Source: Roseovarius sp.
GTDB lineage: Bacteria > Pseudomonadota > Alphaproteobacteria > Rhodobacterales > Rhodobacteraceae
Assembly: GCA_029212365.1 (NCBI GenBank)
Contig: JARGOC010000016.1
Location: 1 to 64,000, forward strand
Length of the DNA stretch: 64,000 bases
Direction: 5' to 3'
Made by a program: the position numbers and the translations under genes. Positions 1 to 64,000 of the stretch are shown one piece after another (the first letter of the stretch is position 1; the number at the start of each line of letters is the position of its first letter). The notes under the pieces were generated by a model, which did not search any database, had not been told where the DNA came from, and saw only the letters and a list, made by a program, of their open reading frames with translations.

Positions 1-1
1 A

Positions 2-490
2 CTCCAGCCCGCCTCGGATTACGGCCACGCCAAATTGGCGATGGAGGCAAATGTGGCGCAACTGAAAGGTGAGGGCGTTTGCCACTGTTGCTTGCGACTG
101 GCCAATGTTGTGGGGGCTGATAGCCTCGCTCCGGCGCTGCGTGCGGGCACTCGCCAACCGGTTACATTGACACGCTTCCAAGACGGGCACGGCCCCCGGC
201 GCAGCTATGTCAGCCCCGGCCATCTGCTTGAAATCCTGTGCGCTTTGGTACGGCTACCAGCCGATCACCTGCCACCTTTACTAAATGTGTCGACCTCTGC
301 CCCGGTCGAAATGGAGGCATTGGCACGCGCCGCAGGCAAAGACATCGCCTGGAAGGCGCGCACATCTGCTGACACCCAAACTGTCACGCTCTCCACCCGC
401 CGTCTTGCGGCCTTGCTGCCGGGGATGAGCTTGCATAAAAGCGCCCAGGACATGATCCACGACTGGCAGACATCGGAGGCACAGGCATGA
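2..490 (+). CDS. NAD-dependent epimerase/dehydratase, C-terminal part (5' end outside window)
   Basis: Only the last 162 residues are visible. The fragment opens with a Tyr-Gly-His-Ala-Lys stretch (Tyr codon at 20-22), which fits the YxxxK catalytic pair of extended short-chain dehydrogenases (nucleotide-sugar epimerases). The rest resembles the substrate-binding half. The stop overlaps the next start as ATGA, so it is translationally coupled to the sugar transferase. Its substrate is probably a UDP- or lipid-linked sugar used in surface polysaccharide assembly, but the sugar cannot be read from this part. The Rossmann domain lies upstream of the window. Family call is fairly sure; exact substrate is unknown. 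Confidence 0.75.
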   Translation, partial: LQPASDYGHAKLAMEANVAQLKGEGVCHCCLRLANVVGADSLAPALRAGTRQPVTLTRFQDGHGPRRSYVSPGHLLEILCALVRLPADHLPPLLNVSTSAPVEMEALARAAGKDIAWKARTSADTQTVTLSTRRLAALLPGMSLHKSAQDMIHDWQTSEAQA

Positions 491-1101
491 CATTGGCAAA
501 GCGCGTGATGGATATCACATTGGCGTTGCTTCTCAGTTTGGTGCTATTGCCCGTCATCGTGATCATCTCGGTGCTGATCCTGCTGCGCGAGGGGCGCCCG
601 GTGTTGTACCTTTCGGAGCGGATGAAAACACCCGAACAGGGGTTTTTGCTGTGGAAATTTCGCACCATGGCTGTGGCTGAGACTGACAGCGGTGTCTCCG
701 GAGGTGATAAAACCGCCCGCATCACCCCTATTGGGGCGCGCTTGCGACGCTATCGTTTGGACGAGTTGCCACAGCTGTGGAACATCCTGCGCGGCGATAT
801 CAGCTTTGTTGGGCCACGCCCGCCCCTGCGCCGCTATGTGGACATGTGCCCCGACCTATACACAAAGGTACTGCGCAACCGCCCCGGCGTGACGGGCCTT
901 GCGACCATTGTGTTTCATAAAACCGAAGAGCACCTGCTGGCGCCCTGCAAAACGCCCCAAGAAACCGAAAGTGTTTATGTCCGGCGTTGCATTCCGGTCA
1001 AAGGGCGGCTTGATCTGATTTATGCCGCCAATCAATCGGTTTGCTATGATGCAAAACTGATTGTTGAAACCATACGACGGGTGTTTCGGCGGGCAGGCTA
1101 A
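487..1101 (+). CDS. Bacterial sugar transferase (initiating phosphoglycosyltransferase)
   Basis: A 204-residue monotopic phosphoglycosyltransferase of the Bac_transf family, the small catalytic type without the multi-TM WcaJ N-terminus. One hydrophobic helix spans roughly residues 10-33. The hallmarks KFRTM (about 57-61), DELPQLWN (92-99) and a GDISFVGPRP motif are all present. It would move a sugar-1-phosphate from a nucleotide sugar to undecaprenyl phosphate at the inner membrane to start a repeat unit. It starts inside the stop of the epimerase gene (ATGA), and a FlaA1/WbpM-type dehydratase follows, so this is the edge of an exopolysaccharide or O-antigen cluster. The donor sugar is not predictable from sequence alone. 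Confidence 0.9.
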   Translation: MTLAKRVMDITLALLLSLVLLPVIVIISVLILLREGRPVLYLSERMKTPEQGFLLWKFRTMAVAETDSGVSGGDKTARITPIGARLRRYRLDELPQLWNILRGDISFVGPRPPLRRYVDMCPDLYTKVLRNRPGVTGLATIVFHKTEEHLLAPCKTPQETESVYVRRCIPVKGRLDLIYAANQSVCYDAKLIVETIRRVFRRAG

Positions 1102-1374
1102 GCACAAGCAGTGCACTCAGCACTGACCCCGTTTCGATTCATGCTCAACGACGCAAAATTGACATTGATTAGCCCATAAAATCGGCAAAACTCTGCCATT
1201 TACCCCCAAAATTCATCAAAAAGAGTGACCATCCTGCCATTCCCATCACGAATTCAAGACCTCTGCTTGCGCCATTTACTGACAAACGCTATGCGTTCTG
1301 ACATTCTTAGGCCCGCTAAAAGGGTTGTATTTACACCGGAACAGGCCTGAGTGCCTGCTGGGGGACAAGACCGA
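1102..1374 (+). other. Intergenic region upstream of the dehydratase gene
   Basis: A 273-base gap, more AT-rich than its surroundings, between the sugar transferase and the FlaA1-like gene. A weak sigma70-like pair (TTGCGC at about 1267-1272, then 17 bases, then TATGCG) could drive the downstream gene. A good Shine-Dalgarno (GGGGGA, about 1360-1365) precedes the ATG at 1375. No other gene or clear terminator is seen. Confidence 0.3.
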
Positions 1375-3252
1375 ATGCTCTATGATTTTGCGGTATCGCT
1401 GAACCGATCCCAAAAGCGAGCCATTCTTTTGTGCATTGATGTACTGTTGATTGGTGTCGCACATATGGCGTCGCATGCCCTGATTATGGGCAGCGCGTCG
1501 CTTTGGGCTTTGCCACAAAACCTGATGCTGGATCTGGCGGCCATGTTGTCAACCGGTGTGGTGCTGACCGTGTTGCTGGGCCTGCATAAGATCAAACTGA
1601 ACGCCTATGAAATGCAGGGCGTGATCGACAGCGCCTTTGTGGCGGTGGTGATCGTGGCCTCAGGGCTGGCGACATCCCTGCTGTTGCCCGGCATCGGCAC
1701 GCCGCCACATGTGTATGTGGTCACGGGTATGCTGTTTTTGATTCTGTCGGTGATGGTGCGGTTGCTGATGCGCCAGATATTGCTGAGCATTTATCATCGT
1801 GGTAGCCCGCGCACATCATTGTTGATCTATGGCGCGGGGCAAACTGGCCAGCAATTGGCCTCGGCGCTGGCCACTGATGATGCCGTGCAGCCGGTGGCCT
1901 TTATTGACGATGATTTGCGCCTGCAAAACCTGACCATTGCCGGGCTGCGCGTGCATCCCTCCTCGGATGTTGAGGCGCTTGTGGCCCGCCATCAGGTCAA
2001 GCGCATTGTGCTGGCCATGCCATCGGTCAGCCATACTGTGCGCTCAAAAATCACCAAACGGCTGGCTCCTCTGGGGACCGAAGTGCATGTGTTGCCCTCA
2101 TTTGCCGATCTGTTGGCGGATACTGGCAAAACCTTGTCTGACACCCACCGCATTGATCACAATGATCTGCTGGGCCGTGAAAACCTTGAGGCCGATTTGC
2201 CCGGAGTCAGCGACACCTATCAAGGTCGGCGCATTCTGGTCACTGGAGCTGGTGGCTCGATCGGGTCTGAGTTGTGCCGTCAGTTGATCCTCCACAAACC
2301 CGAATGCCTGATCCTGTTGGACCATAGTGAACATGCCCTGTTCTGCATTGATCGTGAGTTGACCCAAATCGCCGACGGTCTGGATATACGACCGGTGCTG
2401 GGGTCTGTCTGTGACAAACCTTTGGTGCGCGAAGTGATGCAGGACATGAAGGTGGATATTGTGCTGCATGCCGCCGCCTACAAGCATGTACCCCTTGTCG
2501 AAAGCAATGCACTGGCCGGGATGCGCAACAATGTGTTGGGCACCAAATGTGTGGCCGATGCCGCACGCGAGGCCGGGGTGGAGCGGTTCATACTGGTTTC
2601 AACAGACAAAGCCGTGCGGCCCTCTTCGGCCATGGGGGCCTCCAAACGACTGGCCGAAATGTGTGTGCAGGACCTGGCAACACGCATGGAAAACACCCGC
2701 TTTTCCATGGTGCGCTTTGGAAATGTTCTGGGCTCAAGCGGGTCTGTCATTCCACTGTTTCAGGAACAGATCAGAAATGGTGGCCCGCTCACCCTGACCC
2801 ATTCGGATGTCACCCGCTATTTCATGACAATCCCCGAAGCCGTGCGCCTGCTGCTGGTTGCGGGGTCTTTTGCGCGTGGCGGTGATGTGTTTGTGCTTGA
2901 TATGGGCAAGCCGGTACCCGTCTACAGCGTTGCCCGCCAGATGATCGAAGCCGCAGGCCTGACCGTGCGCGACGAGGCCATGCCCGATGGTGATATCGAG
3001 ATTGCCATCACTGGCCTTCGCCCCGGTGAAAAGCTGCACGAAGAACTGTTGATCGGCTCGGATATGTTAACCACGCCGCACCCAAAAATTCTGCGTGCAC
3101 AAGAGGAGCATCTTTCCGAGATTGAAATGGCCAATGTCCTGTCGTCCCTGCGCCAGGCCGTTGAGAACCGCGATTGCGGTGCACTACACTCCATTTTGTC
3201 AAAATGGGTAGAGAAACCCACAACCAAAGAAGACATCGCAGCACAACTGTGA
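1375..3252 (+). CDS. FlaA1/WbpM/CapD-type polysaccharide biosynthesis protein (nucleotide-sugar dehydratase)
   Basis: A 625-residue membrane-anchored protein. Four hydrophobic segments fill about residues 15-130. They are followed by a first Rossmann unit (YGAGQTG near 152) and a second, catalytic SDR domain with VTGAGGSIG near 289. In place of the usual YxxxK it has Met420-xxx-Lys424, the Ser-Met-Lys triad of long WbpM/PglF-type UDP-GlcNAc 4,6-dehydratases. Such enzymes make UDP-4-keto-6-deoxy sugars for bacillosamine, QuiNAc or FucNAc pathways. I chose ATG 1375 because GGGGGA lies about 10 bases upstream; an in-frame GTG at 1351 has no such site. It ends the polysaccharide cluster; the next gene is convergent. 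Confidence 0.9.
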   Translation: MLYDFAVSLNRSQKRAILLCIDVLLIGVAHMASHALIMGSASLWALPQNLMLDLAAMLSTGVVLTVLLGLHKIKLNAYEMQGVIDSAFVAVVIVASGLATSLLLPGIGTPPHVYVVTGMLFLILSVMVRLLMRQILLSIYHRGSPRTSLLIYGAGQTGQQLASALATDDAVQPVAFIDDDLRLQNLTIAGLRVHPSSDVEALVARHQVKRIVLAMPSVSHTVRSKITKRLAPLGTEVHVLPSFADLLADTGKTLSDTHRIDHNDLLGRENLEADLPGVSDTYQGRRILVTGAGGSIGSELCRQLILHKPECLILLDHSEHALFCIDRELTQIADGLDIRPVLGSVCDKPLVREVMQDMKVDIVLHAAAYKHVPLVESNALAGMRNNVLGTKCVADAAREAGVERFILVSTDKAVRPSSAMGASKRLAEMCVQDLATRMENTRFSMVRFGNVLGSSGSVIPLFQEQIRNGGPLTLTHSDVTRYFMTIPEAVRLLLVAGSFARGGDVFVLDMGKPVPVYSVARQMIEAAGLTVRDEAMPDGDIEIAITGLRPGEKLHEELLIGSDMLTTPHPKILRAQEEHLSEIEMANVLSSLRQAVENRDCGALHSILSKWVEKPTTKEDIAAQL

Positions 3253-3271
3253 ACAGCGCGCACAGCTGCGC

Positions 3272-4468
3272 CTATTCAATGGGTGCCCCGAACAATGTGA
3301 TCAGCGCCCCCAGACAGGCAAGCGCCAGAAACAACAGCGCCTTGCCGGTCTGGCGTGGGTGTTGCCATGCGCCTTTGGCAGCGATTGCCGCCTGCAATGC
3401 GTAATAAAAGGCAAACGCCCTTGACGCATAGCTGATGATCTCAAACACGCTCAGCGCCCAGGTCAGCACCAGCCCAACCCCCACCAAAATGGCATAGCCG
3501 CCACGCGCCGAGACCCGCCCGGAGGTCAGCTCAGTCATCAAACCGCCCGATCCGCTGGTATCGGCCACAGCGGCACTGAATTGCGCACTCAGAGCAGCGG
3601 CAATCAGTAATATGGGCAGGATCGGCGCGACGATTGCCATCAGATCAATAATCGCGGTTTCGCTCAGCTCAATTGTGCCCGGTGCAAACAAGTAGGACAG
3701 AAAGACGATGTAAATCATGTAGATCGCGCTGGACACCCATTGGGCCAATTGCATGGAGCGAACCCGTGTTTGCGCGTCATATTCAGCCCCCAGATACCGC
3801 GATGTCTCAAACCCCTGCACCGTGACCAACAGGCCAAATGCCAGCGCTATGGCGGGCCATCCCGCCAACCGCGATGGCGTAAAAACCAATTCACCGCTTG
3901 CCGCCTGACCTGTGAAAAACCAGCCGAGGCCAAACAACAGCCCCGCGATGATCGACAGCTTCAGCCCAACCGAGACCTGCTCCAATCGCTCCAAGGCGCC
4001 AAAGCCCTGTGTCCAGCCAACAAACAGGATGATGCAGAAAACGCCGGATGTGACCAACTTTGCGTGAAACGCATCATTCAGGTAAGTCAGGCTAACGGCA
4101 AAGGCCCCCAACAGGTTCAGGTAATAGGCAACCGATACAATGTAGGCAAAGCTCAGCGCCCATGCGGCGGCTGTTTCCATGCCGCGCTCGACTGGATCGC
4201 CGCTGTTGGCCTTGGTATCTATCCGGGTGATGTTGAACCGGATCGCTGCGCCAAACAGATAGGCAAACAGGCACAACATCGCCATCACCAACGGTGCAAT
4301 CTGCCCATATGCATCCTGAAGGATCGGCCCCAGCACCAGAAACCCGCTGCCGATGATAGAGGCAAGCGGCGTGATCGTGGCCCGCCACAGATGTGCCCGG
4401 GACACTGCGGGCCACAACAGCACTAGACCGGCCACAACAGTCACAAAAATGATCAGCGTGTTGAGCAT
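3272..4468 (-). CDS. APC-superfamily-like membrane permease
   Basis: A 398-residue integral membrane protein with about 11-12 hydrophobic segments. The first helices carry a SIIGSGFLVLGP stretch that resembles the broken TM1 substrate-binding motif of amino acid-polyamine-organocation permeases (GxG after TM1a). It is slightly shorter than typical APC members (430-500 residues). The gene follows the M32 carboxypeptidase by 20 bases on the same strand, so it may take up or export amino acids or small peptide products, but no substrate is shown by the sequence. It converges on the polysaccharide gene, with only 19 bases between the stops. Confidence 0.6.
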   Translation of the reverse strand: MLNTLIIFVTVVAGLVLLWPAVSRAHLWRATITPLASIIGSGFLVLGPILQDAYGQIAPLVMAMLCLFAYLFGAAIRFNITRIDTKANSGDPVERGMETAAAWALSFAYIVSVAYYLNLLGAFAVSLTYLNDAFHAKLVTSGVFCIILFVGWTQGFGALERLEQVSVGLKLSIIAGLLFGLGWFFTGQAASGELVFTPSRLAGWPAIALAFGLLVTVQGFETSRYLGAEYDAQTRVRSMQLAQWVSSAIYMIYIVFLSYLFAPGTIELSETAIIDLMAIVAPILPILLIAAALSAQFSAAVADTSGSGGLMTELTSGRVSARGGYAILVGVGLVLTWALSVFEIISYASRAFAFYYALQAAIAAKGAWQHPRQTGKALLFLALACLGALITLFGAPIE

Positions 4469-4488
4469 CTATGCCCCTTTGATCTGCC

Positions 4489-5952
4489 TCACCTGTAAAG
4501 CGCCCCGAACTTGCGCTCCAGATACCCCATCAAAGGTGTATGCGTCGGGCGCGCGCCGCAAGCCTGCGCAATCACGTCACGCGGGGCATACAACCCGCCA
4601 TGGCGCTGGACCTTGTCCGCCAGCCAGGCTGTTGCCGGGCCAAGGTCACCTTCAGACAATTGCGCATCCAGATCGGGCACAGCATCCGACAACGCCTCAT
4701 GCAGACATCCGGCATAAACATTGCCCAACGCATAGGTCGGAAAATAGCCAAACAAGCCCACCGACCAATGCACATCCTGCAACACACCATCCGAGGCGCG
4801 CGCCACATCATATCCAAAATCAGCGGCAAACCGATCGTTCCACGCCGCTTCAAGGTCACGGACCTGCAAGTCGCCCGCAATCAACGCGCGCTCCAGATCA
4901 AAGCGTAGCATGATATGCAGATTATACTGCACCTCATCGGCCTCGGTGCGGATATGGCCACGGTGCAGCCGGTTGACGCAGGCATAAAATGCATCCTCAT
5001 TCACGCTCATCTGGCCAAAGGCATCAACCATCCGGCCATACAGCCAGCCACAAAAGGCCCGGCTTCGCCCCAGTTGGTTTTCATATATCCGGCTTTGGCT
5101 TTCGTGCACGCCCATCGATACGCCGCGCCCCAAAGGCGTCAGCCGGTAGGCGGGATTGATGTTTTGCTCATAACAGGCATGGCCAGTTTCATGGATCGTA
5201 GAGTAGATACAGTTAAACGGGTCATCCGCGCTGGTGCGTGTGGTGATGCGCACATCATCCCCCGACCCGGATGAAAACGGATGCACGGCCAGATCCAGAC
5301 GCCCACGGGTCAGATCATAGCCAAACACCTGTGCCAGTTCGTGTGACAGCTGCAATTGCGCCGCCTCATCAAACTGGCCTTCAATCGCAGGGCGTTCAGG
5401 ATACGCCAATGCACGCGCGCGCAGATCCACCAGACCGGGGCGCATCGCGCTGAATATCGCTTCGATCTCAGCCGCGGTAGTTTCCGGCTCATAATCCTCC
5501 AGCAGCGCATCATAGATGTCGCCCCCATCCGCCAGTGCGGCACCTTCCTGACGCTTGAGGTTCACAACCTCCTCAAGCACGGGCACGAAGCTGGCAAAAT
5601 CGTCCTTGCCGCGCGCCTCGGCCCAAATGCCCTGAGATCGGCTGGTCAGACGGGCCAAGGCCTCGACCAGATCACCGGGCACCCGGCTGAGCCGCTCATA
5701 ATTGCGCCGGATGTGACGCAACTGTGCTTTGCCTGCCTCATCCGGGGCGCCGCCCTGAGCCAGCCAATCGCCCACACGCGAGTCCGTGCCGCGCGCATGC
5801 AAGACCGCCTGCAACGCACCGATTTCCTCGGCCCGCTGATCGCCAGCACCGCGTGGCATCATCGTTTCCTGATCCCACCCAAGGCGGCCCGCCACCTGCC
5901 CCAAAGCTTCGGTTTGGCGCTGAAAAGCCATCAAGTGTTCAAACGCTGTCAT
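4489..5952 (-). CDS. M32-family metallocarboxypeptidase (Taq carboxypeptidase type)
   Basis: A 487-residue cytosolic zinc carboxypeptidase that removes C-terminal amino acids from peptides. The HETGH zinc-binding motif starts at His254; length and an alpha-helical composition fit M32 (about 490-500 residues). The open frame runs upstream to 6183, but that part lies inside the heme A synthase gene and reads as low-complexity nonsense, so I place the start at ATG 5952, five bases after the heme A synthase stop. Co-transcription with ctaA and the downstream permease is likely. No signal peptide is visible. Confidence 0.9.
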   Translation of the reverse strand: MTAFEHLMAFQRQTEALGQVAGRLGWDQETMMPRGAGDQRAEEIGALQAVLHARGTDSRVGDWLAQGGAPDEAGKAQLRHIRRNYERLSRVPGDLVEALARLTSRSQGIWAEARGKDDFASFVPVLEEVVNLKRQEGAALADGGDIYDALLEDYEPETTAAEIEAIFSAMRPGLVDLRARALAYPERPAIEGQFDEAAQLQLSHELAQVFGYDLTRGRLDLAVHPFSSGSGDDVRITTRTSADDPFNCIYSTIHETGHACYEQNINPAYRLTPLGRGVSMGVHESQSRIYENQLGRSRAFCGWLYGRMVDAFGQMSVNEDAFYACVNRLHRGHIRTEADEVQYNLHIMLRFDLERALIAGDLQVRDLEAAWNDRFAADFGYDVARASDGVLQDVHWSVGLFGYFPTYALGNVYAGCLHEALSDAVPDLDAQLSEGDLGPATAWLADKVQRHGGLYAPRDVIAQACGARPTHTPLMGYLERKFGALYR

Positions 5953-5957
5953 GACGC

Positions 5958-7097
5958 TTATCCCCGGATAGATTGCGCTTGCGGATAAAGGCTCAGGAAC
6001 CGTGCGCGCAGGATCAGACCCCAGACAACAACCGCCAGCAACTGGTGCGCAATCGCCACCTGCCAGGGGGCACCGTAAATCACGGTCATGATCCCCAGCA
6101 CGGCCTGCACCAGCATCGCCAAAAAGGCCGCCGTAAACGCCCTGCGCGTCACACCATGAGCCGAGCGCCGCCCCCGCAGCCATACGACCACACCAAAGGC
6201 CAACAGCAGATAGCCGGTGATCCGGTGGATGAATTGCACCAGACCAGGGTTTTCAAAGAAATTCCGCCACGCAGGCTCAAGCATCATCATATCGGGCGGA
6301 AAAACCCCTCCGCCCATCATCGGCCAATCCGTATAGCTGCGCCCGGCGTCAATGCCCGCCACCAACGCGCCGATAAGGATTTGTAGAAATGCAAAATGCA
6401 GCCACCCGGTGCTGAGCCCAAACAGTTTGCTCTCTTTGCCGCGCCGCGCCTGCATCAATGCGCGGTCTTCACGGCCCAACATCAGGATGTACCAGCCGAT
6501 GAACCCAAGGATCACAAAGGCCAGCCCCAGATGCACCGCCAACCGATAGCTGGCGACATCCAGCATCGAGCCTTTGAGACCCGAGCTGACCATCCACCAG
6601 CCCACAGCGCCCTGTGCGCCACCAAGCGCGCCCAGCAACAGCAATCGCCCCGCCCAGCCTGCCGGAATATTTCTGGCAGCCAGAAACCCAAAGAAACCGA
6701 TCGCCCAGACCAGGCCAATCACCCGGCCCAGTTGACGATGGCCCCATTCCCACCAATAAATCGATTTGAAATCAGCCAGTTCCATCCACTCATTCTGAAT
6801 CTGGAACTCAGGGATGGCCTGATATTTGGCGAACTCTGCCTGCCAATCCGCGGCGTTCATCGGCGGCAAGGCCCCGGTCAGTGGCTTCCACTCGGTGATG
6901 CTGAGCCCGCTGTCGGTCAGTCGGGTTAACCCGCCCACCACGATCATCACAACGACCAGCGCAAATAACACCATCAGCCAAGCACGAATGCCCCGGCGCG
7001 CGCCGCCGCGCCCCTGATCAATCATACCGCCCTGCGGTTCGGGCGTGCGGGGGCCAGCCTCGCCAACCTCTTCAAAGATGCTGCGTTTCGCGCTCAT
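5958..7097 (-). CDS. ctaA: Heme A synthase (COX15/CtaA family)
   Basis: A 379-residue inner-membrane enzyme that oxidises the C8 methyl of heme O to a formyl group, giving heme A for aa3-type cytochrome oxidase. It has eight predicted membrane segments and the paired helical bundles typical of the family, with conserved histidines in EWGHRQLGR, RLAVHLGLA, FIHRITGY and IAHQLLAV. The ATG at 7097 is preceded by GAGAGG at 6-7 bases, so nine upstream in-frame codons are left out. The presence of COX15-type rather than short Bacillus-type CtaA fits alphaproteobacteria. The M32 peptidase gene starts five bases after its stop. Confidence 0.93.
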   Translation of the reverse strand: MSAKRSIFEEVGEAGPRTPEPQGGMIDQGRGGARRGIRAWLMVLFALVVVMIVVGGLTRLTDSGLSITEWKPLTGALPPMNAADWQAEFAKYQAIPEFQIQNEWMELADFKSIYWWEWGHRQLGRVIGLVWAIGFFGFLAARNIPAGWAGRLLLLGALGGAQGAVGWWMVSSGLKGSMLDVASYRLAVHLGLAFVILGFIGWYILMLGREDRALMQARRGKESKLFGLSTGWLHFAFLQILIGALVAGIDAGRSYTDWPMMGGGVFPPDMMMLEPAWRNFFENPGLVQFIHRITGYLLLAFGVVVWLRGRRSAHGVTRRAFTAAFLAMLVQAVLGIMTVIYGAPWQVAIAHQLLAVVVWGLILRARFLSLYPQAQSIRG

Positions 7098-7148
7098 CTG
7101 AAACCTCTCAATTTGTCCGGGCAAGGGTAATGCCCCGCCCTGCCCGCT

Positions 7149-7898
7149 TCAACCTTTGCCGCGTTCTTTCCAACGCACCATTTGCCGCATGATCCCGTGC
7201 AACATCTGCACATCAGCACGCGTCAGCGCCATACGGCTCCACATATTGCGCAGGTTGATCTTCATGCCCTCGGCCTTGGGATGCGGGAAAAAGAATCCGG
7301 CCTCCTCCAGCCGCTCTTCGTAATGTGCACTCAGCGCCTCGATTTCCTGATGCCCGGCCCAATCGGTCTTGATCATTTCCATGCGCTGCGCGGCAATCTG
7401 GCCCTTGGCACGTTGCCATTCATAGCCCATCAACAACACAGATTGCGCCAGATTAAGCGAGGCAAACTCAGGATTCACCGGCACATTGATAATCGCATTG
7501 GCCCGCGCAATATCGTCGTTTTCCAGACCGGCACGCTCAGGCCCAAACAGCACAGCGACCTGCTCACCGGCTGCAATCTTCTCAGCGGCCACTGCCATGG
7601 CGCCCTCAGGTGAAAATATCGGCTTGGTCAATCCGCGCGCCCGCGCCGTGGTTGCAAAGACAAAGCTGCACCCCTCTAACGCCGCCGCTGTGCCATCACA
7701 CAGCTGGGCTTCGTCCAACAAACGCCCGGCACCGCTGGCCATTGCAACAGCCCGCTCACTGGGCCAACCGTCACGCGGGTTAACCACACGCATCCGGTCC
7801 AGCCCGAAATTCCACATTGCGCGTGCGGCGGCGCCGATGTTCTCTCCCATCTGCGGGCGCACCAGCACAAAGGCGGGTTGTTGTTGATCTGTTGGCAT
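7149..7898 (-). CDS. trmJ: tRNA (cytidine/uridine-2'-O-)-methyltransferase TrmJ
   Basis: A 249-residue SPOUT methyltransferase. The N-terminal two thirds carry the TrmH/SpoU motifs: a VRPQMGENIGAAARAM stretch (motif 1, about residues 11-26), LFGPERAGL (motif 2) and a NPEFASLNLAQSV segment (motif 3). It would methylate the ribose at position 32 of tRNAs using S-adenosylmethionine. The C-terminal helical region is TrmJ-like. The start at 7898 has a strong GGAGGGG five bases upstream; the reading frame extends further to 8006 without such support. It is divergent from the ThiE-like gene. Confidence 0.9.
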   Translation of the reverse strand: MPTDQQQPAFVLVRPQMGENIGAAARAMWNFGLDRMRVVNPRDGWPSERAVAMASGAGRLLDEAQLCDGTAAALEGCSFVFATTARARGLTKPIFSPEGAMAVAAEKIAAGEQVAVLFGPERAGLENDDIARANAIINVPVNPEFASLNLAQSVLLMGYEWQRAKGQIAAQRMEMIKTDWAGHQEIEALSAHYEERLEEAGFFFPHPKAEGMKINLRNMWSRMALTRADVQMLHGIMRQMVRWKERGKG

Positions 7899-8066
7899 CT
7901 CACCCCTCCAAGGCTGCCCTGCCTGATAGTCCAGCTGCGCAGTATAGAAAACCCCACCCCCGGCTTCATCTTTCCAAAAATACTTAATCACCCGGCCCAG
8001 CCGCATGGACCGGCACGTATTTAGGCGCTATAGCGGCGCAAACAACAAATACCGGAGCGCCCACAG

Positions 8067-8687
8067 ATGGCCGAAACCGAGCAGCCGCAAATCTACCTCA
8101 TCACTCCGCCCGAATTCGAGCTGAGCCAATACCCCGCACAGCTTGCCGGTGTTTTGGATGCCCATGATGTGGCCTGTGTCCGCCTGACGCTGTCGTCGTC
8201 GGATGAAGATCGCATTGCGCGGGCCGCGGATGCCTGCCGCGAAGTGACTCTTGAGCGCGACGTGGCGCTGGTGATCGACACACATCTTGCCATGGTTGAG
8301 CGATTGGGCCTTGACGGTGTGCACCTGACGGACGGCGCCCGCACTGTGCGTTATGCCCGCAAAGAACTGGGCGCGGATGCCATCATCGGCGCGTATTGCG
8401 CCGCCTCTCAGCACGAAGGTATGTCTGCGGGCGAATCCGGCGCCGATTACATTTCCTTTGGGCCAGTCGGCACAAGCGCATTGGGCGATGGCAGCCAGGC
8501 CGAGGCTGACCTGTTTGACTGGTGGTCCAAGATGATCGAAATTCCGGTGGTCGCCGAGGGCGCATTGACGCCAGAGTTGATCCGCACTCTGGCTCCGATG
8601 ACTGACTTTTTTGGTATTGGCGATGAAATCTGGCAAGCCGATGATCCCTCCGCCGCGCTGAGCACACTCATCGCCGCCATGGATTAA
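8067..8687 (+). CDS. ThiE/TenI-like thiamine phosphate synthase family protein
   Basis: A 206-residue TIM-barrel protein of the ThiE/TenI family. Recognisable barrel elements are GVHLTDG and GADYISFGPV. However, the usual HLGQxD and G-x-S-x-H motifs of true thiamine phosphate synthases are changed to HLTDG and a CAASQH stretch, so substrate binding is probably altered. There are no thiamine biosynthesis neighbours and no TPP riboswitch in the 168-base upstream gap. Roseobacter genomes often carry such stand-alone copies labelled thiamine phosphate synthase; the real function is uncertain. It converges on olsA, overlapping it by four bases (8684-8687). Confidence 0.7.
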   Translation: MAETEQPQIYLITPPEFELSQYPAQLAGVLDAHDVACVRLTLSSSDEDRIARAADACREVTLERDVALVIDTHLAMVERLGLDGVHLTDGARTVRYARKELGADAIIGAYCAASQHEGMSAGESGADYISFGPVGTSALGDGSQAEADLFDWWSKMIEIPVVAEGALTPELIRTLAPMTDFFGIGDEIWQADDPSAALSTLIAAMD

Positions 8688-9520
8688 GCGCCAATCTGGC
8701 GTTCCTGAGGCATGCCTGCCCGCACGGCCGCCTCAAGGTGTGCTGCCAACTCCTTGCGATTAGAGAAGTCAGACACTTTGACCGGCGGGTGATACACCAG
8801 CCGCACAGACCCTTGGCGCATCGACGCCAGCGTTTGCAATAGATGTGGCCCGAATTCCATATCGCCCCACCAGCCATAGAACCGGGCGTCCTGGCCGGGC
8901 GGCGCGTGATATACCAATGTGACGGGTTGTATATGCATCTCGTCGCGCAGGTTTTCACTTAGGAACGCCTGAAAGAGTGTTGTTTTAAATGGAATAACCC
9001 GCAATCCATCGGTCGATGTTCCCTCGGGAAAAAACAGCAATTTGTGCCCCGCTTTCAGCCGCTCTTCAAACAATTGCGTTTGCGCTTTGGCCTGTTTGGG
9101 ATCGCGTGCAATAAACACTGTGCCTGTGATCCGCGCCAACAGGCCAATTCCCGGCCATTTTGCCACTTCCGATTTGGAGACAAAATAGATGCGTTTATGA
9201 GCGTTCAGCGTGAAAATATCCAACCAAGACGTGTGGTTAGAGACCACAGCTCCACTATGTGTCATTGGCTGCCCCTGCACCTCTCGGCGCATTTGCAACA
9301 CCCAAAATGCCATGCGACAAACCCATTGCGTGATATAGGGCGTCCAAGGCCGATGTGCGCCATATAGGGGCACTTCGATCACTCGAAGTATAGCGGTCAA
9401 CAAAACACCTGCGGACAAGATCACACTCAGAATCAAGCCTCGCGCGATCACGCAAAGCCATCCCATCAACGAGATGCGAACATGCTCGGGCTCTTGCTCT
9501 GGTTTCCAGGTGAAACTCAC
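8684..9520 (-). CDS. olsA: Lyso-ornithine lipid O-acyltransferase (PlsC-type 1-acylglycerol-3-phosphate acyltransferase family)
   Basis: A 278-residue membrane-bound acyltransferase with the NHTSWLD motif (NHx4D), the FPEGTSTDG motif and an N-terminal membrane helix at about residues 20-45. Alone it could be PlsC, but it starts with GTG inside the stop of an OlsB-like gene (GTGA overlap). OlsB makes the lyso-lipid and OlsA adds the second acyl chain, so the pair points to ornithine (amino acid) lipid synthesis. OlsA proteins of this group can also act in glutamine lipid or phosphatidate synthesis. The GTG start is supported by AAGGGA upstream. Confidence 0.85.
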   Translation of the reverse strand: MSFTWKPEQEPEHVRISLMGWLCVIARGLILSVILSAGVLLTAILRVIEVPLYGAHRPWTPYITQWVCRMAFWVLQMRREVQGQPMTHSGAVVSNHTSWLDIFTLNAHKRIYFVSKSEVAKWPGIGLLARITGTVFIARDPKQAKAQTQLFEERLKAGHKLLFFPEGTSTDGLRVIPFKTTLFQAFLSENLRDEMHIQPVTLVYHAPPGQDARFYGWWGDMEFGPHLLQTLASMRQGSVRLVYHPPVKVSDFSNRKELAAHLEAAVRAGMPQERQIGA

Positions 9521-10284
9521 CTTGTAATCCCTTTTGAATAAATGTTTTTCTTGTTTTCACGCATCTGTGCAGTATCCATCACCAGGCAAATATCCGTGGT
9601 GTTAAACCGGTGATCAACGTACGCCCCGTCGCCCACATACCCGCCCAAACGCAGGTACGCTTTTATCAATGAAGGTACTTGCAGCATCGCCGCGCGACGG
9701 TCCAGATCGGCCTCGGCCACCAGATCCATGGATTGGTAATCCCCGTTTCGTGCCCGTGGCCTCAGGTTTTCTGGGGCCAGATGCCGATGATGCAACAAGG
9801 ACAAGGGCTGTGCTAGCGCAGAGGCATCCGTGCCATGAAAGCTGGCAGCGCCAAACAGGATTTCTATTTTGTGATCAGCTACATACATGGCCAAGCTGTT
9901 CCACAGGTGATACATGGCCATGCCACCTCGATACTGCGCGTCCAGACACGAACGCCCCAATTCCAACAGTCGACGCCCCGAGGATTTAAGCCTACTCAAA
10001 TCATATTCATCTTCTGAATAAAACTGCCCTGCCGTCGCCGCCTGATCATCCCGCAACAGCCGGTAAACACCGACCACCTCACCCGGAGCCGCATCACATT
10101 GCAAAATCAGGTGATCAAAACAGGCATCAAACTGATCTGTTTCAAGACCCGCATCATGATCCACCAGCGGCCCGTCACCGCCCAATTCCTGGACGAAAAC
10201 GCGGTAGCGCAATCGCTGGGCTGCTTCCAATTCTTCCTGTGTTTGCGCAAGCTTAACATGAAACTGCGGCGCGGGTTTATTCAT
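9517..10284 (-). CDS. olsB: OlsB-type amino acid N-acyltransferase (ornithine lipid synthesis)
   Basis: A 255-residue GNAT-fold acyltransferase of the OlsB/hemolysin-like family. Characteristic blocks are RYRVFVQELG near the N-terminus, LELGRSC, LFGAASFHGTD and LGGYVGDGAYVD. It would transfer a 3-hydroxyacyl chain from acyl-ACP to the alpha-amino group of ornithine, giving lyso-ornithine lipid for OlsA. I chose ATG 10284 over the longer frame to 10335 because it gives the normal family N-terminus. A second, related protein lies at the window end (63421 onward), so the organism has at least two of this family. Confidence 0.85.
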   Translation of the reverse strand: MNKPAPQFHVKLAQTQEELEAAQRLRYRVFVQELGGDGPLVDHDAGLETDQFDACFDHLILQCDAAPGEVVGVYRLLRDDQAATAGQFYSEDEYDLSRLKSSGRRLLELGRSCLDAQYRGGMAMYHLWNSLAMYVADHKIEILFGAASFHGTDASALAQPLSLLHHRHLAPENLRPRARNGDYQSMDLVAEADLDRRAAMLQVPSLIKAYLRLGGYVGDGAYVDHRFNTTDICLVMDTAQMRENKKNIYSKGITR

Positions 10285-10402
10285 GTGGGATCCAGCCTTG
10301 CCATACAGCCGCGGTTTTAAGTGCTCAGGCCCCACTTGGCAATGATCGCCAAGCTGCGCATCCCGCCCCTCTTTACGAGTGTTAATCTTCTGCTAACCTT
10401 CT

Positions 10403-10585
10403 TTACGGATGATGAACCATAACCAAGGCAATGCGGGAACCATCAATCACCACCTTGCCTGCATCAGGAAAGTTAACAGTGATTTTACCATTGGCATTCG
10501 ATTGCACCTGACCAACCCCCCAATCCGGCTGGCTGGGATGTGCCACCAGCATGCCGGGCTCCAGCAAGGCGTTCAGGTCATACAT
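10403..10585 (-). CDS. DUF3553 small protein
   Basis: A 60-residue protein with a VAHPSQPDWGVGQV core followed by short beta strands, matching the DUF3553 pattern (a small SH3-like or CarD-like barrel often found next to UvrD helicases or alone). No membrane or signal segment. It is divergent from chpT with 30 bases between starts, so the two share a promoter region. Its function is not known. Confidence 0.7.
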   Translation of the reverse strand: MYDLNALLEPGMLVAHPSQPDWGVGQVQSNANGKITVNFPDAGKVVIDGSRIALVMVHHP

Positions 10586-10615
10586 AAATCTAATCCGTGA
10601 AAGGAAACGCGGGAC

Positions 10616-11218
10616 GTGACACTTGATCCTACCGAAAACATCGCCGCACTTCTAGGCTCTCGTATTTGCCATGATCTGATCAGCCCCATTGGCGCGGTCA
10701 GCAACGGGCTGGAATTGTTAAGCCTGAGCGGTGTGGCTGACGATGGCCCCGAGATGCGGCTGATTAGTGACAGCGCCGATAGCGCTACGGGCCGTATCGG
10801 CCTGTTTCGGCTGGCATTTGGCATGGCCTCGCCCAGCCAGAGCACCCGACATGACGAGATTTGCAAGGTCTGGTCTACAGCGATGGCTGATCGTCGTCTT
10901 GATTTGAACTGGCTCGGCTCTGACAGCCTGCCGCGCCCTCTGGCGCAATGTGTGGTTCTCGCACTTTTGTGCCTCGAAAAAGCACTGCCTCAGGGGGGCA
11001 CGCTGAGTGTTGCCAGCGATGATGACCACTGGATGATATCCGCCAGCAGCCCGACGATGAAACAGGAAACTGCGCTTTGGGATATGCTGTCGGGTCAAGG
11101 GCTGGCCAAGGTTGACCCAGCCCATGTGCAGTTTTTGTTACTGCCACAAAATCTGGCTCAGCTTGGGCGCCATTGTCAGGTGAACATGACAGATGAAAAG
11201 CTGACTTTGGCCTTCTAA
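10616..11218 (+). CDS. chpT: Histidine phosphotransferase ChpT
   Basis: A 200-residue ChpT homologue that relays phosphate from the hybrid kinase CckA to CtrA and CpdR in the alphaproteobacterial cell-cycle and motility pathway. The N-terminal dimerisation helix carries the phospho-accepting His19 in a RICHDLISPIGA motif; the rest is a degenerate, ATP-free HATPase-like fold. It starts with GTG at 10616 after an AAGGAAA site. A compact hairpin followed by TTTT ends the gene. In roseobacters this relay controls flagella, gene transfer agents and signalling rather than viability. Confidence 0.9.
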   Translation: MTLDPTENIAALLGSRICHDLISPIGAVSNGLELLSLSGVADDGPEMRLISDSADSATGRIGLFRLAFGMASPSQSTRHDEICKVWSTAMADRRLDLNWLGSDSLPRPLAQCVVLALLCLEKALPQGGTLSVASDDDHWMISASSPTMKQETALWDMLSGQGLAKVDPAHVQFLLLPQNLAQLGRHCQVNMTDEKLTLAF

Positions 11219-11236
11219 GGCGTTTCGCCGCCTTTT
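11217..11236 (+). terminator. Rho-independent terminator after chpT
   Basis: The stem AAGGCG (11217-11222) pairs with CGCCTT (11229-11234) around a six-base loop and continues into T residues. It overlaps the chpT stop codon and lies between the convergent chpT and proA genes. Confidence 0.7.
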
Positions 11237-11264
11237 GCCTGCCTCAGATCAAAGACGGCGCGCT

Positions 11265-12530
11265 TTAGCTGCGTGTCGCACCATCCCCTGTCACCAGATA
11301 TTTGAAGCTGGTCAGCTGGGCTGCCCCCACCGGCCCGCGCGCATGCATCTTGCCTGTGGCGATACCAATCTCTGCGCCCATGCCAAATTCTCCGCCATCG
11401 GCAAATTGGGTTGAGGCGTTGTGCATCAGGATCGCACTGTCAAGCTGGGCAAAAAACTGATCAACTGCGGCGTCGTCTTCGGTGAGGATACAATCGGTGT
11501 GATTGGACCCGTATTGACGGATATGCGCCACAGCTTCATCAATGTTATCAACCACTTTTGCGGCAATGATCATGTCGAGGTATTCACTGCCCCAGTCATC
11601 CTCAGTGGCTGGCGTCACCCCTTGAATGCCTTGCAAACCTGTATCGGCACGCACGTCTACGCCCGCGTCGACCAGCATACGAACCACGCTCTGGCCAAGT
11701 GTATCAGCCACATCCTTGTGGATCAGCAAACACTCAGCAGCGCCACAGATGCCCGTGCGCCGGGTCTTGGCGTTCAGCACCACATCCAGCGTTTTTTGCG
11801 GGTCAGCGGCCGCATCAATATAAATGTGCACGATGCCCTCAAGATGGGCAAACACTGGCACGCGCGCTTTGCGTTGCACAAGCCCCACCAGCCCTTTGCC
11901 ACCGCGTGGCACAATCACGTCAATCGTATCGGTCATGGTCAGCATTTCCTGCACCGCTGCGCGGTCGCGCGTGGGCACCAGTTGAATTGCATCTTCGGGC
12001 AGACCAGCCGCACGCATCCCCTCAACCAGGCAGGCATGTATCGCCCCTGATGAATGAAAGCTCTCCGAGCCGCCGCGCAAGATCACCGCATTGCCGGATT
12101 TCAGGCATAATGCGCCGGCATCCGCTGTCACGTTTGGGCGGCTCTCATAGATCACACCAATCACACCCAAAGGCGTGCGCACCCGCCGGATGTGCAGCCC
12201 CGACGGCATATCCCATTCCGCCAGCACCTCGCCAACGGGATCATTCTGCGCAGCCACAGCGCGCAACCCATCACAGATGCCCTGAATGCGCGGCGCATCC
12301 AGCTTCAGGCGGTCCAGCATGGCCTCACTCAGGCCTTTGTCGCGCCCAAAGCTCATGTCCTTGTCATTGGCGGCTATAATCTCGGCGCGGCGCGCCCAGA
12401 CAGCATCCGCAGCGGCGCTCAGCGCCTTGGCCTTTGACTCCGCACTCGCCGTGGCCAAAGCTGCTGCTGCCACTTTCGCGCGCGCCCCGATATCGGCCAT
12501 CAGTGCAGCGATGTCATCAAAGTCTTTCAT
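11265..12530 (-). CDS. proA: Glutamate-5-semialdehyde dehydrogenase (gamma-glutamyl phosphate reductase)
   Basis: A 421-residue NADPH-dependent aldehyde dehydrogenase-fold enzyme, the second step of proline synthesis. The Cys in RTGICGAAE is the expected catalytic thiol; the [13 protein letters not shown] and LRGGSES stretches are typical of ProA. The ATG at 12530 follows a GGGAG site. It lies 39 bases downstream of proB on the same strand; the two enzymes act in sequence because gamma-glutamyl phosphate is labile. The proB-proA pair closes a long conserved run starting at rplU. Confidence 0.95.
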
Positions 12531-12569
12531 GGTCAAAACTCCCTTTGGGCAGAGTAGCATTGTAAGGCA

Positions 12570-14740
<2,171 letters not shown>

Positions 14741-14803
14741 CTAATCTGCCTCTGCCCTCAAGCTCTCGCGGGGGCCAGCGTTTCGTAACTATGCGCGCAA
14801 CAC

Positions 14804-15292
14804 TCATGATTTCAGCGCCATCGTATAGGTCAGGATTGCAAAATCACCATTGCGGGCCTCACAATGCCCCACACAGTTTGGTCCTTGCACAAAACCCAGC
14901 TTTTTCAACACTCGGCCTGAGGCGGGATTGTCGTCAAACACACAGGCTTTCAGCATATCCCAACCGCCCATACGGCGGGCATGACTGACCACAGCTTGCC
15001 CCATTTCAGTGGCATAGCCCTGCCCCCAATGGGCACGCGCCAACATGTACCCCAGATCTCCGTCATGTTTGAGGCCGACCATCCCCACCAGATCATCGCC
15101 ATTCAGCGCCACCAGCCAGCCGCCGGTGTGCGTGAACCCGACGGCGCACCGCGATGCCGCAAATTCCCGGTCCGCAGGCCATGGCCATGTGCCGGTGTGG
15201 CGCACGACCTCAAAATCCTCCGCCATCACCCAGACCTGCTCCAGGTCCGATACGGCAACGGGGCGCAAAGTCAGGCGTTGCGTGGTCAACAT
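14804..15292 (-). CDS. GNAT-family N-acetyltransferase (RimJ/RimL type)
   Basis: A 162-residue protein of the RimJ/L type (Acetyltransf_3): the TQRLTLRPV N-terminus and HWGQGYATEMGQA, which fits the acetyl-CoA pyrophosphate-binding loop (Q/RxxGxG/A). Such enzymes acetylate protein N-termini or small amines. It lies directly downstream (3 bases) of a second GNAT of similar size, and both sit between rpmA and obg, so a ribosomal protein or translation-related target is possible but not shown. Confidence 0.8.
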   Translation of the reverse strand: MLTTQRLTLRPVAVSDLEQVWVMAEDFEVVRHTGTWPWPADREFAASRCAVGFTHTGGWLVALNGDDLVGMVGLKHDGDLGYMLARAHWGQGYATEMGQAVVSHARRMGGWDMLKACVFDDNPASGRVLKKLGFVQGPNCVGHCEARNGDFAILTYTMALKS

Positions 15293-15295
15293 CGC

Positions 15296-15832
15296 TCATA
15301 CGCTCCTGCTATAGGTCCAGGTGGCCACATTGGCGTTGCGCGCCACGCAAAACGCCTCGGCGTCGCCCAGATATTGAAACCCAAGGTTGGTCAGCACCCG
15401 TGCTGAGGCCGGATTGTCCTGAAACACGCTGGCAAAGAACGTGCGGCTGGATTGTGGATTGGCCTCCAGCAGCGCCGCAAGGGCCGCTGACGCCACGCCA
15501 AAATTCCAAAATGCAGGCGCCACCCAGAACCCAGCACCGGATTGATCACGCCCCATGCGCTCCAGCCAAATCAGGCCCATCACTTCAGAGCCGCCCAGCC
15601 TGGTCGCATCCATGACCCAATAATCTTCCTGGCGGTCCTCGGCCCCGGCACGGGTGATGAATGTATCAATGCTGCCGGGTGGCAAAGGATGTGGGATCGT
15701 TGCAATATTGCGCGCCACGCGCACATCACTGGCATACATCTCGATCAGGCCCGCATCCGAATCCCGCACTGGGCGCAGATCAAACTCAGGTGTTTTGATC
15801 AGGGTTTGGGTGATGATGGGGTCAAGTTTCAT
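15296..15832 (-). CDS. GNAT-family N-acetyltransferase (RimJ/RimL type)
   Basis: A 178-residue paralogue of the next gene, with TPEFDLRPV near the N-terminus, an FWNFGVASAAL stretch that fills the acetyl-CoA loop, and a C-terminal FQDNPASARVL element typical of RimJ/L enzymes. The start at 15832 overlaps the stop of the LysE-type exporter gene as ATGA; an in-frame extension to 15892 is not needed. The acetyl-CoA loop departs from the QxxGxG consensus (NFGVAS), so activity should not be taken for granted. Substrate unknown. Confidence 0.78.
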   Translation of the reverse strand: MKLDPIITQTLIKTPEFDLRPVRDSDAGLIEMYASDVRVARNIATIPHPLPPGSIDTFITRAGAEDRQEDYWVMDATRLGGSEVMGLIWLERMGRDQSGAGFWVAPAFWNFGVASAALAALLEANPQSSRTFFASVFQDNPASARVLTNLGFQYLGDAEAFCVARNANVATWTYSRSV

Positions 15833-16434
15833 GATCCCGCTCCTGCAAATAGGACAAATAATACCGAAGCCACCGTCAGCGCCGCCAGGCACCGCATCAG
15901 GTAGGGCTCAAACGTGGTTCCCGCAACTGTGCGCGCAATCTGTTCGCCGAAATATGCCCACGTCGGGTGCAGCACGACCTGTAGGGCAAACAGGCACCCG
16001 GCAATTGTGGCAGTGGCTTGTAACGCCGAGGTGTCAGGCGTCACAAAACTGGTGAACCCGCCGGCGATCATGGCCCAGGCCTTGGAATTTAGCGGATGCA
16101 CCAGCAGCCCTGCCATAAACCCCGGCACATCTGTGTCTACCTGCCCCGGCGACAGGCGCAGATTGGCAATTTTCCAGGCAAGCCAGCAAATATAGGCGAC
16201 ACAGGCCCATTTCAGGGTGGCAAAGATGCCGGGGGCCCCTGTGGCAAGCTCCATCAGGCCAAAGCCCATCGGCCAGACCAGCAGCTGCTTGCCTAAGGTC
16301 ACCCCCAGCACAAAGGGCAGCGACGCGCGAAGCCCATAGCGGGCACCGGTGGACATCAATGCCATATTGGCTGGCCCCGGTGTGGCGACCTGGCTGGCCC
16401 CAAACGCCAGAAAACTAAGAACCGCGACGCTCAT
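15829..16434 (-). CDS. LysE/RhtB-family amino acid exporter
   Basis: A 201-residue inner-membrane protein with about six hydrophobic segments. The N-terminal ATPGPANM segment is the LysE/RhtB signature (PGP after TM1). Members export lysine, threonine, homoserine lactone or cysteine metabolites using the proton gradient. Start at 16434 is preceded by GAGG and overlaps the stop of a 52-residue gene as ATGA, so the two are coupled. Substrate unknown. Confidence 0.85.
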   Translation of the reverse strand: MSVAVLSFLAFGASQVATPGPANMALMSTGARYGLRASLPFVLGVTLGKQLLVWPMGFGLMELATGAPGIFATLKWACVAYICWLAWKIANLRLSPGQVDTDVPGFMAGLLVHPLNSKAWAMIAGGFTSFVTPDTSALQATATIAGCLFALQVVLHPTWAYFGEQIARTVAGTTFEPYLMRCLAALTVASVLFVLFAGAGS

Positions 16435-16589
16435 TCTTGTGCCTCGTGTGGGGTGGGCTTGTTGCACTCATCCCATGCCGCCAGTGCCGGATCCATCCGG
16501 CCCAGTGCGTTTACGGTGTCTTTTGCACGGCCATTAAACTGGCCTTGCTCATACCCCAGTACGATCAGGTCTTTGCCGGTGATCTTCAT
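16431..16589 (-). CDS. Small conserved-looking protein (52 aa) coupled to the LysE-type gene
   Basis: A complete 52-codon frame: starts MKITGKDLIVLGYEQG, ends in PHEAQE, with the stop overlapping the LysE start (ATGA). It is hydrophilic with one Cys and no membrane segment. The tight coupling and non-repetitive composition suggest a real gene. The N-terminal ITGKDLI-LGY pattern suggests a small helical motif, but I cannot assign a function. Confidence 0.6.
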   Translation of the reverse strand: MKITGKDLIVLGYEQGQFNGRAKDTVNALGRMDPALAAWDECNKPTPHEAQE

Positions 16590-16662
16590 GGTTCAATCCA
16601 GTCTTCCTCTTTAAATGCACGCCATGGTGGTGGTGATTGAACCGGTCCTCAAATTTCTTGTC

Positions 16663-16698
16663 AGAAAAAGAAAAAGGGACCGGCGCTCTGCCGATCCC
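16663..16698 (-). terminator. Rho-independent terminator after rpmA
   Basis: Read on the minus strand, an imperfect GC-rich stem (GGGATCGGC with GCCGGTCCC, 16676-16698) is followed by a long T-rich run (16663-16675). It follows the rpmA stop by about 30 bases and should separate ribosomal protein expression from the downstream small gene/lysE/GNAT/obg genes. Confidence 0.75.
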
Positions 16699-16728
16699 CT
16701 TAATGTTCATAAAACCTTTAAGGTCGGC

Positions 16729-16998
16729 TTATTCAGCTGCCTCCGCCATCGGGAGAACCGAAATAAATGTGCGGCCTTTGAAGCCCTTGTGGAACTTCAC
16801 ATTGCCTTCGGACACAGCAAAGATCGTGTGGTCTTTGCCTTGGCCAACACCTTCGCCTGGCCAGAATTTATTGCCGCGCTGACGCACGATGATGTTGCCG
16901 GGGATCACAGATTGACCGCCATACAGCTTTACACCAAGACGACGACCCGCTGAGTCGCGGCCGTTGCGGGATGAACCGCCTGCTTTTTTATGTGCCAT
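16729..16998 (-). CDS. rpmA: 50S ribosomal protein L27
   Basis: An 89-residue protein with the invariant N-terminus [16 protein letters not shown] that reaches the peptidyl transferase centre, then [10 protein letters not shown] and [13 protein letters not shown]. Length and sequence are typical. No firmicute-type N-terminal propeptide. It follows rplU by 11 bases and is closed by a strong terminator. Confidence 0.97.
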
Positions 16999-17009
16999 CT
17001 TGTCTCTCC

Positions 17010-17672
17010 TTAGCCTTTAGCCAGCTTTTTGGCCTGTTCGACCCAGCCTTCACGCTCGATCCGACCTTTGAACGACAGTTTTTCGTCCATAGCAGTAATA
17101 TCGTCGGCGGTCCATGCTGCCACTTGGGCAAATGTGGTTACACCGGCTTCATGCAGCTTTTTCTCTAGTGCGGGGCCAACACCTGACAGGGTTTTCAGAT
17201 CGTCAGCACCGGCGTCTGCCTTGGCGGCTTTCTTGGGTGCGGCTTTCTTTTCAGCCTTGGGCGCTTCGGCCTTTTTGGCGGGCTTGGCAGCAGCGGTAAC
17301 CGCAGCACCAGAAACCGAGCCAGCGCCCATCGCGGCCATAACGCCGGATTTGTCGCCACCTTTTTCAAGGATGTCGGTAACGCGCAGGATGGTCAGTTGC
17401 TGACGGTGTCCTTTGGTGCGCTGAGAGCCATGCTTACGACGGCGTTTCACAAAGTGGATCACCTTGTCGCCTTTGATCTGGTCCACAACCTCGGCCTGAA
17501 CAGCCGCGCCGTCCACCAGAGGGGCACCAACGACAACCTTGTCGCCACCCAGCATCAGAATTTCGTTGAATTGAACTTTGTCACCGGCATCTGCCGCAAG
17601 CTTTTCCACACGGAGCGTATCGCCCGACTGGACTTTGTACTGCTTGCCACCGGTCTTGAGGACCGCAAACAT
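17010..17672 (-). CDS. rplU: 50S ribosomal protein L21 with C-terminal Ala/Lys linker and helix-hairpin-helix-like domain
   Basis: A 220-residue protein, about twice the usual 100-105. Residues 1-100 are normal L21 ([14 protein letters not shown] start, [16 protein letters not shown] near 77-91). Residues about 120-155 are an Ala/Lys/Pro-rich linker, and 157-218 form a predicted helical module with [17 protein letters not shown], a helix-hairpin-helix pattern. Extended L21 is known in Rhodobacteraceae, and the extra part may bind rRNA or DNA; its role is not established. The start at 17672 is set by AAGGAAA about 8 bases upstream, not the longer frame to 17786. Confidence 0.93.
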
Positions 17673-17829
17673 GCGCATTTCCTTTACTTTCTTCGCATCC
17701 TGTGGTCCCCTGTGTCGGGTGTTTTGGCCATCATGGCCACCTCGGACAGCGCGCCCCAATGGGCGATATTGATATATGCCTCGCACGAGGGGTCCCCCGC
17801 CGAGATGCGCGCTTATTCAAGAGGCAGCG

Positions 17830-18207
17830 ATGAAAGTCAAGAGGGATGCCATGGGAATCCAGAGGTTTGTGATCTTACCACTGATCCTGAGCGCATGTAC
17901 GCCACAAAATGCCAGCCACCTGCCCAATCCTTTGCTGTTGCCAGCCTATGGTACCACCTCGGTTTTGGAGAACGCCAGTTATAATGCGCGGCGCGGTAAA
18001 GTGGAGCGCTTTGTCGCCGCTCATCATGCGCAATTGCTGGACGAAATCGGCGGCGCAGAGGGAGGGTATCTGGCACAAGCCTATACGCTGGCCCGTATTC
18101 CCGACACCGAGCGCGGCGTTGTGACCTCGCGGTTGCGCGCGAATCTGGCACAATACAGACACTCTCAAGAGGCATTGGTTGTGGCGCTCATGGTGCATGG
18201 AGCCTGA
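17830..18207 (+). CDS. Putative small lipoprotein
   Basis: A 125-residue protein whose N-terminus carries a short hydrophobic stretch ending in a lipobox, Leu-Ser-Ala-Cys (LILSAC), so it is probably lipid-anchored. The mature part is hydrophilic and helical, with no family I recognise. Two starts are possible, 17830 and 17851; each has an AGAGG-like site 6 bases upstream. It is divergent from rplU. Role unknown. Confidence 0.6.
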   Translation: MKVKRDAMGIQRFVILPLILSACTPQNASHLPNPLLLPAYGTTSVLENASYNARRGKVERFVAAHHAQLLDEIGGAEGGYLAQAYTLARIPDTERGVVTSRLRANLAQYRHSQEALVVALMVHGA

Positions 18208-18281
18208 TCACCCGGACCATCTTCTGCCCCCGGGATGGCGATCCTGACCTCATTCCAAAGCACTTTATCTCGGCAACTCCG

Positions 18282-18319
18282 AACTCAGAACTCAGAACTC
18301 AGAACTCAGAACTCAGAAC
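18282..18319 (+). repeat. Heptanucleotide tandem repeat, AACTCAG x5
   Basis: Five perfect copies of the 7-base unit AACTCAG from 18282 to 18316, plus a partial AAC, preceded by one imperfect unit (AACTCCG). It lies in the 250-base gap between the convergent lipoprotein and DUF2059 genes, outside any coding frame I accept. Nothing else is seen in this gap. Confidence 0.9.
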
Positions 18320-18457
18320 AAACGGCGCGCAAACATCAGCCAATCGCCAGCCCATAGAGGGGGGCTGACGATGGCCCGGGGCCTGCGGCCTGTTTACCGG
18401 GCTGTTGTGTCTCGAAATACCGATGAACAAGGCGAATGAGGCAATCCCCCCAACCTC

Positions 18458-19291
18458 TCACAATTCCTGAATCTGCAATTGCTCGGCGATCGCCAACCCC
18501 AGCAAATAGGAAATATCCTCATACATCTGGTCAAACGCCACAAAAATTGCCCGGTTCAACAGCTGGCCTTCTTCTGTGCGCCAAAAAGCGACGTAGCCGT
18601 CCAATACTTCGGGATCGACCGGCTGATAGGCCATCAGGAAAAACGATTGCAGCCAATCGCGTGATGAGATGCGCAACTCTTCCTCACCGGCCCAGACATC
18701 GGCCAGTATTTCTTCTTCGGACAGATCAAACGCACCGCCTTCATTCAGGCCATTGTAAAACATCAGGTCCGAATTCAGCGCCCCGGTCACATTCATCTCC
18801 AGCAAATCACTGTCCTTGATCAATGTGTTGACCACATCCACCACTGCGGCTCCCTGCTCAGCCAGATCCTGAAATTGCTCGGCGGCAAAGGCCTCGGTAT
18901 CGGCGTCCAGAAACGCACGGCGCGCCGACAGCTCCAGCGTGACGATCTCGGCCATCTGTGGTGTTTGGTAATAGGCCAGTATCGGCGTCAGGTCAGCGCC
19001 CGCCAGCTCGGCCTCAAACCCTGAGGCCAGCACCTCGTACATCTTGTCGGCGTCATAAATGCGCTCAATCACCCTGGCCCAAGCAGCGTTATCGACATCC
19101 GGGATCATATCCCGCGCCAGATCAGCGCCAAACCGCGCGCCTTCCGCTTGCATGACTTCAACCGTTTCGGCCACCTTCAACGCATCTAACAACGCGTCAA
19201 GCTGGACCGAACGCTCGGCCATCGCTGGCCCCGATACGGCCACAACAGCGGCCACAATAGCGGCCCGTGCCAATGTAAACATTACCCGCAT
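18458..19291 (-). CDS. Secreted DUF2059-domain protein
   Basis: A 277-residue protein with a Sec signal peptide (cleavage likely after GPAMA, near residue 25), then two helical DUF2059-like segments with the Y-x-T-P-Q/F pattern (ILAYYQTPQMAEI; a second near the C-terminus, AFWRTEEGQLLN). It follows a paralogue on the same strand, its ATG sharing one base with the paralogue's TGA; a GTG one codon earlier would give a GTGA overlap. DUF2059 proteins are periplasmic and of unknown function; the pair may act together. Confidence 0.75.
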   Translation of the reverse strand: MRVMFTLARAAIVAAVVAVSGPAMAERSVQLDALLDALKVAETVEVMQAEGARFGADLARDMIPDVDNAAWARVIERIYDADKMYEVLASGFEAELAGADLTPILAYYQTPQMAEIVTLELSARRAFLDADTEAFAAEQFQDLAEQGAAVVDVVNTLIKDSDLLEMNVTGALNSDLMFYNGLNEGGAFDLSEEEILADVWAGEEELRISSRDWLQSFFLMAYQPVDPEVLDGYVAFWRTEEGQLLNRAIFVAFDQMYEDISYLLGLAIAEQLQIQEL

Positions 19292-20139
19292 CACAACTCC
19301 TGCCCCTGCACCGCGCCCGCCATACGTTCGGCCAGCGCTTCAAAGCGGTTGGCCATAACTTCGTGCTGAATGGCGTTCATCAGCTCATAAACCTGCTGCA
19401 TCCTGGGATCGCTCAGCGCAATGACATAGTCGGCCAGATCATCGTCGCTCATCTCTTTGTAAGTATATGCCGAGGACGCCAGGCTGGATTCCTCAATACT
19501 TTCGCGCAACCCGGCTGCGTTTTCCTTCATGATGGCCCGCAGCGCTGCCTCGTCGATCTCGCCGTCCAACACACCTGCATTGGAGGCCGCCATCAAAAAC
19601 CGGACCTGAATTTCTTGAATGGCCCGCACACCGTGATCACCGCTGTCGACGGCACTGTTTAGCTCTTTGAGGATTTGCAACCGCGTTGGATTGTCGTTTT
19701 CAAACTCTGCAATCAGGGCATCACCATCTTCAGACTTGGCATCATCATCCGCCATATGCGAGGCATTCTCGACCGCAACCAACCGCTGCCCCAAAGGCGA
19801 GGCATAGAACTCGGCCCCATGGGCCAGCAATTCATCGCTCAGCGTATTCTCCAATATATCCAGTGCCATGGCGTGCACGACCTTTTGCGAGAACACCTGC
19901 GCTGCCATCGTCGACCAGCTATCGCCAAAGTCACTGCTGCTCATTCCCAGCATATCGGGGGCGCTCTCGGCGGACAGTGCAATACTGTCCAGCGCCACAT
20001 CAAAGCCCGTCACCGTCAAGAACGCCTCCAGCTTGTCGCGCTCGGCTGCATGAGACATGGGCGCGCCCAGTGTCAGGCAGACGACCAGCGCCAAAAAGGC
20101 GATCACGGGTCGAAACAGAGGATACATGGCAGATCTCAT
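19291..20139 (-). CDS. Secreted DUF2059-domain protein (paralogue)
   Basis: A 282-residue protein with a signal peptide (hydrophobic core about 10-25, cleavage likely after SHA near residue 31). The body is mostly acidic helix with AEFYASPLGQRLV, the DUF2059 core pattern. It is the first gene of a two-gene unit with a paralogue that starts at its stop codon. A periplasmic or cell-envelope role is likely; nothing more specific is shown. Confidence 0.75.
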   Translation of the reverse strand: MRSAMYPLFRPVIAFLALVVCLTLGAPMSHAAERDKLEAFLTVTGFDVALDSIALSAESAPDMLGMSSSDFGDSWSTMAAQVFSQKVVHAMALDILENTLSDELLAHGAEFYASPLGQRLVAVENASHMADDDAKSEDGDALIAEFENDNPTRLQILKELNSAVDSGDHGVRAIQEIQVRFLMAASNAGVLDGEIDEAALRAIMKENAAGLRESIEESSLASSAYTYKEMSDDDLADYVIALSDPRMQQVYELMNAIQHEVMANRFEALAERMAGAVQGQEL

Positions 20140-20264
20140 GAGGAACGATCCCTTTGCGGATAAAGTGGTGTCGCCCCCAACCTAGGCAATTTCTGATCTC
20201 AGACAATGCAAAAGCCCTTGATCGCCCCTGAAAAGGCAACTACACGGGCGATCCAGACCCCCGC

Positions 20265-20354
20265 GGAGAGGTGCCGGAGTGGTCGAACGGGGCGGTCTCG
20301 AAAACCGTTGAGCCTTCACGGGTTCCCAGGGTTCGAATCCCTGTCTCTCCGCCA
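20265..20354 (+). tRNA. tRNA-Ser (CGA)
   Basis: A 90-base cloverleaf with a long variable arm, as expected for serine. Acceptor GGAGAGG (20265-20271) pairs with TCTCTCC; the anticodon loop is CTCGAAA, giving CGA (reads UCG). The T arm GGTTCGAATCC is normal and CCA is encoded at 20352-20354. Confidence 0.97.
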
Positions 20355-20389
20355 TTATGATGCTCTGACCGCATAGCGATGACGCGAAA

Positions 20390-20406
20390 CCCCTATAAAA
20401 TAGGGG
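20390..20406. terminator. Short hairpin between tRNA-Ser and guaB
   Basis: A perfect 7-base stem, CCCCTAT with ATAGGGG, around an AAA loop (20390-20406). It lies between tRNA-Ser (plus strand) and the 3' end of guaB (minus strand). There is no strong T-run on either side, so a terminator role is only probable. Confidence 0.4.
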
Positions 20407-20482
20407 CAATGCGGCACAGCCTGATGTGTGCGTTCATCCCTCGACATTTCACCTTAGAAATGACGCGTAAGTCATTGATAAA

Positions 20483-21967
<1,485 letters not shown>

Positions 21968-22069
21968 CTATTGCATGGAACGCGCAAGGGGGAAAGGGCA
22001 ATTCGTGGCTGGACGCATGTAGCGTTTCAGGTCACCTTCACTGTGCACCACAAGACCGAGGATTTTGAC

Positions 22070-23029
22070 ATGGCATCACATGGATATGACGCAGGCAGGT
22101 TGAACCTGCCCTTTGTCGGTATCTCAACCTTCGCCAAGCGGCCCTATGTCGAGAATTGGGATGCACTTGATGCAGATGTCTGCATTCTGGGGGCACCTTT
22201 TGATGCGGGCACCCAGTGGCGATCTGGCGCGCGGTTCGGGCCTCGTGGTGTGCGCGAGGCCTCAACCCTGTTCAGCTTTGGCCATGCGGGCGCCTATGAT
22301 CACGAGGATGACGCCACCTATCTGCCTGGCGATGTGCGGATTGTGGATATTGGGGATGCGGATATCATCCACACCGACACCCTCCAGTCACACGCCAATA
22401 TCGAAGAGGGCGTGCGCGCGATCCTAAAGGCAGGTGCCCTGCCCGTCGTGATTGGCGGCGATCATTCGGTCAACATCCCATGCGTGAATGCCTTTGATGA
22501 TCAAGGCGACATTCATATTCTGCAAATTGATGCGCATCTGGATTTTGTCGATGAGCGCCATGGTGTGCGATATGGGCATGGCAACCCGATGCGCCGGGCT
22601 GCGGACAAGGGCTATGTCACGGGCCTCACCCAACTGGGCATTCGCAATGTCAGCTCAACCGCCAAAGAAGGGTATGTGGACGCGCGCAACATGGGGTCTG
22701 ACATTTTGTCAGTCAGGCAGGTGCGCGCCCTTGGCCCCGATGAAACAGTCGCGCGCATTCCTGAGGGTGCACGGCTTTACATAACCATCGACATTGATGC
22801 CTTTTGCCCCTCAATTGCGCCTGGCACCGGCACCCCGAGCCATGGCGGGTTTTTGTACTACGATGTGCTGGAAATCCTGCAACAGGTGGCGCAACGCCAT
22901 CAGATTGTCGGCATTGATCTGGTTGAAGTGGCCCCGGATTATGATCCGACGGGGTCGACGTCAATTCTGGCCGCACAGGTGTTGTTAAACCTGCTTGGGT
23001 TCATTTTTCACGCCAAAGAGAGCCCGTAG
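22070..23029 (+). CDS. Agmatinase-like ureohydrolase (arginase/agmatinase family)
   Basis: A 319-residue binuclear manganese hydrolase that releases urea from a guanidino compound. Metal ligands are visible in GGDHS, DAHLD and DIDAFCPS. The best family fit is agmatinase (SpeB) rather than arginase, but guanidinobutyrase and related enzymes share these motifs. An open frame extends upstream to 21452, but that region is the antisense of guaB and reads as non-protein; ATG 22070 has GAGGA about 7 bases upstream. No other polyamine genes are nearby. Confidence 0.85.
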   Translation: MASHGYDAGRLNLPFVGISTFAKRPYVENWDALDADVCILGAPFDAGTQWRSGARFGPRGVREASTLFSFGHAGAYDHEDDATYLPGDVRIVDIGDADIIHTDTLQSHANIEEGVRAILKAGALPVVIGGDHSVNIPCVNAFDDQGDIHILQIDAHLDFVDERHGVRYGHGNPMRRAADKGYVTGLTQLGIRNVSSTAKEGYVDARNMGSDILSVRQVRALGPDETVARIPEGARLYITIDIDAFCPSIAPGTGTPSHGGFLYYDVLEILQQVAQRHQIVGIDLVEVAPDYDPTGSTSILAAQVLLNLLGFIFHAKESP

Positions 23030-23053
23030 TTCTGCAACGAGAACGATTCCATG

Positions 23054-23073
23054 TGGAAAACACTGGTTTTCCA
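23054..23073. terminator. Hairpin between the ureohydrolase gene and yidD
   Basis: A perfect 8-base stem TGGAAAAC / GTTTTCCA with loop ACTG (23054-23073), in the 52-base gap between two convergent genes. It can serve both strands, though neither has a clean T-run directly after it. Confidence 0.5.
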
Positions 23074-23081
23074 ATCCCGGT

Positions 23082-23327
23082 TTATTTGTTGTGCTTATCC
23101 GGTTTCGTATCAGGCACCGGATCATACCCGCTGTCCCCCCATGGGTGGCACCGGCATATTCGCCGGGCTGCCAACCAGCCGCCTTTGACACCGCCATGGC
23201 GCTGCAAGGCCTCCATTGCATAGGCGCTGCATGTGGGCTGATACCGGCAGTTGTGCCCAACCCAGGGCGAAAAGACTACGCGATAACCACGCACCGGCAA
23301 TGACAGGATATAGGCCAGCGGGGTCAT
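23082..23327 (-). CDS. yidD: Membrane protein insertion efficiency factor YidD
   Basis: An 81-residue protein with the family pattern [27 protein letters not shown] and [13 protein letters not shown]. It is amphipathic and thought to help YidC-dependent insertion at the inner membrane. Its ATG overlaps the rnpA stop (ATGA), the standard rpmH-rnpA-yidD order. The usual downstream yidC is not here: a convergent ureohydrolase follows instead. Confidence 0.93.
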
Positions 23328-23746
23328 GTCGGGCTGTGCAATTTGCGCAGAGCATAGCGCAAGTCACGCTCCAGCTGGTCAAACGGCACCTCGGTTGTCG
23401 CGCCCTGTTTGCCGATCAGCACATAATCCCATCCCGGTTGGCCCAGTTGCGTCAGCACAAGACGCGCCACTTCGCGCAGTCTGCGCTTGGCGCGGTTGCG
23501 CGCCACAGCATTGCCGACTTTCTTTGAACAGGTAAATCCAACATGAATGTCCGGGGTATCATCCCCCCGGTGGCGCGCTTGCACCAGCATCGAGGAGGTG
23601 CCTTGCCGTTTCGCACGCGCAGCGGCCAGAAATTCAGACCGTTTGCGCATGGTGCACAGGACATGCGGGCGCGTTTCCTGTGGGCAAAGCGAAGCCGCCG
23701 GGGGCGTATTCCCCGCGTTCATATCGGGGGCCTCCGGCGGCATCAT
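23324..23746 (-). CDS. rnpA: Ribonuclease P protein component
   Basis: A 140-residue basic protein that assists the RNase P RNA in trimming tRNA 5' ends. The conserved core starts near residue 33 ([10 protein letters not shown]) and includes [22 protein letters not shown], the RNR motif, split here as GFTCSKKVG and [13 protein letters not shown]. The N-terminal 30 residues are Pro-rich and variable, so the start (23746 or 23743) is less sure than the rest. It lies 25 bases downstream of rpmH and is coupled to yidD. Confidence 0.93.
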
Positions 23747-23771
23747 ATCACTTACCTGAATAACCGAGGGC

Positions 23772-23906
23772 TTACGCGCTCAGTGATTTCCGGCCTTGGG
23801 CGCGACGCGCGTTGATGATCTTGCGACCGGCTTTGGTGGCCATGCGTGCGCGAAAACCGTGGCGACGTTTGCGTACCAGGTTCGAGGGTTGAAAGGTGCG
23901 TTTCAT
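23772..23906 (-). CDS. rpmH: 50S ribosomal protein L34
   Basis: A 44-residue basic protein: [20 protein letters not shown] at the start, then [21 protein letters not shown], ending KSLSA. It is a complete L34, preceded by GGAG about 7 bases before the ATG at 23906. It leads the rpmH-rnpA-yidD unit and has a clear promoter about 70 bases upstream. Confidence 0.97.
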
Positions 23907-23976
23907 CGCTCCGTCTCCGACTAAAGTAAGGGGGTTGCGCAGGAATCGCGCGAACCATCATGTATCCGAAGCCCTG

Positions 23977-24005
23977 CCTATAGAGCGGCGTTTGGGCCAA
24001 GTCAA
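23977..24005 (-). promoter_or_regulatory. Sigma70-type promoter for rpmH-rnpA-yidD
   Basis: On the minus strand TTGACT (24000-24005) is followed by a 17-base spacer and TATAGG (23977-23982). The match and spacing are good, and the expected start of transcription is about 65 bases before rpmH. Confidence 0.7.
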
Positions 24006-24187
24006 ACCCTAGGCCGCGGGTTTGCAACAAAAACCGTGGCCCAGAGCCCACAGAATGTTACAAACCTTGCAAACTTGGGCCAAATCAGCGTCAGCCCATC
24101 ACCCATGATCACCGGCTCGTGAGGGCTATGGCATAACCCGCACATTTTGCGCATCTAGGGATCAACGCTATCAAACCGGAAGACCCC

Positions 24188-24919
24188 ATGGAAGATGTTT
24201 CGCCCAATCGCAAGACTGGTCTGCTGCGCCACACGCCTCTGACGGTCATATTGCTGGCCGCTGTGGTCGGCTTTTTCACCCTTGGGGAATACCTGAGTTT
24301 TGATACTCTGCGCGATAACCGTGAGGCGTTGATGGCGTTTCGGGATGCCAATTACATTGGCCTCGTGGCCGTGTTCGTTGGCCTCTACTTTGTGATTGTC
24401 GCCTTTTCGCTGCCCGGTGCTGCGGTGGCATCGGTCTCGGGCGGTTTTCTTTTTGGCCTCGGACTGGGGACCACATATAACGTGCTGGCAGCCACATTGG
24501 GGGCCATTGCCATATTTGGCGCCGCCCGCTGGGGTCTGGGGCGCACTTTGGCGGCCAAGATGGATGCCTCGGAGGGGGCATTAAAAAGGATCAAAACCGG
24601 GCTGCGTGAGCACGAGATTTCAGTGCTGTTCTTGTTACGCCTTGTGCCTGCGGTGCCTTTCTTTGTGGCCAATTTAGTGCCGGCTCTGGTGGGGGTGAAG
24701 TTCCGCAATTTCTTTTTTACCACCGTGTTAGGCATCATCCCTGGTTCGATCGTTTTCACCTGGATCGGCGTTGGATTGGGTGAGGTGTTTGATCGAGGTG
24801 AAAGCCCCGATCTGAGCCTTTTATGGGAGCCACAGATCATCGGGCCAATCCTGGGCCTTTGTATACTGGCCGCCCTGCCGATCCTGATCAAGGCCCTGAT
24901 CAGCAAGAAGGGTATCTGA
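24188..24919 (+). CDS. TVP38/TMEM64-family membrane protein
   Basis: A 243-residue inner-membrane protein of the TVP38/TMEM64 (SNARE-associated, DedA-like) family. Hydrophobic segments flank a conserved GAAVASVSGGFLFG loop and a LRLVPAVPFFVANLVPAL re-entrant segment, both typical. Related proteins move or scramble lipids, but the bacterial substrates are unclear. The flavin disulfide reductase gene starts 3 bases after its stop, a pairing that is common in proteobacteria and suggests shared redox or metal-stress work. Confidence 0.85.
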   Translation: MEDVSPNRKTGLLRHTPLTVILLAAVVGFFTLGEYLSFDTLRDNREALMAFRDANYIGLVAVFVGLYFVIVAFSLPGAAVASVSGGFLFGLGLGTTYNVLAATLGAIAIFGAARWGLGRTLAAKMDASEGALKRIKTGLREHEISVLFLLRLVPAVPFFVANLVPALVGVKFRNFFFTTVLGIIPGSIVFTWIGVGLGEVFDRGESPDLSLLWEPQIIGPILGLCILAALPILIKALISKKGI

Positions 24920-24922
24920 GCC

Positions 24923-26341
24923 ATGCAAAACCTGACATCAGATCTGCTGATCATCGGGGCCGGCTCGGGCGGGCTGTCTGTTGCGGCTGGTGCTGTGCAA
25001 ATGGGGGCCTCGGTGATCCTGCTTGAGGGACACAAAATGGGCGGCGATTGCCTGAACTATGGCTGTGTGCCCTCAAAGGCGCTGATTGCCTCGGGCAAGG
25101 CGGCTTATGCGCAGGCGCATGTCTCGGATTTTGGCGTGGCCAATGTGACCCCCAAGATCGATTACGCCGCCACCAAAGACCATGTGAAAGATGTGATCGC
25201 ACAGATTGAGCCTCTGGACAGCGTTGAGCGCTTTGAGGGGCTTGGTGTGAAGGTCATTCAGGAGTTTGGAACATTTATCTCCCCCACACAGGTGCAGGCG
25301 GGGGAGTATGTGATCACCGCACGCCGGATCATCATCGCAACCGGCTCCTCGCCATTTGTGCCGCCTATTCCGGGGCTTGAAAACGTACCCTTTGAGACCA
25401 ACGAGACCATATTTGATCTGCGCGAGCAGCCCAAACATCTGCTGATCGTCGGCGGCGGCCCGATTGGCATGGAAATGGCCCAAGCGCATGTCCGGTTGGG
25501 TAGCAAGGTGACTGTGATTGAGGGCGTAAAAGCTCTGGACAAAGACGACCCCGAACTCAGCGCCATCCTGTTCGAGCGGCTGCGCGGAGAGGGCATTGAG
25601 ATTGCCGAACACGCCATGGCGGCAGAAATCCGTGGCACAGCAGGCGCGATTGAGGTCGAGGCCAAGGATGGCCGTATCTTCAAGGGCACACATCTGCTGA
25701 TGGCTGTGGGGCGCAAGGCCAACACCGACAAGCTGAACCTTGCTGCGGCAGGCATTGAGCCGTCACGCCGCGGCATCAAGGTGGATGACGCCCTGAAAAC
25801 CACCAACAAACGCGTCTATGCCATTGGCGATGTGGCAGGCGGGCTGCAATTTACCCATGTGGCTGGCTATCACGCGGGCATCATCATCCGCTCGGCCGTG
25901 TTGGGCCTGCCTGCCAAACAGCGCCGCGATCACATCCCCTATGCCATCTACACCGATCCCGAGCTGGCCCAGATCGGCCTGACCGAGGCACAGGCCAAAA
26001 AGGCCCATGGTGCCAAACTGGAGGTCGTGCGGTTTCACTACGCGCACAATGACCGCGCCATTGCAGACCGCAAAACCGATGGTCTGATCAAGGTGATGGT
26101 TGTCAAAGGGCGTCCCGTAGGGGCCTCAATCGTCGGTGCACAGGCGGGCGAGTTGATCAATCTCTGGGCGCTGGTGCTGGCCAACAAACTGAAGATGAAA
26201 CATGTGGCAGGCATGGTTGCCCCCTACCCTACCATTGGCGAATTGAACAAACGTGTCGCAGGGGCCTATTTCTCGCCGCGGTTGTTTGATAATCCTATGC
26301 TCAAACGGGTGGTTGGTTTTGTACAACGCTGGCTGCCGTAA
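24923..26341 (+). CDS. Pyridine nucleotide-disulfide oxidoreductase (MerA/Lpd-like)
   Basis: A 472-residue FAD enzyme. The FAD site IIGAGSGGLS (about 10-19) is followed by the redox disulfide Cys43/Cys48 in GGDCLNYGCVPSK, a second Rossmann unit VGGGPIGMEMA and the FAD element YAIGDVAG. The dimerisation domain ends the protein. Where dihydrolipoamide dehydrogenase has the His-Pro-Thr of its catalytic His-Glu pair, this protein has Tyr435-Pro-Thr, with Glu440 kept, so it is not a normal Lpd. It has no N-terminal metal-binding domain. Annotators often call it mercuric reductase-like; the substrate is unknown. Confidence 0.85.
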   Translation: MQNLTSDLLIIGAGSGGLSVAAGAVQMGASVILLEGHKMGGDCLNYGCVPSKALIASGKAAYAQAHVSDFGVANVTPKIDYAATKDHVKDVIAQIEPLDSVERFEGLGVKVIQEFGTFISPTQVQAGEYVITARRIIIATGSSPFVPPIPGLENVPFETNETIFDLREQPKHLLIVGGGPIGMEMAQAHVRLGSKVTVIEGVKALDKDDPELSAILFERLRGEGIEIAEHAMAAEIRGTAGAIEVEAKDGRIFKGTHLLMAVGRKANTDKLNLAAAGIEPSRRGIKVDDALKTTNKRVYAIGDVAGGLQFTHVAGYHAGIIIRSAVLGLPAKQRRDHIPYAIYTDPELAQIGLTEAQAKKAHGAKLEVVRFHYAHNDRAIADRKTDGLIKVMVVKGRPVGASIVGAQAGELINLWALVLANKLKMKHVAGMVAPYPTIGELNKRVAGAYFSPRLFDNPMLKRVVGFVQRWLP

Positions 26342-26353
26342 CCCATCCATGGA

Positions 26354-27751
26354 ATGCAAATGCTGAACTCACTGTCCGGTCGATTTGTCATCCTGACTGC
26401 CGTCTTTGTGATGCTGGCAGAAATCCTGATCTTTGTGCCGTCAATTGCGCGCTACCGCGAAGATTTTCTGATGGACCGGCTCGAGCGGGCACAGATCGCG
26501 TCCCTTGCCCTGCTGGCTGACGATATGATCGACCCCTCCGTTCAGGAAGAACTGCTGGACAATGCCGGGGTATTCAACGTTGTGTTGCGCCGTGATGAGG
26601 CGCGCCAACTGGTGCTGTCCTCGCCGATGCCCCACCCGATTTCCGAAACCTTTGATCTGCGCGATACCGGCGCGCTGGAACTTATCGGTGATGCCATCGC
26701 GCGCCTGTCACAACGCGAGCCCGACGTCATTCGCGTCATCGGACAGCCTGCCCGCATGGGTGGTCTGCTGATCGAGGTGACGCTGGAAACCAGCACCTTG
26801 CGCGCCGCGATGGTGGATTATGGGCTGCGTATTCTGGTGTTGTCGGCGGTGATTTCGCTGATCACGGCCATCATGCTCAACCTCGCTGTGCGCCGTATTC
26901 TGGTCAAACCCATTCGCCGTCTGGTAGAGCATATGAAATCCTATGCCTCGGCCCCAGAAGATGCGCGCCGGGTGATTGTACCCTCCGCCAGCATCCGCGA
27001 GGTACGCGAGGCCGAGGACACGTTGTTGAGCCTGCAAACCCAGCTGACCCACGCCCTGAAGCAACGTGAACGCCTGGCGCAACTGGGAAGTGGTGTGGCC
27101 AAGATCAGCCATGACTTGCGCAACATCCTGACCAGTGCGCAGCTGTTCACGGATCGCATTGAAATGTCCCAAGACCCGGCGGTCATGCGAATGGCCCCCA
27201 AGCTGGTGAATTCCATCACCCGCGCGGTGCATCTGTGCGAATCCACGCTTGCCTTTGGCAAAGCCGAAGAACGCGCCCCGGTGCTGACCAGCTTTGATTT
27301 GCAAGAGATCATAAGTGACGTCATCGAAAGCGAAAAATTATCGGTGGCTGATTTCGATCTGAGCTTTTCGGTGGATGTGCCAGATGGCCTGAAAATTCGT
27401 GGCGATTCCGAGCAAATGTACCGCGCCATTCAAAACCTCGCGCGCAACGCACGCCAGGCCATTGTCAACTCAGGTAGCCGGGGTGAAATCAGCGTTTCAG
27501 CCTCGGAAACGTCGGCTGAATGGCTGATCTATGTCGCCGATACTGGCCCAGGCTTGCCGCCGAAAGCGCAGGAATATTTGTTCCAGCCGTTTCAGGGCGG
27601 CACCACGCGGGATGGCACCGGCCTTGGGCTGTCCATTGCCATGGAACTGGTGCGCGGGCACGGCGGAGAGCTGACTTTGCTGCAGACCGGGCCCCAAGGC
27701 ACAACCTTCCGCATCTCGCTTCCCAAAGGGGATGCGGCGCAAGGCAAATAA
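26354..27751 (+). CDS. Orphan sensor histidine kinase
   Basis: A 465-residue membrane kinase: TM1 about 10-30, a periplasmic sensor part to about 150, TM2 about 155-177, HAMP about 178-235, then HisKA with the phospho-accepting His253 (SHDLRN motif) and a HATPase domain with N, G1 (DTGPGLP) and G2 (GTGLGLS) boxes. No response regulator lies next to it. An alternative ATG at 26360 has GGA at a better distance. Signal and partner are unknown. It follows the reductase gene by 12 bases, so it may be co-transcribed. Confidence 0.87.
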   Translation: MQMLNSLSGRFVILTAVFVMLAEILIFVPSIARYREDFLMDRLERAQIASLALLADDMIDPSVQEELLDNAGVFNVVLRRDEARQLVLSSPMPHPISETFDLRDTGALELIGDAIARLSQREPDVIRVIGQPARMGGLLIEVTLETSTLRAAMVDYGLRILVLSAVISLITAIMLNLAVRRILVKPIRRLVEHMKSYASAPEDARRVIVPSASIREVREAEDTLLSLQTQLTHALKQRERLAQLGSGVAKISHDLRNILTSAQLFTDRIEMSQDPAVMRMAPKLVNSITRAVHLCESTLAFGKAEERAPVLTSFDLQEIISDVIESEKLSVADFDLSFSVDVPDGLKIRGDSEQMYRAIQNLARNARQAIVNSGSRGEISVSASETSAEWLIYVADTGPGLPPKAQEYLFQPFQGGTTRDGTGLGLSIAMELVRGHGGELTLLQTGPQGTTFRISLPKGDAAQGK

Positions 27752-27805
27752 TTCCGCTGCGCCCTCTTGCAATGCCAGATCGGGCGGGATAGATGCACAG
27801 CCGAC

Positions 27806-27882
27806 GGACCGATAGCTCAGCTGGATAGAGTACCTGACTACGAATCAGGGGGTCGGGGGTTCGAATCCTCCTCGGTCCGCCA
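27806..27882 (+). tRNA. tRNA-Arg (ACG)
   Basis: A 77-base cloverleaf: acceptor GGACCGA pairs with TCGGTCC; the anticodon loop CTACGAA gives ACG, whose A34 would be edited to inosine by TadA. CCA is encoded (27880-27882). A T-rich run follows. An integrase gene begins about 150 bases downstream, so its 3' end is the likely integration site of the island remnant. Confidence 0.97.
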
Positions 27883-28032
27883 TTGCCCCCTTTTTCTCAA
27901 CCTCCACCAATTTCACACACTGGCGTATCACCTTACAAATTAGGGGGCTTCGATTGAAGAAGGTTTGCCTCGCCTTTAATTGGCTTTTACTGGATTGTGT
28001 TTACTGCGTGGTAACTAACGTGGTAACTGCCA

Positions 28033-28948
28033 ATGGGACACCTATCTGGCAAATTGACAAAGCGGCAAATTGATACCCTGCCAACGGGTAGGCATGGGGA
28101 CGGCAATGGCCTGTTTTTGGTAGTGAAGCCGTCCGGCGCGAGGAGCTGGATCGTTCGGCTGACCGTGAAGGGGCAAAAAAACACCAAGGGTGCGCCCCTG
28201 CGCACAGACCTGGGTATCGGCGGCGTAGGTTACGTTCCCCTGCATGAAGCCCGCGAGACGCGCCATTAAATATCGCGCTTTGGCACGTAAGGGAATAAAT
28301 CCAAAATACAGCGCGCCTGGGACTGTTCCAACATTTGAGGAAATGGCCCGCGAAGCGCACGTTGATCGCATGCCTACGTGGAAAAATGCCAAACATGGGC
28401 AACAGTGGATAAACACCCTGCGCGATTATGCCTTTCCCAAAATCGGGCGCATGCCAATTGACAGCGTCGGCAAGCCGGAAGTGTTGATGTGCCTTTCCCC
28501 AATCTGGACGGAAAAGCACGAAACAGCCCGACGCTTGGCACAGCGTATCAAAACGGTATTTGACGTGGCCAAGGCAAAAGGTTTTCGTGAGGGCGAGAAC
28601 CCCGTGACCGCAATCAAGGAAGCGGGCGCTTTGCCAAAAATGAAGAGGAAACCCAAGCATCATAAAGCTATGGGTTGGTGCGATGTTCCTGCCTTCTATG
28701 CTGATCTGCAAAAACGAGATGCCATGGCGGCAAAGGCGCTGATGTTCACATGCCTGACTGGTTCCAGAACAAGTGAAGCGTTAGGCGCGAAATGGCCAGA
28801 ATTTGATTTTGACAATGCCATTTGGACGGTTCCCGCCGAACGGATGAAGGGCGGGCAATCTCACCGCGTACCACTAACGCAGGAGATGTTAGATATTGTC
28901 GAGCCGCTCAAAACGTATCGCAGCGAGTGCGTATTTGAGGGGCAGAAA
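28033..28948 (+). pseudogene. Tyrosine recombinase (integrase) of tRNA-associated island, frameshifted and truncated
   Basis: The first frame (28033-28269) encodes an Arm-type DNA-binding domain (TKRQIDTLPTGRHGDGNGLF). A single extra base near 28261 shifts the frame; the protein then continues from about 28262 (AIKYRALARKGINP) through a core-binding domain into the catalytic domain (TCLTGSRTSEALGA, with the first catalytic Arg; then ERMKGGQSHRVPL). It stops at the left end of an IS3 element, before the His-x-x-Arg box and the Tyr nucleophile, so it cannot be active. Position next to tRNA-Arg fits P4-type/DUF4102 integrases. Confidence 0.88.
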
Positions 28949-28974
28949 TGAAGTGGTCCTACTTATTCGGACAG
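28949..28974. repeat. IS3 left inverted repeat
   Basis: Outer end of the element: TGAAGTGGTCC, nine variable bases, then GGACAG. It matches the right end at 11 of 11 outer bases and at the inner block. Its first bases supply the stop codon that ends the truncated integrase. Confidence 0.85.
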
Positions 28975-29009
28975 TTTTACGGCTTGGCTAAGATGTAATC
29001 TGGTTGGTT

Positions 29010-29864
29010 TTATGCCGCCTGTTGGGTTCGTTGTTTATCGAAGAATGCGTCGTCGGGGGATCGTTTGTCGAGGGCTGCGTGGGGCCGTTCAGTATTGTAG
29101 AAGTTGATCCAGTCTTTGATCACGCATTTGGCTTGGAAGCCGTCCTGCAATTCGTGCAGATAAACGGCCTCCTGTTTGAGTGACCGCCACAGCCGTTCGA
29201 TGAAGATGTTGTCGAGATAACGACCCCGCCCATCCATCGATATTTTGACATCCGCCTCAGCCAAAGTGGTGATCCAAGCCGCACCGGTGAACTGCGATCC
29301 CTGGTCCGTGTTCATGATCTCTGGCGTTCCATATTTGGCAATTGCCTCCTTCAAGGCCTCGACACAAAAGCTAGCCTCCAGCGTGTTCGAGAGCCGCCAC
29401 GCCAGCACCTTGCGCGTGGCCCAATCCATGATCGCGACCAGATATAAGAACCCACGGCGCACTGGAATGTAGGTAATATCACTGCACCAAACATGGTTCG
29501 GACGCGTGATCGGCAGCTTCCGTAGCAAGTAGGGGTAAATGCGATGCTGTGGGTGTTTCTTGCTGGTGTTGGGCCCTTTGTAGATGGCCTGCAGCCCCAT
29601 GATACCCATCAAACGACGTACACGGTGGCGACCCGCGTGGAACCCATTTCTGGGCAAATAGGCTGCGATCTGGCGACTTCCGAAGAACGGGTATTTCGTA
29701 AAGACACGGTCGATCTCATTCATCAGTTTCAACGTCTCTGCATTCACGCCAACCGGTGTGTAATACAGCGACGACCGGCTGATATTCAGCAACTTGCACT
29801 GCTTGGTCAGGCTCAAATCAGTGCGATCCCAATTGATCATCGCCTTGCGTTCGGTCGGGCTCAT
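29010..29864 (-). CDS. IS3-family transposase, OrfB (DDE catalytic part)
   Basis: A 284-residue rve-fold transposase: an HTH_21-like N-terminal part, then WCSDITYIP with the first Asp, NTDQGSQFTG with the second, and FIERLWRSLKQE with the Glu of the DDE triad. It overlaps orfA by ATGA but its frame also extends upstream (VTRVEAM) to a slippery site in orfA, so the active protein is probably an OrfAB fusion made by -1 frameshifting. Confidence 0.93.
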   Translation of the reverse strand: MSPTERKAMINWDRTDLSLTKQCKLLNISRSSLYYTPVGVNAETLKLMNEIDRVFTKYPFFGSRQIAAYLPRNGFHAGRHRVRRLMGIMGLQAIYKGPNTSKKHPQHRIYPYLLRKLPITRPNHVWCSDITYIPVRRGFLYLVAIMDWATRKVLAWRLSNTLEASFCVEALKEAIAKYGTPEIMNTDQGSQFTGAAWITTLAEADVKISMDGRGRYLDNIFIERLWRSLKQEAVYLHELQDGFQAKCVIKDWINFYNTERPHAALDKRSPDDAFFDKQRTQQAA

Positions 29865-30139
29865 CGCTTCAACCCTTGTGACAAAAAATCATTTTCGACC
29901 GCCAGTTTTCCGATCTTCGCGTGCAGCTCTTTGACTTCGGATTCGTTGTCTTCCGCTCTCCTGACCTTGTCGGAAAACACCCCGGTCAGCCCATCAATGG
30001 CTTGTCGTTTCCACGTCGTCACCTGCGTCGGATGAATTCTGTGCTTCGCTGCAATCTCTTGCGCGGTCTTGTCACCACGCAGCGCCTCAAGCGCCACTGT
30101 AGCTTTGAATTTATCTGAAAAACTGCGTCTCTTCGTCAT
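29861..30139 (-). CDS. IS3-family transposase, OrfA (helix-turn-helix)
   Basis: A 92-residue protein with an HTH_Tnp_1 domain (KRRSFSDKFKATVALEAL, then HRIHPTQVTTWKRQ) and a leucine-zipper-like tail. It binds the terminal inverted repeats and can regulate transposition. A T-TTT-TTG heptamer (29882-29888 on the minus strand) sits in frame 7 codons before its stop. Confidence 0.92.
   Translation of the reverse strand: MTKRRSFSDKFKATVALEALRGDKTAQEIAAKHRIHPTQVTTWKRQAIDGLTGVFSDKVRRAEDNESEVKELHAKIGKLAVENDFLSQGLKR
29882..29888 (-). promoter_or_regulatory. Probable programmed -1 frameshift site in the IS3 element
   Basis: The minus strand reads T TTT TTG in the zero frame of orfA (codons GAT-TTT-TTG). 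Slipping back one base leads without a stop into the orfB frame (GTC-ACA-AGG-GTT-GAA-GCG-ATG). The arrangement matches the X-XXY-YYZ rule used by IS3 elements to make OrfAB. Confidence 0.6.
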
Positions 30140-30179
30140 TTGTGTATCCTGTCTTCAAGGTTGGATACATCTTAGCACG

Positions 30180-30205
30180 CTGTCCAGTTTTGCCGGACCA
30201 CTTCA
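30180..30205. repeat. IS3 right inverted repeat
   Basis: Read inward on the minus strand it begins TGAAGTGGTCC and has GGACAG at positions 21-26, mirroring the left end at 28949-28974. Confidence 0.85.
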
Positions 30206-30208
30206 AAA

Positions 30209-30589
30209 GAGATAGCCGATGTCGATGTTTTTGAGGCTGACGGGAAAACGCCTCGGCACTGTGCAGAAGCCAAGGATAAGCCATTCACAAGGGCTGACGT
30301 TGATCACGCTGCTGGTAAAGTAGCCGAAGCGGGGCATTCTGGTCTGATCTTCATCTATGGACCAAACGCCAAGACTTCCGAAGATATGGATGCTTTGGTG
30401 AAGGAATACGAGGCGAAAGGCTTTGATCTAACCTTCGTGCAGGCTGACGCATTTGCGGATGGTATCGTATCGTTGGCACCTAGCGTATCCGCCGCCGAAG
30501 TGGTCGATCTTCTGAACAAGCACATTGCCATGACCCGCGCAAAGGAGGTGACCATCAAGCACTGTAAGGAAGTCATTGAAAAGATGTAA
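30209..30589 (+). pseudogene. C-terminal remnant of a PD-(D/E)xK restriction endonuclease (SacI-like)
   Basis: A 126-codon frame without a start, opened by the right end of the IS. It begins EIADVDVFEADGK and reaches HCAEAKDKPFT, i.e. Asp, about 16 residues, then Glu-Ala-Lys: the PD-(D/E)xK nuclease signature. The following helices (DVDHAAGKVAEAG, then LIFIYGP) resemble SacI-family type II enzymes. The upstream part is missing, and no methyltransferase gene is nearby. The segment reads as continuous with the integrase frame if the IS is removed, but the two are unrelated proteins, so DNA was lost here. Confidence 0.6.
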
Positions 30590-30704
30590 GATTCGGCACA
30601 GCGTAGTCTGAACAGTATTTTCTGTGCTTATTCGGTACTTCTAAGACAACCACAAACTGACTGGCGCAATTCTCGCCTTAAATATTTGTTTTTATTGCGA
30701 AAAA
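30590..30704. other. Short intergenic stretch between nuclease remnant and tRNA-Thr
   Basis: 115 bases, AT-rich, with no gene, and no copy of the tRNA-Arg 3' end that I can find. If an attachment site once marked the right end of the island, it is no longer recognisable here. Confidence 0.4.
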
Positions 30705-30780
30705 TGGTGCCCCCACACGGACTCGAACCGCGGACCTATTGATTACAAATCAATTGCTCTACCAGCTGAGCTATAGGGGC
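30705..30780 (-). tRNA. tRNA-Thr (UGU)
   Basis: A 76-base cloverleaf on the minus strand: acceptor GCCCCTA pairs with TGGGGGC; the anticodon loop TTTGTAA gives UGU (reads ACA). CCA is encoded (complement of 30705-30707). Its 3' end faces the island remnant. Confidence 0.97.
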
Positions 30781-30967
30781 TACGGGGGCTGAAATACGCA
30801 AACCTATTTAACTGTGCAAGAGAAATTCGCGGCATTTCTGCGGATTTACCCTCTATTTACCATAGCATCGCCCTGAGCGTGCCACACCTGCGGCCAAAAA
30901 CCAGTTTTACATGGCCTCAAACAAAGCTATGACCCCATTGCCCCCCGAGAGAGAGCTGGAACTCAAC

Positions 30968-31846
30968 ATGCAAGTCGTCATCCACGCAGGTGCGCATATT
31001 ACTGACGAAGACCGGCTGGTGAATACGCTGATCACCAACCGCGATATGCTGGCCGCGAATGGCACCAATATTCCGCACCCCAGCACCTATCGCAAACTGT
31101 TGCGCGACGTTCTGCAAGAGGCGCAGCACAGTGGTGGGACCAGCTCTCAAGCGCGGGATGTATTGCTGGATGCCATCCTGAAGGGAGAGGCAAAGGACCG
31201 GCTGATCCTGTCAAACCCCGGCTTTTTTGGCACCCCAAAGATGGCAGTATCCGCAGGCAGCCTGTATGGCGCCGCCGAACAACGCCTGAACATTCTGAAG
31301 GACATATTTGAGCAAGACAAAATTGAGTTGTTCATGGCCATCTGCAATCCGGCCACCTTTTTGCCTGCGGTCTATAAAAATACACCCCACACCAGTTTTG
31401 ACGAATACATGCGCCATGTTGACCCTCGTGAGGTGCGCTGGTCGGAAATGATTGACCGTATACGCGAGGCATTTCCCGATCTGGCGATCACCATCTGGTG
31501 TAACGAAGACCTGCCTATGGTCTGGAGCCAGGTCCTGCGTGAAATGGCGGGGGTTGATCCGACGGTAGAAATCGCGGGCGAATTCAATCTGCTGCGCGAG
31601 ATCATGTCTGAGGCCGGATTAAAGCGGTTCAAGTCCTATCTCAAATCCCATCCCGGCATGTCAGAGATCCAGAAACGGCGCGTCATCGCGGCCTTCCTTG
31701 ACAAGTTCGCCAAAGAAGATGCGATTGAGGAAGAGCTGGACATGCCCGGCTGGACAGAAGAACTGATAGATCAGATCACCGAAATCTATGACGAGGATCT
31801 ATATACGATCCAACGCATTCCGGGGATCAACCTGATCACACCGTGA
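30968..31846 (+). CDS. Sulfotransferase-like protein lacking the P-loop
   Basis: A 292-residue cytosolic protein. The start VVIHAGAHITDEDRL followed by NRDMLAANG resembles the opening of bacterial sulfotransferase-fold proteins (HxGxHKTGTT, then NRxxL). Here the PAPS-binding Lys-Thr-Gly-Thr-Thr is replaced by Ile-Thr-Asp-Glu-Asp, so PAPS binding is unlikely. The C-terminal half is helical with no motif I know. The ATG at 30968 gives this N-terminus; a longer frame begins at 30911 without a ribosome site. Conserved hypothetical is the safe call. Confidence 0.6.
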   Translation: MQVVIHAGAHITDEDRLVNTLITNRDMLAANGTNIPHPSTYRKLLRDVLQEAQHSGGTSSQARDVLLDAILKGEAKDRLILSNPGFFGTPKMAVSAGSLYGAAEQRLNILKDIFEQDKIELFMAICNPATFLPAVYKNTPHTSFDEYMRHVDPREVRWSEMIDRIREAFPDLAITIWCNEDLPMVWSQVLREMAGVDPTVEIAGEFNLLREIMSEAGLKRFKSYLKSHPGMSEIQKRRVIAAFLDKFAKEDAIEEELDMPGWTEELIDQITEIYDEDLYTIQRIPGINLITP

Positions 31847-31884
31847 CGTCAACAGGCGCGTGACAGGCCCACGCCTGACCACAA

Positions 31885-32142
31885 TCACATCCCAAGCGCT
31901 TCTTTGTACATTTCCAGCACGGCTTCTTCTTCGGCAATGTCGTCTTTGTCACGCTTGCGCAGAGACACGACCTTGCGCAACACCTTGGTGTCGTAGCCCC
32001 GGGATTTGGCTTCTGCCATCACTTCTTTTTGCTGCTCTGCGATGTCTTTCTTCTCGGCTTCCAGCCGCTCAAACCGTTCGACAAATTGGCGCAGCTCATC
32101 AGCTGTCACACGGTAGGTGGCATCGGGGGACATATCGCTCAT
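31885..32142 (-). CDS. gapR: GapR-family (DUF2312) nucleoid-associated protein
   Basis: An 85-residue, highly charged helical protein: TADELRQFVERFERLEAEKK, AEAKSRGYDTKVLRKVVSLRK and EEEAVLEMYKEALG are the DUF2312 hallmarks. In Caulobacter the homologue GapR clamps overtwisted AT-rich DNA ahead of replication and transcription and helps topoisomerases. Start at 32142 follows an AGAGGC site; the longer frame to 32235 is not needed. It converges on the sulfotransferase-like gene. Confidence 0.9.
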   Translation of the reverse strand: MSDMSPDATYRVTADELRQFVERFERLEAEKKDIAEQQKEVMAEAKSRGYDTKVLRKVVSLRKRDKDDIAEEEAVLEMYKEALGM

Positions 32143-32288
32143 GGGGGAGGCCTCTTGGTCAGAAATGTTGAGCATTCGTCCTACCCCTGCCCGCGCGCCA
32201 CTGCAAGACGCAAGCGCGGGGAAACTTGAAACCACATCGCAACTCAGCTAGGTGCAGGCGCGTGGCGATTAAGCCGGTGGAGGCAGTG

Positions 32289-32504
32289 ATGGGAATATTG
32301 GTTTGGCTTGGCGCACTTGTGTCGTTTATCGGCCTTATTGGGCTGGTCTGGTGCATTGTCATCGTTTGGAAGGCCAAGTCATCGGGCAAAAGCGATGACG
32401 AGCTTAAAGCAAGCATTCAAAAGGTGATGCCGCTGAACGCTGGCGCGTTGTTTTTGTCCATCATCGGGTTGATGATGGTGGTGATGGGTATTGTGCTTAG
32501 CTGA
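32289..32504 (+). CDS. Small two-TM membrane protein
   Basis: A 71-residue protein with two membrane helices (about 3-25 and 50-70) joined by a charged loop (KAKSSGKSDDELKA). GGAGG lies 5 bases before the ATG at 32289. It is divergent from gapR and convergent with the FadB-like gene (7 bases between stops). No family recognised; function unknown. Confidence 0.65.
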   Translation: MGILVWLGALVSFIGLIGLVWCIVIVWKAKSSGKSDDELKASIQKVMPLNAGALFLSIIGLMMVVMGIVLS

Positions 32505-32511
32505 GCCGGAT

Positions 32512-34593
32512 CTAACCAACACTGCGACCAAAAAAACCATTCCCCTGTTTGACCATATCGGTGATCTTGTCGTGGGGTGCCCAGATCGGTGACAGCTGTG
32601 CCAGCCTTTGCATATCTTTGAACAGATAGAACAGACCCGACATATCGACCTGCAACAATGGCCCCCCCATTGCACTGCTATAGCCAAACCCTTTGACCAG
32701 GATCAGATCAATATCTGACGCGCGGCGTATGTGGTTGCCTTCTAACAGCCGGGCGGCCTCATTCACCAGCGCCCCCACCAAAGCCGATCCAATCAATCGC
32801 GCGCTCATGTTGGGGCCAGCCTGGCTTCGGTTTGGCAAGGGCAGATATTGGGCAAGCGCCGGGTCCTCATGCAGTTGGCCATCAACATGGATATAGAACC
32901 CCTGCCCCGAGCTGCGCCCAACACGCCCATCCTTGACCAGATGGGCCAAGACCGCATCCGGTGACGCCGCTAAAGCGTGCTGAGTGGCATATTTCTCTAA
33001 TCGGGTTTGCACCTGGGGCAATCCAGCCCTGTCCATCAGGGCAAATGGCCCGGCTGTAAATCCTATCTCACGGGCGGCGGCATCCACCGCATAGGGCGAA
33101 ACCCCGTGGTGCAACAGTTGCATCGCAGCCCCATAAAAGGCCGCTGCAAGCCCCCCCCGGATGCTGCCTGCCTGCAAAGGGGTCAGGATCGCTGATTTGC
33201 CAAGGCGGCGCACAACACCCATCACCGCGGCCACATCCGAGCCCCCCTGCTGTGCGGGGTATGACAGCTCGACAATCTGGCGTTCTGACATGGGCTGATA
33301 GGCGTGCAGACCAATGGCGGGTTTTTTGACAGCCATTTCGGCGGCACGGGTTTTGGCTGTGGTTTCAGGCTCCAACACGCACCAGATGGCATCGCCGCGC
33401 AGATCAATCGCCCGCCCCGGCGGGGTGGACCCATCATCAATGATCAGATCGCTCTGGGCGAGATTGGCAAAACTCGTACTGCATTCAAGCTGCGTCATAC
33501 GCTGCGCAAATTGGGCCTCGTTCCACTTACCTTGCTTCACCAGATTTTGCAGCGCCCGTGTGATCCAGGCGTCAAAGGCCTGCGCATCCGCAGCCTCGGC
33601 GCAGGTGATATTTACGCCAAAGCCGGCATTCAACAGCAACACGGCCAGCTCCCCCAGCCGATCACGCGTGCCCAGCAAGGCAATCTGGCGGATCGGGGTC
33701 TCCCTTGCCCCATCAGAACGCGGCGGAATGGCTGCATACTTCTCGGCCATCAGATAATGGCGCGCGCACCGCGCTGCGGGCGAGGCTATTCTGTCGTCAA
33801 ACACCACGCGCTCGAAGGCCAATCCCTGTTCGAACGGCAATAATTGGGCGCTTTCCACGCAGCGCAGAATATCCCCCGCAGCCCCGGAATGCGGTGACAT
33901 CTGCGCCTTTAGGCCGTTCACCGACGCCTGATACGAGACAGGATCAGAAAACCCGGCACATTTATCGCGCGCCGTCTTCCACTGGCCTGAGTGCGCCAGC
34001 TTCAATGCCAATTCGCAGGCACCATCCACAGGTGAGGTTTGCGTCAATTGGGTGATCAGCCGGGCCACCCGAGGGTCCGAAGCGGGAAACACCTGGCCGC
34101 TCAGCAATATTTCCAGCGCGCGCTGTGCCCCCAGAATACGCGGCAGGCGCTGTGTGGCACCGGCACCGGGGATCATGCCCAGTTTGATATCCGGCATGGC
34201 AAGGCGCGTATCGGCATGGGCAACCCGCGCATGGGCCGCCAGCGCCAGTTCAAGCCCTGCCCCCAAGGCACTTGCATGCATGGCAGCCACGATGGGCTTT
34301 GGGCTGTTTTCAATTTTGGTGCAAAGGTCGGACACCCAAGGATGCCTCAAAAGGTCGTTATATTCAGCAATATCAACGCCAACGCAAAAGCTGCTGCCGG
34401 CCCCGGTCAACACGATGCCAATCACATCCGGATTGGCCATGGCCTGATCCAGATGTTGATCCAGCACCAGCCGCAGTTCAGGCGTCAGCACATTGGATGG
34501 GGGCCGGTTGAGCGTGATCACCCCAACCCCGTCCTTCACAGTTGTGAAAACCTGCTCTGCCAACACTGCCCCTCGCGTTTTGTCACCAATCAC
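32512..34593 (-). CDS. FadB/FadJ-like enoyl-CoA hydratase/3-hydroxyacyl-CoA dehydrogenase, divergent
   Basis: A 693-residue two-domain beta-oxidation-type protein. The crotonase half (about 1-190) keeps the first catalytic Glu (GAGLELAL) but has PDIKLG where PE(T/V)KLG is usual, so the second Glu is Asp. In the dehydrogenase half the Rossmann GxGxxG is replaced by LLGTRDRLGE, while the His and Glu dyad spacing (HAYQPMSERQIVE) is kept. The C-terminal helical domain is normal. It may be a peroxisomal-type multifunctional homologue with altered cofactor use, or a scaffold. No thiolase is adjacent. Confidence 0.82.
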   Translation of the reverse strand: MIGDKTRGAVLAEQVFTTVKDGVGVITLNRPPSNVLTPELRLVLDQHLDQAMANPDVIGIVLTGAGSSFCVGVDIAEYNDLLRHPWVSDLCTKIENSPKPIVAAMHASALGAGLELALAAHARVAHADTRLAMPDIKLGMIPGAGATQRLPRILGAQRALEILLSGQVFPASDPRVARLITQLTQTSPVDGACELALKLAHSGQWKTARDKCAGFSDPVSYQASVNGLKAQMSPHSGAAGDILRCVESAQLLPFEQGLAFERVVFDDRIASPAARCARHYLMAEKYAAIPPRSDGARETPIRQIALLGTRDRLGELAVLLLNAGFGVNITCAEAADAQAFDAWITRALQNLVKQGKWNEAQFAQRMTQLECSTSFANLAQSDLIIDDGSTPPGRAIDLRGDAIWCVLEPETTAKTRAAEMAVKKPAIGLHAYQPMSERQIVELSYPAQQGGSDVAAVMGVVRRLGKSAILTPLQAGSIRGGLAAAFYGAAMQLLHHGVSPYAVDAAAREIGFTAGPFALMDRAGLPQVQTRLEKYATQHALAASPDAVLAHLVKDGRVGRSSGQGFYIHVDGQLHEDPALAQYLPLPNRSQAGPNMSARLIGSALVGALVNEAARLLEGNHIRRASDIDLILVKGFGYSSAMGGPLLQVDMSGLFYLFKDMQRLAQLSPIWAPHDKITDMVKQGNGFFGRSVG

Positions 34594-34665
34594 TGCTGAC
34601 CATTACACCCAAAGCCACCGAGGCAAGCAAGTCTTTGCTTTGGGCGCGTTCAAATCAGGTGTTGA

Positions 34666-34869
34666 TCAAACCGGCATATTCTCGAATTGGGCCTCAACGG
34701 CTTCATCCCGCAGGATTGCATTCAACTCGCGCGCTTCGGGCGGAACGGGCTCGTCGCGGGCGCGCATTTCGCGTATCAATGCGGCCAGCTTTGGTTGCAT
34801 CTTATACCGCTGCTCAATCGGATATTGGCGAATGGCTTCTTGCATATCGCTCCAATTTTCTTGGGTCAT
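34666..34869 (-). CDS. Small hypothetical protein (67 aa)
   Basis: A 67-residue, soluble, helix-rich protein (ENWSDMQEAI at the start, LAALIREMRARDE in the middle). No membrane or signal segment, no family recognised. It lies 72 bases upstream of the FadB-like gene on the same strand and may be co-transcribed. Confidence 0.55.
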   Translation of the reverse strand: MTQENWSDMQEAIRQYPIEQRYKMQPKLAALIREMRARDEPVPPEARELNAILRDEAVEAQFENMPV

Positions 34870-35026
34870 GGTTTGGCATCTCCCCTGAGGTTACAACCCT
34901 GAGTGTATCACAGCAAAGCCGCCCTCCATATGATCAGGATCAAACTGGTGAAAATAAGCATGTAGGTGCCGTTTTTGCTGGTGGCTTTTAAAATTCAAGG
35001 GGCCCAGTTTGATCTGGTCACTGGAA

Positions 35027-35050
35027 ACATATGCGCGTTATGCTATATGT
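35027..35050. promoter_or_regulatory. Possible operator upstream of the beta-lactamase hydrolase-like gene
   Basis: Inverted repeat ACATAT (35027-35032) / ATATGT (35045-35050) with GC dinucleotides flanking an inner spacer. AT-rich palindromes before such genes are bound by ArsR-type sulfide sensors (BigR/SqrR) in related bacteria; whether this one is such a site is unproven. Confidence 0.3.
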
Positions 35051-35082
35051 CACTAAACCCCAGAACAGATCAGAGTTCCGCA

Positions 35083-35946
35083 ATGCAGCCAGAAATTTCC
35101 GCCTTTTTTGACGATGCTACCAACACAATTTCTTATGTGGTGCGTGATCCGGGTGGCACCGCCTGCGCTATCATCGATAGTGTGCTGGATTTCGATTATT
35201 CCTCGGGGCGCACCGATACCCGTTCTGCGGACCGCATCATCGCCTATGTTCAGGATCATGCGCTGAATGTGCAATGGTTACTGGAGACCCATGTGCATGC
35301 CGATCACCTGTCAGCCGCCCCCTATCTTCAGGACCGGTTGGGCGGCAAGATTGGTATCGGCGCCAACATCCGCCAAGTTCAGGATGTGTTTGGCAAGGTT
35401 TTCAATGAGGGCACTGAATTTCAGCGTGACGGCTCGCAGTTTGATCAGCTGTTTCAGGATGGTGACAGCCTGCACATCGGCCAATTGCGCGGGGATGTAT
35501 TGCATACCCCCGGCCACACGCCTGCGTGCCTGACCTATGTGATTGGCGATGCGGCCTTTGTGGGAGATACGTTGTTTATGCCGGATTTTGGCACAGCGCG
35601 CTGCGATTTTCCGGGGGGGTCATCATCTGACTTGTTTGATTCAATCCAGAAAATCCTCAGCCTGCCGGATGAAACACGCATTTTTGTGGGCCATGATTAC
35701 AAAGCACCGGGGCGCGAGGAGTTTGCCTGGGAGTCCACTGTAGGTGCCCAAAAGGCGCGCAATGTGCATGTTGGGGATGGTGCCAGCCGCGAGGATTTTG
35801 TGGCATTGCGCGATACCCGTGATGCGCAACTGGACATGCCCAAGCTGATCATCCCGTCCATTCAGGTGAATATGCGCGCCGGGCAATTCCCCCCCGAAGA
35901 AGACGATGGGTCAGTCTATCTGAAAGTGCCGGTGAACAAGCTTTAG
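35083..35946 (+). CDS. blh: Beta-lactamase hydrolase-like protein (MBL fold, persulfide dioxygenase-like)
   Basis: A 287-residue metallo-beta-lactamase-fold protein. Metal ligands are His70, His72, Asp74 and His75 (THVHADH), the later His in TPGHTPAC and Asp in FVGDTLF, and a GHDYKAPG segment. The closest relatives are the Blh/ETHE1-like persulfide dioxygenases that detoxify sulfide in alphaproteobacteria. Start chosen at 35083, after an inverted repeat; 35047 is possible. Neighbouring sulfide genes (sqr, bigR) are not present. Iron-dependent dioxygenase activity is inferred from the family. Confidence 0.8.
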   Translation: MQPEISAFFDDATNTISYVVRDPGGTACAIIDSVLDFDYSSGRTDTRSADRIIAYVQDHALNVQWLLETHVHADHLSAAPYLQDRLGGKIGIGANIRQVQDVFGKVFNEGTEFQRDGSQFDQLFQDGDSLHIGQLRGDVLHTPGHTPACLTYVIGDAAFVGDTLFMPDFGTARCDFPGGSSSDLFDSIQKILSLPDETRIFVGHDYKAPGREEFAWESTVGAQKARNVHVGDGASREDFVALRDTRDAQLDMPKLIIPSIQVNMRAGQFPPEEDDGSVYLKVPVNKL

Positions 35947-35949
35947 GCT

Positions 35950-37047
35950 TTAGGCGTCACCCGACATCGACAATGCCGGCAATGGATTGAGAGGCTCTAA
36001 GTCAACGGGCGCGTCTGGCTTTTCCTGAGGTTTCACATCCGGTGATGACAGCGGTCCAGGCAGATCGCCTTGGTCAACGTCGTGCGATTCTATCGAGGTG
36101 TTGATATTGTCGGCAGCATCGCTGGGGTGTGCGTGTTGTTGGTGTGACGGCTCAACACGCGCGTTAGGGCCAGTTCCAGGCAGCATGATGCGCACGGCAC
36201 GCATCCCATCCACTTGTCCCAGATGAACATCCGCCACCACATGACCGGGATGTGCCACCAACTGAGATTCGCCCAGACTGCTGGCTGATACAGGTAGCGT
36301 CATGTCGGGCTTAAGGGCGCAAATCTCATGCAGGGGCAAGTTGAGGCGTGCCACCACTGTGGTCAACGTCACGGTGGCATCCAGCGCCAGCTTTTCAAGG
36401 CTTGATTGGCGCGGTGGCGCGCCCTCATCGCGGTTGTCCACGGGGGGCGGCACCGGGCTTCGGCATGGCAGCGCCACCATCAGCACCCCGATTTTTGCCC
36501 CGTCCTCTAGCTCGACGGTCAGGCGAAAAAGGTCAAACCGCCCGCTTTCCAGCATCAGAGACATTGTACGCGCATCTTCCACCTTGTCCCCAAAGCGGAA
36601 AACGCCCGGAGTGTGGCCATCAACATGCGCTTCTAACCGGGCATCAAACCCTTCAAGGGTGGCATCCAAAATAGGGGCCACCATGGCGGCATCTGTGCGG
36701 GTATAGCTGCGCGGTGTTGCTTCGCCTTTGCGCACATGACCTGCGATTTGTTTTTCGATGATTGCCGACACCAGCTGACAATCAAACACCGCGACCCCGC
36801 GTGTGCCGCCTGCCCCATCCAGCAGAATCAACAATCCTTGTTCATCAAGTTTGCTCAGCAGCCCTTCGGTTGAGACCACCGTTTGTTCAAGCGTGCTGAC
36901 TGTCAGCGCCAGATCAAGCGTCACATCGGCGGTTTTGGCCAGTGACACACGCAGGGCTTTGGCAGGGGACATGGCCCGCGCGTCAAATCCTTCACGCGCC
37001 ACGCGTGCCTTTTTGTGAATAATGGAAAGGCTGTCGTTACTGTCCAT
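35950..37047 (-). CDS. FliM/FliN-type SpoA-domain protein (orphan)
   Basis: A 365-residue protein. Residues about 45-205 resemble the FliM middle domain; a SpoA (FliN-like) domain follows at about 215-290, with LNLPLHEICALKPDMTLPV, and a long disordered acidic/Pro-rich tail ends it. FliM and FliN form the flagellar C-ring switch. No flagellar gene is nearby; such divergent copies exist in roseobacters away from or beside flagellar clusters. It lies 63 bases downstream of the SSF kinase on the same strand, so read-through is possible. Confidence 0.72.
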   Translation of the reverse strand: MDSNDSLSIIHKKARVAREGFDARAMSPAKALRVSLAKTADVTLDLALTVSTLEQTVVSTEGLLSKLDEQGLLILLDGAGGTRGVAVFDCQLVSAIIEKQIAGHVRKGEATPRSYTRTDAAMVAPILDATLEGFDARLEAHVDGHTPGVFRFGDKVEDARTMSLMLESGRFDLFRLTVELEDGAKIGVLMVALPCRSPVPPPVDNRDEGAPPRQSSLEKLALDATVTLTTVVARLNLPLHEICALKPDMTLPVSASSLGESQLVAHPGHVVADVHLGQVDGMRAVRIMLPGTGPNARVEPSHQQHAHPSDAADNINTSIESHDVDQGDLPGPLSSPDVKPQEKPDAPVDLEPLNPLPALSMSGDA

Positions 37048-37110
37048 GTGTCCGTCACTGTCCCCCTTGGGCTTGGAGGCAGAATACGTGCAAATTGGTT
37101 ACCAAGGGCT

Positions 37111-39804
37111 TTATGCGTTTGTTTTTACGCCGCTTGTCGTGGCCGAATCTGGCAAGGTCACACGAAAGGCAGTGCCCTGTTGCGCGGGCACGACGCCCAC
37201 TTGCCCGCCCAGCCGGGTCATGATTTCACTGCAAATCGCCAGGCCCAACCCGGCCCCGCCCACACGAGAATGGCTGATACGGGAAAATTTCTCAAACACC
37301 ACCGCATGCATATCCGCCGGAATGCCCGACCCATTATCAATAAAATCAATCACCACATCGCCACCATTGCGCGAAGATGTGATCGTCAACACGGGTTCTT
37401 TTGCGTCACAATACTTACGCGCATTGGTGATGAGATTGATAAACACCTGCGCCAGCCGATCCAGATCAGTGTCTATTATGATATCTTTTTCGGGCTGGTG
37501 ATTGTGAATGTCCAATGTGCCTTTTTCTCCGTCAGCGGCTGAAATGGACCGCTCCAGCAGCGCGGAAAGGCTGCCTTTTTCGGTGTTCAGCACCACCTGG
37601 CCATTTTCCAACACGCTGAGATCCAGCAAATCATCCAAAAGGCGCGTCAGGCGAACCGCTTCGTCATGGATGATCGACGAATATTTGCTGGTATCGGCCT
37701 CGGATATTCCGTCTGAATCGCGCAAAATTTCCGAAAACGCCCGGATTGATGTCATCGGGGTGCGCAGCTCGTGGCTGATCTGACTAAGGAACGTGTCTTT
37801 CTGGTCAGAGATTTGCGTCAGTTTTTTATTGGCAACGCGCAGCTGCCGGGCGGTGCGGGCCAACTCCTGAGATTTGGTCTCAAGTTGGGAAGAATATTCC
37901 ATGATCTGTGCGGTTTCATCCGCCACAGCCATCAGATCCTGCACCGAGACCGTCGCACCACCTACAATCTGACTGATCATCGCATGGGCCGTGGCCCCGC
38001 CAACCGAGCCGGACAGCTCTCGCTCTAGCTGTTGCAGGAAATCGGGGGATGGTTCGGGCAGATAGCCAGACAGGCCCTGATGCGCGGCCGCATTGGTGAA
38101 AAACGCCTGTGCCTCGGTGGGGCCCAGGATACGTTGTGACATTAACAACAAATCTTCGCTTTGTGCCAGGCCACCAGTCCAGCTGCCCGTCGTGGCAGAA
38201 TGCTGAAAGACGTTGACAAATTGCGCGCCTTGCAGCCGTTCCAGCGGTTTGGGAAAGGTCAGAACCGAGACGAAAATAAAGCTGAAGGTGTTCAGCAGCA
38301 TTGACCACATCACCGCATGCACCAGCGGGTCCATCCCTTGGGCCCCAAACAAGGCGCGCGGGCGCAGCCATCCGATGCCAGCCGGGCCGTGGTCCATCAC
38401 GTCCTGACTTATGATGACGGAGGCCCCAAAGCTGGGCAGGAACAGCGCATAAAGCCAGATGGCAAAGCCAACCAGCAGACCCGTCATCGCCCCGCTGCGT
38501 GTCGCCCCGCGCCAAAAAATCCCGCCCAACAGTGCAGGCAACAGCTGCGCAACACCGGCAAAAGACACCAACCCAATGGCCGCCAATGCCTCACTGCCGC
38601 TGCTCAGCCGCAGGTAGACATATCCCAACAACACCACGCCCGCGATTGACAGCCGCCGGGCCAACAAGGCCACCTGGCGCACATCGCCAGACATCACCGC
38701 CATATTACCCGTCATGCGCAGCCAGATTGGCATCACCACGTGGTTCGACAGCATCGTGGACAGCGCGATCGCGGCCACAATCACCATGGAGGTCGCCGAT
38801 GAAAAGCCGCCAAGAAACGACAGGATTGCCAGCCCCTCCCGGCCCTCTTGTAAGGGCAGCGTCAGAACGAACAAATCAGGGTTTGAGCCTTTGGGCATCA
38901 AATCCAAACCAATCGCCGCAATGGGCACCACGAACAGGCTCATTAACATCAGATACGCTGGAAACGCCCAGGACGCGGTGCGCAAATGGCTTTCGTCCTC
39001 ATTTTCGACCACCAACACCTGAAACATACGTGGCAGGCACAAAAGCGCTGCAGCGGACAGTAATGTAACCCCGACCCAGCGGCTGCCGGGCACCTCCCAG
39101 CGGGCGATTTCTGAGGCGTCGATGCGTGCGAGTGTTTCGTCAATACCGCCCGCAAGCCCCCAGACAACAAAGACCCCCACGGCCAATAGTGCAAACAGCT
39201 TCACCACCGCCTCAAGTGCGATAGCCATGACCACACCGTGATGGCGCTCGTTTGCGTCCAGATTGCGTGTGCCAAACAGGATCGTGAACAACGCCAACCC
39301 CGATGCGACCCACAGCGCTGTATAAGGAGAGTTCAGCACACCGGCATCGGGGTCGGCCTCGGCGAAGGCGGCAAATGACAAGGTCACTGATTGCAATTGC
39401 AGCGCGATATAAGGTGTGGTGCCGACCACCGCCAACAAGGTGACAAACACCGCCAGAAGGTTGGATTTGCCGTAACGCGATGAAATCAGATCAGCGATAG
39501 ATGTGATCCTCTGAGAGCGCCCGATACGCACCATTTTGCGCAGCGTCCACCACCAGCCGATCATCACCAGAGTTGGACCAAGGTAGATGGTCAGATATTC
39601 CAGCCCCGACCGCGCGGCATACCCAACAGCACCATAAAAGGTCCAGGCCGTGCAATAGATCGACAGTGACAGCGTATAGACCCAAGGGCTGCGCAACCAA
39701 GTACCACGCCCATGTAACGCAGCACGATCAGCGGCAAAAGCCACGGTAAACAGCAGCACCACATAAAGCAGGCTGACAACAATCAGGACATTCAGCGTGG
39801 CCAT
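37111..39804 (-). CDS. SSF-type sensor histidine kinase (CrbS/CbrA-like)
   Basis: An 897-residue protein. The first ~540 residues form a 13-TM sodium/solute symporter (SLC5/SSF) domain; a STAC-like helical segment follows (about 545-610), then a coiled coil, HisKA with His678 (SHELRTP) and a HATPase with NGSGIP and GAGLGLA boxes. This architecture is that of CrbS/MxtR kinases that sense acetate or related carboxylates and switch on acs, and of CbrA. It abuts a small membrane protein gene (TGA-ATG) and a receiver gene upstream. The ligand is inferred from the neighbourhood, which includes an acs operon. Confidence 0.87.
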   Translation of the reverse strand: MATLNVLIVVSLLYVVLLFTVAFAADRAALHGRGTWLRSPWVYTLSLSIYCTAWTFYGAVGYAARSGLEYLTIYLGPTLVMIGWWWTLRKMVRIGRSQRITSIADLISSRYGKSNLLAVFVTLLAVVGTTPYIALQLQSVTLSFAAFAEADPDAGVLNSPYTALWVASGLALFTILFGTRNLDANERHHGVVMAIALEAVVKLFALLAVGVFVVWGLAGGIDETLARIDASEIARWEVPGSRWVGVTLLSAAALLCLPRMFQVLVVENEDESHLRTASWAFPAYLMLMSLFVVPIAAIGLDLMPKGSNPDLFVLTLPLQEGREGLAILSFLGGFSSATSMVIVAAIALSTMLSNHVVMPIWLRMTGNMAVMSGDVRQVALLARRLSIAGVVLLGYVYLRLSSGSEALAAIGLVSFAGVAQLLPALLGGIFWRGATRSGAMTGLLVGFAIWLYALFLPSFGASVIISQDVMDHGPAGIGWLRPRALFGAQGMDPLVHAVMWSMLLNTFSFIFVSVLTFPKPLERLQGAQFVNVFQHSATTGSWTGGLAQSEDLLLMSQRILGPTEAQAFFTNAAAHQGLSGYLPEPSPDFLQQLERELSGSVGGATAHAMISQIVGGATVSVQDLMAVADETAQIMEYSSQLETKSQELARTARQLRVANKKLTQISDQKDTFLSQISHELRTPMTSIRAFSEILRDSDGISEADTSKYSSIIHDEAVRLTRLLDDLLDLSVLENGQVVLNTEKGSLSALLERSISAADGEKGTLDIHNHQPEKDIIIDTDLDRLAQVFINLITNARKYCDAKEPVLTITSSRNGGDVVIDFIDNGSGIPADMHAVVFEKFSRISHSRVGGAGLGLAICSEIMTRLGGQVGVVPAQQGTAFRVTLPDSATTSGVKTNA

Positions 39805-40074
39805 TCACTCATCCTTGGCCGGTGCGGCGTCGGGCATATCCTTGGGCAGTTTCGATGACACGAAAGCCGAAATAATGATCAGCCCCACCCAGGACAGAAA
39901 AACAAACGACATCACATAGCTGGTCAATGTCACCTTATCATCGGTCAGTGACCACAACAGCGGGATAAAAAACAGGGCTGCCCCAAACAAGGGCAGCATC
40001 CGCGCCCCATCTGCAAATCTGCGTTGCCGATACGCGCGACGTTCCAGAAAGACCGATTTTGTTTTCCGGCTCAT
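39805..40074 (-). CDS. Small two-TM protein between receiver and SSF kinase genes
   Basis: An 89-residue protein with two membrane helices (about 27-43 and 50-72) and an N-terminal basic segment (ERRAYRQRRFADG). Coupled at both ends: ATGA with the receiver gene, TGA-ATG with the kinase gene. Small two-TM subunits accompany some SSF transporters (for example DUF485/DUF4212 proteins); this could play the same part for the sensor. Function unknown. Confidence 0.65.
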   Translation of the reverse strand: MSRKTKSVFLERRAYRQRRFADGARMLPLFGAALFFIPLLWSLTDDKVTLTSYVMSFVFLSWVGLIIISAFVSSKLPKDMPDAAPAKDE

Positions 40075-40439
40075 GGGGCGATCAATTCGCGCACATTGGC
40101 CAGTAATTCTGCGTTTGAAAATGGTTTGGTCATGTATCTTGACGCCCCGTACCGCTGCGCCATCTCACGGTCTTTCTCCTGACCTCGCGCCGTCAACATA
40201 AGGACAGGCATATCAGCCAAGGTTTGATCAGCTCGGATATCCTGCAAAATCTCAAACCCGCTGCGGCCGGGCAACATGACATCAAGAATGATCAGATCAG
40301 GCGTGCGGTAGTGCACAGCGTCAATTGCATCATGACCATTGGAATGGGTTTTCACATCCCAGCCGTCACGCGTCAGAATAAAGCTGACGGCTTCAATTAT
40401 ATTTGGCTCATCTTCAATCAGAAGAACTCGTTTGGTCAT
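40071..40439 (-). CDS. Single-domain response regulator (receiver only)
   Basis: A 122-residue CheY-like receiver: acidic pair EDE near residue 10, phospho-acceptor Asp in LIILDVMLPG, Thr in LTARG, Lys in TKPF. There is no output domain. GGAGGGGG about 10 bases before the ATG at 40439 gives a strong start. It is the first gene of the operon with the small membrane protein and the SSF kinase, so it is most likely the kinase's partner; a separate DNA-binding protein would be needed to change transcription. Confidence 0.9.
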   Translation of the reverse strand: MTKRVLLIEDEPNIIEAVSFILTRDGWDVKTHSNGHDAIDAVHYRTPDLIILDVMLPGRSGFEILQDIRADQTLADMPVLMLTARGQEKDREMAQRYGASRYMTKPFSNAELLANVRELIAP

Positions 40440-40629
40440 GGCTTCCCCCTCCCTGACACCCGCCAAAGCGTTTCGCGTAAAACCTGCATCAGGTTAAAGG
40501 TGATGCGCTTTGAACAGGTATGGGTACTATGTGAAAATGCTGACGAACTGTCAAAAGGGCAAAACAACAAAAGCCCGGAGCTGAAGTTGCGCAAAAAGCA
40601 GATGATCAATGGCCCAGATACCAACCGCG

Positions 40630-41937
40630 TCACACCGCCATAGTCAGCAATGATGCCTCGCGCCGGGCTGTACATTGCGCAACCGGACAAATCCGACAGC
40701 TTGTGCCCACCACCTGGGGGGGTGCAGCGTGTTGGCCCTGCCGCCTTGGGACCAACAGCATATAGCCTTTGATCTGTGCGGGGGTGTCAAAACTCATCGG
40801 GGCAGTGACCTGTGCGGCGGCATAGCTCATCACCGGCTCGGGCTGGCGACCCGCCTGTTCCAGAGGCGTCACAAAGGTCTGCATTGGTGCCTGCAATGTT
40901 TGAAACAACGGCCAGAGCGCACATGGCCCCGCAGCATGCGGAATGGCAAAGCCCGGAATGGGCTTGCGAAACACAATGGTGCCCGACGCATCACAAATCA
41001 CCAATCCCACCGGGCCATAGATGGTTGTGGGCAGTGCCGTCATGCGCCGAAACAACAAAGGCAACGTGACGTTCAACCGCTGGGCCAACCCATCTGGCTG
41101 AATGCCCACCTCGTCCACAGCCTGACACAACGCGCGCATGGGCAGAGCTTGCGCATCTTCATGGGCCTGCAACAGGACCCGTTGTGCCATCTGGCGGGCG
41201 CTATCCGTTTTCAGCTCTGGGGCCTGTGCCACCAGATGCGGGACTGCGGCAGCGCCATTGGATTTTTCCAACACTGGCAACATATAGTCATGCGCGTCCA
41301 GAAAGGCGTGCATCTCATCAAGAGGCGAGCGGATATCGGCATCTGTATCCGGCGCACCCTCCAGATATTTGACCAAGGCTTCGGCCCCCTCGGCCAGGCG
41401 GCGGCTGTCTTCGTTGATGTTGCGGTGAAACCGCGCGCGCCATTCTGGCTCCAGGTTTTTGGTTTCCACCAGAATAGACGAGGTCGCGCGGATCGCCGTC
41501 ACGCTTGAGATGACGTCATGCAGGGAGGCCGACAAATGCGGATCATTGGCCAGCCGGTCCGTCAGGGTTTTGGTGGTTTGCTCCAGCGCCTCGGCTTTCA
41601 GATGCAGCGCGGCCAACACCTGCGCCCAGCCAGGAAACCGCCCGGCAAATTCTTCGGTTCGATCCAGCTCTGCCACATGGCTGTTTTGCGAATGGGCGGC
41701 CACCCGCAAACCTTCGGTCAATGCAGCTTCGGCCCCTTCGCTAAGCAAGGCGGGTTCGACCTGCAAATACTCGGCCAGCGCCAGCAATGTCTTGCCGCCG
41801 ATTCGTCGCCGGTTGTGCTCAATCAGATTAAGGTAGGAGGGCGATATCCCGACCTGCCTGGCAAGCTCGGATTGCTTGAGGCCCAGCGACAAGCGCCGAT
41901 CCCTTATCCGATTACCAATCAGCTGGCTTTGCGCCAT
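40630..41937 (-). CDS. ScfR/RamB-type short-chain fatty acid regulator (XRE HTH, DUF2083-like)
   Basis: A 435-residue regulator: an N-terminal XRE helix-turn-helix (about 8-62, QSELARQVGISPSYLNLIE), an IrrE/ImmA-like middle part and a C-terminal domain ending in a Cys cluster SCRICPVAQC (Cys414, 417, 422) and TARREASL. This is the layout of ScfRs such as RamB, PrpR and PccR, which sense acyl-CoAs and control acetate, propionate and glyoxylate genes. It is divergent from the HAAT importer-acs operon, the probable target, with two palindromes in between. Confidence 0.87.
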   Translation of the reverse strand: MAQSQLIGNRIRDRRLSLGLKQSELARQVGISPSYLNLIEHNRRRIGGKTLLALAEYLQVEPALLSEGAEAALTEGLRVAAHSQNSHVAELDRTEEFAGRFPGWAQVLAALHLKAEALEQTTKTLTDRLANDPHLSASLHDVISSVTAIRATSSILVETKNLEPEWRARFHRNINEDSRRLAEGAEALVKYLEGAPDTDADIRSPLDEMHAFLDAHDYMLPVLEKSNGAAAVPHLVAQAPELKTDSARQMAQRVLLQAHEDAQALPMRALCQAVDEVGIQPDGLAQRLNVTLPLLFRRMTALPTTIYGPVGLVICDASGTIVFRKPIPGFAIPHAAGPCALWPLFQTLQAPMQTFVTPLEQAGRQPEPVMSYAAAQVTAPMSFDTPAQIKGYMLLVPRRQGQHAAPPQVVGTSCRICPVAQCTARREASLLTMAV

Positions 41938-41961
41938 CTCGTTTTCCTTACAATTTCGGTG

Positions 41962-41983
41962 CTTTACCTTTGGGTAAGTAAAG
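41962..41983. promoter_or_regulatory. Palindrome in the ScfR/importer divergent region (site 1)
   Basis: TTACC (41964-41968) and GGTAA (41973-41977) around TTTG, extended by CTTTAC at the left edge and GTAAAG at the right. It lies 25 bases from the ScfR start and could be its autoregulatory operator. Confidence 0.4.
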
Positions 41984-42009
41984 TTTTTACAAATTTTCCA
42001 CCTTAACTG

Positions 42010-42029
42010 TAATCTTTTTTACAAGATTA
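42010..42029. promoter_or_regulatory. Palindrome in the ScfR/importer divergent region (site 2)
   Basis: A perfect 7-base inverted repeat TAATCTT (42010-42016) / AAGATTA (42023-42029) with a 6-base TTTTAC spacer, in the 216-base gap between the ScfR gene and the binding-protein gene. Confidence 0.45.
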
Positions 42030-42153
42030 TTGTTTCAAGTAAAGCGCTTGTTGCGTGATTTTCTTTTGTGCTGCGATACTGGATTTGCACAGAAATGTGT
42101 TCGGCTTTGCGTGAGGAGACGTGAGCCACGAAAATTCTTATGGGAGGAACTCC

Positions 42154-43500
42154 ATGTCCAATTCGAAATTCACACGTCGTGGATTGCTGAAAACCAGCAC
42201 CCTTGCCGGGGCCGGTCTTGCATTGCCGACTATCTTTACGGGCGCATCCGCGCATGCCTTCACCAATGACCCGACTGGCGGTTCTGTCACTCTGGGCTTT
42301 AACGTGCCACAAACCGGCCCCTATGCCGATGAGGGCGCTGATGAATTGCGCGCATACGAATTGGCTGTTGAGCACCTGAACGGTGGCGGCGACGGCGGCA
42401 TGATGAACACCTTCAGCTCCAAAGCGCTGGATGGGACCGGCATCCTGGGCAAGAAGGTTGAGTATGTCACTGGCGACACACAAACCAAATCTGACGCTGC
42501 CCGCGCATCAGCGAAGTCGATGATTGAAAAAGACGGCGCGATCATGATCACAGGCGGCTCGTCCTCGGGCGTGGCTGTTGCTGTTCAAGGTCTGTGCCAA
42601 GAAGCTGGCGTGATCTTCATGGCTGGTCTGACCCACTCGAACGACACCACCGGCAAAGACAAGAAGGCCAATGGCTTCCGTCACTTCTTTAACGGTTACA
42701 TGTCAGGCGCGGCTCTGGCTCCGGTTCTGGAAAGCCTCTATGGCAAAGATCGTAACGCCTATCACCTGACAGCCGACTACACCTGGGGCTGGACGCAGGA
42801 AGAATCGATCAAAGCGTCAACCGAAGCTCTGGGCTGGAACACAGTTAATGCTGTGCGCACCCCGCTGGCGGCGACTGACTTCTCGTCTTATATCGCCCCT
42901 GTTCTGAACTCCGGCGCGGATGTGCTGGTTCTGAACCACTACGGCGGAAACATGGTGAACTCGCTGACCAACGCGGTTCAGTTTGGCCTGCGTGACAAGC
43001 AAGTGAACGGCAAGAACTTCGAAATCGTTGTGCCGCTGTATTCACGTCTGATGGCCAAAGGTGCCGGCGAGAACGTGAAAGGCATCCACGGGTCAACCAA
43101 CTGGCACTGGTCCTTGCAGGATGAAGCCTCCAAAGCCTTTGTGAAGTCCTTTGGCACCAAATACGGCTTCCCACCCAGCCAGGCGGCCCACACTGTTTAC
43201 TGTCAGACCCTGCTGTATGCAGATGCGGTAACCCGTGCCGGCTCGTTTGCACCATGTGCTGTCGCTGAAGCCCTCGAAGGGTTCGAATTTGACGGTCTGG
43301 GCAATGGCGCGACACTTTATCGTGCCGAAGATCACCAGTGCTTCAAAGACGTTCTGGTTGTGCGCGGGAAAGAAAACCCAACCTCGGAGTTCGACCTTCT
43401 TGAAGTTGTCGAAGTTACTCCGGCGGCACAGGTTACCTACCCTGCCGACCATCCAATGTTTGCAGGCGGAAGCCTGGGCAGCTGTAACAACGGCGCCTAA
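42154..43500 (+). CDS. HAAT-type ABC transporter substrate-binding protein (Tat-exported)
   Basis: A 448-residue periplasmic binding protein of the branched-chain amino acid/amide type (Peripla_BP_6). A twin-arginine signal (TRRGLLK near residue 8) with cleavage near SAHA precedes GGSVTLGFNVPQTGPYADEG, the usual first strand. GGAGG 6 bases upstream fixes the ATG at 42154. It heads an importer operon that ends in acs; a perfect 9-base stem-loop follows its stop and could raise its mRNA level. The cargo is probably a small carboxylate or amide rather than leucine, judged only by the company it keeps. Confidence 0.9.
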   Translation: MSNSKFTRRGLLKTSTLAGAGLALPTIFTGASAHAFTNDPTGGSVTLGFNVPQTGPYADEGADELRAYELAVEHLNGGGDGGMMNTFSSKALDGTGILGKKVEYVTGDTQTKSDAARASAKSMIEKDGAIMITGGSSSGVAVAVQGLCQEAGVIFMAGLTHSNDTTGKDKKANGFRHFFNGYMSGAALAPVLESLYGKDRNAYHLTADYTWGWTQEESIKASTEALGWNTVNAVRTPLAATDFSSYIAPVLNSGADVLVLNHYGGNMVNSLTNAVQFGLRDKQVNGKNFEIVVPLYSRLMAKGAGENVKGIHGSTNWHWSLQDEASKAFVKSFGTKYGFPPSQAAHTVYCQTLLYADAVTRAGSFAPCAVAEALEGFEFDGLGNGATLYRAEDHQCFKDVLVVRGKENPTSEFDLLEVVEVTPAAQVTYPADHPMFAGGSLGSCNNGA

Positions 43501-43510
43501 TCAAACATTC

Positions 43511-43541
43511 GTCCCGGCCACGCCACCTTGCGGGCCGGGAC
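43511..43541 (+). promoter_or_regulatory. Intercistronic stem-loop after the binding-protein gene
   Basis: GTCCCGGCC (43511-43519) pairs perfectly with GGCCGGGAC (43533-43541) around 13 bases. No T-run follows, so rather than full termination it may stabilise the upstream message or partly attenuate the permease genes. Confidence 0.6.
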
Positions 43542-43594
43542 ACTTCTAACCCAATCGGTTTCACCACCGCTTCTCTAACCCATGGGTGGGAACA

Positions 43595-44626
43595 ATGGAC
43601 GCAATTCTTCTTCAAATTCTCAACGGCCTCGACAAGGGCTCGGCTTATGCGCTGATTGCCCTTGGTCTGACGCTGATTTTTGGCACATTGGGCGTGGTCA
43701 ACTTTGCCCACGGCGCTTTGTTCATGATCGGGGCGTTCTGCGCTGTGACCTTGTCAAAAATCCTGAACGCCAGCTATGAGGTGATCGACGAAACCAAGGC
43801 CGATTTCTTGGGCAATCCCCTGAAGGTCAAACTGACCTATGTCGAAAGCTGGTTTGGCCCCGAAACAGGTGCTGCCATCATCGACTGGGCCGTGCCACTT
43901 GCGATCCTGTTTTCCATCCCCATCATGATTGCCATCGGCTTCATCATGGAGCGCGGGTTGATCAAACATTTCTACAAACGCCCTCATGCCGACCAGATCC
44001 TTGTGACTTTTGGTCTGGCGATCGTGCTGCAAGAGGTGATCAAGGCAATCTACGGCGCCAACCCGATCCCCACGGGCGCCCCTGCAGTGTTCCGTGGCAG
44101 CTTTGATTTCGGTGTCCTGCTGGGATATGAGGCCAACGCCATCATCTATCCCTACTGGCGCATGGTGTATTTTGCCTTCTCGGCACTGATCATCGGCGGG
44201 GTATTTGCCTTTTTGCAATTCACCACCTTTGGCATGGTTGTGCGCGCAGGCATGGCTGATCGGGAAACCGTTGAATTGCTGGGCATCAATATTGACCGCC
44301 GCTTTACCATTATGTTTGGGGTCGCCGCGGCGGTGGCCGGGCTGGCGGGTGTGATGTATGCCCCGATCAATTCCCCCAATTATCACATGGGCATGGACTT
44401 TCTGGTTCTCAGCTTCGTGGTGGTGGTTGTGGGGGGCATGGGCTCTTTGCCGGGTGCGGTTCTGGCCGGGTTCATGTTGGGTATCCTGGAGAGCTTTGCC
44501 TCAATGAATGAGGTCAAAAACATCTTCCCCGGCATTGACCAGATCATCATCTATCTCGTCGCCATCATCATTATTCTGACCCGTCCCCGAGGCCTTATGG
44601 GCCGCAAGGGCGTGATGGAGGATTAA
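43595..44626 (+). CDS. HAAT ABC transporter permease, LivH type
   Basis: A 343-residue inner-membrane permease of the LivH/UrtB type with about 8 TM segments. GLDKGSAYALIALGLTLIFG is the characteristic start (shown here: GSAYALIALGLTLIFG), with NFAHGALFM and the cytoplasmic EAA-like loop GINIDRRF. A loop of about 55 residues after TM2 (AKILN to ETGAAI) is longer than in LivH. Start at 43595 (GGTGGGA upstream) is preferred to GTG 43586. LivM starts 3 bases after its stop. Confidence 0.9.
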   Translation: MDAILLQILNGLDKGSAYALIALGLTLIFGTLGVVNFAHGALFMIGAFCAVTLSKILNASYEVIDETKADFLGNPLKVKLTYVESWFGPETGAAIIDWAVPLAILFSIPIMIAIGFIMERGLIKHFYKRPHADQILVTFGLAIVLQEVIKAIYGANPIPTGAPAVFRGSFDFGVLLGYEANAIIYPYWRMVYFAFSALIIGGVFAFLQFTTFGMVVRAGMADRETVELLGINIDRRFTIMFGVAAAVAGLAGVMYAPINSPNYHMGMDFLVLSFVVVVVGGMGSLPGAVLAGFMLGILESFASMNEVKNIFPGIDQIIIYLVAIIIILTRPRGLMGRKGVMED

Positions 44627-44629
44627 GCC

Positions 44630-45856
44630 ATGCTCGGACTGAACAAAAAAGACACGACCCTGCTGATCATCGTGGCCTTCATGGCCCTGTGCGCGCCCTT
44701 CATCCTGAACCCCTTTCCTGAGGGGTCTTCGATGGCGCAGATGTTCAACGCCGGGTATCCCGACCTGATGCAACGCTTTGTCATCTTTGGCATCCTTGTC
44801 ATCGGGTTCAACATTCTCTTTGGCCTCACGGGTTACCTTTCTTTTGGGCACGCGGCCTTTCTGGGGATAGGATCATATTCGGCCGTTTGGATGTTCAAAC
44901 TGATCGGCATGAACGTCATCCCTGCGATCCTGTTGTCGATGGTTGTCTCGGGCGTCTTTGCCCTGCTGATCGGCTATGTCAGCTTGCGGCGCTCGGGGAT
45001 CTACTTTTCGATCCTGACGCTCGCCTTTGCGCAGATGTGTTACAATCTGGCCTATTCGGTTCTGGGCAATCCTGCGTCCAGCTACAACCTGACCAATGGC
45101 GAAACCGGGTTGCAGCTGTCGCTGAATGACCCTCGTATTCTGGACGGCGCGGCCTCAAGTGAAGGCTCACTGCCGGTGACCAACTTCTTTGGCGTCGCCA
45201 TGCGCGACAGCGTACAGCTTGAAATCGGATCTTGGCTTTTCACTTTCAACGCCGGGTATTATCTGTGCGCTCTCATCATGCTGATCTCATTTTATGTGTC
45301 GATCCGCATTTTCCGCAGCCCGTTTGGATTGATGCTGCGGGCGGTGAAATCAAACCAGCAGCGGATGAACTATACCGGCCTGAACACCAAACCTTACACT
45401 TTGGCGGCCTTTGTTATCTCGGGCATCTATGCGGGTCTGGCTGGCGGTTTGCTCAGCTCGATGGATCCTCTGGCGGGGGCCGAGCGTATGCACTGGACTG
45501 CCTCGGGTGAGATCGTGATCATGGCCATTCTTGGGGGGGTCGGCACGCTGATTGGCCCTATCGTGGGTGCGGGCTTTAACGAGTATTTCAAGAACATTCT
45601 GTCGAAAATCAACGACTCGGTTCTGCACCAATGGCTCAGCTTCTTGCCCGATGGGCTGGAGGACGCCATCGTTGGCGTGCTGCACTTCTTTGTCGGCAAA
45701 GGCTGGCATCTTAGCCTTGGGGTGCTGTTCATGGTGGTCATCATCTTCCTGCCCGGCGGGCTGGTTGAAGGGGGGCAACGTGTCTCGCGGCTGTTTCGTC
45801 GCAACAAGACGAGTGATGATGCAGACAATGCCTCTCACTCCACCCCAGCAGAATAA
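44630..45856 (+). CDS. HAAT ABC transporter permease, LivM type
   Basis: A 408-residue permease with about 10 TM segments, [17 protein letters not shown] (LivM signature), [19 protein letters not shown] and the ATPase-contact loop [17 protein letters not shown]. It partners LivH to form the membrane channel. A loop of about 60 residues around 165-205 is longer than in LivM. LivG follows after 12 bases. Confidence 0.9.
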
Positions 45857-45868
45857 GGAGACGTTAAG

Positions 45869-46624
45869 ATGGGAATTCTTGAAGTCAAAAACGTCAATAA
45901 ACGCTTTGGTGGCCTGCAAGCGCTGGGGGATGTGAACCTCAGCGTGCAAGATCAAACCGTGCACGCCATCATCGGCCCCAATGGGGCGGGCAAATCCACC
46001 TTGCTGAATGTGTTGGTAGGTAAGTTGGTGCCTGACACCGGATCGGTTATGTTTGACGGGCAGTCCGTCCTGGGGCGCAAGCCGTTTGAGATCAACCAGA
46101 TGGGCATTTCGCGGGTGTTTCAAACCCCCGAGATATTTAGCGATCTGAGTGTGATCGAAAACATGATGATCCCGATCTTTGCGCGGCGTGATGGGGCCTT
46201 TCGCCTGCATGCGATCGAGCATACCGAGAACGAAAAAGAGATCATCGAGCAAGCCGAACATATGCTGGAAAGCCTGAACATGGCCGATGCGCGTCATGAT
46301 CACTCGGCTGCGATGAGCCGGGGCAACAAACGCCGGTTGGAAATCGGCATGTGTCTGGCCCAAAATCCGCGCTTGTTGTTGTTGGACGAACCCACCGCCG
46401 GCATGGCGCGCGCCGATACCAACGCCACCATCGACCTGCTCAAGCAGATCAAAGAAGAGCGTGACATCACCATCGCAATCATTGAACATGACATGCATGT
46501 TGTGTTTTCCTTGGCTGAACGGATCACAGTTTTGGCCCAAGGCACCCCGCTGGTGGAAGACACGCCCGACAACATCAAAGGCCATCCCAAGGTGCGCGAA
46601 GCGTATCTTGGCGAGAGCGCATAA
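45869..46624 (+). CDS. HAAT ABC transporter ATPase, LivG type
   Basis: A 251-residue ATPase: Walker A GPNGAGKST, Q-loop FQTPEIF, Walker B LLLLDEP and a terminal HDMHVVFSLAERI switch. The signature is degenerate: MSRGNKRRLEIG in place of LSGGQ/LSYGQQRRLEIA, a form seen in carboxylate/amide HAAT systems. Strong RBS (AAGGAGA) upstream of 45869. Confidence 0.9.
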   Translation: MGILEVKNVNKRFGGLQALGDVNLSVQDQTVHAIIGPNGAGKSTLLNVLVGKLVPDTGSVMFDGQSVLGRKPFEINQMGISRVFQTPEIFSDLSVIENMMIPIFARRDGAFRLHAIEHTENEKEIIEQAEHMLESLNMADARHDHSAAMSRGNKRRLEIGMCLAQNPRLLLLDEPTAGMARADTNATIDLLKQIKEERDITIAIIEHDMHVVFSLAERITVLAQGTPLVEDTPDNIKGHPKVREAYLGESA

Positions 46625-46635
46625 GGAGAGAGATC

Positions 46636-47391
46636 ATGAACGTCAAACCGGATTTCTCAAAGAACCGCAACGTGGCTGAAACCGCGCCTGCCTACCTGTC
46701 GATCTGGGATCTAAAGTCCTACTACGGTGAAAGTTACATCGTGCAGGGCATCAGCTTTAACGTACATGAGGGCGAAATTCTTGCCCTTCTGGGCCGCAAC
46801 GGAGCGGGCAAAACCACCACGCTGCGCTCTATTGCGCGCATGGCCAACCCGCAGGTCCAGCACGGCGAAATCTGGCTGGATCACCAGCCGCTTCACAATA
46901 TGTCAGCACATGAGGCATCGGCGGCCGGCATCGGGCTTGTCCCCGAAGACCGCTGCATCATCCCCGGTCTGACGGTCGAAGAAAACCTGCAACTGGCGCA
47001 GATCGCGCCACCTATCGGCTGGTCACTGGAACGTCTTTATGACTTGTTTCCGCGCTTGGCGGAACGTCGCAAGCAAGAGGGCGTAACCCTGTCTGGTGGC
47101 GAGCAACAAATGCTGGCCGTGGCGCGCGCATTGGCGCGTGACATCAAAGTGCTGCTGCTTGATGAACCCTACGAGGGTCTGGCCCCGGTGATTGTGGATG
47201 AGATTGAAAAAACGCTCAACATCATCAAAGAACAAGGCATCACCACGGTGATCGTAGAACAAAACGCCGTGCGCGCCCTGGAGCTATCAGACCGCGCGGT
47301 CATTCTGGACACGGGCGGCATCGTATTTGATGGCACTGCCGCAGAAGTCCTGGAAGACGAAGCGCTCCGCGCAGAATACCTGGCCATCTGA
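46636..47391 (+). CDS. HAAT ABC transporter ATPase, LivF type
   Basis: A 251-residue ATPase: Walker [10 protein letters not shown], signature [16 protein letters not shown], Walker [14 protein letters not shown] and IVEQNAV switch. A 25-residue N-terminal extension precedes the usual start. It pairs with the LivG-type ATPase. A 10-base stem-loop separates it from acs. Confidence 0.9.
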
Positions 47392-47401
47392 GGATAGCCC
47401 C

Positions 47402-47429
47402 TTGTGTGTCCGCCTGTCTGGACACACAA
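47402..47429 (+). promoter_or_regulatory. Intercistronic stem-loop between livF-type gene and acs
   Basis: TTGTGTGTCC (47402-47411) pairs perfectly with GGACACACAA (47420-47429) around GCCTGTCT. No T-run follows, so it is not a classical terminator; RNA processing or partial attenuation is possible. Confidence 0.6.
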
Positions 47430-47467
47430 AACAGACTGACAACGAACCAAACCAACAAAGGCTCGTC

Positions 47468-49414
47468 ATGACAAATACAACGCACGCTCCCTCGGCTGAA
47501 TTTTCGGCCAACGCCCATATTGATGGCGCGACATACGACACGATGTATGCGGCCTCCATTTCAGATCCCGATGGGTTCTGGGCCAATGAAGCCAAACGCA
47601 TTGATTGGATGAAGCCTTTTACCAAGGTGAAGAATGTCAGCTATGAGTTCGGCAACGTGTCGATCAAATGGTTTGAAGATGGCACGCTGAACGTGGCCGC
47701 CAACTGCGTTGACCGGCATCTGGCCACCCGCGGGGACCAAACCGCAATCATCTGGGAACCCGACAGCCCGGATGAGGCAGCCAAGCATATCACCTATAAT
47801 GAACTGCACGATCAGGTCAACAAAATGGCCAATGTTTACAAAGCATTGGGCGTGGGCAAGGGCGACCGCGTGGTCATCTATATGCCGATGATACCCGAGG
47901 CCGCATATGCCATGTTGGCCTGTGCGCGCATTGGTGCGATTCACTCTATCGTCTTTGCCGGCTTTTCGCCTGATGCATTGGGCGCGCGGGTGAATGGCTG
48001 TGATGCCAAACTGGTGGTGACAGCAGATCACGCCCCGCGCGGCGGTCGTGCGACCAAGCTGAAAGACAACGTAAACCTTGCCCTGCTGAACGATTATAAC
48101 GAGGTGAAATGCCTTGTGGTCAAACGCACCGGCGATCAGATCGCATGGCGTGATGGCTTGGATTTCTGGTGGCATGAGGAGGCCGAGAAGGTCAGCACAG
48201 ATTGCCCGCCCGAAGAAATGAATGCCGAAGACCCGCTGTTTATCCTCTACACCTCAGGCTCGACCGGGCAGCCCAAAGGCGTGGTGCACACCACGGGGGG
48301 CTACCTGACCTATGCGGCGATGACCCACGAATTGGTTTTTGATTACCACGACGGCGATGTGTACTGGTGTACCGCCGATGTGGGTTGGGTCACTGGGCAC
48401 AGCTATATCGTCTATGGCCCTCTGGCCAATGGCGCCACGACCTTGATGTTTGAAGGCGTGCCCACCTACCCGGACGCCAGCCGTTTCTGGCAGGTCTGCG
48501 AAAAGCACAAGGTCAATCAGTTCTACACAGCCCCTACTGCTTTGCGGGCATTGATGGGCCAGGGCAATTCCTTTGTGGAATCCTGTGATCTGAGCAGCCT
48601 GAAATTATTGGGCACAGTGGGTGAACCCATAAACCCTGAGGCCTGGAACTGGTATTCAGAGGTGGTTGGCGGCGGGCGCTGCCCGATCGTGGACACCTGG
48701 TGGCAAACTGAAACTGGCGGTCACTTGATGACCCCCCTGCCCGGCGCACATGCCACCAAACCCGGCTCGGCGATGAAACCGTTCTTTGGAGTTGAGCCGG
48801 TGGTGCTGGAGCCGACTTCGGGTGATGTGATTGAAGGGAACGGCGTTGAGGGTGTGCTGTGCATCGCCGACAGCTGGCCCGGTCAGATGCGCACCATCTG
48901 GGGGGATCATGAACGCTTCATGCAGACCTATTTCTCGGATTACAAAGGGTATTACTTTACTGGTGATGGCTGCCGCCGGGACGAGGACGGCGATTATTGG
49001 ATCACCGGGCGCGTGGATGATGTGATCAACGTTTCAGGCCACCGCATGGGCACAGCCGAGGTCGAAAGCGCATTGGTGGCCCACCCCAAAGTGGCCGAAA
49101 GCGCCGTTGTCGGCTATCCGCATGACATCAAAGGTCAGGGGATTTATTGCTATGTCACGTTGATGGCTGGCGAAGAATACACCGATGAATTGAAGACCGA
49201 ACTGCGCAACCATGTTCGCACCGAAATCGGCCCAATAGCCAGCCCTGACCAGATCCAATGGGCACCTGGCCTGCCCAAAACCCGGTCTGGTAAAATCATG
49301 CGTCGTATCCTGCGCAAGATCGCCGAAAATGACTATGGCTCATTGGGGGACACCTCAACCTTGGCAGATCCGTCGGTGGTGGACGATTTGATTAAAAATC
49401 GAATGGGAAGCTAG
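47468..49414 (+). CDS. acs: Acetyl-CoA synthetase (AMP-forming)
   Basis: A 648-residue adenylate-forming ligase that converts acetate, ATP and CoA to acetyl-CoA. P-loop-like [21 protein letters not shown] and the C-terminal [11 protein letters not shown], whose Lys is the usual site of inhibitory acetylation by Pat, are intact. Length is normal. Real start at 47468 with AAGG upstream; longer in-frame codons run into the livF end. It is the last gene of the importer operon, so its substrate may be what the importer brings in; acetate or propionate are the best guesses. Confidence 0.95.
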
Positions 49415-49479
49415 ATCACCCATACGGGGTGGCCTGCACAGGCTGGTCGTTTCAGGTGTCTGCACCATTCCCTTTTTTT

Positions 49480-49510
49480 GGGGGCCCGTGTCCCGTTTCA
49501 TCGGCCCCCA
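49480..49510. repeat. GC-rich inverted repeat after acs
   Basis: TGGGGGCC (49479-49486) and GGCCCCCA (49503-49510) form an 8-base stem around 16 bases, in the 221-base gap between acs and the PAS-LuxR gene. The T-run lies on the upstream side for the plus strand, so it is not a standard terminator for acs. The remainder of the gap shows nothing. Confidence 0.55.
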
Positions 49511-49635
49511 CTCTGAGGGTCATCGCCGGACATGCGGCCCTTTTCCTTGCTCAAACTGCATCGGGTTGGGCGGGCCATCTGGCGCTTTACAGTGCGGCCT
49601 TTGGGTTTGCCCATGTGGACCCGTAAGGTCATACT

Positions 49636-50184
49636 ATGCCCATGGATATGCGCGATATTGCCTTTGATCATGCCCCGGTGGGCCTGTGTGTTCTGGAAAA
49701 CCGGATCATTCAGCAATGCAATCACCTGTTTGCAGATACTTTCGGCGGCGCTCCCACAGAATTTGCAGGGGTGCCACTGGCCAGGTTTTATCCGTCGATT
49801 GACGACTACAACCGTATTGGCAAGCGCAGCCTGTCCCAGATGCGCCTCACTGGGCGCTACAACGATGAGCGTATCATGAAAAGGCGCGATGGCAGCATGT
49901 TCTGGTGCCGGGTACGAGGCCAATCATTAACGCCGGAAGATCCGTTTCGCCAGGGCATCTGGTCGTTTGCGGATCTGTCAGATGACCGCCCCCTTGTGGC
50001 CCTGACACAACGCGAACGCGAAGTGGCAATTTTGACCTGCCGAGGCATGACCTCCAAGGAAATCGGGCGTGAAATAGGGCTCAGCTATCGCACCATCGAG
50101 GTATATCGCGCGCGCCTTCTGGAAAAGTTTCAAGCCCGAAAACTGGCCGAATTGGTGGCAAAACTATCAGGGATGCCCCTGTGA
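49636..50184 (+). CDS. PAS-LuxR transcriptional regulator
   Basis: A 182-residue regulator with an N-terminal PAS domain (about 8-115; AFDHAPVGLCVLEN, RRDGSMFWCRV) and a C-terminal LuxR/FixJ helix-turn-helix (LTQREREVAILTCRGMTSKEIG, then GLSYRTIEVYRARLLEKF). It has no receiver domain, so it is not a classical response regulator. Position right after acs and before accBC suggests control of carboxylate activation or fatty acid synthesis. Its HTH type matches that of CrbR/ErdR, the acetate-switch output regulators. Confidence 0.87.
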   Translation: MPMDMRDIAFDHAPVGLCVLENRIIQQCNHLFADTFGGAPTEFAGVPLARFYPSIDDYNRIGKRSLSQMRLTGRYNDERIMKRRDGSMFWCRVRGQSLTPEDPFRQGIWSFADLSDDRPLVALTQREREVAILTCRGMTSKEIGREIGLSYRTIEVYRARLLEKFQARKLAELVAKLSGMPL

Positions 50185-50339
50185 GACAAATTTTATTTGC
50201 CCGCCCCTCGTAATTTGCTGGCAAATGTCCCATTTTGAAGGGTGAAATGTCCGCTTTTCTCAGGCTTAGGCTTGGCCTATAAGCGAAAAAAGAAATGTGG
50301 TGATGCTCCGTTAACCCACCACAATGGTCGAGGAACCTG

Positions 50340-50834
50340 ATGCCTAAAAACCCGCATGACTCCGATGTCACATTCATCAAAGCTCTAGCTGAACTGTTGA
50401 ACGAAAATGACCTGACTGAATTGCAGGTCAAACGCGACTATGGCGAAAACGACAGCCTGAATGTGCGCGTCAGCCGCAAGCAAGAGGTCGCCGCGCAAAT
50501 CGCTATGCCTGCTGCGGCCATGCCTGCAATGCCTGCGCCTGCTGCCGCTGCTCCTGTTTCTGGAGAGGCCACAAGCCCGGCAGATGACCCTGCCAACAAC
50601 CCCGGTGCGGTCACCTCCCCCATGGTTGGCACCGTGTATATGCAGGCCGAACCCGGCTCGCCTTCGTTTGTGAACGTCGGTGATCAGGTCAGCGAAGGTG
50701 ACACATTGCTGATCGTGGAAGCTATGAAAACCATGAACCATATTCCGGCGCCACGCGCTGGCACGGTCAAACGTATCCTGATCGAGGATGGCGCGGCTGT
50801 TGAATATGGATCGCCTTTGATGATCATCGAATAA
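50340..50834 (+). CDS. accB: Biotin carboxyl carrier protein of acetyl-CoA carboxylase
   Basis: A 164-residue carrier: N-terminal helical part, an Ala/Pro/Met-rich linker (about 50-85) and the biotinyl domain with EAMKTMN, where Lys130 is biotinylated. Works with AccC (next, 12 bases on) and AccAD elsewhere to make malonyl-CoA. Its 155-base upstream gap likely carries the promoter. Confidence 0.96.
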   Translation: MPKNPHDSDVTFIKALAELLNENDLTELQVKRDYGENDSLNVRVSRKQEVAAQIAMPAAAMPAMPAPAAAAPVSGEATSPADDPANNPGAVTSPMVGTVYMQAEPGSPSFVNVGDQVSEGDTLLIVEAMKTMNHIPAPRAGTVKRILIEDGAAVEYGSPLMIIE

Positions 50835-50846
50835 GGCACAGCTGCA

Positions 50847-52196
50847 ATGTTCGAAAAAATCCTGATCGCCAACCGGGGTGAAATTGCCCTTCGTGTCATT
50901 CGCGCCGCGCGTGAAATGGGTATCCAGACGGTCGCGGTGCATTCCACGGCCGACAGTGATGCGATGCATGTTCGCATGGCGGACGAATCTGTTTGCATCG
51001 GCCCGCCTTCGGGCACCGACAGCTATCTGTCGATCCCCGCAATTATTGCCGCCTGCGAAGTGACCGGCGCTCAGGCGATTCACCCCGGCTATGGCTTTTT
51101 GTCGGAAAACGCCAACTTCGTACAGATTGTCGAAGATCACGACCTGGCGTTCATCGGTCCCACCGCCGAACACATCCGCATCATGGGCGATAAAATCACC
51201 GCCAAAGACACCATGAAAAACCTTGGCGTGCCCTGCGTGCCCGGCTCTGACGGTGGTGTGCCTACCTTGAGCGAGGCCAAAAAACTGGGCGAGGAAATGG
51301 GCTATCCCGTTATCATCAAAGCCACGGCTGGTGGTGGCGGGCGTGGCATGAAGGTGGCGCAAAACGCCGATGAGATGGAACATGCCTTTATGACGGCGCG
51401 TTCCGAGGGCAAAGCCGCCTTTGGCAATGACGAGGTCTATATTGAGAAATATCTGACCACGCCGCGCCACATCGAAATTCAGGTATTTGGGGATGGCAAA
51501 GGCAAAGCCGTGCATTTGGGCGAGCGAGATTGCTCGCTGCAACGGCGCCACCAAAAGGTGTTCGAGGAAGCCCCCGGCCCCTCAATCACCCCAGAAGAAC
51601 GCGACCGCATCGGCAAGGTCTGCGCCGACGCTGTGGCGCGTATCAACTATGCCGGCGCGGGCACGGTCGAGTTTCTGTATGAGAATGGCGAGTTCTATTT
51701 CATCGAAATGAATACGCGCTTGCAGGTGGAACACCCCGTCACCGAAGCCATCTTTGGCGTCGATCTGGTGCGCGAACAAATCCGCGTGGCCGAAGGCCGA
51801 CCAATGTCTTTCACCCAAGATGATCTGGTGATCAATGGCCATGCCATCGAAGTGCGCATCAATGCCGAAAAGCTGCCCGAGTTTTCACCACGCCCTGGCA
51901 CGATCACTCAGTTTCACGCCCCCGGCGGATTGGGTGTGCGCATGGATTCTGCTCTTTATGACGGGTACAAAATCCCCCCCTATTACGACAGTCTGATCGC
52001 CAAACTGATTGTGCATGGTCGTGATCGTGCGTCGGCTTTGGCGCGTCTAAACCGCGCCCTGTCCGAGCTGATCGTGGATGGTGTCGACACCACCGTGCCG
52101 CTGTTTCACGCCCTGTTGCAGGAACCGGATATTCACTCTGGCGAGTACAACATTCATTGGTTGGAACATTGGTTGGAAACCAATCTTCAGGATTAA
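50847..52196 (+). CDS. accC: Biotin carboxylase subunit of acetyl-CoA carboxylase
   Basis: A 449-residue ATP-grasp enzyme that carboxylates the biotin of AccB. FEKILIANRGEIALRVIRA at the start, the ATP-lid GGGGRGMK, HLGERDCSLQRRHQK and EMNTRLQVEHPVTE are all intact. Length is normal. Operon with accB; aat follows after 18 bases. Confidence 0.97.
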   Translation: MFEKILIANRGEIALRVIRAAREMGIQTVAVHSTADSDAMHVRMADESVCIGPPSGTDSYLSIPAIIAACEVTGAQAIHPGYGFLSENANFVQIVEDHDLAFIGPTAEHIRIMGDKITAKDTMKNLGVPCVPGSDGGVPTLSEAKKLGEEMGYPVIIKATAGGGGRGMKVAQNADEMEHAFMTARSEGKAAFGNDEVYIEKYLTTPRHIEIQVFGDGKGKAVHLGERDCSLQRRHQKVFEEAPGPSITPEERDRIGKVCADAVARINYAGAGTVEFLYENGEFYFIEMNTRLQVEHPVTEAIFGVDLVREQIRVAEGRPMSFTQDDLVINGHAIEVRINAEKLPEFSPRPGTITQFHAPGGLGVRMDSALYDGYKIPPYYDSLIAKLIVHGRDRASALARLNRALSELIVDGVDTTVPLFHALLQEPDIHSGEYNIHWLEHWLETNLQD

Positions 52197-52214
52197 TGCA
52201 CACTGCACTTTGGC

Positions 52215-52865
52215 ATGACTAACGCTGATCTCACGCTGACCCCCGACATTTTGCTTCGGGGCTATAGACAGGGTGTCTTTCCTATGGCGGAAGGCCGGGA
52301 TACCCCTGAGATTTTCTGGGTTGATCCAGCAGATCGCGGGATCATGCCCCTGGACGGGTTCCACATATCACGCTCATTGGCGCGCAGGATGCGCCGGGGG
52401 GGATACGTAGTGACCATGAACCAGTGCTTTGACGATGTGGTCCAAGGCTGTGCGGCGCGTTCTGAAACCTGGATAAACGCGCAAATACTTGATCTTTATA
52501 ACAAATTGCATCACCGCGGTCAGGCGCATTCACTGGAAGTCTGGATTGACGGCACTCTGGCGGGCGGTGTGTACGGCGTCAGCATCGGGGCTGCATTCTT
52601 TGGCGAAAGCATGTTTTCGCGTCAAACAGATGGTTCAAAACTTGCATTGGCGCATTTGGTTGATCATCTGCGGCGCTGCGGGTTTGACCTGTTTGATACC
52701 CAGTTCATCACCGATCATCTGAGCAGCTTGGGCGCGATAGAAATTCCGCGGCGCGACTATCATGTATTGTTAAACGCAGCCCTGAAACGGGATGCACAGA
52801 TCACGGGGATTTCGGTTGGCGACAAGCCTCAGGAGGTTTTGCACCGCATGACCCAAACGTCATAG
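52215..52865 (+). CDS. aat: Leucyl/phenylalanyl-tRNA-protein transferase
   Basis: A 216-residue enzyme that adds Leu or Phe from charged tRNA to proteins with N-terminal Arg or Lys, marking them for ClpS-ClpAP. Typical blocks: LLRGYRQGVFPMAE, FWVDPADRGIMPL, GGVYGVSIGAAFFGESMFS and FDTQFITDHL. Its 3' end overlaps the convergent DUF2155 gene by 37 bases. Confidence 0.95.
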   Translation: MTNADLTLTPDILLRGYRQGVFPMAEGRDTPEIFWVDPADRGIMPLDGFHISRSLARRMRRGGYVVTMNQCFDDVVQGCAARSETWINAQILDLYNKLHHRGQAHSLEVWIDGTLAGGVYGVSIGAAFFGESMFSRQTDGSKLALAHLVDHLRRCGFDLFDTQFITDHLSSLGAIEIPRRDYHVLLNAALKRDAQITGISVGDKPQEVLHRMTQTS

Positions 52866-53185
52866 CGCGGATGCTCCAACGCACTCAACGCAGGGGATGA
52901 GGCCACCATCCAACCCTCAAACGCCGGGGCTGCGGCCCCCTCTTCGACGATGGTGACATAGGCAAACGCATCGCCTGACGGGTTGCCGGATGGATAGCGG
53001 CATTCTTTGAGGTGCACTTTCAGGCGGCCAATCTCATAGATACCGCCATTGATCAGATCCATATCCGTGACCTGACCGTCCACCTTATCAAGCCAACGCA
53101 GATGTGCGCCCTGCCCTTTGGTGACTTGCTGTGCCATGGCGGGTTGACTGAGCGCCAATGCACACAACAGTGCCGCCCGGATCAT
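52829..53185 (-). CDS. Secreted DUF2155-domain protein
   Basis: A 118-residue protein with a signal peptide (cleavage after PAMA, near residue 18), then LRWLDKVDGQVTDMDL, LKECRYP and FEGWMVASSPALSALEHPRYDVWVMRC, the DUF2155 pattern with two cysteines. The family is alphaproteobacterial and sits next to mlaD and NDUFA12 in many genomes. Its start overlaps the mlaD stop as ATGA; its last 37 bases overlap aat. Function unknown. Confidence 0.87.
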   Translation of the reverse strand: MIRAALLCALALSQPAMAQQVTKGQGAHLRWLDKVDGQVTDMDLINGGIYEIGRLKVHLKECRYPSGNPSGDAFAYVTIVEEGAAAPAFEGWMVASSPALSALEHPRYDVWVMRCKTS

Positions 53186-53640
53186 TCGGATGTTTCCTCA
53201 CTGTCACCAGCCACGAATTTCATCAGCAGTGAAATCAAGCTGATCGAGCCTTGGGTGAATTCAATTTCGTCGCCGGGCGTCAGTGTGAAAGGCGACCCGC
53301 CGGGCAGGATTTCAACATAGTTGCCCCCCAACAACCCTTCGGAACTGACGGCAACAGCGCTATCGTCAGGCACTTCGATACCTGCGCGCACCGTGAAGGC
53401 GGTTTCGGCCCGGAAGGTCTCAGGGTCCAGTTCCACGGCGGTGACACGGCCCACTTTCACACCGGCCAAACGCACATCCGTGCCCACATCGACGCCGTCA
53501 GCACTGCGAAACGAGGCCGTCAACGGGTATTCCGTATGCCCAGTGGTCACGCCGGTCATCTGGCCTGCATAGATCAAAAACCCGATGGCAGCGGCCAGAA
53601 CAGCCCCGCCGACGATCACTTCGGTGGTGTTTTCGGACAT
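53182..53640 (-). CDS. mlaD: Outer-membrane lipid asymmetry protein MlaD
   Basis: A 152-residue inner-membrane-anchored MCE protein: one N-terminal TM helix (about 6-25), then the MCE domain with SADGVDVGTDVRLAGVKVG and SEGLLGGNYVEI, and a C-terminal helix that forms the hexameric pore. It handles phospholipids moving between MlaC and the MlaFEB ABC complex. MlaF/E/B/C genes are not in the window. Start at 53640, nine bases after the NDUFA12 stop. Confidence 0.92.
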   Translation of the reverse strand: MSENTTEVIVGGAVLAAAIGFLIYAGQMTGVTTGHTEYPLTASFRSADGVDVGTDVRLAGVKVGRVTAVELDPETFRAETAFTVRAGIEVPDDSAVAVSSEGLLGGNYVEILPGGSPFTLTPGDEIEFTQGSISLISLLMKFVAGDSEETSE

Positions 53641-53649
53641 GATTGCCAC

Positions 53650-54033
53650 CTATTCCGGTGACCAGGCTTCGTAATCGCCGCGATCCGCCGGGACAGCCTT
53701 ACGGATCGAGCCAGCAGGGGCATAGGCCATCGCGGTGCCGGTCATGTTTTCTTCATGCGGTTTTTCCCATGGCTTTTTTGCCAAAGGTTGATCCGTTGGA
53801 GGGGCGTCAAATGTGTGATGCAACCAGCCATGCCAGTCGGGATTAACGCGGCTGGCTTCGGCCTCGCCGTTGAACATCACCCAGCGGCGGGAATCATCGC
53901 GATTGCGAAAATAGCGGTTGCCCTGCTCGTCTTCGCCCACTTTCACACCTTTTCTCCAGCTCCACAGCTGGGTGTTCAGTGTGGACCCGTCCCACCATGT
54001 GAACGCACGCAAAACGGTTCTGAAAAGTCCCAT
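53650..54033 (-). CDS. NADH:ubiquinone oxidoreductase accessory subunit NDUFA12-like
   Basis: A 127-residue protein related to mitochondrial complex I subunit NDUFA12 (B17.2), found in alphaproteobacteria. [30 protein letters not shown] and [16 protein letters not shown] are the family marks. GGAGG 6 bases upstream sets the ATG at 54033; the frame's extension to 54225 is not protein-like. It heads the NDUFA12-mlaD-DUF2155 unit. Confidence 0.92.
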
Positions 54034-54239
54034 GAAAGCCTCCGGCATATCTCGTGCCCAGATATGGCGTATCTGGCGGGAAAGGTCCAGCCTTGCAACG
54101 CGCTCAGCGATGGTTTCACGCCGAGCCCAACCTGATTGTATTGAGGCGCGTTTGCGACAAGTGACCGGCCTGTCTGGTCCAAGACAGAGCTTTCGCCCGA
54201 GCCTACCCTCACCCCCATTCAACAATGAAAGAGGACAAC

Positions 54240-54551
54240 ATGCCCAAACGATTCTTGCTCATACTCAGCATGGCGGCCGGTCTCGGCTTGCCTCATAGCG
54301 CCTCGGCCTATGACGAGTGCACATTTCAATCCAATACAGGCCGTATCGCCAACAGCTATGAATTGATCGGCGTCGAGGCTTGCATCGCATTATGCACAGA
54401 AACAGACGGCTGCACTGCATGGATGTATTCGCCGAACACCTTCAACCCCGACGGCGCCCCGGGCCAATGCCAGCTTTATGCCGAGGCGAGCGACCCCGCA
54501 GCGCCCTCGGCCAGCGTGTCAAACATGTTTTGCGGTCAGATGGGTGGCTGA
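54240..54551 (+). CDS. Small secreted PAN/Apple-like protein
   Basis: A 103-residue protein with a signal peptide (cleavage after SASA, near residue 23). The mature part has Cys pairs in a [12 protein letters not shown] pattern and a final FCGQ, resembling a PAN/Apple domain, which binds proteins or carbohydrates. RBS AGAGGA lies about 6 bases before 54240. A strong hairpin follows. Role unknown. Confidence 0.65.
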
Positions 54552-54563
54552 TGCACCTTCGAT

Positions 54564-54589
54564 GCTCCGCGCATGTAAATGCGCGGAGC
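54564..54589. terminator. Strong bidirectional hairpin terminator
   Basis: A perfect 11-base stem GCTCCGCGCAT (54564-54574) / ATGCGCGGAGC (54579-54589) with a GTAA loop, followed on the plus strand by GTTATCTTT. It lies between the convergent PAN-like and secreted hypothetical genes. Confidence 0.75.
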
Positions 54590-54607
54590 GTTATCTTTGG
54601 GTGCGCG

Positions 54608-55078
54608 TCAAGAGGGCGGAGAGGCCACGCGCCATTCATCACCCTCGCGCACGACCGTAAAGTCATCGGTGCCGCTGTCGCTCTCGCCCGAGATGGTGAA
54701 ATCCATCCAAACACTGACATAGCCACGGTCCTGCTTTATCTTGCGGCCCTTCAGTTCTGCGGCGTTCAGCGTCCAGTCTTTCCAGTCCTTGATCGCCTTT
54801 TTCCCTTTGCGGTCCGGACTGGAGACCATCGCATCTTGCCAATCTTTATCCCCTCTCACACGGCTGGCCAGGAACAGAACGACCGCCCCTTCGGGGGTGG
54901 ACAGATCGGGGTTCAGATTGCCCGCGGTGCTCTTTTCGATTTGGGGTGCGTCAACATAGGTTTCCCATCCATTCTCCCCGGCCGTAACCTCAGGCGGGGT
55001 AAAGCCGGATTGCGCCACAACAGCGCCGGAAAAGCCAAGTGTGACACTCAAAATGAGTGCTTTCAAAATAATTTTCAT
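54608..55078 (-). CDS. Secreted hypothetical protein (156 aa)
   Basis: A 156-residue protein with a signal peptide (hydrophobic 4-20, cleavage after VVA near 22). Mature part: DLSTPEGAVVLFLASRVRGDKDW, KDWKDWTLNAAELKGRKI and VREGDEWRVA, which looks like a small NTF2-like or DUF4878-like fold (secreted cone). GGAGAATATT precedes the ATG at 55078. No function can be assigned. Confidence 0.6.
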   Translation of the reverse strand: MKIILKALILSVTLGFSGAVVAQSGFTPPEVTAGENGWETYVDAPQIEKSTAGNLNPDLSTPEGAVVLFLASRVRGDKDWQDAMVSSPDRKGKKAIKDWKDWTLNAAELKGRKIKQDRGYVSVWMDFTISGESDSGTDDFTVVREGDEWRVASPPS

Positions 55079-55201
55079 AATATTCTCCATCATGTCTGCA
55101 CGCATGATCATACTGATTACAGCGCAGATGGCTTGGACGAAACGCGATGCAGACTTGTCGGAAATGGGAGCTGGCGCAAATGTTCCCGCCACGCGCCTGG
55201 C

Positions 55202-55369
55202 TTTGCAGGTTACCTGAGAAAGATCCTGGTCGATGAAGACACGACGTTCACGGGTGCGTTTGAGAAGATCCGCACTATAGGACCAGACAGATCGGGATGA
55301 TCTGCACTGGATTGCGCGTTCAACGAGATTTCATACTTCAACCGGGTGCTTTACCGCCGGTTTGAGTAG
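55202..55369 (+). pseudogene. Remnant of an AraC-family regulator (C-terminal HTH)
   Basis: One reading frame encodes LRKILVDEDTTFTGAFEKIR, then a TGA stop at 55298, then DCAFNEISYFNRVLYRRFE and TAG at 55367. Both parts match the two half-sites of an AraC helix-turn-helix domain in correct order and spacing. The N-terminal effector domain is missing. An 8-base inverted repeat (55354-55361 / 55372-55379) lies at its end. Confidence 0.55.
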
Positions 55370-55441
55370 ATACCGGCGGAATACCGAAAAGCGCCGGATC
55401 AATGATGCCCGCGCAGATCCGAATGCTATGCAGGCCCGCAA

Positions 55442-56707
55442 TCAGCTGGCGCTGTTGCTTTCTTTTTTGGCATCCGCATAGATCATCAGCGGAGGCGCGT
55501 CGGAATTGGCGGCTTCTTCGTTAACAACAACCTCTTCGACATCATCCATTCCGGGCAGGTCAAACATCGTGTCCAGCAGAATGCTTTCGAGAATAGAGCG
55601 CAGCCCGCGCGCGCCGGTTTTGCGCTCAATCGCGCGTTTGGCAATGGCGCTCAATGCGTCTTCGGTGAACGTTAGCTGCACATTTTCCAACTCAAACAAG
55701 CGTTGATACTGTTTGATCAGGGCGTTCTTGGGTTCGGTCAAGATCGTGATCAATGCATCTTCGTCGAGGTCTTCCAACGTGGCGATCACCGGAAGACGGC
55801 CAACAAATTCCGGGATCAAACCGAATTTCAGCAGGTCTTCTGGCTCCAACTCGGTAAAAATCTCACCTACGCCGCGGGTTTCCACATCACGCACATCAGC
55901 GCCAAAGCCCATGGCGCTGCCCTTGCCACGCGCAGCGATAATCTTGTCGAGGCCCGCAAAAGCCCCGCCACAAATGAACAGAATGTTGGTGGTGTCCACT
56001 TGCAGGAATTCCTGCTGGGGATGCTTGCGCCCACCTTGGGGGGGCACAGCTGCAACCGTGCCTTCCATCAACTTCAGCAATGCCTGTTGCACACCTTCCC
56101 CCGAGACATCACGGGTGATCGAGGGGTTTTCAGACTTGCGCGTAATTTTGTCGACCTCGTCAATGTAAACGATGCCACGCTGAGCACGCTCCACATTATA
56201 TTCAGAGGATTGCAGCAGTTTGAGGATGATATTCTCAACATCTTCGCCCACATAGCCTGCTTCGGTCAAAGTGGTGGCATCTGCCATGGTAAAGGGCACA
56301 TCCAAAATGCGCGCCAGCGTCTGGGCCAGCAAAGTCTTGCCGCAGCCTGTAGGACCGATTAGCAGAATGTTCGATTTTTGCAGCTCGATCTCACCGGTTT
56401 TGCCGGAGTGCTCCAAGCGTTTATAGTGATTATGCACAGCAACCGACAGAACCCGTTTGGCCATTGCCTGACCGATCACATAATCGTCCAGCACACCGCA
56501 AATCTCACGCGGGGTGGGCACACCATCGGTGGCTTTCAGGCCGGCGGTTTTGGTCTCTTCGCGGATGATGTCCATGCATAGCTCGACACATTCGTCACAG
56601 ATAAACACAGTCGGGCCGGCGATCAGCTTGCGCACTTCATGCTGGCTCTTGCCACAAAAGCTGCAATAAAGAGTGTTTTTGCTGTCGCCGCCAGAGTTGT
56701 TTGCCAT
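55442..56707 (-). CDS. clpX: ATP-dependent Clp protease ATP-binding subunit ClpX
   Basis: A 421-residue AAA+ unfoldase. The N-terminal zinc domain has Cys15/18/37/40; Walker A GPTGCGKT, Walker B IDEVDKI, the pore loop and the IGF-type loop for ClpP contact follow. Together with ClpP it degrades CtrA and many regulators in alphaproteobacteria. It follows clpP on the same strand with 139 bases between. Confidence 0.97.
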
Positions 56708-56846
56708 CAGTTTCTTTACCTTTTAGCCACGGATCGCCTGAGCATCAAAGGCCCGGCCCGTCATAATTTGCGCTCAGCTTACGGCAGGTGCCCAAGCATC
56801 ACAATGTGAAATTCGCACATCACCGGCGGGTTGTGACCGACCGGTT

Positions 56847-57479
56847 TCAGCTTTCTTCGCCATCCGCTTTGGCGCGATTTTCCACGATCTCGTCAATCAG
56901 ACCCCAGTCTTTGGCATCCTCGGCAGTCATGAAATTGTCGCGCTCCAACGCGTCTTCCACTTTTTTCAAAGTTTGGCCGGTGTGGCGCACATAAATTTCA
57001 TTCAAACGCCGCTTCAGTTTCAGTGTTTCTTCGGCGTGGATCATGATGTCTGTTGCCTGACCCTGATACCCGCCCGAAGGCTGATGCACCATGATCCGGC
57101 TGTTGGGCAAAGAAAAGCGCATGCCCTTTTCACCGGCAGTCAACAACAGACTGCCCATGGAGGCCGCTTGCCCAATCACCAAAGTACTGACCTTTGGGCG
57201 GATATATTGCATCGTGTCATAGATCGACAGGCCGGATGTCACCACACCGCCGGGGCTGTTGATATACATCGAGATTTCCTTGGCCGGGTTTTCTGCCTCA
57301 AGATGCAAAAGCTGGGCCACGATCAGGCTCGACATGCCGTCATGCACAGGGCCACTCAGAAAGATGATCCGTTCCTTCAGCAGGCGCGAGAAAATGTCAT
57401 AGGCCCGCTCGCCCCGGCTGGTTTGTTCAACCACCATGGGCACGAGAGTGTTCATATATGTGTCAATCGGATCGTTCAT
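56847..57479 (-). CDS. clpP: ATP-dependent Clp protease proteolytic subunit ClpP
   Basis: A 210-residue serine protease: catalytic Ser in [11 protein letters not shown], His in MVHQPSGG and Asp in the ERDNFM segment. The start at 57479 gives the standard N-terminus ([20 protein letters not shown]); the six upstream codons lack support. GAGG lies upstream. It forms a 14-mer with ClpX/ClpA. Confidence 0.97.
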
Positions 57480-57839
57480 CTTTGCCTGCCTCACCATGTC
57501 TAACTCCCCCTTAAGGGAAAGTTCCTAAGGGAGTCTTAGTGTTGCGCCAAAGCGGCTGCAAGGGCTCGTGCGCTTTTTCAGGCCCGTTGTGCCACTTGGT
57601 CTTTCAACAAGTCGTTATGCCCGTTGGCAATCAGTTGCACGGGACTTTGGTCTTGCCCCGTTTTAGTTTCGCTCTTCCAACTCATTTAGGCAGCCTTTCG
57701 CTGCAAGGCCAAGGCTGCTCTCCTCTGTTTGCAACCTTGAAACAGACGTCAGGTGATTTGGAAATCCCGAACGCCAAAAGGCCCTAAGCGCTGCGCCCAG
57801 CTGTTAACCCCACGAACAATCCAGTTGATCCAAGCCAAA
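57480..57839. other. Intergenic region between clpP and the acpP terminator
   Basis: About 360 bases without a gene. It should hold the clpP promoter (minus strand), but I see no convincing sigma70 or sigma32 boxes. No structured RNA recognised. Confidence 0.4.
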
Positions 57840-57870
57840 GAAAAAGGCCCCACCAGATGGCAGGGCCTCT
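57840..57870 (-). terminator. Rho-independent terminator of acpP
   Basis: On the minus strand AGGCCC pairs with GGGCCT-like sequence (GGGGCC) around about 12 bases and is followed directly by TTTTTC. It lies about 30 bases after the acpP stop. Confidence 0.7.
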
Positions 57871-57895
57871 CGAAAATATTGAAGTGGTGAAACGC

Positions 57896-58129
57896 TTAAG
57901 ACGCTTCGGTGATGAATTTCACTGCATCGCCAAAGGTCTGAATTGTTTCTGCCGCGTCGTCGGGAATTTCGATTCCGAACTCTTCTTCAAACGCCATGAC
58001 CAGTTCGACCGTGTCCAGGCTGTCTGCGCCCAGATCGTCGATGAACGAGGCTGTTTCAGTAACCTTGTCCTCTTCTACACCCAGGTGTTCCACAACGATC
58101 TTCTTAACGCGGTCTGCGATATCGCTCAT
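57896..58129 (-). CDS. acpP: Acyl carrier protein
   Basis: A 77-residue acidic four-helix protein. Ser37 in [12 protein letters not shown] carries 4'-phosphopantetheine. It carries acyl chains for FabD, FabG and other enzymes coded just upstream and supplies 3-hydroxyacyl groups to OlsB-type acyltransferases. Confidence 0.98.
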
Positions 58130-58290
58130 GACATAATCCTCATCGTCTGTTGGGCTTGGTGACCCGTTTTTGCCACGTCCCTTTGTGGGGTTAGCGGCCT
58201 TGAAATCTTGCCCTTGTTGGGGCGGTTTGGTCTTGCCTGAGTATATCAGGCCACCTGGTCAACTGTCGGTTGCCGGGCAAATCTGCGCCG

Positions 58291-58318
58291 CCTATAGCAC
58301 ATGGCGCGCTGTAGGCAA
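58291..58318 (-). promoter_or_regulatory. Possible sigma70 promoter for acpP
   Basis: Minus strand TTGCCT (58313-58318), 16-base spacer, TATAGG (58291-58296), about 160 bases before acpP. The match is moderate. The rest of the 272-base fabG-acpP gap shows no gene. Confidence 0.35.
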
Positions 58319-58401
58319 ATCTTTTCCCGCCTCGGGGGACATCCAAAAGATATCATGCCTGGACTGTCCGCAATCCAGCGATATCCCCCCCGTTCTGGCG
58401 G

Positions 58402-59139
58402 CTATAACATCGCCATTCCGCCGTTCACATGCAAGGTCGACCCCGTCACATATCCGGCCTCGGGGGATGCCAGATAAAGCACCGCTGCGGCGATCTCTTC
58501 TGCTGCTCCCATGCGGGCTGCGGGGATTTGGCCATTGATCTTGTCTTTTTGCTCGTCGCTCAGCTTGTCGGTCATGGCCGTAGCTATAAACCCCGGCGCC
58601 ACCGCATTGGCGGTGATTCCCCGGCTGGCCACCTCATAGGCGATGGATTTGGTCATCCCCACCAACCCGGCTTTGGACGCGGCATAATTGGCCTGACCGG
58701 GGTTGCCAGTGGCCCCCACAATAGAGCTGATATTGATGATCCGCCCCCAGCGCGCCTTCATCATCGGGCGCATGACGCCACGACACAGCCGCATGGTGCT
58801 GGTCAGGTTCACATCCAGAACGCTTTGCCATTCTTCATCAGACATGCGCATGAAAATCTGATCGCGGGTGATGCCTGCGTTGTTCACCAGTATATCGACA
58901 CTGCCCATGGCCTCTATGGCCTGCTTTGGCAGCGCGTCCACGGCCTCAGCATCGCTGAGGTTGCAGGGCAACACATGGGCACGATCACCCAATTCAGCCG
59001 CCAGTGCCTGCAAGGGATCTACCCGTGTGCCACTCAGGCCAACTGTCGCCCCTGCCCCGTGCAGCGCCTTGGCAATCGCTCCGCCAATACCGCCCGAAGC
59101 CCCTGTTATCAGTGCCGTTTTTCCTGTCAGGTCAAACAT
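58402..59139 (-). CDS. fabG: 3-oxoacyl-[acyl-carrier-protein] reductase
   Basis: A 245-residue SDR enzyme that reduces 3-oxoacyl-ACP with NADPH. TGASGGIG nucleotide loop, NNAG, Ser in NISSIVG and the Tyr/Lys pair in ANYAASKAG are intact. AAAGGG precedes the ATG at 59139. Order fabD-fabG-acpP is standard. Confidence 0.95.
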   Translation of the reverse strand: MFDLTGKTALITGASGGIGGAIAKALHGAGATVGLSGTRVDPLQALAAELGDRAHVLPCNLSDAEAVDALPKQAIEAMGSVDILVNNAGITRDQIFMRMSDEEWQSVLDVNLTSTMRLCRGVMRPMMKARWGRIINISSIVGATGNPGQANYAASKAGLVGMTKSIAYEVASRGITANAVAPGFIATAMTDKLSDEQKDKINGQIPAARMGAAEEIAAAVLYLASPEAGYVTGSTLHVNGGMAML

Positions 59140-59176
59140 ATTCGTCCCTTTAAAAAATACCAATAATGTGGGCTGT

Positions 59177-60118
59177 TCAGCCCAGTATCTTGCTGGCTGC
59201 CAGTTTCACATCATCCGGTGTGCCCACTGCATTGACTGCAATATCGCGGTTGATGCGCCGCACCATGCCCGATAACGCCTTGCCGGCACCGATCTCATAG
59301 GTCTCGGACACGCCGTGTACACCCATGAATTCCACAGATTCGCGCCACCGCACAGCCCCCGTCACCTGCTCAACCAAAAGCGAGCGGATCGTTGCCGGAT
59401 CACTGACCGCTTCGGCCAGCACATTGGCAATCACCGGAACAGCCGGGCGGTTGATTTCAACATGGCTCAACGCTTCGGCCATGACAGCGGCGGCAGGCTC
59501 CATCAAAGCGCAATGGAATGGCGCACTCACGGGCAGCAACATGGCACGTTTGGCACCGCGCTCTTTGGCGATATCCACCGCGCGGGCCACAGCATCGGCA
59601 GCCCCCGACACAACCACCTGTCCGGGGTCGTTGTCATTTGCGGCCTCACACACCTCGCCCATGGCAGCGGCGCTGGCAACGTCACGCACGGCATCCAGAT
59701 CAAGGCCCAGAATGGCCGCCATGGCGCCCTCGCCCACTGGTACGGCCCTTTGCATGGCTTCGCCTCGTGTGCGCAACAGGCGCGCAGTGTCGGCAACGCT
59801 TAGCGCACCTGCTGCGGCCAATGCCGAATATTCACCCAGTGAATGCCCCGCCACAAAGTTGGCGGCTTCCAGGCTCACGCCTTCGGCCTCAAGTGCGCGC
59901 ATCGCGGCGAGGGATGTGGCCATCAATGCGGGTTGTGCGTTGTGTGTCAGGGTCAGCTGGTCCTGCTCCCCCTCCCAGATCAGCGTGCTCAGCTTTTCGC
60001 CCAAGGCGTCATCCACCTCATCGAAAATCGCCTTCGCGCCCGGATAGGCCTGCGCCAGTGCTTGCCCCATACCAATGGTTTGCGCGCCCTGTCCCGGAAA
60101 TAAGAATGCACGGTTCAT
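59177..60118 (-). CDS. fabD: Malonyl CoA-acyl carrier protein transacylase
   Basis: A 313-residue acyltransferase. FLFPGQGAQTIGMG, the nucleophile Ser in AGHSLGEYSALAA and the His in SAPFHCALM are all visible. It loads malonate onto ACP. ATG at 60118 after GGAGCAGAG is chosen over the longer frame to 60205. fabG follows after 37 bases. Confidence 0.96.
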   Translation of the reverse strand: MNRAFLFPGQGAQTIGMGQALAQAYPGAKAIFDEVDDALGEKLSTLIWEGEQDQLTLTHNAQPALMATSLAAMRALEAEGVSLEAANFVAGHSLGEYSALAAAGALSVADTARLLRTRGEAMQRAVPVGEGAMAAILGLDLDAVRDVASAAAMGEVCEAANDNDPGQVVVSGAADAVARAVDIAKERGAKRAMLLPVSAPFHCALMEPAAAVMAEALSHVEINRPAVPVIANVLAEAVSDPATIRSLLVEQVTGAVRWRESVEFMGVHGVSETYEIGAGKALSGMVRRINRDIAVNAVGTPDDVKLAASKILG

Positions 60119-60295
60119 ATTGCTCTGCTCCTGCCGCTTGAAGTGCCTTTGGTTTTGGATACCGCGATGGGCGCCTTTAGGCAACGGGCGAAACGGACTG
60201 TGCATCTATGCAGAGCCATTGTGAGAGTTGGGCAATTGTGGATGGATACCAAGACCGCCATACTAAACCTACCCCCTTGCTGGAAAGGCCGCGTT

Positions 60296-61573
60296 ATGCA
60301 CGTTCACAATTCTTCTTCGCGCTATGGTTCTGTGGCCAAGGTGTTTCACTGGCTGACAGCGCTGCTGATCCTGAGCCTGATCCCGCTGGGGCAATATACC
60401 ACCTATCTTGCGGACATCATCCGACTGGCAGATGGCGCGCCGGATGATGGATTAGTTTTGCGCACCATCTTTTTGTTTTCTCTTCATAAAACCCTTGGCG
60501 TTGCTGTATTCTTTGTGGCGCTTTTGCGCATCCTTTGGGCCCTGTCACAACGCAAGCCCGGCCTGTTGAATGGAGGCAACCGTCCCGAGGCATTGGCAGC
60601 GGAAACCGTGCATTATTTGCTCTATGGATCGCTGGTGATCGTGCCGCTGACGGGCTGGGTGCATCACGCTGCCACCACCGGGTTTGCCCCTATCTGGTGG
60701 CCCTTTGGCCAGTCCCTGCCGTTCGTGGCCAAGGACGACACGCTGGCCGAGCTTTCCACCACATTGCACTACATTTTCCAATGGGTGTTGGTGGGGGCCG
60801 TGGCGTTGCATGTGGCGGGGGCATTCAAACACCATGTGATTGACAAAGACGCCACCCTGCGCCGGATGCTGCCAGGTGATACGCACGGGCAACCAAGTGA
60901 GGCACAGCCGGGGCATTTTGTTCCGCTGATTGCAGCCCTTGGCATCTGGGCGCTGGTGCTGGTTGGCGCATCCTCTCTGGGGTGGTTCTCTGCCGGGGCA
61001 CACTCTCATGATCACGACCAACCTCATGAACATTCCCAAGAAGTTACAGACACAAGCTCATCTTCCGTTCCGACCACAGAAACCAGTGGTCAAGGTGGCT
61101 GGATGGTTGACACAGGCACGCTGTCCCTTCGCGTCATTCAAACGGGGTCTGAGGTGGTGGGTAGCTTTGCGGATTGGTCCGCAGATATAACCTATGAGGA
61201 GGTACCAGACACCACCGGCAAACACGGCAGCGTCACGGTCACTGTTGCCATTGCCTCGCTTGAAATGGGATCGGTTAGCGATCAGGCCAAAGGTGCTGGA
61301 TACCTGGATGCCGCGGCCTTCCCCAAAGCCGTTTTTGACGCTGATTTGATTGAAGAAGACGGGCAAATGCTGGCGCGGGGTACGCTGACCCTCAAAGGTC
61401 AATCCATGCCGCTGGGCTTGCCGTTCACTTTGGATATCCAGGATGACGTTGCACAGGCGAAGGGCCAGATTGAGGTGAACCGGCTGGATTTTGCCATAGG
61501 CGAGTCGGGCGAAGGCACTGTCGCCTTTGGGGTGAGCATCGGTTTTGACCTCACCGCCACGCGCGCACGTTAA
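60296..61573 (+). CDS. Cytochrome b561-YceI fusion protein
   Basis: A 425-residue protein. The N-terminal half is a four-helix cytochrome b561 (Ni-Fe hydrogenase type) with heme-ligand candidates His18, His64, His158 and His172; a fifth helix (about 208-230) leads through a His-rich linker (about 236-247) to a C-terminal YceI lipocalin-like domain (about 263-425) in the periplasm. YceI proteins bind isoprenoids such as ubiquinone. The fusion suggests electron transfer between bound quinone and heme. ATG 60296 has GGAAAGG upstream. Its end overlaps uup by 4 bases. Confidence 0.88.
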   Translation: MHVHNSSSRYGSVAKVFHWLTALLILSLIPLGQYTTYLADIIRLADGAPDDGLVLRTIFLFSLHKTLGVAVFFVALLRILWALSQRKPGLLNGGNRPEALAAETVHYLLYGSLVIVPLTGWVHHAATTGFAPIWWPFGQSLPFVAKDDTLAELSTTLHYIFQWVLVGAVALHVAGAFKHHVIDKDATLRRMLPGDTHGQPSEAQPGHFVPLIAALGIWALVLVGASSLGWFSAGAHSHDHDQPHEHSQEVTDTSSSSVPTTETSGQGGWMVDTGTLSLRVIQTGSEVVGSFADWSADITYEEVPDTTGKHGSVTVTVAIASLEMGSVSDQAKGAGYLDAAAFPKAVFDADLIEEDGQMLARGTLTLKGQSMPLGLPFTLDIQDDVAQAKGQIEVNRLDFAIGESGEGTVAFGVSIGFDLTATRAR

Positions 61574-63384
61574 CCTTCGACTTTCTCTTCCAAGGTCAGC
61601 CATTCTTCTTCGGCCTTGGCCAATGCGGTCTGGCGGGTGCTGAGCGCTTCCATGGCTTTATTGAACTTCACCGGCTCGCGGGTGAACAGCTCAGGGTCCG
61701 CCATCAGACCTTCAAGCTTGGCAATCTCAGCTTCCAGCCGCTCCATCTCGGCGGGCAGTGCTTCCAGGCGGTGCTTTTCGGTAAAGCTGAGGCCGTTTTG
61801 GGCCTGATCTGCCTTTGATTTGGGGGTAGGCTTGGCTTTAGATTCGCGTGTCGAACTTTGGTTTTCTGAATTAGTTTCAGCGCGTTGCGATCTGTAATCA
61901 CTCCATCCACCAGCATAGGCCGTGGCCTGCCCGTCACCTTCCATGGCAATGGTGGTGGTCGCCACACGATCCAGAAAATCCCGGTCATGGCTGACCAGCA
62001 GAACCGTGCCGTCATAGTCATCCAACAGTTCCTGCAACAGATCCAGGGTTTCGATATCCAGATCATTGGTCGGCTCATCAAGCACCAACAGATTGCTTTC
62101 GCGTGCCATCAGTTTGGCCAGCAACAGCCGCGCCTTTTCACCACCTGAAAGGGATCGAACCGGGGCGCGGGCCTGGCGTTCATCAAACAGGTATTCCTTA
62201 AGATACCCCACCACATGGCGGGGCTGGCCACGCACCATGATCTGGTCCGCCTGCCCTGAAACACGCATCTCCTTGTCACCGGTCAGGCTGTCCCACAAGG
62301 TCATATCCGGGTCCAGCCCATCACGCGCCTGATCAAACACAGCCGCCACCAGATTGGTGCCCCGGCTGATCTTGCCTGAGGTTGGCTCGACCTCGCCCAT
62401 CAGCAGCTTCAAAAGCGTGGTTTTGCCCACACCATTGGGGCCAACAAACCCGACGCGATCGCCGCGCTGGATTTTGATTGAGAAATCACTGAGGATCACC
62501 TTCTCGTCGTAAGTCATTGAAATGTTTTCTGCTTCAACAACCTTCTTGCCGGATTTCGGCCCAGCCTCCAGCGCCATCGCGGCAGCGCCCTGGCGTTTGA
62601 TCTGACCGGCCTTTTGCGCACGCAGATCCTGCAGGGCACGCACCCGTCCCTGATTGCGTTTGCGCCGCGCACTGATGCCCTCAACAGCCCAACGCGCTTC
62701 GGCTTTGATCAAACGGTTCAGCTTGTGGCGGGCGGTGTCTTCTTCGTCCCAGACCTTGTCACGCCAGGCTTCAAAATCATCAAACCCTTTTTCCTGTCGT
62801 CGCGTCATTCCCCTATCAATCCAAAGGGTTGCGCGCGACAGTGCACGCAAAAATGCGCGGTCATGGCTGATCAGCACATAGGCCGTCCGGGTGGATTTCA
62901 ACTCACGTTCCAACCAGCCAATGGCCTCAATATCCAAATGGTTTGTCGGCTCGTCCAACAACATCAGATCGGGCGCTTCGGCCATCAGTTTGGCCAGGGC
63001 CGCGCGCCGCCTCTCGCCCCCTGAGGCGGTAGACACAGCGCGATCGGGGTCAAATTTCAGCCCCTCACCGGCACGTTCAACCTTATAGAGCTCGCCTGCG
63101 TCCAATCCGCTGGTGGCAAAATCACCCAAGGTGGCAAAGCCGTCCATCGTCGGGTCTTGCTCCATATAGCCCACCGAAGCCCCCGGAGAGATGGTCACAG
63201 CGCCCTGATCGGCCTGCACCAGCCCCGCCATCACCTTCATCAAGGTGGATTTGCCCGAGCCATTGCGCCCCACCAGCGCCACCCGGTCACTTTTCTGGAC
63301 CACCAGCGACAGGTCGTGAAAAATCGGATCTCCCCCGAAGGTGAGCGAAATATCAGTAAGTTGTAAAAGCGGTGCGCGGGCCAT
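61570..63384 (-). CDS. uup: ABC-F family ATPase (Uup-like)
   Basis: A 604-residue soluble protein with two ABC domains: Walker A GRNGSGKST and GPNGVGKTT, signatures ASGGERRR and LSGGEKAR, Walker B LMLLDEPTNHLD and LLVLDEPTNDLD. A charged linker and a C-terminal coiled coil (about 530-600) fit Uup, which binds DNA or ribosomes. It is not a transporter. Confidence 0.9.
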   Translation of the reverse strand: MARAPLLQLTDISLTFGGDPIFHDLSLVVQKSDRVALVGRNGSGKSTLMKVMAGLVQADQGAVTISPGASVGYMEQDPTMDGFATLGDFATSGLDAGELYKVERAGEGLKFDPDRAVSTASGGERRRAALAKLMAEAPDLMLLDEPTNHLDIEAIGWLERELKSTRTAYVLISHDRAFLRALSRATLWIDRGMTRRQEKGFDDFEAWRDKVWDEEDTARHKLNRLIKAEARWAVEGISARRKRNQGRVRALQDLRAQKAGQIKRQGAAAMALEAGPKSGKKVVEAENISMTYDEKVILSDFSIKIQRGDRVGFVGPNGVGKTTLLKLLMGEVEPTSGKISRGTNLVAAVFDQARDGLDPDMTLWDSLTGDKEMRVSGQADQIMVRGQPRHVVGYLKEYLFDERQARAPVRSLSGGEKARLLLAKLMARESNLLVLDEPTNDLDIETLDLLQELLDDYDGTVLLVSHDRDFLDRVATTTIAMEGDGQATAYAGGWSDYRSQRAETNSENQSSTRESKAKPTPKSKADQAQNGLSFTEKHRLEALPAEMERLEAEIAKLEGLMADPELFTREPVKFNKAMEALSTRQTALAKAEEEWLTLEEKVEG

Positions 63385-63420
63385 GGGTGCGGGCTACCTG
63401 CCCCTCGCGCCATCGTCAAG

Positions 63421-64000
63421 CTATTGTGCGGCCGCCCTCAGCAGACGTTTGCGTGCGGGGGGAATTGCCCCGATCTCAAGCCCGGTGAATACATGCAGCG
63501 TGTTCATTTTCTGATCCACCACCGCATGGTCACTGACCCAACCGCCCATCATCAGATAGGTGCGCAGCAAAGGCGGCATGGCCTGCATTGCGGCCTTGGG
63601 GTTTGGGGTGCGTTGGCGCAGCATTTGTGCGAATCGAAACACCGATGGCGCCTTAACCTGCGGCCACCAGCGGCGTGGGGCCAGGTGGCGGTCTTTGAGC
63701 ATCGTAAAGGCATCCAGATAACTGGCCGCATCCGTGCCTTTGAAAGAGGAACAGCCAAACAGCATTTCCACATTATTATCATCGACATAGCGGGTCATGG
63801 CCCCCCAGGCCACGCGCAGGATATCCGGGTCTGCCTTGCCGGGATGAATGCAGAACCGGCCCATTTCCACCATCGGTCCATCAAAGCGTGTCAGGGCCGA
63901 TAGCTCATAGAACTGCGCCGAATAGCTGCGGTCGATCTCGGCCCCGCCCGACAAGGGCAAAATGCGAAAGCAACACACCAATTCGCCGGTGTCGTGGTCC
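63421..64000 (-). CDS. Second OlsB-type amino acid N-acyltransferase (5' end outside window)
   Basis: 193 residues are visible before the window ends; the frame continues past 64000. It is clearly related to the protein at 9517: VEMGRFCIHP, LFGCSSFKGTDA, RHLAPRRW and MMGGWVSDHAVVD match LELGRSC, LFGAASFHGTD, RHLAPEN and LGGYVGDGAYVD. Unlike the first copy it has no olsA partner beside it. Roseobacters use a second OlsB homologue, GlsB, for glutamine lipids, so this is a candidate for that role, but substrate cannot be read from sequence. Confidence 0.8.
   Translation of the reverse strand, partial: DHDTGELVCCFRILPLSGGAEIDRSYSAQFYELSALTRFDGPMVEMGRFCIHPGKADPDILRVAWGAMTRYVDDNNVEMLFGCSSFKGTDAASYLDAFTMLKDRHLAPRRWWPQVKAPSVFRFAQMLRQRTPNPKAAMQAMPPLLRTYLMMGGWVSDHAVVDQKMNTLHVFTGLEIGAIPPARKRLLRAAAQ

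What the first reader, a model, noticed from the sequence alone, without database searches (positions are those of the whole stretch)
27806..30780. Collapsed genomic island between two tRNA genes
tRNA-Arg and tRNA-Thr face each other with their 3' ends, and between them lie only an integrase fragment, an IS3 element and a restriction-enzyme fragment. Integrase beside a tRNA 3' end is the standard entry of an island; a restriction system is typical cargo. Most of the island appears deleted, probably by recombination or adjacent deletion involving the IS.
Basis: partly seen in the sequence, partly recalled or inferred. Interest (0 to 1): 0.58.

Follow-up and report, generated by a model that had tools for sequence, protein, structure and literature searches.

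The report
Two decayed islands fused at an IS3
Between two tRNA genes of an alphaproteobacterium lie the stumps of what look like two different mobile islands, one per tRNA, joined by a jumping gene; it is an ordinary but unusually legible scar of island decay and chromosome rearrangement.

Summary
In detail: tRNA-Arg and tRNA-Thr face each other, with a broken tyrosine integrase, one complete IS3 element and the C-terminal third of a SacI/EcoT38I-type restriction enzyme between them. "One collapsed island" is only partly right. The integrase family sits beside tRNA genes; an intact relative occupies the same tRNA-Arg in genome G025, with a 20-base attachment repeat 32.5 kb downstream. The restriction fragment belongs to another element: in Paenihalocynthiibacter styelae the complete R-M pair ends beside the same tRNA-Thr, and similarity to the window runs through the spacer. 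In near relatives G014 and G069 the two tRNAs lie 150 and 184 kb apart. Most likely the tRNA-proximal stumps of two islands were fused at an IS3 copy by a rearrangement that removed the rest. The IS ends lie within three bases of both breakpoints, which points to the IS as agent; matching AAA triplets beside it leave a later insertion possible. No attachment repeat of tRNA-Arg and no further part of the R-M element was found in the genome. A new instance of known processes, not a new system.

The parts
27806..27882 (+). tRNA-Arg(acg), intact; integration site of the first element
   Evidence: ARAGORN; homologous integrase at the same tRNA in G025 and G065
28033..28269 (+). N-terminal part of a tyrosine integrase, before a frameshift
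   Evidence: Pfam Arm-DNA-bind_3; tblastn shows the G025 integrase matching in two frames, residues 4-95 then 96-325
28244..28948 (+). central part and start of the catalytic domain of the same integrase; the last 98 of 423 residues of the G025 homologue are missing
28946..28948 (+). AAA immediately left of the IS: native lysine codon of the integrase, or left target-site duplicate
   Evidence: lysine in 13 of 15 homologues, written AAA in 6; a related IS copy has a 3-bp duplication GAT
28949..30205 (-). IS3-family element, 1257 bp; end arms of 26 nt, 73% complementary
   Evidence: only full copy found in the genome
29010..29864 (-). IS3 orfB (DDE transposase, 284 aa)
   Evidence: NF033516 transpos_IS3 E 3.7e-78
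29861..30139 (-). IS3 orfA (HTH, 92 aa)
   Evidence: HTH_Tnp_1 E 4.9e-11
30206..30208 (+). AAA immediately right of the IS: native lysine codon of the restriction gene, or right target-site duplicate
   Evidence: lysine in 4 of 4 homologues; AAA in L125 and L127, AAG in L126 and in the closest one, L124
30206..30589 (+). C-terminal third of a SacI/EcoT38I-type type II restriction endonuclease
   Evidence: RE_SacI, REase_II; 95% aa identity to the C-terminus of the 373-aa enzyme of P. styelae
30590..30704 (.). spacer between restriction gene and tRNA-Thr, probably element-borne
   Evidence: 81/114 identical to the P. styelae spacer; 43/99 and 44/111 to the native spacers of G014 and G069; 30 random pairs mean 0.44, maximum 0.58
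30705..30780 (-). tRNA-Thr(tgt), intact; integration site of the second element
   Evidence: ARAGORN; same tRNA beside the complete R-M in P. styelae

Best explanation
Two unrelated integrative elements once sat at two distant tRNA genes of this lineage. One, with a tRNA-type tyrosine integrase, was at tRNA-Arg(acg). The other, ending in a SacI/EcoT38I-like restriction-modification pair, was at tRNA-Thr(tgt). A rearrangement joined the inside of the integrase gene to the inside of the restriction gene, with one IS3 copy at the joint, and the remainder of both elements was lost. The likeliest route, inferred, is either recombination between two IS3 copies, one in each island, or an IS3-driven adjacent deletion or joining event. 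Shown: the two gene stumps, the coincidence of the IS ends with both breakpoints to within three bases, the linkage of the restriction gene to tRNA ends elsewhere, and the separation of the two tRNA loci in near relatives. Inferred: the order of events and the IS as agent. Today the site has no visible island function: the integrase lacks its C-terminal catalytic part and the restriction gene lacks two thirds of its length. Only the IS3 and the tRNAs look intact.
For: (1) The P. styelae R-M (C5-methylase plus 373-aa RE_SacI, E 1.2e-70) ends beside tRNA-Thr(tgt), and nucleotide similarity to the window (88.6%) covers 30198-30780, including the spacer. Of 6 non-window loci holding a relative of this gene at 74% identity or more, 4 end beside a tRNA found by ARAGORN: Thr, Thr, Asn, Leu. 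(2) The integrase family: 13 of 15 loci scanned have a tRNA beside it (11 Ser, 1 Arg, 1 Glu); G025 has the intact gene at this tRNA-Arg plus a 20-bp repeat 32.5 kb away. (3) In G014 and G069 the tRNA-Thr block and the tRNA-Arg block are 150 and 184 kb apart, with trigger factor (named by eye) beside tRNA-Thr. In the sister G038 (96%) tRNA-Arg is followed by a helicase gene (named by eye) and no match to the integrase was found in its assembly, which is 76% complete. (4) Integrase homology runs up to the IS in 15 of 15 homologues aligned, and restriction homology starts at its other end in 4 of 4, each to within three bases. (5) IS3-family IS150 insertions coupled to deletions of 14 bp to 48.9 kb were 14 of 68 IS150 events in evolved E. 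coli (PMC11708052, passages read).
Against: The triplets beside the IS match (AAA/AAA). A related IS copy makes a 3-bp duplication, so a plain insertion into an already fused int-RE junction is possible; a chance match has probability about 0.019. In the closest restriction homologue the right-hand codon is AAG, not AAA, which fits a duplicated triplet slightly better. The coupled IS150 deletions of PMC11708052 lacked such duplications. The IS has no second full copy in the assembly, so the partner copy is not seen. The reciprocal joint was not found: the missing integrase C-terminus was sought only on contigs C26, C45 and C47, and the missing R-M part in the whole genome (only a 57-bp match). 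Five of 84 genus genomes do have the two tRNAs facing each other at 3-19 kb, though in another clade of a one-gene tree.
Confidence: 0.64

Rival explanations
1. Local collapse: the two tRNAs were already neighbours in this lineage, each with its own island or one composite island in the gap, and a single local deletion ending at the IS removed the middle.
For: In 5 of 84 genus genomes (G009, G023, G024, G035, G059; read off the listed rows, which are cut off, and checked) tRNA-Arg and tRNA-Thr face each other at 3-19 kb in the same orientation. In G024 an integrase and a 16-bp repeat of the tRNA-Thr end show an island in that gap.
Against: Those five fall in a separate clade of the histidine-kinase tree, whereas G069 and G014 have the two tRNAs far apart and the sister G038 has other genes after tRNA-Arg; what precedes tRNA-Thr in G038 is unknown. 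The trigger factor gene beside tRNA-Thr in G014 and G069 (and 2 kb away in G031 and G012; 4 of 27 tRNA-Thr loci inspected) lies on another contig here.
Confidence: 0.2
2. The int-RE fusion came first, by illegitimate recombination at a short A-rich match, and the IS3 later inserted by chance at the joint, duplicating AAA.
For: AAA on both sides and a 3-bp duplication (GAT) in a related copy; lysine codons lie at the breakpoint in both parent genes, and the closest restriction homologue has AAG where the window has AAA.
Against: Needs the insertion to hit the joint itself out of roughly 1.5 kb of remnant sequence, a coincidence rarer than the 0.019 chance match needed by the IS-driven model (the comparison is inference).
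Confidence: 0.22
3. Assembly chimera: two IS copies, one in each island, were collapsed and the contig crosses from one to the other.
For: An IS at a joint of two distant loci is a typical misassembly site; the genome is a draft of 65 contigs.
Against: The other halves that a chimera would leave behind were not found: no further full IS copy and no rest of the R-M element beyond a 57-bp match. The missing integrase end is not on C26, C45 or C47; the other contigs were not searched for it, and the assembly is 95.7% complete.
Confidence: 0.08

Closest known systems
tRNA-targeted genomic islands with P4-like tyrosine integrases (the label P4-like is recalled)
   Same: Arm-DNA-bind_3 / Phage_int_M / Phage_integrase protein just downstream of a tRNA 3' end; intact relative with tRNA attachment repeat in G025
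   Different: Here the integrase is frameshifted and truncated, no attachment repeat was found, and no cargo of this element is seen
SacI / EcoT38I type II restriction-modification systems
   Same: The full relative matches RE_SacI and EcoT38I of PDB 7e8r (E 6.3e-68), with a C5 methylase gene beside it
   Different: Only the last 127 residues remain here, and the rest of the element was not found in the genome at the searched similarity
IS3-family (IS150) insertions coupled to adjacent deletions or rearrangements (PMC11708052, passages read)
   Same: One IS3-family element between two sequences that are not neighbours in near relatives
   Different: Those events lacked target duplications, while here the flanking triplets match; the event here is past and was not observed directly
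Single IS joining two distant loci (non-canonical amplification joint, PMC13423834, abstract and passages read)
   Same: The joint tRNA-Arg block | IS | tRNA-Thr block is the kind a tandem duplication of the 150-kb segment would make relative to G014 (inference)
   Different: No duplication is seen; later loss of one copy would have to be assumed
Transposable-element plasticity in Octadecabacter, Roseobacter clade (PMC3646047, passages read)
   Same: Order of blocks broken between related alphaproteobacteria rich in mobile elements
   Different: The held main text of that paper does not use the word tRNA (0 occurrences)

Membership tests
tRNA-targeted integrative element (Arg side) | tyrosine integrase gene adjacent to a tRNA 3' end | tested here: met
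   the integrase frame 28033-28948 starts 150 bp after tRNA-Arg; relatives beside tRNAs in 13 of 15 loci
tRNA-targeted integrative element (Arg side) | complete integrase | tested here: not met
   frameshift and loss of the last 98 of 423 residues relative to G025
tRNA-targeted integrative element (Arg side) | direct repeat of the tRNA 3' end at the far boundary | tested here: not met
   a 27-mer with up to 3 mismatches occurs only in the tRNA itself; a 19-mer with up to 3 finds two further 3-mismatch places, one of them in another tRNA-Arg-like end on C47 and one on C49 not examined
SacI/EcoT38I-type type II R-M system | SacI-family endonuclease | tested here: inconclusive
   family membership of the fragment is clear but only the C-terminal third is present
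SacI/EcoT38I-type type II R-M system | cognate cytosine methylase | tested here: not met
   a whole-genome DNA search with the P. styelae element finds only a 57-bp match; no protein-level search for a methylase was made
IS3 family insertion sequence | orfA HTH plus orfB DDE transposase, inverted end repeats | tested here: met
IS3 family insertion sequence | short target-site duplication | tested here: inconclusive
   AAA/AAA present, but lysine codons are native on both sides in most homologues
Single collapsed island between the two tRNAs | both gene remnants derive from one element | tested here: not met
   the restriction gene ends beside tRNA-Thr or other tRNAs in 4 of 6 related loci; this is indirect, since the original elements are gone

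The most novel reading that the evidence does not exclude
Island-bearing tRNA ends act as recurrent chromosome breakpoints in this genus: mobile elements docked at different tRNA genes recombine, through shared IS copies, and re-pair the tRNA loci. The tRNA-Arg/tRNA-Thr pairing would then have arisen twice independently, here and in the clade of G009 and G059. It would also explain why two of the three joints between rearranged blocks of this contig relative to G014 (three of six joint edges) lie at tRNA 3' ends.
Probability: 0.13. Interest if true: 0.42.

Novelty: new member of a known kind. Interest (0 to 1): 0.24.

Why it matters
It shows how two islands with different tRNA addresses can be merged into one short, dead scar, and it cautions against reading everything between two tRNAs as one island. 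If tRNA-docked islands repeatedly serve as breakpoints, that could help explain changed gene order in these bacteria.

Tried and rejected
One-island model: rejected because the restriction gene ends beside tRNA-Thr or other tRNAs in other genomes.

Reciprocal exchange with a recoverable partner joint: sought by IS copies, by the rest of the R-M element and by the integrase C-terminus on the contigs held; not found. The block that in G014 and G069 precedes tRNA-Thr ends on C45 at 56183 and is followed there by genes that I read by eye as a LysR regulator and a TRAP-transporter cluster; I saw no island gene there.

Contig C47 as the lost island half: it begins with 59 bases of a tRNA-Arg 3' half, but only 88% alike and with a different acceptor end; I take it for another tRNA's neighbour.

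The first idea that tRNA-Arg/tRNA-Thr adjacency exists only here was dropped when five of 84 genomes showed it; a one-gene tree then placed them in another clade.

The spacer was checked against native tRNA-Thr spacers and 30 random pairs to test a host origin.

The Pseudorhodobacter turbinis hit with an IS piece near tRNA-Thr (H8) has the IS on the other side of the tRNA and was set aside. Distant relatives of the restriction enzyme (two phages and two archaeal plasmids at 31-33%, two family genomes at 32-34%) were not used.

Papers: searches (listings seen); passages seen of PMC3646047, PMC4176335, PMC11708052 and PMC13423834. No search was made for this exact locus in print, and no claim is made that it is unpublished.

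The AAG codon of the closest restriction homologue, first left out, was added, and the odds of the main reading and of the late-insertion rival moved from 0.66 and 0.20 to 0.64 and 0.22.
Full report
What is there. Between them, left to right, lie: a tyrosine integrase that changes frame near 28250 and stops at base 28948; a 1257-bp IS3-family element (28949-30205) with both ORFs open; and 384 bases of a SacI-type restriction endonuclease gene ending with its stop codon at 30589, 115 bases before tRNA-Thr. The IS limits agree with a relative that aligns from end to end in a Sulfitobacter indolifex plasmid.

The left stump. The integrase matches Arm-DNA-bind_3, Phage_int_M and the first part of Phage_integrase. 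In the genus, 67 of 84 genomes, its own included, have some match at E <= 0.001, and 15 other genomes have one at 62-74% identity. Fifteen loci with such matches were scanned for tRNAs and 13 have one beside the gene: 11 Ser, 1 Arg, 1 Glu. Twenty-five tRNA-Arg loci were compared by translated search, in stretches of 6 to 20 kb of which about 2 to 18 kb lie after the tRNA. Two of the 25 (G025, G065) carry a homologous full integrase right after this tRNA-Arg. Two (G039, G042) carry a different integrase (24-26% identity) and an exact repeat of at least 30 bases of the tRNA end 9-10 kb away. The other 21 gave no hit to this integrase in the stretch held, which does not prove an empty site. In G025 the last 20 bases of the tRNA recur 32.5 kb downstream, so a full island of this integrase type at this site exists. 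Against that homologue the window copy lacks the last 98 of 423 residues.

The right stump. A scan of genome contigs with the 127-residue fragment gave five loci. In Paenihalocynthiibacter styelae the gene is complete (373 aa; RE_SacI E 1.2e-70; closest solved structure EcoT38I, PDB 7e8r, E 6.3e-68), beside a C5 methylase gene, and its stop codon lies 116 bases from tRNA-Thr(tgt). The window and P. styelae are 88.6% alike over 30198-30780. The spacer is 81/114 identical to P. styelae but only 43/99 and 44/111 identical to the native spacers of G014 and G069; 30 random pairs average 0.44 with a maximum of 0.58. Beyond the tRNA the similarity falls to 50/122, the random level. Counting the plasmid hit in Pseudorhodobacter turbinis, 4 of 6 non-window loci at 74% identity or more have this gene ending beside a tRNA: Thr twice, Asn, Leu. 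Of the other two, L125 has a 77-base stretch 75% like the end of the spacer and most of tRNA-Thr shortly after the gene, then an integrase, but no tRNA by ARAGORN; L128 holds only 35 residues of the gene and no tRNA near it. None of the 83 other genomes of the genus matches the fragment. The restriction stump therefore most likely marks the tRNA-proximal end of its own element, docked at tRNA-Thr.

Were the two tRNAs neighbours? Aligning the window's contig to G014 gives five stretches, all on one strand: 9-20354, 20475-27882, 30700-49405, 50244-57579 and 57837-86799. The third and fourth are collinear and come from G014 1820793-1847828, while the stretch ending with tRNA-Arg comes from 1963073-1970464. 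tRNA-Arg and tRNA-Thr are thus about 150 kb apart in G014, and 184 kb apart in G069, in the order Thr then Arg. A simple deletion between them would not give the window's order. In G014 and G069 trigger factor (named by eye) lies beside tRNA-Thr, and in G031 and G012 about 2 kb away; it was not within the stretch held in the other 23 of 27 tRNA-Thr loci inspected. In the window's genome it is on contig C45. The sister genome G038 (96% alike) has a helicase gene (named by eye) after tRNA-Arg and no match to the integrase in an assembly that is 76% complete; its tRNA-Thr contig begins at the tRNA 3' end, window base 30706, so its other neighbour is unknown. Against this, in five of 84 genomes (G009, G023, G024, G035, G059) the pair does face each other at 3-19 kb; this count was read from listings that were cut off. 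A histidine-kinase tree of 36 genomes puts these five (with G042 and G021) far from the window's genome, whose neighbours are G038, G069, G014 and G045 (one gene, midpoint rooted, some sequences partial, no support values reported). The adjacency in the window's lineage is therefore most simply a derived state.

How it was joined. In 15 of 15 integrase homologues aligned, the reading continues past the place where the IS begins, and in 4 of 4 restriction homologues the gene continues upstream of the place where the IS ends (ungapped 60-base comparison, 30-41 of 60 and 46-58 of 60 identical). The IS thus sits on both breakpoints to within three bases. Recombination between two IS copies, or an IS-driven adjacent deletion or joining, explains that directly. 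IS3-family IS150 shows such coupled deletions in evolved E. coli (PMC11708052, passages read), though those lacked target duplications. The complication here is that AAA stands on both sides, and a related IS copy shows a 3-bp duplication (GAT). A plain insertion into a pre-formed fusion would also give this. The left AAA is a lysine codon in 13 of 15 homologues (AAA in 6); the right one is a lysine codon in 4 of 4, but AAG in the closest. A chance match of two triplets has probability 0.019 in local composition; an insertion hitting the joint by chance among about 1.5 kb of remnant bases is rarer by inference. I favour the IS as agent, at moderate confidence. Relative to the G014 order, the joint tRNA-Arg block to tRNA-Thr block is also the joint expected from a tandem duplication of the whole segment, or from its excision as a circle, followed by loss or reinsertion; this is speculation that the data permit.

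What is lost. No second full IS copy (partial relatives on C19, C62 and C56), no further piece of the P. styelae-type element except a 57-bp match, and no attachment repeat of tRNA-Arg were found in the genome. The missing integrase end was not found on contigs C26, C45 and C47; other contigs were not searched for it. Both tRNA genes are intact. The locus has no visible island function left.

Verdict. The process is known; this is a clear new case of it. The part worth a second look is that two of the three joints between rearranged blocks on this contig relative to G014 lie at tRNA 3' ends: the joint after tRNA-Ser (20354) and the joint between tRNA-Arg (27882) and tRNA-Thr (30705). The third, near 57.6-57.8 kb, has no tRNA. 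The contig has four tRNAs, and about 1.3% of it lies within 150 bp of these three. This is one contig against one reference and was noticed after the fact.

Noticed in passing
20265-20475: tRNA-Ser(cga) 3' end is another synteny break: left of it matches G014 1899-1901 kb, right of it G014 1963-1970 kb; I saw no integrase between tRNA-Ser and the next gene.
   Followed up: partly
L046 (G000:C47) 1-4933: A 4.9-kb contig of the same genome begins with the 3' half of a tRNA-Arg-like gene (88% to the window tRNA), followed by what looks by eye like a very long minus-strand reading frame and an HTH regulator, which resembles island cargo cut at an assembly end.
   Followed up: partly
L047 2378-2501: The spacer after tRNA-Arg in G038 holds a stretch of roughly 115 bases that recurs, whole or in part, in 20 of the 23 matches that one search found in the window's genome, including C26:64202-64320 just outside the window: a dispersed repeat family.
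   Followed up: no
L176 (NZ_CP039965.1 819675-828154) 4001-4588: Pseudorhodobacter turbinis carries another SacI-type restriction gene matched only over residues 214-373, ending 24 bases before a tRNA-Leu: apparently a second case of the same gene surviving as a C-terminal stump at a tRNA.
   Followed up: partly
L117 1501-1703; L118 1501-1959; L119 11-53: Partial relatives of the same IS elsewhere in the genome: 205 bp at 86% on C19, 459 bp at 71% on C62, and 43 bp at 84% at the start of contig C56.
   Followed up: partly
L132 (G024) 3670-16552: Between facing tRNA-Arg and tRNA-Thr in G024 lies an island with a different integrase (DUF6538 plus Phage_integrase) at tRNA-Thr, a 16-bp attachment repeat, and a large SMC/AAA-type gene that may be a defence gene.
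   Followed up: partly
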